Below are positions 1 to 64,000 of a stretch of 64,000 nt of DNA, in pieces (within the stretch, counting starts at the first letter, position 1; every line of letters starts with the position of its first letter). This DNA comes from Rhododendron vialii. Lineage: Eukaryota > Streptophyta > Magnoliopsida > Ericales > Ericaceae. The notes below the pieces were generated by a model. The model was not told the DNA's origin. It saw only the letters and a list, made by a program, of their open reading frames with translations, and searched no databases. Position numbers and translations under genes: made by a program. The DNA lies in contig NC_080569.1 of assembly GCF_030253575.1 (NCBI RefSeq), positions 25,556,501-25,620,500 of the forward strand. The letters are read 5' to 3'.

Positions 1-888
1 CTCTCACTCTCAATCATGTCTATACGCTCTTGAATCCGTATGCTCCCAACATTTATTAGTGCAAAATATTTTCCAAAGACACTTTCATATTCGGATTATA
101 TGACTTAGCTAATTACTACCAAATGGACGGTGATAAATTAGACATTGTTTCATATGTTTCTTTAATACTACTGCAATATTTGGATCTTAGGCTTTTGAAG
201 TAAACTGAAAAGGGAAGGAAAGAGAGAACAAGAAAGAAACTAAGGCCTCGTTCAACTAACTCAAATAAGTATTTATTTTTTGAATTAATAGAGATGTATT
301 GTGAGAGAATGGTCTGTCTCGTAAAGCAAAAAATAAGTACTTACAAAATAAGAATCTTAGTGAAACGGGGCCTTCCTCCCTTATTTAAGTCAAGAAAAAT
401 GAGAAAAAACTAGTAATACCTTGTGCAAAAATGATTTCTGTTTAAGAACCAATTACCATTTTATCTTTTAATCTATTTTAAATTTCTTGCGCCCTTCAAA
501 GTCATGATCCTTTTTTATAATCCACCGGAAAGCTAGTTTCATTCAGTATCATATTCTATGTTTTACTGGAAAAACGGTGAACATGTAAAATACGAAGAAA
601 ATTTATTACTATGAAGCAAGGGAAAGAAAAATAGCGGGAACTCAGAAAGAGAGCGCGGTGGAAATTTTATTGTGCTTAATACTTGATTTTTTTGATTTTC
701 TTCTCTCCTCCCCTACAAACCAAATAATGAAAGAGAAGATTTCTTAGGTTCAATCTCTTTCCCCCTTTTCTTTTGTTCCATACAGGCGGTAAAAATAAAT
801 ACTCCTAACAAGTTGTGGTAAATAGAGAAATTGAAAACATATCAAACCCAAGATTAAGCATAACCAAACAAACCCAGTAAATGAGATA
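1..888. other. AT-rich intergenic DNA, no gene seen
   Basis: I see no supported reading frame, RNA gene or element boundary here. The sequence is AT-rich with scattered homopolymers. The stretch near 240-375, with runs like 'aagtacttatt' and a mirrored copy later, could be an old degenerate MITE, but no target duplication supports it. Confidence 0.5.
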
Positions 889-1095
889 CTCCCTCTGCCC
901 GATTGTTGAAGTGTCCTCTATGTTAAACTAGTGATTTATTAAGATCAAAAACTACAATGCTTCCTTGCATGGAGTATTTGCAAAATTTTGTGTTGAAATT
1001 TTGATTTTTTTTTTGTACGATAGTACTTTATTTATATATTTGAAAATTGCAAATCAATTCGTAAGGAACACTTAAAAAGGGACCGATCGAAGGAT
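889..1095. mobile_element. Degenerate Stowaway-like MITE
   Basis: The left end reads CTCCCTCTGCCC after a TA. The right end reads ...AAAAAGGGACCGATCGAAGGAT before TA. Both are mutated forms of the CTCCCTCCGTCCC terminal repeat of Stowaway/mariner MITEs, which is seen intact at 8211-8482. It is short and non-coding. The right boundary is uncertain by a few bases because that arm has diverged. Confidence 0.5.
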
Positions 1096-1292
1096 TATAG
1101 TGTTTACCATCCGTAACACTGTAACACATTTATTCAAGAATCTTCTTTTACCTCTTCTTTTTTTTTTTGTTATTGATTTTCACTCTCCCCATTTTGATAT
1201 ATACACTCCATTTTTTGTCTGTTAATGAAACTTATATATATAATTCTTCACTAAAAAACAAAAAATAGAGTGAAAATATAATATAAAAAAAA

Positions 1293-1720
1293 GAGAATTT
1301 CTTTTATATCCCTTCGACTTCCAAAAATTCATTTTGGTCCTTCACCTTTCAATTTTGGCATAAAAATACTTCGACTTTCTAATTTTTTTCAATGTCATCC
1401 TTTAGAGATATATACATATATAAACGAAAAATAGGGTGTTTGGATCAAGCATCCTACACACATCGGATGCCGTTGATTCCCGCGCCGGCCCCCTCATTTC
1501 TTTTTATAGAATTTTTCGACGGTTCGGATCGGCCGTCCAGTGGCCGAAAACGGCCCGGCGGGGCCGTCGGTCCCTATAGCAGGACTCAAAGAAAACGCAT
1601 TTCTTCTAAAGGATGACATTGAAAAAATTTGGAAAGTCGAAGTATTTAATGCCGAAATTAAAAGGTGAAGGACCAAAATGAATTTTTGGTCAAAGTCGAA
1701 AGGATATAAAAGAAATTTTC
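1293..1720. mobile_element. Foldback MITE with ~110-bp terminal inverted repeats
   Basis: The left arm (from GAATTTCTTTTATATCC at 1295 to about 1405) is repeated in reverse complement at about 1605-1720. The mirrored text includes 'TTCACCTTT', 'AAAGTCGAAGTATTT' and 'AGGATGACATTGAAAAAA'. The loop (about 1440-1600) is strikingly GC-rich (CGGCCGTCCAGTGGCCG) compared with the AT-rich arms. Poly-A on both outer sides hides any target duplication. No protein is encoded; the short frames across it are artefacts of the repeat. Confidence 0.7.
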
Positions 1721-2068
1721 CCAAAAAAAAAAAAGGAGTATGAAAGATAAGTTCTTATACCGAATTGTAGTATTTGCTACCAGGACACGTGTGAAAATAA
1801 TAAGGTGAAGAAGCAAAATTTATTGACAACCAAAATTTACTGACACATGATCCTGTAATCAAACACTTGACGGAAAATAAAAAACTGCATGCATAAACTA
1901 TTGACAACCAAAACAGTAACAAGGTTTAACAATTTAATATTAAAAGACATCCAATAACTATAGCCCTGCATCAGAAAATAAAACAGCACAAACCAGTAAT
2001 AGCCAAGAAAGAAAAATGGTTTAATATTCTGTAGCACCAAAAAAAGGAAAAAGAAAAATGGTTTTGAG

Positions 2069-5014
2069 TTGTCCAGTTTACTCAGAACAAAACTACTCCA
2101 TTGGGAGATGATCTTGGAAAGCTTAAAAGCTTTCGAGCTGCTCGGACAAGTTCCTTTGGCCAGTTGCAACTCTCCGTTTTTGAATCAGTTAATAACCTTC
2201 TTTTGGAGCACCCTCGCATTCTTCAGTACAAATTGTGAAAAAGACAAGTGGAAGTGGAAGTCAAAGTCATAAATTCCTAAACCGATAAACTTAACTTCTT
2301 GGAGACTTGACATCAAACACAAGGCTGGCTTCTTTCTTGATGTCCAATAGCTCTTTTCGTCAAAATTGCGATGTTCGGTGTATTCATCCCAAAAGTACTG
2401 CATACAAAGAATACATTAAGTTGAGATTCTGCGTAGTTTAGGGCATCAATGCAACTATTGCAACTATCAAAGAGTGACTTCTTATGCTCATTGAAATGAT
2501 TCAAAGTCTACTTCAGAGGTCATCTATTATTAAGAAGACATAAACACGATGCGGAAGCATGAAGCATTCTCAATAGAATCGCTGCCAAACTCTACAAAAG
2601 GCATCTACAAATAGGCGCACCAACAATTCTAGCGTCTGCCAACTATGAGTGGAATCACCAACTAAGGAAAAGAACAGGGTAACTCTTCATACCATAAAAA
2701 ATTAAAAATTAAACTAAAGTAAGCGGCCGAAACAAATACATCAGCCAGTAAGGCCCACCGCTACAAAACAACCACCAAATGGGTGACGATGTATCAATTC
2801 TCAGCCACTTTCTTTGGTTTGATTCATAGTCTGTAGACTTCATCTAAGAAATGTGGATTCAGTCATTCTTTACACATATTGTGAAATAACTCCGAGGAAA
2901 TATGTTACACATATTAATCAGGATAAAAAAAAACATACGTCGCAATAGCTGGAAGAGGATGCCATTATGACTAATGTCTTCAGTTTAGGTGAACTTTCCA
3001 ACATGTTTGCTATCTCAGGGAGGACTGGTTTCCAGATATGCGTATTTAATGTTAAACTCTCACAGTTCAACAGTGGAGAGCGCAATCCTTTTGCTTCCAT
3101 CATACTTAATACCTTTGCCATCAGAGCAAAACAAAAAAGAACAAAAGTAAGACAAACAATTAGAAGATTCTAGAAGCTTGTTAAAAATCGGCTCGTAAGG
3201 CACTTTGCATATTACGAGACACACACACTGAATTTGAAGCTTGTTCAAAATCGGCTCTTAAGCCATTTTGCATATTACGAGACACAGACACTGAATTATG
3301 TAACATTGTTTAATTCCAAAACATGTTCCACTTATTGGAACAACATGTAACAACTAAATTTTGAAGGCCAGGCTTGGTTTCTTAGCACAAACTGATTGGA
3401 GTACTGTTAATATGACTAAGTATGGGCTTCTTCCACTAAATGTTATTAAGCATTTAGCACCATAACTAACACCGAAACATGGACAAGGTCATAGCTCTAC
3501 AAGCTTTTTTCTTTTCTTTCTCAGATGACTCGAACTCATGATCTCTTAATTCATTAAATCACAGAAAATGCTGCAATAAAATGAATCATTGAACCTGGGT
3601 CCAAGACAACAACTTGGTAATTGACAGAAGAAAATATCTGCAACTGCTCAACACTTGGATAAGTTAAAGAACATTCTTCACGGCTACCTCTTTATGCGCA
3701 TGGGAATACCCTCCTAAGTGACTCATAACATAAAACATATTCACAAATATTTCAGGATTCTTTTCGTGTTATATGGTTCACCTCCGAATACTGAGTAGGT
3801 AATCCAATCCTTTAATTTGCCTCTACAGTAAACTGATGCGGAGACATGGAGCGTTAGGTCGAAATTTGAATAATTAATTATAGAGTAGAAGAACTAGGAA
3901 GAGCAAATAGAACCAATCTTCATGATTGTGATATGAGAACTCAAGATTCCACTATGTCAACACATAAGAACAAATGTTAGTGCCAAGCTTAATTCTTTCA
4001 GGGTTAGGAAACACTTCAATTTTAAGTTAAGATATGAAGCACATAGAATTGATGGTACAATCAAAGGATTATTGAGAGACCAACCTGTATAGCCAAAGTA
4101 CCTGAAGTGATCTTCTTCACATGAACAAGGCTCTGGAGAAGTCCTCTTAACATATTTTCATACCTTATATACTCATTTGAACGATCTCTATAGATCGTCA
4201 TGTGAAAATTGAGGTTAGCATCAACCAAAGATGATACATCTCCAAGCCGACAAAATTTATCACCTAAATAACCCGAAATCTCAAACGAATGAAGATGAGG
4301 AGCTGAAACTTCCAACACAGAATGGTATCCGTCAGTTCGGTATTCTTCTTCTACTTCTTCATCGTGTTCCCAAAAGTCTCTCAGTATCAGTTATTTCACA
4401 CTTTCATTACTAACGTGCAAACGATTGAAACCATAAAAGTAATACAACTCCAGAATCTCCAGGACTACCGACTAATATCTTCTGAATCACAGATTCACTC
4501 AATCTCGTAGACCCAATTGACAATTTCTTCAGCGAATTCCAACAAACAACTCCTTTGGGCATCACATCGCACTTATCAAATTGCAACTCCTTTGGCGGCG
4601 TCTTCGATGGGCAAGATGATGATAGGCTTGGAACAAAGAAATGATTCAAGAACTAAGCTTTGGGTTTTATTATTAAGAGCAAATGTCAATTACAGATGAG
4701 AGGAGAAAAGAATTGCAGAGAGAGAGTTTCGGAGAGAAAAGAGAGAAAAGAAATGAGTTACAGAATCCACGACCTAACTCTCTCCCTCCTTACACCTTAT
4801 ATCCCCCTCCACTCGTAACAATTCAGTTACAGATCTGTTACAAGATTACAAGAGTTACACAAGCACCCCCTTTGACTAACAAAAGTACAATTGAGTCCCT
4901 ATATTCCTATCAGATGGAGAGAACGTGGAGGAGCAAAGATTCGGGCAATGCGGTGATTCGATCGACGGCTGCTTTCCTTATCCGGCCACGGAGTCTCTGC
5001 CGTTTCGGGTACAT
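2069..5014 (-). pseudogene. F-box/FBD protein gene, broken copy
   Basis: A paralogue of the intact genes at 12615-9605 and 36918-33258. The remnant starts at ATG 5014 and encodes the beginning of an F-box (ALPESLLLHVLS). A 293-bp solo LTR then interrupts it (4912-4620). After the LTR the text reads LPIEDAAK and jumps directly to the later part (MPKGVVCWNSLKKLSIG), so most of the F-box and about 100 residues are deleted. A 5-nt deletion near 4460 shifts frame relative to the paralogues. Exon 1 ends at 4085 (CAG/GTTGGT), exon 2 is 3112-2939, and exon 3 starts at 2397. Exon 3 carries a TGA near 2185 followed by a frameshift. Intron sizes (972 and 541 bp) resemble the paralogues. It cannot make a full F-box protein. 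Confidence 0.88.
4620..4912 (-). mobile_element. 293-bp solo LTR inserted in an F-box exon
   Basis: Read on the minus strand it begins TGATAGGAATATAGG and ends CCAAGCCTATCA, giving the TG...CA ends and 7-bp inverted termini (TGATAGG/CCTATCA) of an LTR. Flanks are GATGA (4615-4619) and GATGG (4913-4917), a 5-bp duplication with one mismatch. Removing it and one flank restores the F-box phrase HVLS-LPIEDA seen in the paralogues. Internally it has a TATAAGG motif and late AATAAAA, fitting promoter and polyadenylation signals. The small size suggests Ty1/copia or TRIM, but no coding part exists to confirm the family. Confidence 0.8.
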
Positions 5015-5603
5015 GGGTTCGTCGGAGGAGTACGTGGGATCGTAGCTGGAATGGGAGCTTTCGCTGTCGCTTTCGGAATTGGCGGGAGAAGGAGAGTTGG
5101 GATTGTTAGGTTTTACTGCCCTAAAAACTAGGGTTTTGGAGAACGAATTGCTTCATCAGCTTTTGGCTCCAAAATCCAAATAATGAACAGTCCGACTATA
5201 GGATAAAAAAAAAAAACAAAAACAGTCCGACTACACGATCTATGCAAGTGGAGTGGAGTGCAATTGGTATTTTTCTTATACTCTCATGCACATAGACAGG
5301 ATTTGTTTCTCGTAAATACTCATTTCCTCTCCAAGTCCCCTAGATAGAGATAGATAGATTAGGTTTAACAAATGACAAAAAAGAAGATCGCAATGTGGAG
5401 CCCACCAAAGGTCTCATCCAAACGATTTGAGCCGTTCATTCGATTTAAATATTTTTTCGAGGGCTCCCGTGAAAAATGAACTCAATCCGATGCCAATATT
5501 CGTATAAGTGCTCGATCCAATCATCCAACATTTTATTCAGATTATAGGATCGAACCCATAGTTCTAGGTCGACAAACTTTCTGATAAATGAATGGACCAT
5601 GGC

Positions 5604-8547
5604 TGTAACGATCCGGATTTTTGACCCAATTTTTTTTCTAAATATAATATTATTAGAATTATTTTCCTTAATGCAATTCTTTTTTTTAAATACAATTATG
5701 CATACAATATATACATGCATTCTTTTTTAAATTTTTCTACACATACATGCGTACATGCACATTCCTTTCTCCTCTCTCACCTCAAACTCTTTCCGTCTCT
5801 CCGTCTCCTACTCAGTCTCTACTTCCTCCCTAACCCTAAAACCAAGTCAAATTCGTTCATTCCAAATCTCATGAACCCAACCCTATTAAATTCATTCTTA
5901 TTCTCTTTTACCAAAATTTTCCTATAAATACCCCACCCCATTGACCCACGAAATTTACACTACAATATTCCCCACGCCTACCAGTCCAAAAGAGAGAGAA
6001 AACCAAGTTTCAATCCATAGAGTTTTAGAGAGAGAAAGGAAGAGAGAGAAAAGTGGGTTTCGTACCAAGACCCAACCAAAACTCAATCCGACCATTCCAA
6101 TCTCTTCCTTCTACGTCTAGCATCACCAAGCATCGTCCAATTTGATTCCAAAGTCTCCCGATCAAAAAAATCCAAAGTCTTCTTCCCCAAAATTCAAGAT
6201 TCGTTTTTAAATCAATTCGATCCGATTAAAGGTATTATAATCCATTCCAACCTCTTCTCTAAGTATATTAAGTGTTTATATGCTTAAAACTATGTCCGGA
6301 ACGAAAAAAATATAATTTACCGCACGTTTTCTGCCGTATTCACCAATTTGATATTATTTTTGAGCCCGATATCTTATTTGTAATTATTTACGACGAAGAA
6401 GACCTATGTGGTATTTATTTTAAAATCTTTTTGATATTAATATTATGAAAAACTACTGACTTGATATTATTTTCTTACAATACAATATCATCTTAGTATA
6501 AAACGAATTAATTATATCAGTTTAATTTATCTAGTAGATTGAGTTAGTTTAAATGTTTCGAAACAACTTTGCGACCTTCCAAACATCATTTTTGACACCC
6601 GGAATATTTTTCCTAGACTTTTCACACCTCAAAGATCATAACTTGTTAAGAACATATTTTTTTAGTTAATTATCTATTTATTAAATTATTTATTATTTAT
6701 CTATCAAAATTTACTAGCGAAAAATCTTTGCGACCTTCCAAACAACGTTTTAACACCCAAACTAATTTTTCCTCGACTTCTTGTATCTCAAAGATGATAT
6801 CTTGTTAAATTAATATTTTTTTTATTTAATTTAATATTTATTGTTATTTCTATAGCGTTTCCAATCAAAAATTCTTTACGACCTCATAAACCTTATTATA
6901 AATGCCCGAATAATTTTATTTAGACTCCCTATGTTCTGAAGATGAAATTTTGTTAACCGTATCATATTTTAGTTTGTAAATTATTTATTATCTATTTACT
7001 TCACTTTCGGCCACTTTATTTAACGTCTTTATTTAAATTAATTTCGTGACCCTCCGAACCCAACTTTTGACACTCAACTGGTTGCATAGGACCTTTAGGA
7101 CTCTTTATTAAGGTCATGATAAATATTTCAATATTTTTATCTAATTAATGTATTTAATTAATTTTAATTAATCTATTATCTTAGAATTAATTAATAAGAG
7201 CCCAAAAAAAAAATTTCCTTTTAATTCCTTTTAAAACTTTTACTTTATTATTGACGTTGTGACCATACAAGATTAAGGGTAACGGCTCGTTCATAATAAG
7301 TTGCGTGATTTTATTGTTTATTAATTGTTTTTAATTATTATTGATTGGTTGTATATTGCATCGATACTTGATTTGAATGCTAGATTGACCCTAGAGACAT
7401 GGGGTGGTATTGCGAAATAGAATTCATTTAGACGATGCTAGATAATGGATAAACTGAAAAGTTTTTATTTTTAGATTTGCTTGCAGGCGGATTTTGGTGA
7501 TTGTGATGAGATTTGTGATGAAAATAAAACTGGCGGGTGTCCAGTGATAAATTGATGAAAATAAAACTGGCGGGGGTCCAGTGATAAATTGATAGATTGG
7601 CGGGTGTCCAGTGATGATTGTGAAGTGATTTGTGAGGTGGTATATAAGATAGGCGAACCCTAGTTGTGATTCAGGCATGATAAGCTTTCCCCTTGTTATA
7701 GTTATTGGGATGCATACTCGGTACATAACTTAGGTGTATCTGCGACAGCAAAGGGAAGTGATCTCATGGGACCGAGCATGGCTAGCGGTTGGGGAGGAAA
7801 GATCTCGCGGAGAGATCTTAGATTTCACATTAGGTTATGAATAGTAATGAACTAGCTTATGTGGAGAATATTTGTTTGGCTTCTTCGATTCAATATTATC
7901 TTGTTACCTGCTAACTGTAAAGTAAGGGGGGTAGTTGGGTTGGATTATTCTACTGGGTGATTTATCACTCACGGATACGTCTGTATCCTAGCAAATCGTT
8001 TGCTTCGGCGATCAATTTGCCAGCGGGGGCAGGATTCAATGGATAGGATTCAAAGATGTTGCAGTTCAACACGGAAAAAATATCAGGAACAAAGATCAAG
8101 TATGTTTCGGATTTATATCAAGCCTAGAGTCAGCTCTGAGATTAATGTATTTTGAATCAGTAAATTTGTCTTGTGACTGTAATAGCTAAACTTTATTTTG
8201 AAAAATTATACTCCCTCCGTCCCTTTTTTTGTGTCCAGTATTCCATTTTGGATTGTCCCTTAATAAGTGTCCATTTTGTAAAGTTAGGGGGGTAAAAGTT
8301 GGTGTATTGTCTATTTTATCCCTAAAAGTAGATTTTATTTTCAAAAGTTAGTGAGTAAAAGTGTAATGATGATGGGTAAGTAGGGAAAGTGGAGGAAAAA
8401 GTTGATGTGAAAGGTGTAATGATGACGTCTTTTTAATAAGTTGGAGTTACGAAGCAGGACACTTAAAAAGGGACGGAGGGAGTATTTATTTAGCAAAGTT
8501 TCTTAAGATTTTATTTTATATTGCTTCCGAAAAGTCGGGGCGTTACA
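5604..8547 (+). mobile_element. 2.94-kb solo LTR, gypsy type
   Basis: It starts TGTAACGATCCGG and ends GTCGGGGCGTTACA, with 7-bp inverted termini. It is flanked by a perfect 5-bp duplication, ATGGC at 5599-5603 and 8548-8552. A TATA box (CTATAAATACC, 5922-5932) followed by a CT-rich leader shows plus orientation. There is no gag or pol, so it is a product of LTR-LTR recombination. The size and TGTAACG start recall Del/Tekay-type chromovirus LTRs (from memory). A Stowaway MITE lies inside at 8211-8482. Several AT-rich degenerate internal repeats ('ttgcgaccttccaaac') recur at about 6570, 6730 and 6870. Confidence 0.87.
8211..8482. mobile_element. Stowaway MITE nested in solo LTR
   Basis: The element begins CTCCCTCCGTCCC and ends GGGACGGAGGGAG, a perfect 13-bp terminal inverted repeat. 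TA duplications stand at 8209-8210 and 8483-8484. It is 272 bp, AT-rich and non-coding, as expected for Stowaway elements mobilised by mariner-type transposases. It must be younger than the LTR that holds it. Confidence 0.92.
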
Positions 8548-8829
8548 ATGGCACGGATGATCCCGAGCCCTACCCACATTTCAATATTTTGTTATGCAGG
8601 ACATGCATACTTGTTTTTTTTTTTTTTTTTGACCGAAAAGAAAACGCAAGTTATATTGATACAAATCAGATACAAATTGGGCGGCCCATAAGCCGACAAA
8701 TAACAAATACAACAAAACAAGAACAAGAACAAAAAACAGAAACAAGAAGAACAAAAAACAAAAAGAAAATGCCACTCAGCTCCGATGTTGGACCCAACAC
8801 TCCGCTCGTAGATTTTTTATTTATTTATA

Positions 8830-9110
8830 ATTTATTGAAAATATTCATAATTTTTTATTGATTAAAAGATTGTTCTTTTATAGCATTGTTAGATTTTATC
8901 TAAAGGGGTTCAATGTCTACTCGAACCCAAAACAAACTTTACCAAGTCGAGTTGGTGTCTATACGTGACGTTTAAGATAGTACCATGGGTTTTGATATGA
9001 ACCTTATATAACACCAATCGTACACAGCGGGCGCGGGGTTCTGATGTGCCTTTAATTCGGGCCTCGTCCCGAACTCGAAAACATAGTCTAAACATAAGAA
9101 TTTTAGTTTC
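8830..9110. repeat. Dispersed repeat, copy 1 (see 15943-16265)
   Basis: The phrases 'attgttagattttatctaaaggggttcaa' (in part) and 'gatgtgcctttaattcgggcctc' occur here and again, in the same order, at 15943-16265. Both copies yield a short minus-strand frame containing DEARIKGTSE, which I read as chance translation of the repeat, not a gene. The copies lie beside different members of the F-box cluster, so this may be shared flanking sequence of the ancestral duplication unit or an old element. Confidence 0.55.
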
Positions 9111-9604
9111 GTTGTTAATTTAGGCTGTTTCTATATGAGATAATATCGTGAATTTTGTGGAGGGGTTAACAGAAGTACATGAAAAGTATGAAAATAATCA
9201 GGTGAAGCAGCAAAATTCATCGCTCCAGGTCACCCCCTTTACAATTTTCATGGTAAATCGCCTCCAAAACAAGAAAAACACAGATTTCATACCAAAAAGA
9301 AAAAACACAATCTACTACCATAGTCCTACCACTTGTCCCTTGACATAAAACAATACAATAACATATAACAAGTGAACAAACTATTCGTCCCTTCGGGGAG
9401 ATTCGATAAAATTGGAACAAATTATTCATAATCGATACTAACAACACATCTAGTATTATCCCGAAAGGAAAAAAGTACCTTCACTGAGATATTAGAATTA
9501 CTTCTTCTTTTTTTGGCATAAAAAAAAGAATTTCATAGATAAATAAAGAGTCAATACATGAAAGAACATATTACATGATATTGGAATAACTTGAGTAGCC
9601 CATT

Positions 9605-12600
9605 TTACTCAGAGAACAAAACTACTGCATGGGGAGAGGATCTTGGAAAGCTTAATAGCTTTTGAGCTGCTTGGGTAAATTCCTTTTGCCAGTTATTGCC
9701 TTCCATTCTCGCAGTGATGACCATCTTTTGAAGCACCCTTGCATTCTCCAATATAAATTGTACGAAAGACAAGTAGTAGTCAACTTCATGCTGTCCAAAA
9801 CCGATAAACTTAACTTTCTGGAGACGAAACAGCAAACAAGTGAAAGGCTTCTTTCTTGATGTCCAATAGTGCTTTCCATCAAAATTGCAAACTTTGTCCG
9901 AAAAGTACTGCAAACGAAGAGTACATGAGATTATGCATAAGCTTAAGGGTGCCAATGCAACTTTATGAAAGAATGACATCTAAAGCTCATTGAGAAAGGA
10001 TTAGAAGTCTACTTCAGTGGTCATCTACAAGCGTATTATGAAGGCATAAACATGATGGGGAAATATTCGACAGAATAGCATCTAAATCCAAGAAATGGCT
10101 CTCTCTCCACCACCCCCCACCCCACAACCAACAAATTCTTGCATCTGTCAAATACAAGCGAGTGGAATCACCAACTATGGAAAAGAAACTGGGAGAGAGA
10201 GGGGGTGGTTCTAGGAACCCCAAGTGAATAAAGCCGGTAAGTTCACATATCAAGAATTAAGCTAAAAAAAATGCCCAAAAGGGAACACATCAACCAGTTG
10301 GGCCCACTCTTGCACAATAATAACCAATTGGGTGACTCTTGACTTGCAGATGGGTCAATCCTTGCAATGTGTGGATTCTCGAACGCTTTCTCTGCTTTAA
10401 TTCGTAATCTTAATTTAAGCAAAGAAATGATAATTAATTCATATTTCCAGAAGTCATTCTTTACGTATCTTGTGAAATAACTCCAAGAGAATCCTTATAC
10501 AATAAAAACAGAATCGGGATAAAACACACCTCACAACTGATGGTACTGGGTAGTGGCACAGACACGACCAATGTCTCCAGATTAGGTGAACTTTGCAACA
10601 TGTGTGCTATACCAGGGAGGAGTGCTTTTGTGATACCTGTATCAAGAGTTAAGCATTCACACTTCAACAGTGGAGAGCGCAATCCTTTTCCTTCCATTAT
10701 GCATAGTACCTTCGCCCATCACAGAAAAATAGAAAAGAACAAAAACAAGACAAACAATTAGAAGATTTTAGAAGCTTGTTCAAAATCTTTCATAAGGTAT
10801 TTTGCATACTACGAGGCACGGAGTATACTTGTATCTTTGTTTAATTCCCCAACCATGTTTCACTTTCTGTATTGGAACAACATGTCACAACCATAGTTTG
10901 AAAAGCCAGGTTTGGTTTCGTAGCGCACAAACTGATTAATCATTAATGTACTGTCAATACAAGGAAGCACAGGCTTTGCCATTAGATATTATACTTTTTC
11001 CTTTTCTAACACAGATGACTCGAACTCATGATCTATTAGTTCGTTAAACAACAAAAAGACTTGCAACGAATTGAATCAATCGAATCTTCCAAGACAACTT
11101 GACAAGAGACATATGAAAAGATCTGCAACCGTTGAACACTTGGAAAAGTAAAAGAACATTCTTCATAACTACCGCTTTATGCGGGCAGTGATATCCTCCT
11201 AACTTAATAAATATGCACAAACATTGGTGGATTCTTTTGGTATTCTATGATTCACCTCCCAATACTGAGTAGGTAGTCCAATAATTTCAAATTTTATCTT
11301 CTTGGTAAACTGATTGGGAGATGTGGAGCTGTAGGTCGGATTACTATATAAAGCAGAGTTGCTTCTTGCTCGTGTAGGAAGAACTTTGAAGAGCAAATAG
11401 AACCATTATCCTTGATTTGAAAACTCAAGTGTCTGAATACAATTGTGCAATTCCAAATAATCACTGCCATTATCTTAACCAACACAAAAATCAATCTTAC
11501 AGACGGTATTAATTTTTTAGGGTTAGAAAGCACTTCAATAGTCAGTTAAGTTATAAAGCACATAGAAGTGAATGGCACAAGCAAAAGTTTCTCAAGAGAC
11601 CAACCTGTATAGCCCAATTGCCTAAAGTTATCTTCTTCACATGAACAAGGCTCTGGAGAAGTTCTTTTAACATTGTTGGGTACCAATCATAATCATCTGG
11701 GCCATATGAATAAATCATCACATTAAATCTGAGGATAGCATCAACCAAAGATGATACATTCCCCACACGAAACATTTTATGAACTGAAACACCCAAAATC
11801 TCCAACGAGTGAAGATGGGGAGCTGAAATTTCCAACAAAGCATGGTGTCCGCCATAAATTTGATATTCTTTTTCTTGTTCCCAAAAGTCTCTCACTATCA
11901 ATTTCTTCACACTTGCATTACTAACATGCAAACGATTGAATCCATAAACGTCATACAACTCCAGAATCTCCAACACACGACTACCCGTTAATATCTTCTG
12001 AATCACATCTTCACTCAATTTCACGCGCCCAATCGACAATTTCTTCAGCGAATTCCAGCAAACGACTCCTTGGGGCTTCAAATTGCATTGGGCAAGCTCC
12101 AATGCCTTGAACGATGAGTTAGTATAAAGAAGTTGTGGTAACAAGTAACTATCACCCTCACGCAAAACACCCAATGAATCCTCGAAGACAAGTTGAAACT
12201 CCTCCACCCCCTTCCCTATTGCGAACTGAGTCCACATATTGTAACTGGAAGGGTACTCCGGCTCGTACACAAACCGAATCGCCAGTTTCTTGAGCTTAGA
12301 ACAGTTGCAAAGAGCTAGGGTTTTGTCAACGAATGCAACAAACTCATCATCGCCTGTGTGTGGAGGATCAAGGATATGAAAAACAAGGGAAGTGATGTAA
12401 GTCCACAGGAATTGCCACCGTTTGGACAAAACCTGGGTTTTGACGGCGTCTCCGATTGGTAAGAAGGAGAGAAGGTGAATGAGCAAAGAGTCGGGCAATG
12501 TGGTGAATGGGTCGACGACGGCAGTTTCCCTTATCCCGCCACCACTCCTCCGCCGTCCGTCGGGAGAGTGCACGGGTCTGTTTCTTTTTGTCAACGAATT

Positions 12601-12615
12601 GCTCGGCGATGACAT
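9605..12615 (-). CDS. F-box/FBD/LRR-like protein (three exons)
   Basis: Exons by GT/AG borders and paralogue comparison: 12615-11605, 10709-10530, 9907-9605, both junctions in phase 0, giving about 497 residues. I start at ATG 12615 (MSSP...), because the upstream in-frame codon is TTG. The F-box spans about residues 37-75 (LPDSLLIHLLSFLPIGDAVKTQVLSKRW). LRR-like text (SLKKLSIG, LEILEL) follows, and exon 3 holds an FBD-like end (YWTSRKK, VKFIGFG, FVQFILENARVLQKM). Such proteins are generally substrate-recognition subunits of SCF E3 ubiquitin ligases: the F-box binds a SKP1/ASK adaptor and the LRR/FBD part is thought to bind the target. The target is unknown. No lesion is visible. The 3' flank to about 9120 is shared with the 33.3-kb copy. 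Confidence 0.88.
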
Positions 12616-12699
12616 GGTTTTCAAACTCTTGTTCTGCTTCAGGATTACCGTTCTGAAAGCTAGGGTTTTGAAATGAGGAAAAACAACGATGGAATTCTA

Positions 12700-14510
12700 A
12701 AACGACCCGATTATTACTAGGACTTCAAAACCCTAACCTTTTCTCAGCAGATGTAACTTGGTAGTTACGAAGTGCATAAATGCTTATAGTAAGTGGGAAA
12801 CGAGCGAGTGAATACCTTCGTTTTTAGCCATAGCGGCCGGCCGATCGGGTCAGATTCTGAAGGGGGAGGTGGCACAGAAGCACGAGATTCAGGGGGGTTT
12901 CCGGGCACGAGATCCCCTGTCCGACACTCCGAACAGGGGCTTCCGACCCCTTCTCGGTATTAATCTCGCAAATCAACGGCTGAGATGTATCAAACATTTT
13001 TCTTCAAAATAACGTTGTTTTGAGAAACTAATTTCGCCGCCCACTTGCAGAGTTCATAATTAAAGTAAAAGTAAAACTCTATATTGGCTAACTCCGAAAG
13101 AGTAAATAGCATTTCGAACATGAAATTTTACGAGTAAACCTCCAGGTGTATGTACTTTTTTATTTTTTATTTTACCTTCTAATCATTAATTTTATATTTT
13201 TAGTATTACTAATTTCAAAGGGAATGCGTAAAGAGGAAATTCCTTCAGTATTCCTCATTCAGTTTTGAAATAGAACAACCTATTTGGGACGGATAGAAAT
13301 TTGCTTTAGTGTTCTTTTATTTTTATTTTATTCCTTGTATTTGTGATAGGGTAGCTCACTCGATAGCCAAAAATGCCCTATCTCTTGGGTCCCATTTTGT
13401 TAAAGTTTTTATTTTTTTAAGTACTTATTTTTTATTTTATGAAACATGTCATTCTCTCATAATGCATCACTTTTAATTCCAAAAACAAATATTTATTTTC
13501 TTAGCAAAAAATAAGAAAAAATAATTACTTAATCTTCCTCTGGTTTGGATGGGTGACTTCCTAACTTGGGCTTAGTTGGCAGCGTGTTGAATGTAATATT
13601 TTAATATTATGTAAACACCTCGATAGGGAAGCCTCCCTCGATGTTTCTTTGATGCAGTAGTAATAAAAGTAATCTATTACCGATTGAAAAAAAAAATCTT
13701 TCAATATGAGTGTTAAAATATATGCAATGTGGATCTTGTTTGATAGATTTTTATTAGTCCTATTAAACAAAGTTTTTAAAATCACATAAATTTCATAAAT
13801 CGAAAGATATAAATATTTTAAAATGGCACAGAATTCCAAAAAGACCACTCATTTTGGAACGGAGGGAGTAGCAGTAAAGATGCAGGTGAATGAATGTTGA
13901 ACCTATATTTGAGGGAAATCGAATTAAGTCGCACAAAGACAAAGTGTGATTAAAGAATGGTATGAATAGCTGGGACATTTTGGTGAAGAGTAGTTTTGGG
14001 TGAACTACGTAGTATAAGATGAAGCTATTTTTTCACTTAAGAGTGGGCTTGAACAAATTTGAGAATTGAGAAGCATTTTGGGTTTTGTTTGATTTGGGAA
14101 AAACTATGCGGATAATGATTTCTTGAAGACCTACGCATTCTCATGTGGCTCGTCATACCATCACTTTGGGTAAACTAGCAAGTGGAAGGGCAAAACATGC
14201 ACTGCACCTGGCTTGCTACAGGAGTGGGGATGGTGTTGTGCAGTGTGCAGTGGTGTGCGCAGTACCGTGCTGTTCACTTCTGAGCAATTGGATCGTGCAT
14301 CCGACGGCTCGGATCTCATCTCGGCAATGAATGGTTCTTGATCGTTAATTGCATCTAAGTTGTCAGATGTACGATCCAATGACTCGGAGGTGCGATGTTA
14401 CGCATACCACTGCACAACACCAAGCCCAATTAGATTATTACGGCAAAGTAGAATTGCTACAATGGTCGGGCTTTTTTCCTTGCCAGTGTTCACACGCTAC
14501 TACAGAGTAT
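12700..14510. other. Intergenic DNA upstream of F-box gene
   Basis: No gene is supported. A GC-rich block (about 12825-12960, with CGGCCGGCCGATCGG) stands out in AT-rich surroundings. The motif 'ggaacggagggagta' near 13857 is one end of a Stowaway-type MITE with no clear partner. A block near 14280-14400 carries repeated 'gacggctcgg/gactcgg' words, which are common near plant elements. Nothing further is supported. Confidence 0.5.
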
Positions 14511-14517
14511 ACTATTA

Positions 14518-14749
14518 CTTCATTCGTCCCAAATTGTCCGCCCCTTACGAAAAGTTGTGCAATATTTATTTAAAAAATAAAATACTTCCAAGTATCATTT
14601 TTTCAAGTTTTACACCAAATTAAAGTACTTCAAAAGCTCCTTAATATGGTGCAAAGAAATTTTAAAAATGATGCGCGGAAGTATTCTATTTTTTGATCTT
14701 AAAATTGCACTTCTTTTAGTAGAGATCCATCAATTTGGGACAAAGGGAG
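14518..14749. mobile_element. Stowaway-like MITE
   Basis: The ends read CTTCATTCGTCCCAAATTG and CAATTTGGGACAAAGGGAG, an imperfect terminal inverted repeat. TA dinucleotides flank it at 14516-14517 and 14750-14751. It is 232 bp and non-coding. Directly to its right the phrase 'aaagggagtattataatac' and following bases are tandemly duplicated (about 14742-14823), as if the MITE end and flank had been copied once. Confidence 0.75.
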
Positions 14750-15129
14750 TATTATAATACAATGACAAAAGCTCCTTAATAACAAAGGGAGTATTATAAT
14801 ACAATGACAAAAGCTCCTTAATATGGTGCAAAGAATATAGCCGAACATTGGAGTATAGCCATTTCAAAAATACAAGAATTTTATTTTTTGTGTGTTTTTA
14901 ACTAGAAAATATAAGAATTAAATTTTGAAAGACATTGGAGTAGAAAAGTAGAAGTAGAAAAGACGAACAGTTTAATACTCCATCCACTATACAGTTTGAA
15001 TAGAGAGGCTGATTCTTTTTGATTGGGCAAAAATGGATAGCCAAATTCCAAAAGTGAATTTTGTGATTTTATTTGATCCAAAATTTGATTAGCCTGATGA
15101 TAAGCCAAGCCTGAATTTTTTTTCAGACG

Positions 15130-15235
15130 TGGTGAGTTTTCTATGGATAAATAAAACTTCCTTCGATCACTATTGCTTCGTGATGACATGGTTTTGAAAC
15201 TCTTCTTCTGCTTCAGGGTTGGTTTTTCGCTCAGT
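15130..15235 (-). pseudogene. 5' stub of a fourth F-box gene copy
   Basis: The stretch around ATG 15189, with upstream minus-strand text CTGAAGCAGAAGAAGAG...CAAAACC, matches the 5' leader and start region of the intact F-box gene at 12615 (ATGTCATC start, same leader words). After about 20 codons (MSSRSNSDRR...) the resemblance ends and no F-box or later exons follow. It is best read as the promoter and start end of a deleted paralogue. Confidence 0.6.
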
Positions 15236-15942
15236 GTGTTTTTTTATTTATTTATTACAGAAGCACAAAAATAAAGATTAAAGTCGAGAAAGTGCATTAA
15301 AACCAAAAAATGTTCAAAAAAGACGGAAAAGACAGTTTTTGTCTTTATTCATTAAGGTCCACGTAAAAGACCAAGTTTCTTTTATGAACATTTTGTTACT
15401 CCTCACGTCAAGACGAACGATGTGATGTAAAATTTATGACGAAAATCTAACGAAAATATATATAGCTAAAAAATAAGTAAACAAGATGTCCTGACAAATT
15501 GTTTTCTCAAGTATTTTGAAACCATCTATTATTTCTCAAATCTAACATTATTTTCAACAAGCCAACACAAGTGTTCCAATTTTTCGCAGTATTAGTGGAA
15601 ACATATACAGGACATGTATACTAGTTAAAATGACTCGAACTCCAAACAGAGTTGGGGAGTTTGGATCCATTAATTTTTTATACAAACACAAAAAAACATG
15701 ACTCAATAATACAGAGAAACAAATGGAATGAATAGGAATTGGACATTAGTAACCCGATACATAAATAACTGTTTAACTTTATGTGTCAAGTTATTAATTC
15801 GCAATGGTTTGACTCGAGCACGACACAATATAACACATGATACAATATTGCAATGCCAACTATATACGGAGTTTCTTTTTTCTTAGTTTTATAATTCATG
15901 TCATTGTGATGCATTGAAAATATAATCAAATTTTTATGGATC

Positions 15943-16265
15943 AAAAAGTTCATGTATAACATTGTTAGATTTTAACTACAGGGGTTCAAGTTGGTGCCTA
16001 TCTATGATGAATTTAAGTTAGGAAATTGATATTCGTGCTCCGCTTTTTACTGATGTCGCTCCACTTTTAACGTATAAACAAAATGGAGTACCATCAGTAA
16101 AAAGTGGAGCGCGAATATCAAAATCCTTAAGTTAGGAGCATGTGTTTTCATAAGATCCTTAATAAAAACAAATTGTATGTGTTTTCACAGGTTAATTCTG
16201 ATGTGCCTTTAATTCGGGCCTCATCCCAGCTAGAAAACATAATCAGAATCATACAGTATTTTGAT
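15943..16265. repeat. Dispersed repeat, copy 2 (see 8830-9110)
   Basis: It shares 'attgttagattttaactaca' and 'gatgtgcctttaattcgggcctc' in the same order as copy 1. Copy 2 is interrupted by the 103-bp hairpin element at 16024-16126, so the hairpin arrived after the copies formed. Confidence 0.55.
16024..16126. mobile_element. 103-bp hairpin MITE with 11-bp target duplication
   Basis: Two perfect copies of TTAAGTTAGGA (16013-16023 and 16127-16137) flank a 103-bp segment. Its ends form a near-perfect inverted repeat (GATATTCGTGCTCCGCTTTT against AAAAGTGGAGCGCGAATATC), continuing through ACTGATG/CATCAGT. A target duplication of 9-11 bp is typical of Mutator-like (MULE) insertions. The loop is only about 40 nt. 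No coding capacity. Confidence 0.85.
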
Positions 16266-16794
16266 CTAAACAAACAAGAAACTTCTAAAAAATCGAGTCG
16301 ATTGAGTGTCTTTAGCTTGCTTATCAAATCAAATATCTTCTTGTGAATTATTTTCAATTAATTTCTGCTCTTAATTTACTAAATGAAAATGTGATTTTGT
16401 TACTAGGTTGCTGAGGACTTGATTTTTCACAAGGCTGTTGTACGTTCATCGGCAGCTGCAGAATTTTAACTCAACAGTGACAAAAATGTATAGAAAAAAA
16501 TAAGCATACGAAACACAATATAAGATAATTATATTTACTTTGCTTTAAGACTTATCGAGTCTAATTTATTTTATTTTGTTGAGCTATATGATCTATTTAC
16601 TTACAAATTTCAATAAATTTTCATTTATTCTACTTTGCATGATTGATGCAGTACCGACAATAAAAAAGAAATATTAAATTATATGAAAAAAATAAAAATT
16701 GGTATATTTTTTGAGCTGAGGGGATGCGCTTGAATCCCCCAAACCCTAACGGAGCCGTCCCTTGTACGTGTCAAGGTCAATAAAGGTTGGATCA

Positions 16795-17638
16795 TGTAGG
16801 GGGATGAAAACAATTGATGTTTTCTGATCAACTGGATTGCAACGGCTTATTCGTGCCTCTTCACCGGAACCCTAATTCGTCGTCGGAACCCTAATCTGCA
16901 AAATAGACAAGGGGTGAGCGCACCTTTGCCTCTCGTGGCAAAGGCCCTCCGATGCCTTTGTTAGTATCACGTACTAGCAATAAAACCTTAATTATCAGTA
17001 GGAAAGCAGTGAGAATGCAATGTATTGTGTACCTTTTGCCTTTAGGTTTACCTCATATTTATAGATTTTCGTATGCTTGTTACCCAAGCATTCCTGTTGC
17101 CATAGGATTCCTAACTCGTATAGGAAACCCAAGATATCAAGGAGTCTCGTTTCCTTTATCAGTTTATGGAAAAGAGTCATTTTAGGATTCTTTTCCATTA
17201 AGAGCCGAACATCCCATACTCGTTGGGTATCTTTCTCAGATCCTATATTCTTGGGATTTTATTCCTTTATGGGACATGACTATTCTGGAATCTTCCAGAG
17301 TATTCCCTCTGCTCCTATTCTCGATTGGAGCTCCTTCTTTGTTCGGCTGTCTCATGGCCGAACAGACTACCTGGACCAAGGACTTCACATGTTACTTGGT
17401 CCAAACGTAATCAGAATGTCTCTTATCTGCCGATCAGATAGTTTACACCAGTGACTTGTCATGTCATTGGCCTTTTATTTAGCCGAACAGATTGCATGGA
17501 CCAGGGACTTCACATGTCATTGTTCCATATCGCTGTTCTTCATACTGCCCGGAGATAAGTCCAGTCGTATTCACCACGTGCTCCCAAACATCACGTGTTC
17601 GGCATCTAAATGTATTTGCTCGGGAATACCTCCCTACA
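16795..17638 (-). repeat. Element 1, 3' LTR
   Basis: 844 bp, TG...CA ends on both strands (TGTAGGGGGATG ... CCTCCCTACA on plus). It differs from the other LTR at six sites, all transitions, and all lie within the first 255 bp of the plus-strand sequence. A TATA box on the minus strand (CTATAAATATGAGG, 17064-17051) marks the U3/R promoter. Just inside, at 17639-17652, the minus-strand text AGCTGGGGAGCAAT is the polypurine tract for plus-strand DNA priming. Confidence 0.95.
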
Positions 17639-18214
17639 ATTGCTCCCCAGCTTCATCTATTTACCACTGTTCGGGGGCAATATATGATGCTTTAGAAACT
17701 GAATTTTATTTAGACCAGACCCTTCTGATCCCGTGCAGCCATAATTTCAATATTTCATTAATGCCTTTTGGCGCCTTTGTCATTATACCATTTCGGGGTA
17801 AATGACTCCACGTGGCACGTTTCATATGCCTAGCATTAATTTCGAACTGACGTTCTATGAAACGGCGTCAGAACGGTTTCTGCTTTCCGTTACTTTAACC
17901 TGTAACGGCGTGAGAGGAGACGTTTCGTCTCCGTCTCTAACCCTTAAACCCCTGAAAGGGCTCTTTTTGGTTTTTTACCCAAAACATAAACTCGCTCATT
18001 CTCTCTCTAGAAAACAGGTGAAAACATCTCGCTATCCGCCATCGCTGCCATCTGCAAATCCGATCGTCACAACATCCTTGTAAGATCCTCATTCTTACTC
18101 CATCTCTTCTGTTTAGGTTTCTATCTGAGATCTCCATTCTCAGTTTCGTGGGTCGTTTTCTTAGGGTTTCAGCCGCCCCGATTTCCATTTTTAATTTTTT
18201 CTTCGAGTATATCC
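17639..18214 (+). promoter_or_regulatory. Promoter and leader region of element 1 antisense gene
   Basis: This lies between the 3' LTR and the ATG of the antisense gene. It includes a pyrimidine-rich initiator-like patch (CATTCTCTCTCTAGA, near 17997-18011) that matches TTTCTCTCTCTAGA in front of the antisense gene of element 2. A leader intron is possible (GTAAGATC donor near 18080, acceptor near 18171). No canonical TATA box is obvious; 'cataaac' near 17986 is weak. Confidence 0.5.
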
Positions 18215-20490
18215 ATGGCGGATGACAACGAAAACCCTCATAGACCCAGTAAGTTTAGGAGACTCTGCGAAACCCCAACTGCCATGACGGCATTTAGGTC
18301 TGAGTATAGCATTCCTGATAATGTGGGGCTCGAACTCGCCCCCTTAGGAGCGGATAGGGACGGTGGCTCTTGGGATAGAATGTGTATCCCAATTGTGGCC
18401 ATTGTCGAAGGTGGAGTCCGATTTCCTCTTCACCCATTATTCCGCCAGATCCTAAATTGGTATCGTCTGACTCTCATGCAAGTATCGACAAACGTCTTTA
18501 GGCTGATAATGGGTGTAATAGCTTTGAATAGGATTTTGGGGACCCAGTTAGGAATTTGGGATATTTAGTGGTGGTACAGTATTGTACTAAACCCTGAATA
18601 CAATACCTACTATTTCAAAGTTAGAAGGGCGGAAAAGCGTCTCGTGCTCAACCTGCCAGACTCCGCTCAGGATCATGAGATTGATTTTCTCTATGTCACC
18701 GGAGCCTTTGAGCCACTAGGAGAGGATGGCCAAGTGCTAGGGCTTCATTGCCCCCACATATGGGGTTATCCACGTATGCTCTTGCTTTTCATCTTTTTGC
18801 AATTTCTTCATTTTACTGCTTTCTCGTAGCATTCTATGTGCCTAATTGTGGTTTTATAACTCCAATCTTGCAGCTGAGAACGTTAACAAATGTCCTAGAC
18901 GTGAGCCGAGCTACATCCGAACAGAGGACATAAACAGGATCCTAAAATACAAGGGAGAACCAGGTACCCGAACAGCTGGTCGGGGTCGAGACGCTGATAT
19001 ACTGCTGGGCTACGATCCTTCGTACAGAGGGGTCATTGACAGAAGACTTGCCCACCCCAGCACTAGTGCCGCGTCTACATCCACTGCTCCCCAACCACAC
19101 AGTTCAAGGCTTCAAGCTGGTGTCACTCTTGCCGGTCAGTCAGGCGAAATTGTTATTCCTGACGGTATACCTCAAACATGCGTGGTACTCAGAAGATCAG
19201 GTCGTAGGCAAGTCATTGCCGAACAGCAACCCGTTCTTCACCAAATTACCAGTCAGTCGTCCTCATCCGGATATTCTCGATCACCTCCAACCTCAGGTAC
19301 GATGACGCACCAACCCATTAACCTCAGTTCTTTACACACTGTCTCCTCTCGGGGACGTGGTGCTACCAATAGGGTAGCATCAACTGGCGCCCCTCCCCCA
19401 CGTTCACGTCGCAATAGGGGGGGATCTGCGAGATCGTCATCTTCTCCTCTGGAACAAGATAGTCCCGTTGAGGCTACTGATGCCCATCGGGACAAACGTC
19501 CCAGGAGCGAAGAAACTGGAGACGCCCTTACCCAAACCACTACTTTAGTCCAACAACCTCCTTCTTCGAGTACTCCAGTGCTTCCCGAAAGCTGGACCCC
19601 CAATCTCATTAGGGGCGATCGGCCTGTTCACATTGGGGACAGTGCCAGCTCTTCGGAAACAGCACTCGCCCTAGCCCAAGGTCTACTGCTTCCTGTAGAC
19701 ATGCAGAAGGAATCTGAGGCTGCACCTGATCGGCTTGTCTCCACTGGACTCGTCAGTGGTATCAAGGTAATGTGACTTAATCTTTTCGTATAAGTCTTTA
19801 TGTATATTTCGTATAACACATATAATATATTATTACACCTGTTACTAACCCACTCGGTGGTTTCGCCAGTTTATTCAAAAAATGGTCACACTGGGCCAGA
19901 AGTTTCAGGATGCAGATAACGAAAGGATCTCAATACTGAACAACAACACAAGACTGCTTCGGACAGTTGCTCGTTTGGAACGAGAGAGGGACAAAGCCAA
20001 AGCTGACTTTGAAGGAGCTAAAGGCAAGCTGGAGATTGCTGAGGAGGGCCTCAATCAGGCATTGTTGGAGATCGATAATACCAAAAAAGCTTCCTATGAA
20101 GAAGGGTACCAGAAGGGTTTTGACGCCACAACAACAAGCTACATCGAACAGATGCTAGCTATACAGGACCAGATCTGGATTGCATGCTGGGAGGCATGTC
20201 TGACCAAGGTAGGGGTTGCTGAGGATTCACCCCTCTGGGTTGAGAATGATCTGCCGAGCACCCTTTCTCAGAACATTCAGGAACAAGCAGAACATCCGGA
20301 GGATGACATCGAACAGCAAATTGAGGAATTTGCTAATGCTGAAGAAGACACACCCACAGGCGTGCACCCTGCTCAATCTCCTGCTCGGGCTTCGACCCTT
20401 GAGCCCATAAACTTGGAAGAGAATGTAGTTGAAGATGGTGCTGATACTGAGATCAACACTAACACTCCAGAGGTCCAGAATGTGGACTAA
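18215..20490 (+). pseudogene. Antisense extra ORF of element 1 (gypsy-type putative transposase-like), one stop codon
   Basis: A spliced gene opposite to gag-pol. Exons: 18215-18773, 18874-19766, 19870-20490, with phases 1 and 0. The ATG sits in a good context (CCATGGCG). Total 691 codons with one in-frame TAG at 18566-18568; the frame continues open through and beyond it. N-terminal residues about 60-115 (VRFPLHPLFRQIL) recall the plant 'putative gypsy type transposon' family (Pfam Transposase_28, from memory). Next come LGYDPSYRG, a Ser/Pro/Arg-rich middle, GLLLPVDMQK, a coiled coil (from about LLRTVARLERERDKAKADF) and an acidic tail. The counterpart in element 2 is collinear. TAG may come from CAG by C-to-T change. 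Biochemical function is unknown. Extra ORFs, some antisense, are documented in Tat elements. Confidence 0.8.
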
Positions 20491-21393
20491 GCTGGTAAGT
20501 ATATAAACTGTTGCCGGTCCTGCGTGACCATAAGCATATTTTGGCCCTGTGAGGCATCAGTACAATCAAATACTTTGTTTAACACAGGTATTTCGGCCCT
20601 TCGTGGCATAACCTTATGTTTTGCTCGGCTTCCTTCGTTGTTTGCATTTTTAGATGCAAATCAGTTTTATCTAAGTATTTAGTACTTTTGATCCAGTTTA
20701 ATCATATATGTTTTGTTTGCACTGAATCTAAGTTTCATGTACGTAAAAACATTTGTTTCCCAGTGTCTCGTACTGGTTTCAAGTTTAGTACATACAAGTG
20801 TATTCATACTTGTATGCGTCTTCAAATCTTTCAAGTAGTTTCGTACAAATACTTGTAAGGTTCATATAATCATATAGGTGTTCTTTTAAGTTTCACATAC
20901 TTAAGAACAGATATTTATAAGTTTCACGTACTTAACGTTTTTAAGTTTCTCGTACTTGAATAAATTTGGCTAACATATACTCGTTATGTTTTCAAGCCAT
21001 GCCAATAAACGTTTACAAGAGTCTCGTACTTGCATTCGTTAAGTTTCACGTACTCACACAAAAACTTCTAAGTATCACGTACTTAGAACTACTCGTGTGT
21101 TGGATAACGTTTTAAGTTTTCTCGTACTTGAAAAATCCATACAAGTGTTTCATACTTGTTAAGTATCACGTACTCACACAAAAACTTCTAAGTATCACGT
21201 ACTTAGAACATTACACAAGTGTTTCGTACTTGTTAAGTATCACGTACTGAACTGTATACCCTGCTCCCCAATACGAATGAGCGAAACCCTTGCAACTAAA
21301 ATATAGAACAAGGGAATTATATTCGTAATTCCCACACAGTCACGTAGTGCAAATCTAAAACAGAACTGAATGCTTCTTTTAAACAAAGAATTT
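20491..21393. other. Convergent 3' region between antisense gene and pol
   Basis: Both element genes end here, facing each other. The first 240 bases are T-rich with 'ggccctgtgaggcat' and 'ggcccttcgtggcat' as a degenerate repeat. From 20730 the palindrome array begins (separate entry). No ORF is supported. Confidence 0.7.
20730..21248. repeat. Array of AAGT-N7-ACTT micro-palindromes
   Basis: At least 12 copies of a 15-17-bp imperfect palindrome of the type AAGTATCACGTACTT or CAAGTGTTTCGTACTTG. Clear copies start at 20888, 20919, 20943, 21016, 21041, 21070, 21161 and 21190; the longest hairpin (CATACAAGT...ACTTGTATG, 9-bp stem) is 20791-20816. A larger unit of about 120 bp is tandemly repeated (21041-21160, then 21161 on). 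Tandem repeats in 3' untranslated regions are known in Tat/Ogre elements; a short-hairpin array like this is unusual. Confidence 0.85.
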
Positions 21394-24300
21394 TCATAGA
21401 TTATGGACATTCCAAGGCCTCGGAATTGGATTACCATCCAAATCTACCAATCTATAGGCCCCTATGCCTACAATCTCAGTCACTCGATACGGACCTTCCC
21501 AATTTGCCCCTAACTTGCCTTCATTGGCCACCTTGGTGTTGCCGAGCACTTTTCGTAGTACGAGGTCCCCAACACCAAACTCTCGAGGGTGAACATGCTT
21601 ATTGTAGCTTTTCATCAGCTGTTCTTGGTAAGAAGCAAGATGTACTAAGGCTTTTTCTCTCCTCTCCTCGGCAATGTCAAGCTCGATTTGAAGGGCCCAG
21701 TCATTGCCTCCACTTTCAACCAAAACGGTCCTGTTGGTCGGCAGGCCCACCTCTAGAGGTATGACAGCCTCTGTTCCATAGGCCAATGAATAGGGGGTCT
21801 CTCCCGTAGACCTCCTAGGCGTTGTTCGATGAGCCCACAAAACTAATGGTAACTCGTCGGGCCACTTTCCCTTAGCTTTGTCCAGTCTTTTCTTGATTCC
21901 ATCAAGGATAGTTTTATTAGACGCCTCTGCTTGCCCATTACTCTGAGGGTAGGCTGGGGTGGAATAATAATTTCTTATTCCATACTGGGCACAAAAAGCC
22001 TTGAATTTCTTCTGGAATTGGGATCCATTGTCCGTGATCAATGAATAAGGGACCCCAAAGCGAGTGATGATGTTTTTCCACACGAACCTTTCTATCATAG
22101 GCTCAGTGATTTTGGCCAGTGATTCTGCCTCAATCCACTTTGTAAAATAATCAGTTGCTACAAGCAGGAATTTTCGATTCCCAGTTGCTTTGTGCAATGG
22201 ACCCACGATATCCATCCCCCATTGAGCAAAAGGCCAGGGACTTGTCAAAGGCACCAGATCTTCGGCGGGTGTTCGAATCATTGGTGAGAATTTTTGACAC
22301 TTCTCACAAATCTTCACATACACCTTTGCATCTTCTTGCATGTGTGGCCACCAGTAGCCTTGAGTAATTGCTCGGTGGGCAATAGATCTGCCTCCAGCAT
22401 GGCTCCCACATGTTCCCTCGTGGATTTCATGAAGGAACTTTTGTACCATCTCAGGATGTACACAGAGTAAATATGGGCCTGTACAGGATTTCCTGTACAA
22501 CTTACCCTCTGGGGACAGCCAAAACCTAGCAGATTTGACCTTTATTTTGTGGGCCTTCTTTTTGTCAGATGGTAGTGTCTCGTCTCGTAAGAACTCCATG
22601 ATTGGGTCCATCCAACTTGGTCCTTGGTTCACGTCCAAGACCAAGTCTCCATTCCTCCCAATGCTCGGCTTATTCAGATATTCGACTGACACCTTTCTTT
22701 TAAACTCGGTTGGTACAGCTGCAGCCAACCAAGCTAAAGAATCTGCATGAGCATTCTGTCCATAACTAATTTGCTCAATATATACTCTCTCGAAGGTATC
22801 AAGCAAGTCCTTGGCTACCTGCACGTAAGCCAACATCTTTTCATTTCGAGTTTCATACTCGCCGGACAGCTGATTTACCACAAGCTGGGAATCACAATAC
22901 ACCCTAACCCTTTCTGCTTTAAGGGTTTTTGCGCTCCTCAATCCAGCCAGGAGTGCCTCATATTCAGCTACATTATTCGTTGCACTGAATCCAAGCCGAA
23001 CAGATAGTTCAATCAGAACTCCTTGAGGAGGAAACAGGACTACCCCAATTCCAGAACCAGTATTACAGGCTGATCCGTCAACGAATAGCTTCCACTCCGT
23101 GGGGTCCTGTTCGGCTGAAGGTTGATCCTTCATGGATGATGTCTCAGTCACCTGTTCCTTTCTCGTAGGAGGTATGGGAGCCATAGTGGGTGAAAATTCT
23201 GCCACAAAATCAGCCAACACTTGGCTTTTGATTGCTGTGCGTGGCTGATATTCGAGATCGTATTGGCTTAACTCCACGGACCACGTCGAGATCCTTCCCG
23301 AAAAGTCTGCCTTTCGTAGCAACGATTTTAATGGAAACTCAGTATAAACCACAACCTTATGACTTTGGAAGTAGTGTGGCAATTTCCTTGTGGCTGTCCT
23401 AAGTGCCAGGACAAGTTTTTCTAAAGGCAGATATCTCGTTTCCGCATCTAGCAATGTCTTGCTAACATAATAAACAGGGATTTGTTCCATCCCTAAGTCC
23501 CTTAACAGAACTGCACTTACTGCATGCTCGGAAACAGCTAAATACAGAATTAGAGACTCACCTTGCTGTGGTGTTGATAACAGTGGGGGTTCGGCCAGGT
23601 ACTTCTTCAGGTCCGGGAAAGCTTGCTCACATTCTGCTCCCCATTCAAATCCCTCCCTCTTTTTTAGCAATTTGAAAAAAGGGTCTGCACTTATCACTTG
23701 ACCTGCTGATGAATCTGTTAAGTGCTGCTGCCATTCCAGTCAGCCTCTGGACTTCTTTGGTAGTTTTGGGACTCTGTAGTCTTTGTAGGGCATCAATCTG
23801 ATCGGGGTTTGCCTCGATCCCTCTCATGGTTACCAAATGGCCCAGGAACTTTCCTGAACCAACTCCAAACGCACACTTCGAGGCGTTGAGTTTTAGTTTA
23901 TACTTCCTTAAGATTTCGAATACTTCTTTTAAGTCAGTAATATGCCCTCCTTTTTCCCGACTCTTTACCACCATATCATCTATGTAAACTTCCAAAGTTT
24001 TTCCAATGAGTTTTTTGAACATAATGGTTGCAAGCCTTTGGTATGTTGCCCCAGCATTTTTCAGCCCAAACGGCATGACACTGTAGCAGTATAACCCTCG
24101 TGATGTGATGAACGAAGTCTTCTCTTGATCAGGTTCAAACATAGCAATCTGATGATATCCTCGATATGCATCGAGAAAACTCATTCGCTCGTAACCAGAG
24201 GTTGCATCAACCAATTGGTCAATCCTGGGCAAAGGAAAACTATCCTTAGGGCACGCTTTGTTTAGGTCTGTGAAATCCACATAGACACGCCACTTCCCAT

Positions 24301-27016
24301 TCTTCTTCTTTACCACGACAGTGTTGGATAACCACTCCGGGTAATAGACTTCACGTATTGCTTTGGCCTCCAGTAAACGATTGACCTCCTCAATCACTGC
24401 ATCTACATGCTGCACGGCTGCTCTTCGTTTTTTCTGAATGATTGGCTTGTGCTGAGGATCAATGTTTAAATGATGACAGATCACATCTGCATTCACTCCG
24501 GGCATTTCCTCTGGCACCCATGCAAAAACATCAATATATTCCTTTAGAAATTTTATCGATTCAGCCTTTTCGTCTGCTGGTAGTGATTCCCCAATTAAAA
24601 AATATCTTTCAGGATCAGTCTCGTTGATCTGAATCTTCTCCAGGCCTTCAACCACTTTTTCTGCCGGGCTTCTTCCAACATCCTCGATGGTTGGTTGATC
24701 TGGTACTTCTAATGTACGAACATGGTGGACCTTTGGGGCTATTTTGACGATGGAAATCAAACATTGCTGTGCCACCTTCTGGTTGCCTTTAAGGACTTCA
24801 ATCCCATTTGATCCTAGGAATTTCACCATCTGGTGATAAGTTGAGGAGACTGCTCTCATTTTATGCAACCATGTCCTCCCTATAATTGCGTTATAGGAAG
24901 AAGGGACATCGACTACTAAAAAGTCTGTTCTCAACACTACTGATCCAGCCCGAACAGGTAATGTTACCTTTCCAAGGGGCCAGACTGCTCCTGCACCGAA
25001 CCCAATGAGAGGTGTCGTAGACTGTTCTAAGTCTGTTTGGGCCAGCCCCATCTTCTTGAATGCATCATAGTACAATACCTCTGTACAACTCCCCGAGTCC
25101 ACTAGGATCCTCTCGATGTCATATTCTCCAACTCGTAAGGTTACAACCAATGCATCATTGTGGGGTATTTGGACCTCCCCCAAGTCATCGTCAGTGAATG
25201 CTATGCTCTCGTTGCACACATCATTCTCTCGTCCTCTCTTATTTCCCAAACGCATCACATGATGATCGTGTTTGACTTGCCTCTGCAACAACCTCACCTC
25301 ATTCCTCGTATAAGGTGTAGCCAACCCATGTATCATATGGATCACACCTTTAGGGTTTTGTTCGTAACCCAGCTCCATAGCTTTCCCTTTTTCTTTTGGA
25401 TCCTCTTGGATAAATTCCTTGAGATAGCCCCGAGAGACTAAATCATCAATGTGCCTCTTGTACATCTCACAATCCTCGGTCATATGGCCCCAATCTTTGT
25501 GGTAACTGCAGTGCTGATTCGTAGCACGTTTTGCATCCTTGTCTCCGCCTAGACTCGGGGGCCACTTGAAATACGGCTAATTCTTTATTCGATAAAGAAT
25601 CCTGTATATTGGTTCCTTCCAAACCGTAGTGATAGAAAAGAAAGCTTTTGGGTCAGGAGCTTGCTTATCTTTATACGGCTCTTTCTTAGCATGCCCGTAC
25701 TCCCTTCTGTCTTTGTAAGTCTTGGGCTCTGGCTTATCCACTTTTTTGGCAGGTGCCTTCGGCTGTTCGGCAACCGTCCTGCCATCCTCACGGAGTATGT
25801 CATCTTCCATTCTGGCGTGTTGCTCTATCCGTTCCATCAATTTAGCCAAGGTGGCTACCGGATGTTTATTTAATGAACGGCGCAGCTCTCCCCGAACAGG
25901 CAAACAGTTTTGAACGTAGCAATTGCATACTCTTCACTGCAACTTTCAATCTCGTTGAAAATTTCCCAGTACTTCTTTGCATAATCCCTGATCTGCTCGT
26001 TCTCCTCCTGCTTCATGGTGGAAAGACTCTCAAAGGTCTTTGGGGCCTTTCTGCTTGTCAAGAACCGAGCAGTGAATTCCTCGGCCAACTGCCTCCACCC
26101 ACGTATGGATCGTGGGGCCAGTTTATGAAACCAGAATAAGGCCACTTTGCCAAGACTGGAGGGAAACATCTTACACAAGATGGAATCATCCCCTTCATGC
26201 ATAAACATAGCCTGTTGATAATGCTGTATGTGAGCCACAGGATCCGTATTTGTCTCGTAAAGTACGAATGCACCGTGCTTCACTCTGCTCGGCAACCTAG
26301 CCTCTTGTAGCCTTTTTGTAAATAGGGAGGCCGCAATATTACTTAATGCCTTACGTGCTGCTTCACGTGCAGTCACTGTCCCATCCTCAAACTCTTTGGA
26401 TTTGTGAGCCGCGACTTTGGCCCAATCAGCATCAGGTCTCTCATACCTGTCTCGATGATGTTTCCTTCTTCCCTCTTCTTCGGGGGTGGAACTTCTGTCT
26501 CTGCTTCTCCCTTTTCGTGAAGAAGCCCTTCTCTCTTCTGTTCGGCTTTTACTTCTTCTTCCCCTTTTTTGTGGAGAAGCCTCATAACGCCCCATGACAG
26601 GACTTCTGCTTCTTCTTCTTCGTGAATGAGTCTGCCTATGGACTACCAACGTCCTTCCATCTCTTTGGGAATGCCTATGAGAGAGTCCAGAGTCTTCTGG
26701 GTGCTCTCGTACCCGCTGCAACTCCTGTATCTCATACTCTCGTTTTTTAATTAAACGAGCATACTCCTCGATTTCCCTTCTCTTCTTATCAAGGACATCG
26801 GCATCATCGTGTATGTTCTTTGAACGGGTAACTGACTCCTCTTCGATGAGACCTACTCCTTCTCGTGGAGCTAGTAGCAGTTTTGTCTCCTTTTTCTTTG
26901 GAGCTACCTCTGTCATGTCTACCAGTGGGCTTTCTCGGAGCGCCTGGTGGGGATTTATCTCTTCCCCCACCCAACTGGTCCTTCGGACTAAATGGAGTAT
27001 CTGGATCTTCTTCCAT
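21394..27016 (-). pseudogene. gag-pol of element 1, frameshifted and with a stop
   Basis: Start ATG 27016. Frame breaks: a C5 run (26964-26968), about 25905-25915, and about 23670-23675. A TAG stop lies at 25579-25577. Domains in order: Gag core (FPSSLG...WFHKL, ESLSTMKQ), a CX2HX4HX4C knuckle (25510-25469), protease with DSG (near 25099), RT with YIDD (near 23980), RT-linked RNase H, a second RNase H (VDGS, AEYEAL, CDSQ, HAD), integrase with HX6H and CX2C, and DDE residues near 22211, 22035 and 21929. The C-terminus ends at PWNVHNL with a TGA where element 2 continues by four residues. The frame is readable between lesions, so decay is recent. No lesion is repaired in this description. Confidence 0.92.
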
Positions 27017-27030
27017 CGTACTAGGGAACT

Positions 27031-27057
27031 GGTTCGATTCCCACAGACGGCGCCAAT
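27031..27057 (-). other. Primer binding site, element 1
   Basis: Directly inside the 5' LTR the minus strand reads TGGCGCCGTCTGTGGG and continues into GAATCGAACC. Read on plus this looks like the 3' quarter of a tRNA: GGTTCGATTCCC (T-arm), a 7-nt acceptor strand AGACGGC, a discriminator G, then CCA. The tRNA whose 5' acceptor is GCCGTCT would be the primer; from memory this fits tRNA-Lys(UUU), but that needs a tRNA database check. Confidence 0.8.
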
Positions 27058-27901
27058 TGTAGGGGGATGAAAACAATTGATGCTTTCTGATCAACTGGAT
27101 TGCAACGGCTTATTCGTGCCTCTTCACCGAAACCCTAATTCGTCGTCAGAACCCTAATCTGCAAAATAGACAAGGGGTGAGCGCACCTTTGCCTCTCGTG
27201 GCAAAGGCCCTCCGATGCCTTTATTAGTATCACGTACTAGCAATAAAACCCTAATTATCAGTAGGAAAGCAGTGAGAATGCAATGTATTGTGTACCTTTT
27301 GCCTCTAGGTTTACCTCATATTTATAGATTTTCGTATGCTTGTTACCCAAGCATTCCTGTTGCCATAGGATTCCTAACTCGTATAGGAAACCCAAGATAT
27401 CAAGGAGTCTCGTTTCCTTTATCAGTTTATGGAAAAGAGTCATTTTAGGATTCTTTTCCATTAAGAGCCGAACATCCCATACTCGTTGGGTATCTTTCTC
27501 AGATCCTATATTCTTGGGATTTTATTCCTTTATGGGACATGACTATTCTGGAATCTTCCAGAGTATTCCCTCTGCTCCTATTCTCGATTGGAGCTCCTTC
27601 TTTGTTCGGCTGTCTCATGGCCGAACAGACTACCTGGACCAAGGACTTCACATGTTACTTGGTCCAAACGTAATCAGAATGTCTCTTATCTGCCGATCAG
27701 ATAGTTTACACCAGTGACTTGTCATGTCATTGGCCTTTTATTTAGCCGAACAGATTGCATGGACCAGGGACTTCACATGTCATTGTTCCATATCGCTGTT
27801 CTTCATACTGCCCGGAGATAAGTCCAGTCGTATTCACCACGTGCTCCCAAACATCACGTGTTCGGCATCTAAATGTATTTGCTCGGGAATACCTCCCTAC
27901 A
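27058..27901 (-). repeat. Element 1, 5' LTR
   Basis: 844 bp, the upstream LTR in the transcribed direction. Minus-strand TATA box CTATAAATATGAGG at 27327-27314. It is 99.3 percent identical to its partner by my count (six transitions, no indel). The flanking GATCA shows this is the original outer boundary. Confidence 0.95.
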
Positions 27902-28210
27902 GATCACACTACGCCAAGACTAAACGTTCCAAATGGAAAAAAAGCAACTAGCCAATCAAAACTAAAGAAGATTTTAATTTCATTTTGAATTTAGGCTGTC
28001 TATCAAACATGAATTTTGTGGAGGCCAGGATCAACCGCAAGTGTGTGTGTATACACACATTATCCATCAGGTGAGGACGATGTTATTTTTCTAAAATGCG
28101 GACGTTTGTTGTGAGCCGTTGGATCTCATCCAACGGCTGTAATAGAAGGGCAAGACATGCGGGTAAAGAAGGGGTGGGTCGGGTAAGATACAACTCACGG
28201 GTCACCAGGT

Positions 28211-28336
28211 GATCTCAAATGGGACAAACAAAACCCCCAATTCCCTCACTTCTCACTCATTGAACAACAGACAAAGAGATCTCAAATGGGCCAAACAAAA
28301 CTCCCAATTCCCTCACTTCTCACTCGTTGAACAACA

Positions 28337-28344
<8 letters not shown>
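28211..28344. repeat. 67-bp tandem duplication inside the left TIR
   Basis: The phrase starting GATCTCAAATGGG at 28211 is repeated from 28278, each copy ending AACAACAGACRAAGA. The right TIR has only one copy. The short frame across it and the GA tract is low-complexity (runs of Arg/Glu) and not a gene. Confidence 0.85.
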
Positions 28345-28377
<33 letters not shown>

Positions 28378-28765
28378 GGAGAAATCGAAGAAGAAGGAGA
28401 ATCGACGAACGAAGAAATGAATCAAAGACGAACGATTTGTCAACAAGGTCTCTCTCTCTCCCTCTCCCTCTCTCTCGATCTCTCGAACAACTTCCTTCCA
28501 GAAACCCTGACCCCCTCGATTTTCGAACTCACAAATTAGGGCTCGATTATGAGAAGAATACGGCTCGATTTGAAAGGATCTATCTGATTAGAGCTTGATT
28601 TTGATTCTGGGTTGGATTCTGATTAGAGCTTGATTTTGATTCTGGCTTTAATTTGGGGTTGGATTCGAGTTCATTTTACTATTGATTTTGATTCTGGGTT
28701 GAATTCCAGTTCATTTTACTGTTCAATGTCACAAATCGTAGGTTGTGAATCTGTATATTTTTTTG

Positions 28766-29755
28766 AAAAAATTTCACGTAGGCACCTGACCTTTTACACA
28801 AATCACACATAAACACCTGACCTTTCTTAAATTCTATATAAACACCTGAGCTTTCTAAAAACTCATCAATTCAACACATGACCTTTCTTAAATTTCATAA
28901 CATCTGAACTTTCTAAAAACTCATCAATTCAACACTTGCCGTCACCCCTTCGTCTAAAACCAAACCAAACGGAGAAAAAGTTAAGTGCTCCAATTTTTTA
29001 TTTGTTTGAACCAATGCGAAGATATTATTTTTTTATTATTTTATCCTAAAGAATCATAATTAATTTTTGACTCTAAGGCTCTCGTTAGTCAGCTCTAAAA
29101 AAGTCGTAGAATTAAATATCTCTCAGGGCTAACTAACAAGAGGCTTAGAGTTAAAAATTAATTATAATTTTTTAGGATAAAATGATCAAAGAAATAAGAT
29201 CTTTGCACCGGTTTAAACGGATTGAAAATTTTAGCACTTAATTTTTTAACCATATTTTTTAAATATATAAACGGTCTATACATGCTTGAAAATTTAATTG
29301 CTTAAATTTTCAATCCGTTTAAACCAGTGCGAAGATCTTATTTTTTTTGATCATTTTATCCTAAAGAATCATAATTAATTTTTTATTATAAGGCTCTCGT
29401 TAGTTAGCCCTAAGAGATATTTGATTATACGACTTTCTTAGGGCCTTAGAGTCAAAAATTAATTATGATTCTTTAGGATAAAAAGATCAGAAAAATAAGA
29501 TCTTAGCACTGTTCAAACAAATAAAAAATTGGAGCACTGAATTTTTTTTCCGTTTTGTTTTAAATGGAGGGATGACGACAGGTGTTGAATTGATGAGTTT
29601 TTAGAAAGCTCAGGTGTTTATATGAAATTTAAAAAATGTCAGGTGTTGAATTGATGAATTTTTAGAAAGCTCAGGTGTTTATATGAAATTTAAGAAAAGT
29701 CAGATGTTTATATGTGATTTGTGTGAAAGGTCAGATGCCTACGTGAAATTTTTCC
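28766..29755. mobile_element. 990-bp foldback element nested in the long-TIR transposon
   Basis: The left arm begins AAAAAATTTCACGTAGGC and the right arm ends CCTACGTGAAATTTTTCC. The arms mirror each other over most of the length, with blocks such as 'aaactcatcaattcaacac' against 'gtgttgaattgatgagttt' and 'atcctaaagaatcataattaa' against its complement. Flanks TATTTTTTTG (28756-28765) and TATTTTTTTTG (29756-29766) look like a 10-bp duplication. Phrases of the arm are themselves repeated two or three times. Non-coding. Confidence 0.75.
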
Positions 29756-29766
29756 TATTTTTTTTG

Positions 29767-32390
29767 TAATATGTGGTACATTAAGCAGAAACTCTAATCC
29801 CTTTTTGATCCGTCTGTTCTCGCAAACGCAGTGCAACTTGGCATGATTTATTAGCTTAAGCTACGACATCAGCTTTAGGAGTTTCTGTTGATTCCCCTGA
29901 TTTCATCTTTCCTTGTATTACCTAATGAAAAAAAAAATTTGGGGCCATATGCCAAGACTTGTACCAGTTTCTTACTACTAGTATTGTCATCGCGGAGTGA
30001 AAGATTCACTCTTTCTTGATGGTTTACTTGATATTTTGTAAAATAAGTAGGTCAATATGATTGTTATGAACCGTTTTTCCCAATTCTTCTTTTTTTCAAA
30101 TTTGAATTGCTGAACATGTTATTGTAGTGTTTGGATAACCTATAAGATGTCCATTTAAGGTGCTTTTTGATCGTTGGGAATACCCAGCTCGTACTCTCTT
30201 TGGATTCCTCCAAAATGGGGCATTGTATCCTTGTAAACTGATTTCAATTGTGGCTTTGTATAGCAGTCTATTGGTGTCCACAATTGATAGGGGTCCAGTT
30301 CATTCAAACATATATTGGTGTTCTAATTAGGAATTTGCATCATTAAATCTGTTGCCTTGTCAACATTTGCAGGAGTTAGAGCAGTGTAGAGAGGAACTTG
30401 AAGCTTTGTTATTAGTTGAAGAAAGAGCCTGAGACAGCAACGAAGGGTTTTACCCGTAGACCATCATCACACTTCCGAGCTTGAACTAGAAGACGACAAA
30501 ATTGAGTTTTTCACAACCGTCACGAATTTTTTTTTTTGGGTATATGTTCAGTGTTTCTTCTGATCGAGTGTTGTGAATGCTTGACTCAGGAGTTATGAAT
30601 GCTTGACTCATTGTATTTGTATTTGGAGAGAATCAGATATCAACTATCCATAGAACCATTTTAATTCCGTCATTGTGATTCATGTTTCCACCGTATTCCG
30701 TTATGTAATTGATTTTTTTGAGTACTACACTTTTAAATGGATATGAACTTAGAGCATAGGAATTTTGCTGGCTTTTTTTAGGGGGTTCGATGGTTCAACA
30801 ACCTTAAATTTTCTGCTTCTTTCGGGTGTATTTGAGCTATTACTTTCCAGCAAAACAAGGTTTTGAATTTTGATAATTTTTTGGAAGCAACTTCAGATTT
30901 TTCCAAGATTACAGCAGAAGGTAGATTGAGCATAGCTGCAAGATATGAGGTTATTGGAAACATGATTATAAGACAACGAGACCATCAATTCTCAGAGCCA
31001 TATTTGAAAATAACAGGCTTTTGCAGCTTCATACACAAGCTTTTGCTGCAATTCATATTTGAAAATAACAAGCTTTTGCAGCTCCATTTTTGAAAATTTC
31101 TGCTTCTTTGGGGTGTATCAGAGCCGGATTGGAGCTTATAAAACCATTCTATACTCAAAACCATTTCATCAGTTTGGTCTGAGTGGATGTGCACCCATAA
31201 GAACTTACCTACTTCAGGTGTTATGTAGCCAAATGAACTATTAAACCAAGCTTGAAAAAGGTGACAGATTTACAACCATGTACACAAAACCTACTGTCTA
31301 CCTGATGTGTTCGTAACCAAATGCAGTTTTGTAAAACACAACGAACACTAACATATTGAAGTCTCTAAAGATCAAAACTTTCTGAAGAGAGATGTAAATT
31401 ATGAGGTGTCACATACAAATTCTGTACAAATCACACAATTGCATGGTTAAGTACAATGACCAGAGAGGTCCCAACATTACATGGATGCAAATTATTTTTC
31501 TTTCTTTTTTTGGCAGTTAACCAACCAAGAAGGAGCCAGGGCAAGGGGATAGCCTTGGACCAAAGCATTACATAGCCTAATATTGTCACGAGAGGGGGTC
31601 ATGTTCCTTCAACCACACAAGCATGCTCTCACATGTTCACAGATTAGCCTGGAGATAGCAGCACGGTCAGCACCATCCTTGCTCATTTACAATTTGAAAG
31701 GCATCACTCCATTTCAGCTTCTAAATGCATATTCCAGTTCAAGGCACTTTGATGCAACTTTTGATCTTTTCTCTCCCGCCCAGTAGACATAACATCAGCG
31801 GAAAAGTAAGATATAGCGTGAAAGGAAAAGGAAAACAAATCAGACGGGATTCAAATTCTTAGTATTTAACCAACTCTTTTCCTATGTTAGGACCCAAAAT
31901 TGATCACCAGAGACAAAGTTTGGTAGGAAAACAAGTTACAACTTTCTTAAACTTGGAAAAAATATAATTTTTCCAGGAATTAACCTACACACAAACACAA
32001 ATATGTATAGGTTTATACGTATGTACATGACACACGTATGTATTGTAAATGAAGAAATGGACAGATTCAATCATAAGCCTGCTATAATTTCTCTGTACAA
32101 GGAGCAACAAGTTGAACCCCTTCAACAAACATAAGATTTAGGACCAGCGGAAAAAATCAAAAGAAATAGTAAAGAACCCTACTATATAGAGAGCTCCAGA
32201 TCGATAAATCGAGAGAGATTAAAAAATATATACAGACTCCAAAAAAATTCCCAGATCATTAACAGTCCATTAATTCTACCCAGATCAAACCCTAACTCGA
32301 AAAAACTAAAATTCTCAGTTGCCTAACAAACCCCACTAGAAATACTTACAGTCCACACAATTTCTCGAACAAATCCTTACTCAAAAAAAA
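29767..32390. other. Internal DNA of the long-TIR element
   Basis: Apart from the exon-like fragment at 30373-30432, no gene is supported. The phrase 'catatttgaaaataacaggcttttgcag' recurs in degenerate form at about 31000 and 31060. Near 31560-31780 lies a less AT-rich patch with gene-like composition, but I cannot assign it. Confidence 0.5.
30373..30432 (+). pseudogene. Captured-looking terminal exon fragment
   Basis: A good acceptor (polypyrimidine stretch, then ATTTGCAG) is followed by a 20-codon frame ending in TGA, encoding ELEQCREELEALLLVEERA, which looks like the end of a helical or coiled-coil protein. It lies in the middle of the long-TIR element. Capture of a host gene end, as in Pack-MULEs, is an inference; I do not recognise the parent protein. 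Confidence 0.35.
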
Positions 32391-32406
32391 ATAAAATTAC
32401 ACAGAT

Positions 32407-32453
<47 letters not shown>

Positions 32454-32523
32454 TTTTGCGTCTAATCCGATTTCCTCCTTCGTCCATCTGTTCGAGTAAC
32501 ATGAAAAAACCCTAACTTTAATC

Positions 32524-32566
<43 letters not shown>

Positions 32567-33027
32567 GTTCGTCTTCGATTCGTTTCTTCGTTCGTCGATT
32601 CTCCTCCTTCTTCGATTTCTCCTCTCTTCTCTCTCTCTCTCTTCGTCTGTTGTTCAACGAGTGAGAAGTGAGGGAATTGGGGGTTTTGTTTGGCCCGTTT
32701 GAGATCACCTGGTGACCCGCGAGTTGTATTTTACCCGACCCCACACCCCAACCCCCCCCCCCCCCTTTTTACCCGCGTGTCTCACCCTTCTATTACAGCG
32801 GCTCACAGCATGTCCGCATTTTAGGAAAATAAGGTCGTCCTCACCTGATGGGTAGTGTGTGTGTGTGTATATATTGGATAAGTAATCAACCGCAAGTATA
32901 TGAAAAGGATACTAAGAAAAACATAAAAATAATTAGGTGAAAGAAGCAAAATTTTATTGCTTCATGTAACCTTTACTATTTTCTTAGTAAATCCCCTCAA
33001 AAAGGAACACCTTAGATTTCATAAACC

Positions 33028-33028
<1 letters not shown>

Positions 33029-33071
<43 letters not shown>

Positions 33072-33079
33072 AAAAAAAA
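33029..33079. repeat. C33 followed by A18 homopolymer pair
   Basis: 33 consecutive C residues (33029-33061) run straight into 18 A residues (33062-33079), in the 3' flank of the F-box gene. A shorter C14 run lies nearby at 32752-32765. Such tracts are often unstable or poorly resolved in sequencing, so the length should be treated as approximate. Confidence 0.9.
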
Positions 33080-33257
33080 GAAGGAAAAAGAAAAGAAACA
33101 CAGCTCAGATATTCTACCTCTGTAGCATAAAATAATTTACCATCATAGTCCGACCCTTTGTCCCTTGATATGAAACAATAACATGAGCATTGGGAGAGGA
33201 AAAGAGTACCCTTCACTAGTTCACTGAGATGTTGAAAAATTACTTGAGTTGTCCATT

Positions 33258-36200
33258 TTACTCACAGAACAATACTACTGCATTGGGAGAGGATCTTGGG
33301 AAGCTTAAAAGCTTTTGAGCTGCTTGGGAAAATTCCTTTGGCCAGTTACAACCTCCTGTTTGCGCATCGATGACCATCTTTTGGAGCACCCTCGCATTCT
33401 TCAGTAGAAATTGTACGAAAGGCAAGTAGTAGTCAACTTTACACAGTCCAAAACCGATAAGCTTAACCTTTTGGAGACAAAACATCAAACACATGAAAGA
33501 CTTTTCTGTTGATGTCCAATAGTGCTTTTCGCCAACATTGCAAAGTTCGTCCCAAAAGTCCTGCCAACAAAAATACATCCAGATGACATTCTCCATAAGT
33601 TTAAGGCCATCAATGCAGTTTTATGAAAGAACGACTTCTTATACTAATTAAAAGGATTCAAAGTCAGTGGTCAGATACAAAGGTTATTATGAACTATGAA
33701 GACATATAAATGATGGGGAAATATTTACGACAGAATATAGCTTCTAAACCCAAGAAATGGCTAATCTATCTCTCCCTACAACCAACAAATTCCAGCATCT
33801 ACCAAGTACAAGTGACTGTGAAGTGGGCCAGATGGTGGGTCATGTGCCAGGACCGTTCGTATAGGCCAAATTTGGGGAAGGCCCAGGCAGCTCGATGTCC
33901 AACGCCCCTAGCAGCCGAGTGGGCCCATGATTGACTTGGGCTGAGCTGGATGTCGGGTCAGGCTGTTAAAGGTGAAGTGTGCTGGAGGGGAAGCCATGTC
34001 AGTGCCAAATTGACCAGTTCGGCCACGTGGCACAGAAGCAAGAACTCCAGAAAAGAAAATCTGGCTTTTCTGAAGATTTGGTCCAAGACCAGAGAACAAG
34101 TAAACTCATCCAAAGCAGCTTTAAAAACAGAAAGAGAGAACCACAATCAGCCCCAGCAAGGAGAAACAGATCAAATCATGGTTCGGCCACATGGCTCACC
34201 ACACGCAACCTGCCAGCGTGGCGTTCGGCAATCGTCGTGCATGACATGAAACCATGAAACAGTTATTCATGACATCATAGGAGGCAAAGGCAAGCCACTC
34301 TCTATATAAAGTACAGTATCAAACCCTAAAGAGATACGCCGTTCAAACTCACCACTCAAAGTGCCTACTGGTTCACTGGCTGACCAAGCACTAACGCCGG
34401 TTCCCTGTCTTGCAGCTAGGTGAGGAAGAAGGAGGTGGTTCCAAAACCGAGCCAGGAGATTGGTTTATACCACCCCACAGAGTGGAATCACCAAGGAAAA
34501 GAAATAGAGGTCTACATATCAAGACTTAAACTAAAAAAAAGTGGCCAAGAAGGAACAAATCAGCCAATCGGGCCCACCCTTGCACAATATTAACCAATTG
34601 GGTGAGTCTTGACTTGCTGATGTGCCAATTGGGTGAGTCTTGACTTGCTGATGTGTCAATTATTGTCATGCATCAATTCTCAGCCACTTTTTTGGGTTTA
34701 ATTCGTACTAATAAATTAACTAATGTTTAACAAAGTCACTCTTTACACATCTTGCGAAATCACTCCAAGAGAATACATTAAGGAAATAAATCGGGATAAA
34801 ACGCACCTCATGACAGTGGTAAGGGGCCGAGGATATGACTAGCGTCTCCAGATTACGTGAACTGTCCAACATGTGTGCTATACCAGGGAGAACTTTTTTC
34901 CTGATATCTGTATCGAGTGTTAAGCATTCACACTTCAACAGCGGAGAGTGCAAACCTTTTGCTTCCATTATAGATAGCACCTTGGCCCATCAGAGAGAAA
35001 GAAACACAAATGAACGAAAACAAGACAAACAAATAGAATATTCTAGAAGCATGTTCAAAATCTGCCATAAGGTCTTTCGCATATTATGAGACACAGTGTA
35101 TTTGTAACATCATGTTATTCCCTAACCACATTTCACTTAATGTATTGGAACAACATCTAACAACCAAATTTTGAAGAAGCCAGGTTTGGTTTCTTCGCGC
35201 ACAAACTGACTAAAGTACTGTTAATATAAGGAAGCATGGGCTTCTTCCATTAGATATTACTATTAAGCACAAAAACTAAGAAAAACATGGACAATGTCAT
35301 AGCTCTGTAAGATTTTTTTTCTTCCCTTACTCAGATGGCGTGAACTCAAGATCTATTAGTTCGTTAAATAACAGAAAGACTTGCAATTAGTAGAATCAAG
35401 CGAATCCTGATCCAAGACAACAACTTGACAACAGACATGAAAAGATCTGCTATCGCTTAACACCTGAAAAAGTAAAAGAACATTCTTCATAACTTCCTCT
35501 TTATGTGCACATTGTACAGTAATACCATCCTCACTCAAGAGATATGCACTAACATTGTTGGATTCTTTTGGTGTTCCATGTTTCACCTCCAAAGACCGAG
35601 TATGTAGTCCGATAATTTTAATGTTTCTCTTCATGGTAAACTGATTGGGGGATGTGAAGCTATAAGTCCAATTACTATATAAGGCAGAGTTGTGAAGAAC
35701 TTTCAAGAGCAAATAGAACCATTCTCCACAAATTGATTGAGCACTCAAGTGTCCGAGAACAATTGTGCTTTCCATTATCTCAACAAACAAAGAAAATCTT
35801 ACAGACAAGATTATTTTTTTGAGGGTTAGGAAATACTTCCATTTCCATATTCAGTTAAGTTATGAAGCACATCTAAGCGAATTGCACAAATAAAGGATTC
35901 TAAAGAGACCAACCTGTATAGCCCAACTGCCTAAAGTAATCTTCTTCACATGAACAAGGCTCTGGAGAAGTCCTGCAAACATATCTGTGTGCACCTTGTA
36001 ATCATCTGAGCAGTAATATCGATACCATATGCGAAAACTGATGTTAGCATCAACCAAAGACGATACATCCCCAAGCCGACAAATTTTACGTCCTAAATCA
36101 CCCGTAATCTCCAACGAATGAAGATGAGGAGCTGAAATTTCCAACACAGGATGGTGCCCACCGTCGCCATCATCATCATAATCACCATCTCTTAGTATCA

Positions 36201-36918
36201 GTTTCTTCAAACTTGCATCACTAACATGCACACGATTGAAACCATAACAGTAACACAACTCCAGAATCTCCAACACAGGACTACCCGCTAATATCTTCTG
36301 AATCACATCTTCACTCAATTTTGCACGCCCAATTGACAATTTCTTCAGCGAATGCCAACAAACAACTCCTTTGGGCATCACCTTGCACTCAGAAAACTGC
36401 AATGCTTTAAACGACGAATTAGTATATAGAAGCTCTGGTACCAAGTAATAATCATCCACATCAAAATCACCCGAGTAATTCACCAAGTCAAGCTGAAGCT
36501 CCTCCGCCCCCCTCCCTGCTGCGAATCGAGTCCACAGATTGACATTGGAAGCGTAATCCGGCTCATACGCAAACTGAACCCCCAATTTCGTGACCTTAGA
36601 ACAGGCGCAGAGAACGAGGGTTCTATCAACAAAGGTAACAAAGTCACTAACGCTTTTGTCAGAAGAATTGGAATCACGGAAAACGAGGGACGTGGAGTAA
36701 GTCCAAAGGTATTGCCAGCGTTTGGATAGAATCTGAGATCTGATGGCGTCTTCGATTGGTAAGAAGGAGAGAACGTGACCGAGTACAGAGTCGGGCAATG
36801 CGGTGATCAGATCGGCGGCAGGTTTCCTTATCCCGCTGCCACTACTACTATGCCGTTTCGACCGCGGGAATGTGAGGGGAATTTCGCTTTCGGAGTCGCT
36901 GTAGGTTGGTGATGACAT
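33258..36918 (-). CDS. F-box/FBD/LRR-like protein (three exons), second intact copy
   Basis: Exons 36918-35914, 34980-34807, 33560-33258, both junctions phase 0, about 493 residues. ATG 36918 is chosen because the in-frame upstream codon is TTG. F-box at about residues 37-75 (LPDSVLGHVLSFLPIEDAIRSQILSKRW). LRR-like text (SLKKLSIG, LEILEL, HLHSLEITGDLG) follows, then FBD-like text in exon 3 (YWTSTEK, VKLIGFG, FLLKNARVLQKM). Exon 3 is exactly as long as in the 9.6-kb copy (303 nt). Intron 2 is 1246 bp because of a 663-bp insertion; without it and its flank, it would be about 578 bp, close to the paralogues. Likely role: SCF ubiquitin-ligase specificity subunit, target unknown. No lesion seen. 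Confidence 0.88.
33817..34479 (+). mobile_element. LTR-like insertion in intron 2 of an F-box gene
   Basis: A 663-bp segment absent from the paralogous introns. Ends are TGTGAAGTGG and CCACCCCACA, TG...CA with related inverted termini. It contains a TATA box (CTCTATATAAAG near 34301) with a leader after it and repeated TTCGGC words like those in the two Tat elements. No coding part, so probably a solo LTR. The duplication is not clean: AGTGA stands on the left and AGTGG on the right if the boundary is shifted by one base. Confidence 0.6.
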
Positions 36919-38020
36919 GATTTTCAAAACATCCTGGTTCAGGGTTTACGGCTCGAGACGGCTCTGAAGGGTTTTGAGGAGGAGGATACTTTTGGACTGC
37001 TCAAGTACTCTAGTAAAAAAAATTAGATTAATCACTACACTAAAAAAAAAAAAATTAATAGTACTCTAGTCAAAAAGACGAAAAAGACGTTTTTTTTGCG
37101 AAACCTCTGTTGCGGATTTATTAACCAATAATATATACGCAAAATCTCTATTCTAAAAAAATATATACATAATTTGGACAAAAAAAATCTTCTATTCTAA
37201 AAAAAATAACTATGAGACAAAATGAGAACTTAAATAAATATACTATGTTTTCTTAACAAAAATTTAAAATTCTCTTATGTTGTCGTATTGTATACTAGAT
37301 AGTGTTTTGAGAATAGAAAGAGTTAAATTTTACTATTCTTCTAGACAAGTTCTCGTATTTTGTATTAATGTTTAACCAAATCTATTATAACTATTTTGAA
37401 AGAAATTATAGAGAGTATGTTGGAGCTAACCTTTTTGAAAATATGTTGTTCATTAGGATGACATGATTGAAATTTTCTATCGTAGTCTTAAATTATATGG
37501 AATATTATTCAAGTTAAACGGGGTTTTGCAATGTAGTTGAATTTTTTTAAATCTTTGTCTGTAATTCTATAAACTAAATAGACAAAATAATGAAGTAATT
37601 ATTGTCGCGAAAAACGAATGCGAAATTAACAGAGTTAGACCATGGACAATGGAGATGGAGAGAGAACGCAAAACATAATACTTACCACTAGATTTAGCAT
37701 TTGGGTTGGGTGTTTCATTAATATTTGGGTTGGTTGTTCATTAACATTTGGGTGAGGTGTTCAAAGTAAAGCTAGCCCAAAAATTTACATGTATTCTAAG
37801 CAAAAATAATAATAATTTGGGTGTTCAGTTGATGAAACTTGTGAGTCGAGCTGCTTTTGAAGTTCACGATCTATATTTTTACACTTTTATATGATTTTTC
37901 TTGTTGAAAAGAACGATGTGATGTAAAAATTATGATAAAAATCGAAAAAGTGTTTGAACTCAAAAGCGGTCTTTAACGAGCACTCAATTGTCCAATAGTG
38001 TCTTTAAAGCCACACTTTTT
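36919..38020. other. Upstream flank of F-box gene, AT-rich
   Basis: It contains the promoter side of the F-box gene at 36918 but no clear TATA box at a convincing distance. Three degenerate copies of 'atttgggttggttgttcattaa' lie at about 37700-37765. No gene seen. Confidence 0.5.
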
Positions 38021-38024
38021 GCAT

Positions 38025-38925
38025 GCTAGTTATGTCACACCTCTTGCACCTAATTGTTAAGCCACACTTTTTTTACCCCAATTCTAGTTATGTCATTGAA
38101 CTTTCATTTTCAACTACTGGAGCTTGTTATGCATGTGGGAAACTTTAAAAATAGTATGTTCGTTTAAAAGGTTATAAATTTTGAAATTCTGCACTAACTA
38201 GTCCTAATTTGTGAGATCTCTCCCTCTTATGCATTTACTAGTCCTAAATTGTGAGATGGACGCATGCAGCAACAAGAAAAGAGCAAATTCAAACCCATTG
38301 AAGGATGCCCTTGAAGAGGTTTTTTGAGACATCATAAATCCACATGTGGGGAAAGCAATTCCAGCTAGCCAACGCTCAAATATCATTAACACATGTGTGA
38401 CTAAAATGTTGTTAAACATGAGTAACGCGGGCATTTCTCATCAAGTTTGAAAACATTTTAGTCATGTTTGACAACATTCTAGTCAAACATTGACGGGGTA
38501 CGTCCACATTACTCATGTTTGACAACATTTTAGTCACACATGTATTAATGACATATGAGCGTTGGCTAGATAAAATTGCTTTCCCCATAGGTGGATTTAT
38601 GATGTCCCAAAAAAAACTCTCCAAGGGTCTCCTTCAATTTGAATTTGAGCTTCTTGTTGCTGCACACGTCCATCTCACAAATTAGGACCAGTAAATTCAT
38701 GAAAGAGACTCTTACCCATTTGTTTCCAAACTATGAGCAGGAAGAATTTCAAAATGTTGCAAATTACCAGTGATTTTAGAGTAGGAAGAATTTCAGGATT
38801 TATAACCTTCAAAACCAACATATTATCTGTAAAGTTTCCCACAATGCATAACAAACTCTAGTAGTTGTAAACGAAAGTTCAGTGACATAACTAGCATTGA
38901 GGTGCAAAAAGTGTTCATTTATACA
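38025..38925. mobile_element. Foldback element with ~400-bp arms
   Basis: The left arm (about 38025-38440) and right arm (about 38500-38925) are inverted copies. Matching blocks include 'ctagttatgtca' / 'tgacataactag', 'gtgggaaacttt' / 'aaagtttcccac', 'agatggacg' / 'cgtccatct', 'ggatttatgatgtc' and its complement, and 'acatgtgtgactaaaatgttg' and its complement (in part). The loop is short. The left tip is repeated twice ('gccacacttttt' at about 38011 and 38063), so the boundary is uncertain. Small frames inside are artefacts. Confidence 0.7.
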
Positions 38926-39474
38926 TTTCGGGTAAATTAAATCTTATCTCTGCCACTTTTAATTGAGTTTCCTACTAGCTAGTCCTTAAATTTCTAATTG
39001 CTACGCTCTAAAACTTCAACTCATGTTCTAATGTAGCCCTATCGCTCTTAGTGCATCTGTTATCGTTGACATCTTGCACCTTATGCGAACAGATGGAGAG
39101 GATAACACCCAGGGAAAGAATGACATATTGGCAATCAAATTAAGCTACAGTGTATGGTTTCGTCCAGCCACAGAACCTCCGCTCACCTAATATGGAAGAT
39201 TCTAATACATATACAACACATCTAGGTGCAGATGTGTGAGTTTTCTCCTCAAACTATAATGGATGGGTATTGAACTTCAATTCGGGAAAGCAGCCTTAAT
39301 ATTATCTTCTGAAAATAGGAATCGGACTTCATTGTTTTTTTTTTTATCAACAATCAGACTTCATTGTTAAGAGAAAGATGAGTGGGATGTACAGTTTTGC
39401 GAACGACATTTTCATTTATGGCCTTCAAAACAACGCAGTACAACTCTAATGATCGAGGAATTGGACTTCTTCAT

Positions 39475-39656
39475 CCCGTTTGACCACAAACAGCTGACAA
39501 ATTGGATCCTAAAAAAGAGAAAAAAGAAATCACTTGTTGTGAAAGGGTATACTCAGAAAGAAGGGATCGACTATGAGGAAACTTTTTCGCCACTAGCCAT
39601 GCCTAAGTCCATCCAGATTCTCTTATCCATGCATTCGTGGTATTATTGCCTTTTAT
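39475..39656 (+). pseudogene. Ty1/copia reverse transcriptase scrap
   Basis: The translated phrase KGYTQKEGIDYEETFSPLAM followed by KSIQILLSM matches the start of the copia-type RT domain (usual pattern KGYxQxxGIDYxETFSPV). About 55 residues remain, without start, YVDD box or RNase H. It abuts AT-rich subterminal DNA of a CACTA-like element and may be cut by it. Confidence 0.8.
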
Positions 39657-39809
39657 AATGAAACTAAAAATGGCATTTACCACAATAATGCCATTTTTGA
39701 GTAGTTTTTACCGGCATTTTATAACTAATGCTATTTAAAGATAATATTTTTCGACATTACTATTAATATCGGGAATAACTAGTATTAGTGCCACTTTAAC
39801 AGATGACGG

Positions 39810-41810
39810 TGTGGGCAGCATGCCCTTCGGAAAATTTCTGGCATTTCCGAATGCGAGGGCCCGAAATCGAGGGAGCGCGAGCGGAGAAGCAAGCGCTCGG
39901 AATACAAAGTCGCCACTCGGGTTTTAAAGGTCCGACACCCAAGGAACCGTATTTCGAAGTACCCAGCGCGCTATTTGATTTGAAAAAGTTAAAGAACCAG
40001 TCCGTCATAATAATATCTGGGTTCGGGAGTCAGGTTACGAGAGGGGAAGGGTTTTAAGGCACCCCTTTCGCCCAATCCGGAGATCGGTTTCTACTTAAGC
40101 ATTTTGCGAAAATATTTGCGATTCTTCTTTTATTAAACAATTTTTAGCCAGTTAGGGCGGGGGAACAGTTAATAGGGAATTTAAAACTGTAACACTTTGC
40201 AGGATGTGAACAAGATTGTACGGATGAATGATATACGGGAAAATAAATGAGATAAAATCCGACACTATGACCGGATATCAAAACAGTACGTTGGCATGTA
40301 TTTGATACGGGCAATGGCCAACTTGCATGCATGGGTCTGCCAGCATGTAAGTCAACCGTCGCGCGACCAACTCATACTATCATGCATGCAAGTCAACCGT
40401 CGCGCGACCCACTCATACCATCGCGCGATGGTCATATCCTTCCAACAAGTTCAATTTTATCTTCTTCTGGGCTCTGGAAGGACCAGTGCACACCCAGGAT
40501 CAAACCAAGCAATTTATATGTACTGAAAATAAATAATTATTACAAACAGGGATAACAGGAATAAAATACAACCCCAAAACAGTGGGGGTACCAAAACAGA
40601 GGCCTTCAGACCAAGTTTCCCATGCAAGGGCAATCGCTGGATACAAGCTGACCATCGCGCGCGTGATGGAGTCAGATCGTCGCGCGAGGGTCATGACTGG
40701 ACTTCCAGAAATTACTTTGCATGCCTGGGCTCTGAGATATGTTCAGAAGCAACCCAGGGGCATTCCCAAGCTAATGGATAAGAATTCTAAGTTAAACTAC
40801 AAATTTATTCATGCAAAACAGTGAATCAGTTTTAGTCATGCTTCACAGTTATTCATAACACTTGTTAAAACAGGAAATAAACTAGCACCCCATCCCCATG
40901 AGGACCATCGCGCGACGATGAGAACCATCGCTCGCGTGACTGGGTCCATCTCGCGTGGGAGTGCCAGTGCACGATTTCCTGCAACCTTGCTGACTTTAAG
41001 ACCAGGACTGGTATAGATTACCAGCCTTGGTCTTGACAACCCCCTTCAGGGATCAAAACAGTAAATAGTAGGATATTATACCTTTACTTGAGTGTTTTGA
41101 AAATGGAGTGAACAAGGTGGTGTAGCTTGGAAAATAAGTGTATGGATGTGGTTAGAGTGAGGAGATATTAAGTATGCTAGGGTTTGTAGAGCATTTTTTT
41201 GCTTGAGCATTGGTAACCTTTTTTTGTAACCCTTTGGAAGAAGAACCATAGGGGGGTACTTATAGGGCAAGAGGAGGTGTATGGTGGGTGAAAGGCTTGG
41301 CCTAGCAACTAGCCAACAAGGCTGGTCAGCCTCCCTTGGTGGAGGAAGAGGCCAACAAGGTGATGGGAGTGGTTGTGAGGGTGGTGCAACCCATGCACCT
41401 ACAGAACACTGTTTAGTCGACGAAAACGGGGTTCCTCAGGACAGTGGCCCCCTGATCATCACAAAATTCAGCTGGAAAAAGGTGAAAGTGACAGGTGTTG
41501 ACCATCGCGCGATGGAGTGACACCGTCGCGTGACGGTTAAACCAGCTCCGTGATGGTCAAAAGTTAAAGCTTTGACTTTGACCAACACTTGGCAGATGAA
41601 GCATCGCGCGAGGGATCCAATAGGTCGCGCGATGGTCAAACCTGAGGTCAGGGTTTTGATTTAGGATTTTTGGGTTTAGGACGGGCTCCACTCACTCCAA
41701 GCTCAAATCATTTCACTCTCAAGACTGTTTGTGATCTGATTCATTATCGGGGAAGCAAGAAACCGAAAAACAAAATAAAACAATAAGGAAACCAGATTGG
41801 GGTGTCTACA
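39810..41810 (-). mobile_element. 2.0-kb solo LTR nested in CACTA end
   Basis: On minus it starts TGTAGACACCCCAATCTGG and ends GGCATGCTGCCCACA. A perfect GACGG duplication flanks it (39805-39809, 41811-41815). Minus-strand TATA near 41265 (CCCTATAAGTACC). The part at 39890-40080 (GGGTTCGGGAGTCAGG, AAGGCACCCC) resembles leader/LTR text of Ogre/Tat-type elements, from memory. The interior carries an array of CGCGCGA palindromes (separate entry). 2001 bp, no coding part. Confidence 0.88.
40356..41635. repeat. Dispersed CGCGCGA palindromes within the solo LTR
   Basis: About 11 copies of an ATCGCGCGAT-type word occur in pairs about 20-40 bp apart: near 40356, 40398, 40421, 40653, 40678, 40908, 40927, 41504, 41527, 41604 and 41624. 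Most sit in the frame 'gaccATCGCGCGATGGtc'. A 40-bp unit is tandemly duplicated at about 40345-40420. In an AT-rich genome these CpG clusters stand out. Confidence 0.85.
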
Positions 41811-41853
41811 GACGGTAATAAAAATGCCGTTAAAACCACATTTTCTTGTAGTG

Positions 41854-42780
41854 TCCGGAACATGTTCAAAGGTTCGAAATGGAGGTTGAAAACTGTTGGT
41901 CGCAAGGTTTGACAGACCAAGGTTGTGGCCGCAAGGTTTGACTGGTAAGACCACAAGGTTTGACCTAGGGATCCAGCCGCAAGGTCAAACAGGGTCATAG
42001 TTTGCGGCTACAAGGTTCGGTGTTGCGGTTGCAAGGTCGCGTCTGGTTCAACACAAAAATTTTTATCTTCTTATTTTGATGCATGGGGCCTTCTAGAGAC
42101 CAAAGGTAAGGTCCAAAATACTTAAATATACATAGGAGAAGGTAGTTTAGGGGTTTATCTACCTTAGTTTTGGTTGCATGAGCTTAAAACGCAAACGGAG
42201 CATTTTCGGTAATTTGGAAGGGACGACTGAAATGGGGACCTCAAGGCTGCTTCCTTGTGATTTGTTGATGGGTTTGGGATGCTTGAGGATGGTATTGAAG
42301 TTTGGAACCTCGAATTTGGTCGTAGCACGTCGTAACGATCGAAACCCACTTTCTTTCTCTCTCTAAACCTCTATAGCCAATTCTCAAGCTTTCTCTCTCC
42401 TTCTTTCTTCTTTACTGTTTTTCCAGGAGTAGGGATGTTGGGTGTGCTTGGAGAGGAGGTGAGGAGGGGTATTTATAGGGTGGGAGGTTGGGTGGTGCCT
42501 AAGCAAATGAGGAGAGAGAGTGGGGACGGGTTTAGGAGAGATGGGGAGATAAAACTGTAAAGGAGGAGGTGGAAGTCGTGGTAGGGGTGCAGGAGGTAGG
42601 GGTGCAAGTGGTGAGGTGGTTGGATGGGGTGGTGTCACGGTGGCCAAGGTTGGCACGGGGAAGAGGGAGAGAGAGACTGTGAGAAAGAGAGAGAGGGAGG
42701 GAGGTGGCAGAGAGAGAGAGGGGGAGAAAGTCCAAAAAAGGGGCTAGGTTAGGAAGGTGGTGAGGTGGTGGTACCGTGGG

Positions 42781-42826
<46 letters not shown>

Positions 42827-43011
42827 ACAACAGAGAGAAGAAGAGAAAAAAAGAGAGGTGGTGGGATTGGTGTGAGAGTGAGAGGTGGGTATGGGTGTGA
42901 TTTTGTATATGTATATGTATATATATATATATATAATAACTTTTATAATTATATTGTTTAATTTTATTATTTTTATTCGAAAAAAAATTGTTCGAAATTC
43001 GGGTCGTTACA
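41854..43011 (-). mobile_element. LTR remnant beginning TGTAACGACCCG
   Basis: Minus-strand text from 43011 begins TGTAACGACCCGAATTTCG, the typical start of a chromovirus-type LTR. A minus-strand TATA box (CCCTATAAATACC, near 42480-42468) and a GA/CT-rich leader follow. The other end is not certain: it may stop at the CACTA tip or at 41847, where TG is preceded by TTTCT, the same five bases that follow the LTR at 43012-43016. Words of the type CCGCAAGGTTTGAC recur five or six times at 41890-42040. No coding part. Confidence 0.6.
42783..42824. repeat. (GA)n microsatellite
   Basis: About 20 consecutive GA units within the leader part of the LTR remnant, in a wider GA-rich block (42650-42870). 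Frames across it (Arg-Glu or Ser-Leu runs) are not genes. Confidence 0.95.
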
Positions 43012-43016
43012 TTTCT

Positions 43017-45925
43017 ATACCGAACAAGTATACACATTTCGTTGTTTAGATGTCGAATTCAATATAGAGAGCTTGATGAAGATTTACGGTAGGTAATTGT
43101 CGAAATTGATTAAGTTTTTCAGTACGCGAAAATCGAATTACATGCATGTTTTTCGATATACAAATGTCAAAAAATACATTTTCTCAGAACTGAAAATTCA
43201 AAATTCTAGATCAGAAATTTTATGCTCAATCAGGGAAACTTACCTCTTGACGCGAGTTCGGCTCCCAAGTTACAATATTTGTCACAACACCTTTCTCCTC
43301 AACCATCGTACTGTTGTTGATATGATTTGATGTCATTTTCATTTGAAAATCACAACCTAGAAGTGGGTCAATTTTTTCATTTCAATGGAAGGAGAGGAAC
43401 CTTCCATTGATACAACATTGAACCCTTGCTTCTCCATTGAGATTGAGATGAACCAGGAAAAAGCTTGAGAGATGAAGAGTGAGAGGGATGAGCCGAGAGA
43501 GATGAATGATGGAAGAGCCGATTAGTTCATTGGTTTTTGAATGGAACGGGGGGAGGGAGGAAAAAGATGATGATGGGTTGTGTGTAGAAAGTTATAAGGG
43601 CAATTAGATCTTTCTGCATTGGATTCATGCTACAATTAGTTGGAAAATTTTAACGGGCTGTACGGAAAAAATTGTGTGCTGCCAATAGCGGCCCCATTTA
43701 GTATAGATATTTTTAACGTTTGATCCAATTGGAATTTACGAAAAATCACCTTTACCTTTTTTGGTGCCTTTTATCCAAGAAGAATCTCCTTTTCCGTCCC
43801 AGCAAGCAGCCCTGACCTCCCCGGTCAAAATAAGTTTAGAAATACAGAAGTAGCCCAAAATTACTACTACTATTGGGTTAGTATGGTAGTAGATGTCAGA
43901 ATTATAACTGAAAGAGACAATGTGTTCACTGCGATCAAATCCAAGACTTTACTCTCGTAAAGTAGCTAGTGGCTACACAATCAGTTAGGCCGAGCCCACA
44001 AATAGTGATTTGGGTAGGGATGGTAATTTATGCCGAACCGATGGGTATCCGAACCGAAATAACATAACCATAACCGAATTTTTCCCTATGGGTATGGTTG
44101 AGGCATTTGATAATCGAATGGGTATCGATTCGGTTATGGTTTAACTGTTACCCGAACTGAATCGAATTGAAAAAATAATATAATAAAATTACAAAAGTAC
44201 CTTTAATATATAAGTATAGTAGTATGTGTGTCTAGGGTTCACCCATCACTCCCACTCCACAGACACCGGATTTTTATGTAATTCCCCCTACATTAGAGGT
44301 ACATACACGAGAGCATAATCGCTACTTGTAAAGAAAAAATATTTATGATTGTCAATGGCATGTGGTCAAAACACATTCGTCCGTGTAATTGCAATTATTT
44401 GATTATTGAGTTGTAATTTCATGTGGAAGAAATATCAAGCAATTAGATCGAGTCATCTGTCGGTCTCCCAACAATCACACAAGCATCAAACAATTATTCT
44501 AAGTGTTGAATGGAACATCTAGTTTCACCCACGCGCAACGCGCGTGACTCAGCGTTCCTAGTCAAGTTCTTATTGGGCCAATTCGTGAGTTAAAAAAAGT
44601 ATTTTGGTCAAGCAAAATATTTTTGCTCGAATGCCTTTTGGGCCTTTTTTAAAAAGAAGAAGAAGAAGAAGGGATTGACCCTTTAGGTCATTAGTGACAT
44701 GTCGAGCGTCGTTCTTCAATCAGCCTTGGGGATATATCTCGGATACAATTATACTCCTTCAAATAGGGGAAGTTTTGGTGCGGCTCGGGTACACTACTTG
44801 TTGGCAATTTTCAATTATAAACTAGAAAGGGTTTTGGAGAAGCACATTGATTGGATTATTGGAGGCATCACAGTATCTCGACAAGGCAGTAGCGGAAACC
44901 TATTCCTATCTTTCCTCGGTGGATCTCCGGAGGTAATTGGAAGGCTCGTGGATTCGGGGCAGTGGCAGTCAAGCATTCAGAGAGGTATATGTGGATTCGG
45001 CAAGAGCATCTAGGTTTAGGTTTGTGGAGTTCAAATTTATCGTAAAAGTTCTTGTAACCTCGTGTTTAGTAGTGCTTGATTTCTTCCTGTAGTTTTTACC
45101 CTTTCAATGGTTTTCCACGTATATCTTGTGTTGTGGTTTGCTTGTTGGTTTTTTTACCTCGTACGCACACACCCGTGATTTAACTTGTTTAATTTGGGAA
45201 GCGATATATTCTTAGAAGTAATTAATCCATAGTCGCAAAATTTAATCCGTTTTGAAATACGGTATTTCACTACCTAATCTTCCACTATAATGATAATGGG
45301 GTTACAAGAGTTCTTCCCTAACAATCAACTAGAGGCATACAAATATCACCCTAAGGTGGACTTCAACAAAGTCAACAAAATACAAGTTTAGGTTTCACCA
45401 AGGTGAATATCCCAAACTCTTAGAGCCTGAGAGAAACTTGTCGATCCGCTCCTATCAATGTATAAAGATGTATAAAGCTCATCAAGCTATAGAACGTACT
45501 GAAAACCCATCAAAATCAGAGATGAAGCGAACACCCTATCTTGGCTTGAACTTGAGCAAAATCCTTGCCCCTTTTTCTTTTTCTCTCGCTGCTCTCTGTT
45601 TTTTTTTTTTTTTCACGTACTGGAATTTGGGAGACAAAGTCTCCAGATATTTCCTTGCCATTTGTAATGAAATTACAAGTTCACTCCTTTATATTAAACA
45701 AACGATAAGATTACCCCATAACTTTATTGACCCAATAAATAGGTTCATGTGGAATTCCCCCAATTAAGGAGGGATCCACCCAACACTTCTGATATTCTAG
45801 CATGGGGGCACCCCATACTTGGAGTTCTCAAAATCAATGTGGAGACAACAGAGTCAAAAAGCACTTATACGTAGTGTAAAATCTCATTGGATTGCAAAAG
45901 CCATTGCAATACGTAAAGGCTTACG
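43017..45925. other. Intergenic DNA between LTR remnant and element 2
   Basis: No gene supported. The block 44015-44170 starts TAGGGATGGTAATTTATGCCG and is rich in 'ccgaaccg' words, like the end of a hAT-type or similar repeat, but only one end is seen. The block 44870-45060 ('gtggattcggggcagtggcagtcaagcattc') resembles 58370-58520 in degenerate form and is listed separately. A simple (GAA)n lies near 44656-44672. Confidence 0.5.
44870..45065. repeat. Diverged dispersed repeat, copy 1 (see 58340-58530)
   Basis: Similar order of words here and at 58340-58530: 'tcggtggatctccggagg' / 'tcgatggatttcgggagg', then 'aggctcgtggattc' / 'aggcttgtagattc', 'gcagtcaagcattc' / 'gcggtcaaacattg'. Probably the ends of an old retroelement family; no intact frame supports a protein. 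Confidence 0.45.
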
Positions 45926-45930
45926 GTTAG

Positions 45931-46600
45931 TGTGTGGCCCCTCTCTTCCGACTCGAGTCCTTCCTTCGTTGATTTAGTGGTCTCCTCGCCTTCTCCACGC
46001 AGCCTGCACGATGAGCGCACGACTAAAGGCCAGGCCGGGGGTTGTCCCGGCAAGGCCCTCCGGCGTGAGGATGAGTAATGTGTAGAGAGAGTAGGCAGAA
46101 GATTATCGGAGAGTATGTAGTAGCATGTACCTCTCTAGGGTTTTCACTGCTAGGTATTTATAGAATCTCTTCACTTGCTCTCTAAGCACTAACACGTGCC
46201 TTGCACAGGTCAGGCAGTGTCATCATGACGTCACCAAATAGATCTGGTAACCGTTTTTAGGGCTGAGCTGGCATACCCATGTGCGCTCATGATCATTGCT
46301 TGTTATAACCGTCTTTACACGTGGAAAAATATGCAAAACCAGCGGCTAGCCGTGGTCGGCAGTGGCCTCGCCCTGCGGGTGGCCGAACACGCCTTCGTCG
46401 GTCGGGCGTCAGATCGACAGGAGAGGACAGTCACAGGTGACTTGCCGTGGAAGGTGGCCGTCAACGAGACGATCCGCCAACGAGTCCGTGGTCATGGAAA
46501 GGGCTGTCGCAGAACAGGGACGGGAGCCGTGCTGAAGATGCGTGCTCGGCAAGGCACGGGCTCGGTTGCTAAGTAGCGAACTCATGTTCGGCCTGCTACA
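45931..46600 (-). repeat. Element 2, 3' LTR
   Basis: 670 bp, TGTGTGGCCCC ... CGGCCTGCTACA on plus. Minus-strand TATA (CTATAAATACC) at 46163-46153. Immediately inside (46601-46615) the minus strand reads TTGAGGGGCTAT, the polypurine tract. Confidence 0.95.
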
Positions 46601-47587
46601 ATAGCCCCTCAATCTCAGCCGTCGCCAAGTGCACGGTTGGGATTGATATTAACTTTGGCCGAGCATGGAACTCGGTTACTGGACAGAATTTAGCCGAGCC
46701 TAGAACCCTTTTCAACAAAACAGCCAACGACGGGGACCAATGGGGATTCGCCAGGTGTCGATTTCTTGTTGGGTACGGCTGACAGGGAGACGGTGGGCAC
46801 GCGTGGAGCTCTGCCAACCCGTCACATCAGGCCACGCGTCAGATGTTTATTGGCTGCAGGTTCGGCGGTACAGCTTCATGGGCGGGAAACTCGAATCTCA
46901 AACCCCCACGTCTTTATAAAGGGCTGGAGTTAGAGAGAGAAGCCACCGTTGCTTTCTCTCTCTAGACCTCCATTGCCAGAGCTCCGTTCCTTGCCCGTTC
47001 GTGTTCCAGCCTTGATTCTCAGCAGTTTTTCATCAAATCTTGTTGAAACTTACAGGTATGCGTTCGATCTTTATCCCTCTTGTAGTTTGTGTCATTTTTC
47101 CAAGCTTTCCTTTCTGCTTTCTTGGGTTTTTGGGAGTTTTTTGTTCTGAGTGAACAGCAAGAGGTCTGGAGATGGACGACTGTTCATCTTCGTCTTCGAT
47201 CTGTTCTTCCGAGCACGAGTTTTGCAACGACGCTCGTGCTCGGCCATGTTGGGATTTTCCGAGCCCAATTTTTGAACGCGGGCAGGCCGAGCCCCATTTG
47301 TACGCGGGCAGGCCGAGCCCCATTTGGAGTCCTAGTATTTCCCGAACTTGAATCTTGAAGAGACGAATCGGGTGAGTCAATAGGGTAGCCGAGCATAGAG
47401 ATCCCTTGCCTTCTAGCCGACAACGAGGTCTCTCATTGTTTTCTTGTCTTTGTTAGGTCTGGCTCACCCACCCATTGTCATCTCTTCCGACTCTGAAAGC
47501 TCAGGGGAAGATTCTGGGGACTTGTTTTTCCGCGAGTGGTTGGGAAGACACAGACGCCGACACCAAATATCATCCATCGCCTCAAAT
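46601..47587 (+). promoter_or_regulatory. Promoter and 5' leader of element 2 antisense gene
   Basis: A clear plus-strand TATA box, TTTATAAA at 46913-46920, is followed by a CT-rich patch (TTTCTCTCTCTAGA, about 46951-46964) matching the one in element 1. Leader introns are plausible: donors at 47056 (CAG/GTATGCG) or 47372 (GG/GTGAGT) and an acceptor ending at 47456 (TTTGTTAG). A short frame from ATG 47172 is a possible upstream ORF that stops at 47351. The GCCGAG word is frequent. Confidence 0.65.
46913..46920 (+). promoter_or_regulatory. TATA box for antisense transcription
   Basis: TTTATAAA in a GC-richer setting (CACGTC before, GGGCTGG after), about 35-45 bp upstream of a CT-rich patch typical of plant transcription starts. 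It points away from the LTR, into the antisense gene, so that gene need not rely on the LTR promoter. Confidence 0.65.
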
Positions 47588-50017
47588 ATGTCATCCGACT
47601 CATGTGACTCGAATGCCGAACGCGTCTTTGAATACGACGCCGACGAGTTTGTAACCGATCCTGAAATATCTTTCACACCATCTACTCATTCTGATGCCGA
47701 GCCTCAACTGGGACCGGAGGCCGAGTCTAGATTCGTCCCACAGGCCGACGCCCCAACCCCTATCCTTTCAGGGTACAGTGAGTCCCACTCCGAGGGTAGA
47801 GGTCTAGACGATCTTTATGAGAGGGGCCAAGTTTGCCCCTATGCCCATTTCTTTACCGGAAGTGCCAGGGAGTACCAAGACTTTTGCCGAGAGTACAACA
47901 TCCCAAATGACGTAATACTCAACCAAGTAGCAAGCAACAGAATCACGGATACGAGAGGGGACCATCCCGAGCATATCACAGTCCCGTTGATGGCGATATG
48001 CGAGGCTGGTTTGAGGTTCCCTCTTCATCCTTTCTTGAGGGAACTTCTTGCTCGGTTCAGCATCGTTCCACATTATTTTGCGATCAATAGCTACCGAATA
48101 GTAATGTTGGTGATTAAGCTGAAGGAGCTTCACAACCTTGAGTTTACCGTAGCCGACCTTTTCCATACTTATATTATGTCTAGGCACGGCCAAACCGAGC
48201 GTCGATACTTGTCCACACGTGGCAAGAAACAACCATTGGTAGATGGTTTGCCCGACACTGACAAATGGGCAAACTTTTATGTCGAAGTGAGGGGCAACTT
48301 TGAGTTCGGCGACCAGACCGTACGTAAGTATACAGTGCCGAAGACAAAAGACTTTCGAGGTAACTATGTTTCTTCTGCTCAGCCAACGTTAACTTTTCCT
48401 TTGATGCATGTGATTTTCCTAACAGTTGATTGCTTTTGCAGATCACCGAGCCATAACAAAGACTCAGCAATCTTTGTCTGTTGAGGCGCACGTTGATATC
48501 CTCCTATCTCAAGCTTGCAGGGATGCGCCGACGCTTCTTGGATACGAGCCGTCATACAAGGGCAAGCTAAGGAGGAGAGGAAGAGAGGCGGTGCCCAGCA
48601 CAGAAGGTCAGGGCCGAGGAAAGAAGCCGAGGCAGACAGGAGGTAGTAAGCAGCCGAGGGTGAAATTGCCGACGTTCAGGAAACCGGCAGAGTTTTGGTT
48701 TGGAGAAGAACAAGCCGAACATCCAGGAGTTAACGTTCCATTAAGATCTCTCGTGCCCGATCTTGCCAGTGACATGGGCCGTCGAAACGTTGTCCGCGTC
48801 AACATACGAGATGGCAAAGCGGTTCGACAGGAATCTGGATTTGCCGAGCCTGCGGAGAAGAGGCAAAAAGTCACCCATGACTTCTTCCCGACCAAGCCAC
48901 CGAGCTCAAATCCGAGCGAGAGGGAGAGGACAGAGTCGTCAGCGGCTGGTGGCTCAAAGACAGCCGAACGGCCTTTGGGTTCGGCCAGCACAGTCGTTGC
49001 TCAGGAGTTCTCTCCGTCATACGCCTTGGCCGAGGGCAGAGTCGTGACTGTGGAGGATTCTGTGAAAGCCGAACCTGGTTTAGCCACTGCCATTCTTCAA
49101 GGTCTGGCATTGCCGAAGGATATGCAAAAAATCCCTCAGGGTCTCCAGCCGAGTTTGGTTAATGCTGGTGCTTATCTTGTTCAGGTATCATCCGACCTTG
49201 GTCATTTTATTTCACTTTCCATCCTTGAGTATTTATATGCCGACGCTTTTTCGTTTATCAGGCTGGACAGGCTTTGTTGCGCTCATCAAAGGACGCCGAA
49301 CTTGTGGTCGCCGAGCGTGCTCGATTTCATGATGACTTGAAGGTCGAGCGAGAAAAGGTGAGGAGCTACAAGGGAAGCCTGAAGACTGTGAAAGCACAGA
49401 TGGCCGAGCTCGAGAAGGAGAGAGATGAGATGGAGGAGAGAATGAAAAAGGCCGAAGGTGAAGTGGCCAAAGTTCTGAGGAGGGAGAAGAGGAAGATGAA
49501 GGAGGTGGATGGGGCGGCGTACCAAGCTGGCTTTGACCGAGCCGGTGCCGAGTATATGCGGGAAGCTCGGTCCATGGTCAACGACGCCATCCGCATGAGG
49601 ATCCCCATCGCCTACGGAACAGGGTACAAGGATGGGGTGAGTGCAGCTTGTGGAGTCATGCAGCTGGAGGCTGACATGAATTTGACCAAGTCTATTCCAG
49701 CCCCAGTCACTCCTGAGCTTGTATTGCCGTACACCGAAGACGAGTGTGCACCCCTCCCTCCCGAGCAGTTTCCTGACAGTGATGATGAGGTCGAGGAGGT
49801 TTCTGGTGATGGTGGTGAGGTGGGGGCCGCCACTAAAGCTGCTGTTGGTGACAAAATTGTTGAAGATGCTGGAATGGTCGTTGGGGATGCCGAACACGAA
49901 CCATTACATGTTGATAGGGATGTCCATTCTGAAGGTGGTGCTGGCGGTAGTGGTGCGGCGGTCGGAGTGGACGCAGCTGCGACCGGAGCTATTGCCGAGG
50001 ATACTGCCCAAGGTTGA
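47588..50017 (+). CDS. Antisense extra ORF of element 2 (gypsy-type putative transposase-like), three exons
   Basis: Exons 47588-48359, 48442-49184, 49262-50017, with phases 1 and 0, giving about 756 residues and no stop. The ATG at 47588 is the first in frame; the frame is open back to about 47444 without ATG, so an upstream exon is possible. Acidic N-terminus, then LRFPLHPFLRELL (the core shared with element 1), LPDTDKW, a basic stretch, LGYEPSYKGKLRRR, a Lys/Arg-rich and Ser-rich middle, GLALPKDMQK, a long coiled coil (ELVVAERARFHDD to RREKRKMKEV) and an acidic, Gly-rich tail. It resembles the Pfam 'putative gypsy type transposon' family (from memory). Basic patches could serve nuclear import or nucleic-acid binding; function is unknown. 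A second donor at 48324 (AC/GTAAGT) would remove 12 codons in frame. Confidence 0.8.
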
Positions 50018-51031
50018 GGTTGATGAAGTCGGAGCCGAGGCTGAATTTGCTTTTACTTGTCAATTTGCTGTTTTCCTTCAATTTGTACTTTGCTGGACTG
50101 GACGGATCCGTGTTTGGATTTTACCGAACCAGGTGTATTGAAAGCTGGAACTTTTCACCGAGCTTGAATACTTGATCTTTTGAATGAATTGACTTCTTTT
50201 TGCAATGCTTTCTTGAATCTGTCTTGCTTTATTTGAGATTTGTTTGAGATCATGGTTTGTTGGCCGAGCTTGGATCGATGCATTATTTTTGTTAGATGCC
50301 GAGCCTTTGCCACATTAGATTTGTGTTAATGTGAAAGTTTGTCGGGCCTTGGTTTATGGAGTAGTAGTTACCCTGTAGCCCCTACTTTGGTTTGGGTTCG
50401 GCCTTATGGCAAGAATTCTTGTCTGAGTGCTCAAGTTACAAACTGTAGGTGTTGCCGAGCTTGAACCAAAGTAAAAAGGTATAAAGAGAGCTTGCCGAGC
50501 GCGCGTGTTGGTCTCGGCTGGTTGCTAATATAGTTAGTGAGATTTTTCGCCAAAGTTGTGGACATAACCTTAGTTTGGGGCTCGGTGGATTTGTCTTGTC
50601 TTAGTCTGGATGTAAAGTATTGAATGTTTGTGGGTGGTTTGCTCACCAAGACGTGAGTGTAACCGGGCTGTAGCCGACCATAGCGTCTTGCTAAGCCAAT
50701 TCCGAGCCCAAATTCCAGCCATATTGTGTGTATCTGGGCTCGGTGGACCTGATGTCCGTTTTGCTTCTTTGGGCAGTAATAGTGGCCGAAGCAGAGGCAT
50801 ATGAGCCGTTTGTGGGTGTGACCGAGGTCAACGTTTGTGGTCGGCCAAATTAGCCAAGATAGTATATATTAACAAAATAACTCTGAATTGCAAAATGAAA
50901 GCTTGTCAGATAAAATTTCTTTGATTCTTCAATCATGAAGTACATGTTGAAATTGTAAAGACATGGCCGAAGCCGAAAGAGAAATAGGATAGGTAGTGTC
51001 CGAACATGTGGCACACTTGTTGGGGTTTTGG
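50018..51031. other. Convergent 3' region of element 2
   Basis: Between the stop of the antisense gene and the stop of gag-pol. About 1 kb, no ORF supported. It is full of GCCGAG/CTCGGC words. 'gctcggtggatttgtcttg' near 50580 and 'gctcggtggacctgatgtc' near 50737 look like a degenerate duplication. Unlike element 1 it has no AAGT-N7-ACTT array. Confidence 0.7.
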
Positions 51032-54000
51032 TTACATGTATGCCTTCTTGAGGTTCTGTGCATTCCATGGGTTACTGAGAACTTTCCCATTCATGTCCTC
51101 AAGCACGTAGGCACCTTCACCAGCGATCTTGACAATACGGAAGGGACCCTCCCAGTTGGGTTTGAACTTCTGCTTCTTGCTAGCTTGCACCACCTTTCGC
51201 CAAACCATGTCGTCTGGTTTGAAGGTTTTGGTTCGAACACTTCTGTTGTAGCCTCTTGCGACTTGTTGTTGGTATTCGGCGAGCTTTAGCTGAGCGTCGT
51301 CGCGTTTTTCTTCTGCCAAAATCAATTCTTGTTCCACTGCATCTTCATTGGCCTTTGGATCAAAGTTCTCAGTCCTTAGAGTTGGGAACTTTGACTCCAG
51401 TGGGATTACTGCCTCCATGCCGAATGCCATTGAAAAGGGGGTTTGGCCAGTTGAGCGCCGGGGTGTAGAACGATAAGCCCAAAGGACACGTGGTAATTCG
51501 TCAGCCCATTTTCCTCTCTTGGAGTTCAGTCTTCGCTTAATCCCGGCGCAGACAGTCTTGTTTGTGGCCTCGGCCTGTCCGTTCCCTTGGGGGTATGCTG
51601 GTGTGGAGTTGAAGAAGCGTATCCCAAATTCCTCACAGAGGCTGGTCAGGTCCTTACCGACAAATTGGCTGCCATTGTCTGATACAATGGCGTACGGAAC
51701 TCCGAATCTGGTTACAATGTTTCGCCAGACAAATCTGCGAACGTCAGCTTCTGTGATTGTCACAAGGGGTTCGGCTTCTACCCATTTGGAGAAGTAGTCC
51801 GTTGCTGTGATCAAGAACTTGAATCCTCCTGGAGCTGTTGGCAGTTTTCCGACAATGTCGAGCCCCCATTGTGCGAAGGGCCAAGGGCTGGTAATAGGGG
51901 AGAGATTCTGGGCGGGTTGCTTTGGTATAGGTGAAAACAGCTGGCAAGGTCGGCATTTGCGGACAACTTCTTCGCAGTCTTTCTTCATGTTCTTCCAGAA
52001 GTAACCTTGGCTCATGGCACGTTGACAGAGGGAGCGGCCGCCTGAGTGACATCCGCAGCTGCCTGAATGAAGTTCTGTCAGAATGTCGGGCACTTGGGTT
52101 GGGTGGACAACGAGAAGATACGGTCCGGAGATGGATTTCCTGTATAACTGGCCGCTTTCAGAAAGCCAGTAGTAAGCGGCCTTGTTTCTCACACGGTAAG
52201 CCTCCTTCTTGTCTGTTGGGAGGGTGTCGTGCTTTAGAAACGCAACGATCTCATCCATCCAGCTGGGACCGAGCTCAACGTTGAGTACCTCTGGAGTGGG
52301 CTCGAAAGACGGATGGCCAATGCTGCTGAAGTTGATGGTTCTGAATTCTGAGGCAGTGGATGCCGAAGCGAGACCAGCAAGCGCGTCCGCGTGGGCGTTG
52401 TGCTCGCGGTTGATCTGCTCAATTTTGAAATTGGGGAAGTTGGTGGTTAGTTTGGCTACGGTTGCCTGGTATTTTGACATCCGCGGATCCCGAGCCTCAT
52501 AGTCACCAAGTACTTGGTTAACTATGAGTTGGGAGTCATAGAAAACGACAAGGTTGGAGACATCCAAGGCAATGGCAGAGCGTAGGCCAGCTAGGAGCGC
52601 TTCATATTCGGCTTCGTTATTGGTGGCGGGGAAGTCAATGCTGATGGCACTTTCGTGTAGTGTTCCACAAGGGGAGACTAGTACGACCCCAGCCCCTGCT
52701 CCGTTGCTGTTTGACGCTCCGTCGACATGCAGACGCCATATGTCGCCTTGGAAAAGGTGCCAAGGAGCTGGTGACAATTGATGCTCGGCGATGCTTTGTG
52801 TTGGGATTGGTGTATTGAGGAGTTCAGTGTCTGCTGGAGTAAGCTCAGCAATGAAATCTGCAAGAACCTGTCCTTTGATTGCCGTTCGTGGTTCAAAACG
52901 GATATCAAAGTTTGCTAACTCAACTGCCCACTTGGAAACCCTGTTAGACAGATCCGCTTTTCGAAAGAGAGCTTTGAGGGGGTGTTCTGTTAGGACGACG
53001 ATTGAGTGTGATTGGAAGTAGGGCAGGAGCTTCCTGGCCGCTGAGACGAGAGCAAGGGCTAGCTTTTCAAGCGGTAGGTAACGAGTTTGAGCTGGAAGGA
53101 GCGTCTTGCTTGTGAAATAGATGGGCTTGTCATCGGCGCCTTCCCGCCGTATAAGTGCAGAGCTGGTTGCGTGGGCGGACACGGCGAGATAGAGATAAAG
53201 GGTTTCGAACTCTTTGGGTTTTACCAACAGCGGGGCCGATTTCAAGTAGTCTTTAAGTTCGGCAAAGGCTGAGTCACAGTCCGGGGTCCATTCAAAGCTG
53301 CGTCGGCTTTTGCCCTTCAGGGCGTGGAAGAATGCGTGGCATTTGTCTGAGGATTTGCTGATGAATCGGTTGAGAGCCGCTGCCATCCCAGTGAGCCTTT
53401 GAACTTCCTTGATCGTTCTGGGTGGGCACAAATTTTGAACAGCTGTGATTTGGTTGGGATCGGCTTCGATACCTCTTCGAGTGACCAGGTGTCCGAGAAA
53501 TTTCCCAGCGCTTACCCCGAACGCACACTTCTCAGGATTGAGCCGTAGCTTGTGTAGCTTGAGGATGTCAAAAACTTCGGCCAAGTTTCGCAGGTGGTCG
53601 GATTCCTTCTTGCTTTTGATGACTAGGTCGTCAATGTAAGCCTCCACAGTGTGGCCGATTTGTTCTTCCAACATCTTGAATATTGCTCTGTTGAATGTTG
53701 CCCCGGAATTCTTGAGTCCAAAGGGCATGACGCGGTAGCAAAAGATTCCATACGGCGTGATGAAAGCAGTTTTCTCCATATCGTCGGGGTCCATGGCAAT
53801 TTGGTGGTAGCCACGGTAGGCGTCCAAAAAGCTAAGCCGAGCATGTCCTGCCGTTGCATCCACAAGTTGATCAATTTTTGGCAGTGGGAACCAATCCTTT
53901 GGACAAGCGTCGTTGAGATTGGTATAATCCACACAAACTCGCCATTTGCCGTTTTTCTTTTTGACAACCACAGTGTTGGACAGCCATGTCGGGTATTGTA

Positions 54001-56878
54001 CTTCTTGGATGGCGTTGGCCTCCAGCAGACGTTTGACTTCTTCGACGACGGCGTCGGCGTGTTCGGCTGCAGATCGCCGTGCCTTCTGGATGACAGGTTT
54101 AGCGTCCTTCTTGATGTTGAGGGAGTGACTGATGAATTTCGGGTCGACCCCCGGCATTTCGTTGGGGGTCCAAGCGAAAACTTCGATATTTTCTTTGAGG
54201 TATTGAAACATTTCTTCGCGGTCGGCCTCGCTGATGGAAGAGCTGATGAGGAAGAATCGGGAGCCATCCTCGTTGATCGGCATCTGGACGAGGTCTTCCT
54301 CTGCTTTGTCTTCTGCTTTTTGGCCAACATCGTCGGTTACTGCCATGTCGGGGATTTCAACCCATTGTACTTGTTTGGCTTTGGCGGAGTTGTGGACGGT
54401 AGAGACATAGCACTTTTTGGACGCCACTTGGTCGCCTCGCAAATCTTCCTGTCGTCCTGTGGCGCCGATGAAGCGGACGACCTGGTGGTAGGTAGAAGCA
54501 ATGGCTTGCATTCCGTGGAGCCAGGTTCGGCCAAGGATGGCGTTGTATGGGCTTGGTGCGTTGACGACGATGAATTCGACGGTCAGGGTTTTTGAGCCGA
54601 CGACGACTGGGAGGAAGATTCGGCCCAGCGGCCAGACGGGTGCACCGTTGAAGCCGATGAGGGGTACGTCGGTAGGTTGTAGGGCAGACTCAGGTAGGTC
54701 CAGCTTTTTGAAAAGGTCGTAGTACATGACCTCTGCTGAACTTCCTTGATCGACAAGAACGCGTTTGACGTCATGCACTCCAATTTGGACGGTTACGACG
54801 AGAGCGTCGGAGTGTGGTGTTTGCACATGTTCAAGATCGCGCTCGGTAAAAGTAATCGTCCATTTGGGCAACTCCTCTGTTCGTGGACGTTTGGATCCAG
54901 GTCCTACTGCGAGTACCTGCTTGGAAGTTGATGCGCGGCTAAGGTCGGCCTGAAGAGTTGATTCAAATTCCTTTGATACTGGACCGTGGATAACGTGTAT
55001 TAGTGGGCGCTGTTCGTTGGGGTTGGGATTTGTCTGCCGGGTGGGCGTTTTTGAGCGGTCAATGTATTGATCGAGATGGCCTTGAGTCACCAAACGTTCC
55101 AACAGTGCCTTGTAGGGGGCGCATGCCGTCGTGTAGTGGCCGAGCTCATTGTGATACGAGCACTTCTTTCTTGGGTTCTGATCAGCTTGGCCATTGTCTG
55201 TGCCGAGCTTGCCCGTCGGCCACTCGAACCATGGTTGCCTCATTATCTCTTTCAGAAAAGACCAAATGGGTTCCTTGAAGTGGGTGGTTTCGGCCACGTA
55301 GTCATGCTCTTTTGGCTGGCGTTTTTTCCCTTCTTTGATGTTGTGCACCTGCTTCTTGGGTTGGGGGTGCTGGATGATTGCTGGTGCCGGCGGTTGGGCT
55401 GTGGCCGAGGTGAAGGATGCTGTCAAGCTTGGGATGCCCTGGGCCGCACGGTCCGCATAAAACTCTTCAAGAGCACAGAATCTCTCCACGACGCGCATTA
55501 ATTCTCCCATGCCGTGTGGTGGGCGGATGGCGAGTTCGTCTAGGATCTTGCTGCCGGTTTCGAGACCGTTTTTGAAAGTACGCGCAGCCCAATATTCATC
55601 GATTCCTGGAATTTCGTTGAACAGCTGCCAATAACGCTCGGCGTATTGTCTTAGTGTTTCATTTGGGAGCTTCCTCATCTGGGATAAGGATTCAAGCTCC
55701 TTGGCTGTCCTGTTACTTGTGATAAAGCGGGTGTTGAAGGCGCGTTCGAGGTCAGCCAGGTTCCGTATGGATCCAGCGGGCAATTTATTGAACCACTGGA
55801 GTCCAAGAAAGCCAAGGCTGGATGGGAATGCTTTGCATTTGATTTCATCCTTCGTAGTGCACAGCTCGATGGTTTGGCGAAAGTGAATGAGGTGAGTGTA
55901 AGCTTCGCAGCTGCTTGGGTCAAACTTCGTGAATTTTGGTAGGTGGAAATTGGGTTCGGCGATGGTGTGGATGATTTGGGAGGTGAAGGGTGAGATACCA
56001 AGGTCCTTTAGTTGCCGTTCAAATCCAGGACGCGGTGGTTTGCCTAGCTCGTCCGTGCGTGGCCTCTTTGGGTGCTTCTCTCTTTCTGATGTTTTTTCGT
56101 GTACTCGGCTGCGAAGCTTGTCCCGCAGGTCCGTTGTTTCCCTTCGGGGGTGGTCGACGGACTTCTCTTTGTTGCAATAGGTTCTGTTCCCATTCTCCGC
56201 CCCTTCGATCCGTAAGCCTTTGCCATTACGCCGAACATCTTTCTCATTATCCAAGTTTTCTGGTGGTATCCCCCCGAGGCGTTCAGAGACGTGGCGCCTG
56301 GTTTCGACGGAGTCTCGGCTTCGGCGTGATGCCGTTGTGCGAGAGAACTCCGCGCGACCAGTCGAGTACGTGCTCGTGAATGATTCGGTGTCCCTTGTGC
56401 GGGTTCGCTCGTGGTGGGATCTCGAGTGGTGTGTACCAGATGTTGTAGGTCGTTTGTAGAGGATGATTTCTCTGGCGTCCCCTTTTTCTGGCGTAAACCC
56501 AAGGCGGTCTTTGACGGAGACGCGGTGGCCCGCCTCGTTTGGGTGGTCTCGGGGCGGCGGAGGAGGAGGAGGAGGAGAATTTCTTTGCTTCCGTCGTCCG
56601 CCTCCGGTAGATCTGGAGGCGGCTGGGGTTGCGTCCTGCATATGTTGCTCCATCTGGGCCACTTCCGCTCTTAGCGCTGCAAGTTCGTTGTCCCTTTCGT
56701 CGTCTCTTCGTTGCAGAAGGCGGATGTAGGCCGTTGTTACGTCGTCTGCGGCCGGAGAAAGCCCAGAATCTGGGGGGAGTGAGATGGACATGTGCCTTTC
56801 TGAAAACGGTGGGAGGATTGCATTTCCACTGGTGTCTTTGGCCCCCGAGACGGAAACGTTTTGTGGATCTCCGCCCAT
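51032..56878 (-). CDS. Gag-Pol polyprotein of element 2, intact
   Basis: About 1948 residues from ATG 56878 (MGGDPQ). The frame is open further upstream through the primer site into the LTR, but only from a non-ATG codon. Coiled coil about 44-84; Gag core about 340-470; knuckle CX2HX4HX4C at 573-586, with His where retroviral knuckles have the second Cys; protease with DQG (D710); RT about 950-1150 with YIDD at 1081-1084; RT-linked RNase H about 1215-1345; second RNase H about 1381-1500 with D1386, E1424, D1448, D1498; integrase zinc site H1604, H1611, C1642, C1645; DDE at D1674, D1734, E1770 (DD35E). It ends NPWNAQNLKKAYM with no chromodomain. Gag packages RNA, protease cleaves the chain, RT/RNase H copy RNA to DNA, and integrase inserts it in the nucleus. 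Gag and Pol in one frame means their ratio must be set after translation. Confidence 0.96.
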   Translation of the reverse strand: MGGDPQNVSVSGAKDTSGNAILPPFSERHMSISLPPDSGLSPAADDVTTAYIRLLQRRDDERDNELAALRAEVAQMEQHMQDATPAASRSTGGGRRKQRNSPPPPPPPPRDHPNEAGHRVSVKDRLGFTPEKGDAREIILYKRPTTSGTHHSRSHHERTRTRDTESFTSTYSTGRAEFSRTTASRRSRDSVETRRHVSERLGGIPPENLDNEKDVRRNGKGLRIEGAENGNRTYCNKEKSVDHPRRETTDLRDKLRSRVHEKTSEREKHPKRPRTDELGKPPRPGFERQLKDLGISPFTSQIIHTIAEPNFHLPKFTKFDPSSCEAYTHLIHFRQTIELCTTKDEIKCKAFPSSLGFLGLQWFNKLPAGSIRNLADLERAFNTRFITSNRTAKELESLSQMRKLPNETLRQYAERYWQLFNEIPGIDEYWAARTFKNGLETGSKILDELAIRPPHGMGELMRVVERFCALEEFYADRAAQGIPSLTASFTSATAQPPAPAIIQHPQPKKQVHNIKEGKKRQPKEHDYVAETTHFKEPIWSFLKEIMRQPWFEWPTGKLGTDNGQADQNPRKKCSYHNELGHYTTACAPYKALLERLVTQGHLDQYIDRSKTPTRQTNPNPNEQRPLIHVIHGPVSKEFESTLQADLSRASTSKQVLAVGPGSKRPRTEELPKWTITFTERDLEHVQTPHSDALVVTVQIGVHDVKRVLVDQGSSAEVMYYDLFKKLDLPESALQPTDVPLIGFNGAPVWPLGRIFLPVVVGSKTLTVEFIVVNAPSPYNAILGRTWLHGMQAIASTYHQVVRFIGATGRQEDLRGDQVASKKCYVSTVHNSAKAKQVQWVEIPDMAVTDDVGQKAEDKAEEDLVQMPINEDGSRFFLISSSISEADREEMFQYLKENIEVFAWTPNEMPGVDPKFISHSLNIKKDAKPVIQKARRSAAEHADAVVEEVKRLLEANAIQEVQYPTWLSNTVVVKKKNGKWRVCVDYTNLNDACPKDWFPLPKIDQLVDATAGHARLSFLDAYRGYHQIAMDPDDMEKTAFITPYGIFCYRVMPFGLKNSGATFNRAIFKMLEEQIGHTVEAYIDDLVIKSKKESDHLRNLAEVFDILKLHKLRLNPEKCAFGVSAGKFLGHLVTRRGIEADPNQITAVQNLCPPRTIKEVQRLTGMAAALNRFISKSSDKCHAFFHALKGKSRRSFEWTPDCDSAFAELKDYLKSAPLLVKPKEFETLYLYLAVSAHATSSALIRREGADDKPIYFTSKTLLPAQTRYLPLEKLALALVSAARKLLPYFQSHSIVVLTEHPLKALFRKADLSNRVSKWAVELANFDIRFEPRTAIKGQVLADFIAELTPADTELLNTPIPTQSIAEHQLSPAPWHLFQGDIWRLHVDGASNSNGAGAGVVLVSPCGTLHESAISIDFPATNNEAEYEALLAGLRSAIALDVSNLVVFYDSQLIVNQVLGDYEARDPRMSKYQATVAKLTTNFPNFKIEQINREHNAHADALAGLASASTASEFRTINFSSIGHPSFEPTPEVLNVELGPSWMDEIVAFLKHDTLPTDKKEAYRVRNKAAYYWLSESGQLYRKSISGPYLLVVHPTQVPDILTELHSGSCGCHSGGRSLCQRAMSQGYFWKNMKKDCEEVVRKCRPCQLFSPIPKQPAQNLSPITSPWPFAQWGLDIVGKLPTAPGGFKFLITATDYFSKWVEAEPLVTITEADVRRFVWRNIVTRFGVPYAIVSDNGSQFVGKDLTSLCEEFGIRFFNSTPAYPQGNGQAEATNKTVCAGIKRRLNSKRGKWADELPRVLWAYRSTPRRSTGQTPFSMAFGMEAVIPLESKFPTLRTENFDPKANEDAVEQELILAEEKRDDAQLKLAEYQQQVARGYNRSVRTKTFKPDDMVWRKVVQASKKQKFKPNWEGPFRIVKIAGEGAYVLEDMNGKVLSNPWNAQNLKKAYM

Positions 56879-56962
56879 CGCCGTTTGAGTTTTTGACCGT
56901 CTTCTTAAGAGGAATGTGATTTGGAAAAGAGTTTGAGCTGTTTGGATCAGAGGCTGAGAAGG

Positions 56963-56983
56963 GTTCACGTCGGGTTCACCAAT
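56963..56983 (-). other. Primer binding site, element 2
   Basis: Directly inside the 5' LTR the minus strand reads TGGTGAACCCGACGTGAACC. TGG pairs with the tRNA CCA end. I could not assign the tRNA with confidence. It is a different primer from element 1 (TGGCGCCGTC). Confidence 0.75.
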
Positions 56984-57653
56984 TGTGTGGCCCCTCTCTT
57001 CCGACTCGAGTCCTTCCTTCGTTGATTTAGTGGTCTCCTCGCCTTCTCCACGCAGCCTGCACGATGAGCGCACGACTAAAGGCCAGGCCGGGGGTTGTCC
57101 CGGCAAGGCCCTCCGGCGTGAGGATGAGTAATGTGTAGAGAGAGTAGGCAGAAGATTATCGGAGAGTATGTAGTAGCATGTACCTCTCTAGGGTTTTCAC
57201 TGCTAGGTATTTATAGAATCTCTTCACTTGCTCTCCAAGCACTAACACGTGCCTTGCACAGGTCAGGCAGTGTCATCATGACGTCACCAAATAGATCTGG
57301 TAACCGTTTTTAGGGCTGAGCTGGCATACCCATGTGCGCTCATGATCATTGCTTGTTATAACCGTCTTTACACGTGGAAAAATATGCAAAACCAGTGGCT
57401 AGCCGTGGTCGGCAGTGGCCTCGCCCTGCGGGTGGCCGAACACGCCTTCGTCGGTCGGGCGTCAGATCGACAGGAGAGGACAGTCACAAGTGACTTGCCG
57501 TGGAAGGTGGCCGTCAACGAGACGATCCGCCAACGAGTCCGTGGTCATGGAAAGGGCTGTCGCAGAACAGGGACGGGAGCCGTGCTGAAGATGCGTGCTC
57601 GGCAAGGCACGGGCTCGGTTGCTAAGTAGCGAACTCATGTTCGGCCTGCTACA
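56984..57653 (-). repeat. Element 2, 5' LTR
   Basis: 670 bp; minus-strand TATA CTATAAATACC at 57216-57206. Three transitions separate it from the 3' LTR (near 46173, 46355 and 46437 in the partner), about 99.6 percent identity. The open frames inside, identical in both LTRs, are not genes. Confidence 0.95.
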
Positions 57654-57658
57654 GTTAG

Positions 57659-58538
57659 CCATCGCACTTCAATAGCATAAGGTTGTCATTAAATCTGATG
57701 CGGAGGTAGTTATAAAAATTTGCTGTTTAATTATCAACTATTGTGGCCACAGATATTGCAATCACAATGGAAGATTATGGTTCCTTTCAAAAAGATTAGA
57801 GTCCAATTCATTTATTTTATAATGTTACGGTATCCTCCCTCTTGTCTGGGGGATATCGTATCTCCCCTATAACACTGGAAGGCATAACATTTTACTACTG
57901 TCAGTTCCAAAAAGTCGAGTCCTTTGTGCTGGCAATTCCATTGACAAAACACATGTGTTTCCATGTATCCCATTTATCGAGTTGTATTTTATTTTATTTA
58001 TCCTTTTAGAGAGTCTGTTTAGGGATTATAAGGAAAGGAAATTTTTTGAACATGTATTGAGTGTATGAGTGCGATAGTACAGTTATGTCGTGGTCTTGGG
58101 CATCAAGAATCAAGTCAATATCATTTTGCTTGGCTTAAACCAGTTCTGTGCGGTTCAACAACTATGGGTATATCTTCAATTAGGGTTTGGAAAAACCCTG
58201 CATATTAGAGACGCCCCAAAACAAGTTCAGTGGGTTATTTGGCTTTGTATCTTGGAGTATTTACTCGATTTATGGACCATTGAGTGTCAAATACATCTCC
58301 AAGAGGTTTCAATATCATCGTCTATACCTAGTTCAGAAAAGCCCTAGGTGGAATATTCCTAGGCAAGTTGAAGTTCTTCGATGGATTTCGGGAGGCAAAC
58401 AGAAGGCTTGTAGATTCATGAAGGTAGTAGCGGTCAAACATTGGGTGTGGTGAACGAGGATTCAGGAAGTAGAACTTAGGGCGATTGGTGAGGATTCATA
58501 ATTGTAGGTAAGTTTGCTTGTAACTACACATTGACTAT
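57659..58538. other. Flank of element 2, no gene; contains old repeat
   Basis: AT-rich. The part 58340-58530 is the second copy of the diverged repeat also seen at 44870-45065. Frames across 58090-58450 are short and overlap each other in different phases; I do not support a gene. Confidence 0.5.
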
Positions 58539-58810
58539 TGTAATGACCCGTTTTATCTTTGAACAATATTGTCCGCTTTGGACACCCAAAACCCATAGAC
58601 TTGCCAATAGGTCACCCATCCCTAGACTACTCCAGGATGAGCACACTTAACTGTGAAGTTCCTATGCGTTTTGGCCCGCCCTCACAGCTTTAAAAGGCCT
58701 TTGTAAAAGTATGAGAGATCTTTTCTTATAAACCATGACTTGCCCCTTCCCGTCCGGATGGAGCCTGCTATCCTGCAGTATCGCTGGCCATCGGAAAACG
58801 GGGTGTCACA
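58539..58810 (-). mobile_element. Cassandra-like solo LTR containing 5S rRNA sequence
   Basis: 272 bp, TG...CA on both strands (minus start TGTGACACCCCGTTTTCC, end CGGGTCATTACA). The minus strand carries a stretch close to the 3' two-thirds of plant 5S rRNA, including AGTTAAGTGTGCT and GGGATGGGTGACC (about 58665-58600), the region of the internal RNA polymerase III control boxes. LTRs holding a 5S gene define Cassandra TRIM elements (240-350 bp). The duplication is ACTAT on the left and TACTAT on the right, not perfectly placed. No internal region, so a solo LTR. Confidence 0.8.
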
Positions 58811-60100
58811 TACTATGACATTACAAGGTAATTGACAAAACGTGATCAGTTTGCGTGGTAAGACTGGTTTAAACATATAGTCGTTTTATCCTTATTTAAT
58901 GGTAAGTATTGTCAACCATGTGGTAGGTGTTATCAATGAATATTAGTTCATCGTAAAAATTCTGCTTCCATGGTATCTCTTGCCTTATGCTTTGGTAAGT
59001 AAGCATTATTCTATAGTAAGTATGACATTAATGACGGGTAAATATACATTTATGTATCATCATTATTGTTCTAGTACCTACCACATTAAATTTTATTTGG
59101 ATTTACTTGTATTACTTTTATGATAAATTAAATAAAAGTATTTATATTAATAAAATTATTTTTAAAAAAGGATAAAATAAATGAGATATTTCAATTTACT
59201 GGTTCATTAGTGGTTACTCCTATATTGGCCTTGTATTGAGACTATGATTGAAAATGGGAGCAATTGGCCATGAGCCCACATGGAGAAAAAGAAGTGGAGA
59301 AAGTGTCGTAGTCAAAATTGGATCAAACAATAGTGGAAAGCTATTGTGCATAATATGACTTGTTAAATATTCAAAATTTGACTTGCACATGCATTGTATT
59401 TATCACAGTCTCTAGTTATTGATCAAGGAGTAAAACTGATTCATTTTTAGGTTGAACCAAAGATTAAAAATGGATAAATGCTCAAATTAGTGAAACACTA
59501 TAAATTAGATTACATACTTCCATATACAATGCAGAAATTAGAACATAAATGCCAATTCTAAAAGTAAAATACCATATCAAAACATGTAACCATAAACAAC
59601 CCATAACTGTCGAGGAAAAAGAAAAAGCAAATATCACATAAAGAAAGAAATGAACAAAAAGTGAAAGACCTCTTAAAAGAGCAGGTAGTTCTTCAATTTT
59701 GTATATCACCTACGTACAACCTAGGCCAATGAAAGTGATTGGTGGGTTGTACACACAGAAAATAAATTACTCCTAGCATTTTACCAAAAGTGAAAAGGAA
59801 TACGACAATATACCTGTGTGAAAGAGGAGATTTCAAAAGTTGGTTTAAAAGTGGCAGGTTTTTATTTTAAGATGAAACTTGTAGGGAATGTAGGGTTATG
59901 GCAATGACAGTTGAGGTAATGTGGTTTTACGACTTTACCCAGATAATTACATATGACATTCTCATGGATAATGGTAAAAACTTTTTGTGACAAGGGTAAT
60001 TATGGAAATTATTTTTGTGACACAGTTTCGAAAAAGTGTTCACCCTAGAGGCCGTTGAACTTTGATCATTTTTTAGGTCAGGTGTGCCCCACTCAATGTA
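58811..60100. other. AT-rich intergenic DNA, no gene seen
   Basis: No supported reading frame or element boundary. Long A/T stretches (59080-59180) and scattered low-complexity sequence only. Confidence 0.5.
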
Positions 60101-60104
60101 TGTA

Positions 60105-60515
60105 TATTTTATACACATACATTATTTTTACACTAAATATAGATACACTACCTTTTTATACTACAGTACACTACATCTTATGTGGAGCCCATTTCGAGTT
60201 TTACAAAATTTCAGAAAAATATCCATAAATTTTGAAATATTATTTTATAGGATCCTGTAAAAAACTAGCTCCAACAGATATTGGTAAGTATTACTTTTGG
60301 ATTTGTATGGGTGAAACTGCTCAACTATGCAGTTTTACCACTATGAATCCAAAAATAATACCTACCCATATCCGTTAGAGCTGATTTTTTACAGGGCCCC
60401 ATAAAATAATATTTTAAAATTTATGAATATTTTTTAGATTTTTTTGAAACCTGAAGTGGGCCCCACACAAAATGTAATGTATTGTGTATGTAATGTATTT
60501 TTTTATGGAATAGAT
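60105..60515. mobile_element. Foldback MITE, ~200-bp arms
   Basis: The left arm (60105-60315) and right arm (60320-60515) mirror each other: 'atgtggagccca' / 'gggccccacac', 'aaatattattttata' / 'taaaataatattt', 'aaaaaactagctccaac' / 'gttagagctgattttt', 'ggtaagtattacttttggat' / its complement (in part), 'tgggtgaaactgc' / 'gcagttttacca'. The outer tips read TACACATACATTA and TAATGTATTGTGTATGTAATG. No coding capacity. Confidence 0.75.
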
Positions 60516-60628
60516 ATATTAGAATAGATAACAAGATTCTTTCTTTTACCCTTTTCATCAATTTTTGCCTTTGTTTGCGTAAATTTGATTACTCTTCCAT
60601 TTTTTTTGGTTGCTTCATTTTCTCTTTC

Positions 60629-62953
60629 TGTAACGCCTCGGAAAAATTCAACCTTAACACGTGGCATAGATGCATAAATATCGCATTAAAAAAGTCAAGT
60701 CTTTGTCAAACATCGGAAGGGTTGATGAAAATAAAAGCCTTTTCTTTCTTTAAAATCTTAAAACAATTTATCTTTTTTTTTTTAAAATTAGGATATTCGT
60801 AACGAATATATTTTTCACAAAAGCTTGAGAAGTTTCCTGTACTATGAAGGATATTTCACTAATCTTAAACTCAATAGAATCAAACTATCTAGCTTTATTC
60901 TCATAAGTCCCAAGAACAATATATTCTTTCCATAATCTTTAGTGCCAAAAATAAGTTCTACAAGCCATAAGATAAGTTTTCCAAGAGATGAGTACATAAC
61001 TCTAATTTTATAATTCCAAAATAATAACATAAGTTTTCGGTTCCACAATCAAACTACAAAAGTCATTGTATCAAATACGGCCTTATGGCCTTAACACGTT
61101 TCATGACATATGCTAACAAAATAAAAACGCAAAAGAGACTCCATATAGCTACACTTCACTAAGTACTCAGTGCCTCATTGTCACCTAAAATGGTTAAAGC
61201 CGAAACCCGTAGGAAACAAGACTAAACCAAATAATATGTTCAAGTTTAACATAAATGTCGTGAAACAAGCACAAGTTAAAAATCCACACATAATTCTCAA
61301 GTGTCAATAAATTTACTATGTTAATGACCTCATATGTTCCCCGCATAATCAACCTAGCCCCACATTTCTAGGTTCAACTCAAAGTCATAACCATACGTTA
61401 ACTCCAATATCTAACCGAGGGTAGCCGGGTACAAGTACCACCCCATGAACCGGGGTAAACGGATACAAGCACCACCCTCACAAATCAAGGGTAGTCGGGT
61501 ACAAATATCACCCCATGAACCGGGGTAATCAGGTACAAGCACCACCCTTGCACTGGGGTAATTGGGTACAGAGTACCACCCCATAAATTTTCAATCTTTC
61601 ACTGAGGAGCTCGCCAAGCCCAGCTTGCTTTTTCCTAGGTGCACCATCTAGATCTAGACCAACATAATCCGAGCTCAAATATCTCTACCTATCTCACCAA
61701 TCGGGATAATTTCTATCCGAACATTACCCGCATAATTTTCTATTGAGTATCCCAGCTCTAAGCGTTCAATAAACTTCAAACACCCATAAACTCTTTCATT
61801 AACACAAATAACCTTCACAAGTCATAAAAATAAATCACAAGGTGCAAGAGTCATAATTTTTGCATCTCAAATTAAACTTAATTTCTCAAGTAAACATTTT
61901 TTTCCTTTCTCTAGATGTTCAATGTGCAACATGGAAACAAGGTACTCTCATATAGACAACATCTATTCCCAACATTAGACATCTCTACACCTCAATAACA
62001 CATAAATTTTCAAGAATTAAATAAGTATCAACAAGAACCCATATTTTTTATGTGAGATCTTAAAATCCTTACACAATCTTTCACATAATCTAAGGAATAT
62101 TCATATTCTACAATACATTCACAACATTTATAAAAAATAAATATATCAAGAGAGTTAGTCATGTATCTTACCTCAAAAGAGCTAAAATTCGAAAAAGCTA
62201 TGAACCCCAAAGTTGGCCGATTAAGATTTTGGTTGGATCGCTGTGTGGCTCTTTATCCGTAGATCACATTTTCTTCTTGTCTTTTTACAAGATTTTCGAA
62301 TCTTAGTCTCCGATTTTGGGGTTGAAGCATGAGAGTTCATAGAGAGAGAGAATGAGACGCACAAGAAAAAAAAAAAAAAAACTCTCGAAAGTTCTCTGGT
62401 GTGATTCAGGCATTTTAAGTGCATAAGGCACCTTCTTAAAAAATAAGTATTTATTTCACATTTTCAAACTCAAAAATAATGTAAATGAAAAATAATTTTT
62501 AATTTTTTTTTGCACCGTATTAAAGATCTCAATGAGATCTATCAAACAAGATCCATAGTGATAGAAAAATTATTTACGTAAATACATAATTTTTAAGCTT
62601 GAAATTGCTTTCTTAAAAAATAAGTTCTTATTTGGATTTTTGAAATCCACCCTTAATTGCACTACAGCCGCCCAACTAATTGGTTATCATCCTATCACCC
62701 AAAGTTATAAGTTATCATACAAAAGGCCCCAACACTATCAAATAACAATATTTGTACCATTCCCAAATACACGTGGGTCTCTCAACACACTGTGCTCACA
62801 AACTCGGCCCGATCAACTAAACTTAGAAGCACATGTATAAGCATGTCTACACAGATAATTCTGTAGCACACAAATTATAAATTACAAGGACATGCAATCA
62901 CATCGCTACATATAGGAATAAATAAAATTAAAAATAAGATGCGGGTCTTTGCA
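60629..62953 (+). mobile_element. Probable 2.3-kb solo LTR
   Basis: It begins TGTAACGCCTCGG and ends GATGCGGGTCTTTGCA, with CTTTC on both sides (60624-60628 and 62954-62958). The start matches the other TGTAACG-type LTRs in this window. The interior is AT-rich, with a tandem repeat at 61412-61585 and an A/T-rich 3' part. CTTTC is a low-complexity duplication, so the call is probable, not proven. Confidence 0.6.
61412..61585. repeat. Tandem repeat with GGGTACAAGTACCACCC palindrome core
   Basis: Five degenerate units of roughly 30-40 bp alternate 'gggtagtcgggtacaagtaccacccc' with 'atgaaccggggtaatc'. The core GGTAC-AA-GTACC is self-complementary. It lies in the probable solo LTR. Confidence 0.8.
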
Positions 62954-62958
62954 CTTTC

Positions 62959-63122
62959 TCCTCTAGAATATTCATACGAGTGTTTTTCTTGGATTAAATA
63001 AAACTTCCATCACTGTTCTGAGTGAACTCTGATTTTCTTATCCTCTAGAATCTTCATACGAGTGTTTTTCTTGGATTAAATAAAAGTTCCATCACTGTTC
63101 TGAGTCAACTCTGATTTTCTTA
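62959..63122. repeat. 82-bp tandem duplication
   Basis: Copies 62959-63040 and 63041-63122, each starting TCCTCTAGAAT and ending TCTGATTTTCTTA, differ at only about three positions. It begins right beside the putative target duplication of the solo LTR, so it may post-date that insertion. Confidence 0.92.
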
Positions 63123-63129
63123 TGTAGTA

Positions 63130-63572
63130 TCGATTGCTAGGACTGACAGTAATCGAGGGCATATAGGGGGAAGCAATGCAAAATTTGTCATCTAAATATT
63201 GGTGGTGACTACGCTTGTGATTGATTTGAGAGCTTTAACTGATCAGGGATTCATCAGACTTCTTTGTCTCTGCAAAATCTGTCTGTTTGTGGTGAGTTTC
63301 TATCAATTGAACATATCTGTTACTCGTTTGTAAAATCACATGACTGGAAAAGTTTTAAGGGTTATGATTGGTATTTTTGAGGTTTTTGTTTTTCCTTTGA
63401 TTGGTGAGTTGGAGTTTATGTATTGGGTTTATGATTTTGTGGATGTTTGGTGAGTTGAAGTTCGAATTGAAAAACCGGCTGCCAGAAGACCCGAAACCTT
63501 CCGCTTGCACTTATCCCAGCCGATGCGCGGGTTCATCAGACTTCAGATCGAGACAACTGTTCAAGCGGCCAG

Positions 63573-63608
<36 letters not shown>

Positions 63609-64000
63609 CGATACCATTTGCAATTTCGCTCTGGTTTGTTTCGTTTCTCTCTCCTACCTCTCCTGATCGAGAAAACTGTGTTTGTGTTCCTATGGTTTTG
63701 AACTATGTAAGAGGTATTCAATCGGCTTTTGTGAATTTTTGGTGATTGAATTGACTTCTGTTTGGGGAATTAGCTCTGTAGATTCAAAGTAGATTTGAGA
63801 CTTAGCCAATTCGGTTCATAGGTGGTTTGAAAACCTTTTCTCCGTATTTTTAGAATTCTTCCCATCTGGTTTTAGTTTCTTTTTCTATTGATGATAGATT
63901 TATATTTGTAATTTGCTCGAAATCAACTTTTTACATCAATAGATCAAAAGCTAGAATGCATTATTGATGCTGAAAATTCGCTCCAAACTTGAACACTGCA
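63130..64000. other. Window edge, possible 5' end of a gene beyond the window
   Basis: The (TC)n tract at about 63573-63602 followed by T-rich sequence with GTTTGG/GATTTG words looks like the leader and first intron of a plant gene reading right. No convincing start codon and frame is visible before the edge; the plus frame across 63401-63745 crosses the microsatellite and has no recognisable domain. Confidence 0.3.

Follow-up and report, generated by a model that had tools for sequence, protein, structure and literature searches.

A probable intron-bearing antisense accessory gene in two Tat-type gypsy retrotransposons of Rhododendron vialii

Background

Two LTR retrotransposons in a 64,000-nucleotide stretch of the Rhododendron vialii genome (NC_080569.1, positions 25,556,501 to 25,620,500; hereafter the window) carry, on the strand opposite to gag-pol, open frames that resemble the exons of one gene. 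The question is whether these frames belong to a spliced gene that is maintained by selection, and what such a gene would do for a retroelement. An initial annotation of the window regarded it as a candidate accessory system of Tat elements. We consider it likely that this is a Tat/Retand-type antisense accessory gene, here intron-bearing and, in element 2, with its own TATA box.

As an interpretation the accessory system stands, but the antisense gene itself is not novel. Antisense genes between pol and the 3' LTR have been published for Grande, RIRE2, Retand and others, as summarised in the available parts of PMC7264820, and in a recent survey an antisense TRP28 ORF is present in 97% of the Retand clusters analysed (63 clusters, two exceptions), according to its main text (Vicient 2025, PMC11963269). 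The gene is thus of a known kind, and the new part consists of the conserved intron plan and its predicted splicing, the position of the TATA box, the selection and a one-strand motif. In the main text of PMC11963269 the word 'intron' is absent and 'splic' occurs only in a reference; the parts of that paper available to us contain no dN/dS and no one-strand motif. The 2020 review (PMC7264820) does not use the word intron, and in its available sections calls for a search for antisense and spliced transcripts. No description of the intron plan was found in the available text of the literature searched, including PMC6317226, PMC9289625 and PMC11728184, a scope that leaves older key papers aside. 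The texts searched that combine Retand, intron, antisense and splicing each name Retand once, in a reference or a table, and their accessible portions describe no antisense introns.

Results

Two young Tat-type elements

Elements 1 (16795-27901) and 2 (45931-57653), both on the minus strand, are young Tat-type gypsy LTR retrotransposons. In element 1 the 3' LTR (16795..17638) and 5' LTR (27058..27901) are 99.29% identical (6 mismatches in 844) and the target site duplication (TSD) is GATCA; in element 2 the 3' LTR (45931..46600) and 5' LTR (56984..57653) are 99.55% identical (3 mismatches in 670) and the TSD is GTTAG. The gag-pol region, likewise on the minus strand, comprises three open frames in element 1 (21394..27090) and, in element 2 (51032..57187), a single one that spans 2051 codons from one stop to the next. 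The latter extends at its 5' end into the 5' LTR and contains gag, RT, RNase H, a second RNase H and integrase. Its domains RT_RNaseH_2, RVT_3, H2C2 and rve (residues 1300-1398, 1488-1605, 1696-1752 and 1770-1866) recur in the same order in an ORF of element 1 (33-131, 221-336, 428-485 and 503-598), and the RT-to-integrase proteins of the two elements share 51-53% identity.

In the available text of PMC6317226 the angiosperm Tat layout (Ogre/Retand) is marked by a second RNase H (aRH) that follows the first and precedes integrase, an order that both elements have. Ogre elements have gag-pro and RT-RH-INT as two ORFs split by an intron, which is not the case in element 2 with its single frame. 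For the Retand lineage the text available of PMC11963269 gives a long pol-3'LTR region with an antisense ORF, a 5-bp TSD and LTRs of 315-1194 bp; here the pol-3'LTR regions measure about 4.4 and 3.8 kb, the TSDs 5 bp and the LTRs 670 and 844 bp. Outside both elements, the minus strand has open frames at 11551-12696 (381 aa) and 35860-36945 (361 aa).

The antisense gene and its protein

In both elements the antisense gene lies on the plus strand between pol and the 3' LTR, with its 3' end facing that of the minus-strand gag-pol, which is the convergent arrangement proposed in the initial annotation. In element 2 it is composed of exon 1 (47588..48359), encoding a TRP28-related N-terminal part; intron 1 (48360..48441; 82 nt, phase 1, GT-AG); exon 2 (48442..49184), which runs from LGYxPSYxG to LPxDMQK and has basic clusters noted by eye; intron 2 (49185..49261; 77 nt, phase 0, GT-AG); and exon 3 (49262..50017, stop codon included), encoding a coiled coil and an acidic tail. 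The joined exons give 756 codons with no internal stop. The gene of element 1 consists of exon 1 (18215..18773), intron 1 (18774..18873; 100 nt, phase 1, GT-AG), exon 2 (18874..19766), intron 2 (19767..19869; 103 nt, phase 0, GT-AG) and exon 3 (19870..20490) with a coiled coil; since exon 1 carries one in-frame TAG, this copy is broken.

The two genes had been described as collinear, with matching intron places and phases, and this is what we find: three exons in each, separated by a phase 1 and then a phase 0 intron. The claimed placement of the introns was also borne out. Intron 1 closes a stretch of 22 residues beginning at GNFE in element 2 and of 24 residues from the matching GAFE in element 1, and comes before LGYEPSYKG and LGYDPSYRG, the two versions of LGYxPSYxG; intron 2 lies 18 and 19 residues past LPxDMQK in elements 2 and 1, respectively, ahead of the coiled coil. 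At the DNA level the similarity between the two genes, already reported as low, is nil for practical purposes, the best blastn piece being 22 bp (E 0.016). Judged by their sequences the two proteins are related beyond chance: the exon 1 proteins share 29% identity over 128 residues, and Smith-Waterman z values against 200 shuffles reach 29.7 for exon 1, 11.0 for exon 2 and 4.4 for exon 3. The real pair of exon 3 (score 65) was outscored by one or more shuffles (79), so the kinship of this exon leans on position and coiled-coil character over identity. When the joined proteins of elements 1 and 2 are aligned without constraint, the intron columns are 16 and 7 apart because gaps fall in linkers; in the same kind of alignment between element 2 and locus L008 they coincide.

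The exon 1 frame of element 2 matches Pfam PF04195 (TRP28) with 19.3 bits (E 0.0014), below the curated cut-off of 26.2, and the exon 2 and 3 frames of element 1 have no match to this family. L008, which passes the cut-off (32.2 bits), shares 57% identity with exon 1 of element 2 over residues 7-257. The element 2 protein is homologous to a protein that passes; because its own score stays below the cut-off, we use the name 'TRP28-related'. A predicted structure of exon 1 (mean pLDDT 63) found no match among solved or viral folds, and DNA binding therefore gains no support from the fold.

The intron plan in other copies

The genome (532.6 Mb, 13 contigs) was searched for further copies, and an alignment was made of 29 close relatives for each gene (the E2 and E1 groups). 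The introns are kept in nearly all of them. In the E2 group the donors of introns 1 and 2 are present in 29/29 and 29/29 copies and the acceptors in 29/29 and 28/29; in the E1 group the corresponding figures are 27/29 and 28/29 for donors and 27/29 and 27/29 for acceptors. Among 12 diverged copies, hand-picked from match tables and 53-79% identical in exon 2, intron 1 is present in all 12 and intron 2 in all but one; the intron sequences themselves differ. L008, a TRP28 family member of 36% identity in exon 2, retains both introns, and the decayed copy L003 has lost the borders of intron 1 (GA..AA). Five of the eight TRP28 loci (L001, L002, L005, L006 and L007) gave no match to either antisense gene, and L004, which was only partly covered, was left out of judgement. 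The expectation that intron borders would be kept in other copies, for which the initial annotation proposed a check, is thereby confirmed. Counts over copies are not independent, as the copies share descent.

A survey by coordinates, based on genome searches that returned the best-scoring candidates only, points the same way. It used 118/148 exon-1, 107/150 exon-2 and 81/150 exon-3 rows among the matches listed, chosen for having an apparent partner, and joined 107 of 118 across intron 1 and 81 of 107 across intron 2. The intron-1 gaps of the 107 exon pairs measure 72-114 nt and fall into the three frames as 33/39/35; the intron-2 gaps of the 81 pairs measure 71-109 nt, with uneven frames (11/27/43) and with 35 of the 81 at lengths of 71, 76 or 77. 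Neither intron is lost in any pair. Loci L069-L072 were left out of all analyses. An intact gene (ATG present, none of the four splice dinucleotides missing, and the frame open over 85% or more of the length) is found in 9/29 copies of the E2 group and 10/29 of the E1 group, and most examined copies are therefore dead.

The closest named proteins in a database search (eight relatives) are those of Rhododendron molle, whose gene models are predictions; the Vaccinium proteins P0007-P0011 are more distant relatives. R. molle P0001-P0004 pass the place of intron 1 with no added residues; two of them, P0001 and P0003, continue across that of intron 2, again free of intron residues. In P0001 the core of exon 1 and part of exon 2 are missing, and P0002 and P0004 stop before or near intron 2. 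P0005, an unspliced call on a 3.3-kb contig, has 37 extra residues at intron 1 and is out of frame after LVQ at intron 2.

Selection on the protein

Shared introns had been taken to imply selection. Selection is indeed indicated by dN/dS and by the indel patterns; the inference from shared introns alone fails, because these amount to common descent. Pairwise Nei-Gojobori estimates over all exons were pooled in bins of rising dS. For the E2 group together with 10 diverged copies (40 sequences, window copy included), dN/dS is 0.31, 0.22, 0.15, 0.12 and 0.10 (31, 16, 150, 212 and 200 pairs; 171 further pairs were saturated or too short), and for the E1 group (32 sequences) it is 0.50, 0.21, 0.16, 0.16 and 0.14 (22, 91, 197, 177 and 9 pairs). 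Pooled values thus range from 0.10 to 0.16 at dS > 0.2 in both groups, in line with the expectation that they would lie well below 1. Near-identical copies have the highest pooled values (0.31 in E2, 0.50 in E1), with some single low-dS pairs above 1. This drop with divergence is the pattern predicted from selection in active lineages and decay after insertion. Exon 2 of the E1 group taken alone gives 0.54, 0.25, 0.15, 0.21 and 0.18, with no steady fall.

Indels tell a similar story, in counts that inherited events enter repeatedly. In the E2 group the frame-breaking indels number 7/19, 0/22 and 24/63 in exons 1, 2 and 3 (5 of the 7 in exon 1 come from the disrupted L017), against 31/32 and 46/52 in introns 1 and 2; in the E1 group, indels that are not multiples of three make up 5/9, 2/9 and 55/75 in the exons and 72/72 and 41/42 in the introns. 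Exon 3 is weaker, its 3' ends apparently being partly decayed or replaced. Differences at codon positions 1/2/3 amount to 8.8/6.8/25.1, 8.5/6.2/23.6 and 9.8/10.2/31.9% in E2 exons 1, 2 and 3, and to 5.3/2.4/19.8, 3.6/2.8/11.5 and 14.2/11.0/32.0% in those of E1. Introns 1 and 2, read in an arbitrary frame, give 24.9/21.5/13.1 and 19.1/19.1/24.0% in E2 and 14.0/14.0/14.0 and 13.1/12.1/8.4% in E1. In E2 exons 1 and 2 the rate of difference at third positions is 3.7-3.8 times that at second positions, and the introns have no third-position excess that large. The low dN/dS (0.10-0.16) and the exon 2 indel pattern suggest that a translated product is needed. Together these data support a three-exon coding gene whose protein and splice sites are under purifying selection, and the conserved plan and protein point to a working accessory protein.

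Promoter and leader

A putative TATA box for the element 2 gene lies at 46915..46920 on the plus strand, 315 bp inward from the 3' LTR (45931-46600). A genome search with a 26-base pattern and at most 3 mismatches gave 48 matches (the reversed control gave 0). All 48 preserve TATAAAG, and 46 of them lie 612-699 bp upstream of an exon-1 match on the same strand, as measured to 47 exon-1 matches chosen for closeness to a pattern match; the remaining 102 of the 148 listed exon-1 rows have no pattern match at this stringency. One unpaired TATA match (C7:21559148) has an exon-3 match 646 bp further on (together C7:21559148-21560510), so that exons 1 and 2 have seemingly been lost in that copy, and one match lies about 11 kb from L017. 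Element 1 has only weak AT-rich matches (17658 and 17707). The proposed separate promotion of the antisense gene is thus supported for element 2, where a TATA box of the right orientation recurs at an almost constant distance, and not for element 1.

The presumed antisense 5' leader of element 2 would span 46945..47587 on the plus strand. Further conserved splice-like borders make leader introns likely, the candidates being one with its donor at about 47055 (CAG/GTATGC) and acceptor at about 47161, and a second with its donor at about 47372 (GG/GTGAGT) and acceptor at 47456, both on the plus strand. The leader analysis covered 27 of 29 copies, with L017 and L030 left out; in these two the leader or exon 1 is not alignable, as after an insertion or rearrangement. 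The frame upstream of the ATG is open and partly conserved, and the ATG at 47588 is therefore a candidate start only. The stretch 47457-47587, upstream of this ATG and behind a good acceptor, is open and well kept, and the R. molle models P0001-P0004 include a peptide related to it (LAH..ISSDSES-like). At 47259-47325 the leader holds 2.5 copies of a 26-bp unit bearing CCGAGC.

One-strand motifs

The plus strand of element 2 repeats CCGAGC/GCCGA from 46659 to 50702, through the leader, exons and introns of the antisense gene and into the spacer between the gene and pol (50018..51034), where the CCGAGC motifs are again mostly on the plus strand. In the region 46601-51034 there are 24 plus-strand CCGAGC against 1.3 expected under a first-order Markov model (5 on the minus strand) and 13 plus-strand GCCGAGC against 0.3 (1 on the minus strand). 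Under a second-order model the expectation rises to 4.4 CCGAGC, which reduces the excess but does not remove it. In gag-pol of the same element the CCGAGC counts are 3 (2.1 expected) and 5 (1.4 expected); GCCGA is in excess there too (25 vs 7.1 on the coding strand, 12 vs 5.8 on the other). The antisense exons contain 27 GCCGA against 11.3 in synonymous shuffles, and none of 500 shuffles is as high. All ten diverged relatives examined share the mostly one-stranded repetition of CCGAGC: CCGAG occurs 193 times forward and 26 times reverse, and in the introns CCGA is found 22 times forward and 2 times reverse, with 2.4 expected.

Methylated CCG sites should decay fast, which makes their retention notable. 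The seven CCGA sites of the leader have a mean retention of 93% over 27 copies, where 4-mers overall reach 63% and other NCGN 52%. In the spacer, analysed without L019 and L031, eight sites are retained at 75% against 55% and 35% in the comparisons, a level that 93 of 5000 random sets reach; two of the eight sites fare poorly (44 and 26%), and five reverse sites average 67%.

The CCGAGC-type motif is absent from the element 1 gene. The spacer of that element holds an array (20769..21248, plus strand) of 11 CGTACT, all forward, against 1.5 expected under the second-order model, spaced by 18-158 bp and not reported by Tandem Repeats Finder. Among 30 loci of the E1 group (window copy included), 28 have 9-13 CGTACT, and L059 and L067 have 1 each; a single reverse site occurs, at one locus. 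In the latter two loci, which are of element 1 type, exon 3 aligns poorly and the tail carries the single CGTACT, perhaps reflecting a recombinant 3' region. The more distant TRP28 loci have no clear motif of the CCGAGC/CGTACT kind. The one-strandedness speaks against a plain protein-binding site and leaves room for an RNA-level role or for spread by direct repeats.

Discussion

How the gene may be expressed and kept

We infer that the antisense transcript is spliced in vivo. RNA polymerase II would initiate shortly after the TATA box, next to the 3' LTR, and read toward pol, both introns would be spliced from this transcript, and their removal would join the TRP28-related domain, the basic middle part and the coiled coil as one protein. 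The introns would outlast retrotransposition because the replicating genomic RNA is the complement, in which they read CT..AC and could not be spliced, and because the antisense mRNA presumably fails as a template for new copies. With less certainty, the protein may enter the nucleus, oligomerise via its coiled coil, bind the DNA (or RNA) of its own element at the family-specific motif of the antisense region and keep the element transcribed, as a regulator or anti-silencer.

Alternative explanations

It might be argued that there are two or three separate unspliced antisense ORFs, with coincidental GT-AG borders: the ORF listing of element 2 has three overlapping open frames over the gene, the gene call P0005 reads through the introns, and the 2025 survey (PMC11963269) counts antisense ORFs in a main text without the word 'intron'. 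We regard this as very improbable, given that the splice dinucleotides are nearly always kept at a fixed place and phase, that intron 1 lengths are even over the three frames, that intron indels, unlike those of exon 2, are nearly all frame-breaking, and that other R. molle models join the exons at these places. Still harder to believe is a relic that appears conserved only through the youth of its copies. Stops in most examined copies, pooled dN/dS of 0.31-0.50 in near-identical pairs and single pairs above 1 would fit it, yet all-exon dN/dS falls with divergence, and many pairs combine saturated synonymous sites with a conserved protein.

Two further readings concern the mode of action. The protein may be irrelevant and the antisense transcript may act as RNA, through dsRNA with the genomic RNA or transcription interference; the convergent layout, the proposal in the available part of the 2020 review (PMC7264820) that antisense action may proceed through double-stranded RNA, and the mostly one-stranded CCGAGC, as expected of an RNA-level signal, are all consistent with this. 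The apparent need for a translated product makes it improbable as the sole explanation, and both roles could coexist. A role of the protein in replication, for instance in nuclear import of the pre-integration complex or in particle assembly, deserves more weight and is nevertheless unlikely. It agrees with the basic clusters in exon 2 and with the nuclear localisation of the Grande gene23 product, as cited in the accessible text of PMC7264820, but leaves unexplained the family-specific motif in the same region, and the admittedly weak exon 1 model has no fold match to capsid or any other protein.

The intron-bearing antisense accessory gene thus remains our preferred reading. A more speculative reading, which we consider unlikely, would make it the equivalent of VANC in LTR retrotransposons: a factor that acts on its own element in a sequence-specific way, to prevent silencing or to activate, with CCGAGC (element 2 superfamily) or CGTACT (element 1 family) as its targets. 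The one-strand motif suggests such a self-directed role without proving it.

Implications

In the accessible text of the literature searched, the antisense frames of this widespread lineage of plant retrotransposons appear as bare ORFs. If they are instead a spliced, separately promoted and selected three-exon gene, single-ORF versions of the protein are incomplete, function tests need the spliced form, and the intron plan becomes a clean marker of the gene's age and spread. The motif is a directly testable candidate target for the protein. If the VANC-like reading is true, protein and target motif would diverge together, and a retroelement could, by placing a normally spliced, host-like gene on the strand opposite its replicating RNA, bring that gene through reverse transcription with the introns intact. 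This would also account for the near-universal retention of the gene in the surveyed Retand clusters and for the long pol-3'LTR region, which is often rich in family-specific repeats.

Comparison with known systems

As far as the available text of PMC11963269 goes, Retand antisense TRP28 ORFs share the place between pol and the 3' LTR, the strand and a TRP28-related domain with the genes described here, the LTR and internal-region sizes are alike, and some published antisense ORFs have Smc-type domains; they are published there as plain ORFs, whereas the present gene has three exons. Gene23 of maize Grande, as presented in the accessible part of PMC7264820, similarly occupies the antisense strand between pol and the 3' LTR as an accessory gene; it has a promoter of its own, and its product is nuclear. 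Ogre elements possess a spliceosomal intron within the Tat clade, located between gag-pro and RT; in the portion of PMC6317226 available, that intron lies in the sense RNA and only part of the transcripts are spliced, unlike the introns of an antisense gene seen here.

VANC of the VANDAL transposons, as characterised in the available text of PMC5735166 and PMC10398659, is likewise an intron-bearing protein gene encoded by the element, and short family-specific motifs are gathered in the element's own non-coding parts, introns included (PMC5735166, in the same scope). CCGAGC in element 2 and CGTACT in element 1 are likewise short, family-specific and clustered in non-coding parts of their own elements, for which VANC offers the nearest parallel, and they could be candidate targets of this type. 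VANDALs are DNA transposons for which, in these sources, binding and demethylation are demonstrated, whereas the likeness drawn here is by analogy, and the motif of element 2, unlike that of VANDALs as described there, also occurs within exons and is strongly one-stranded.
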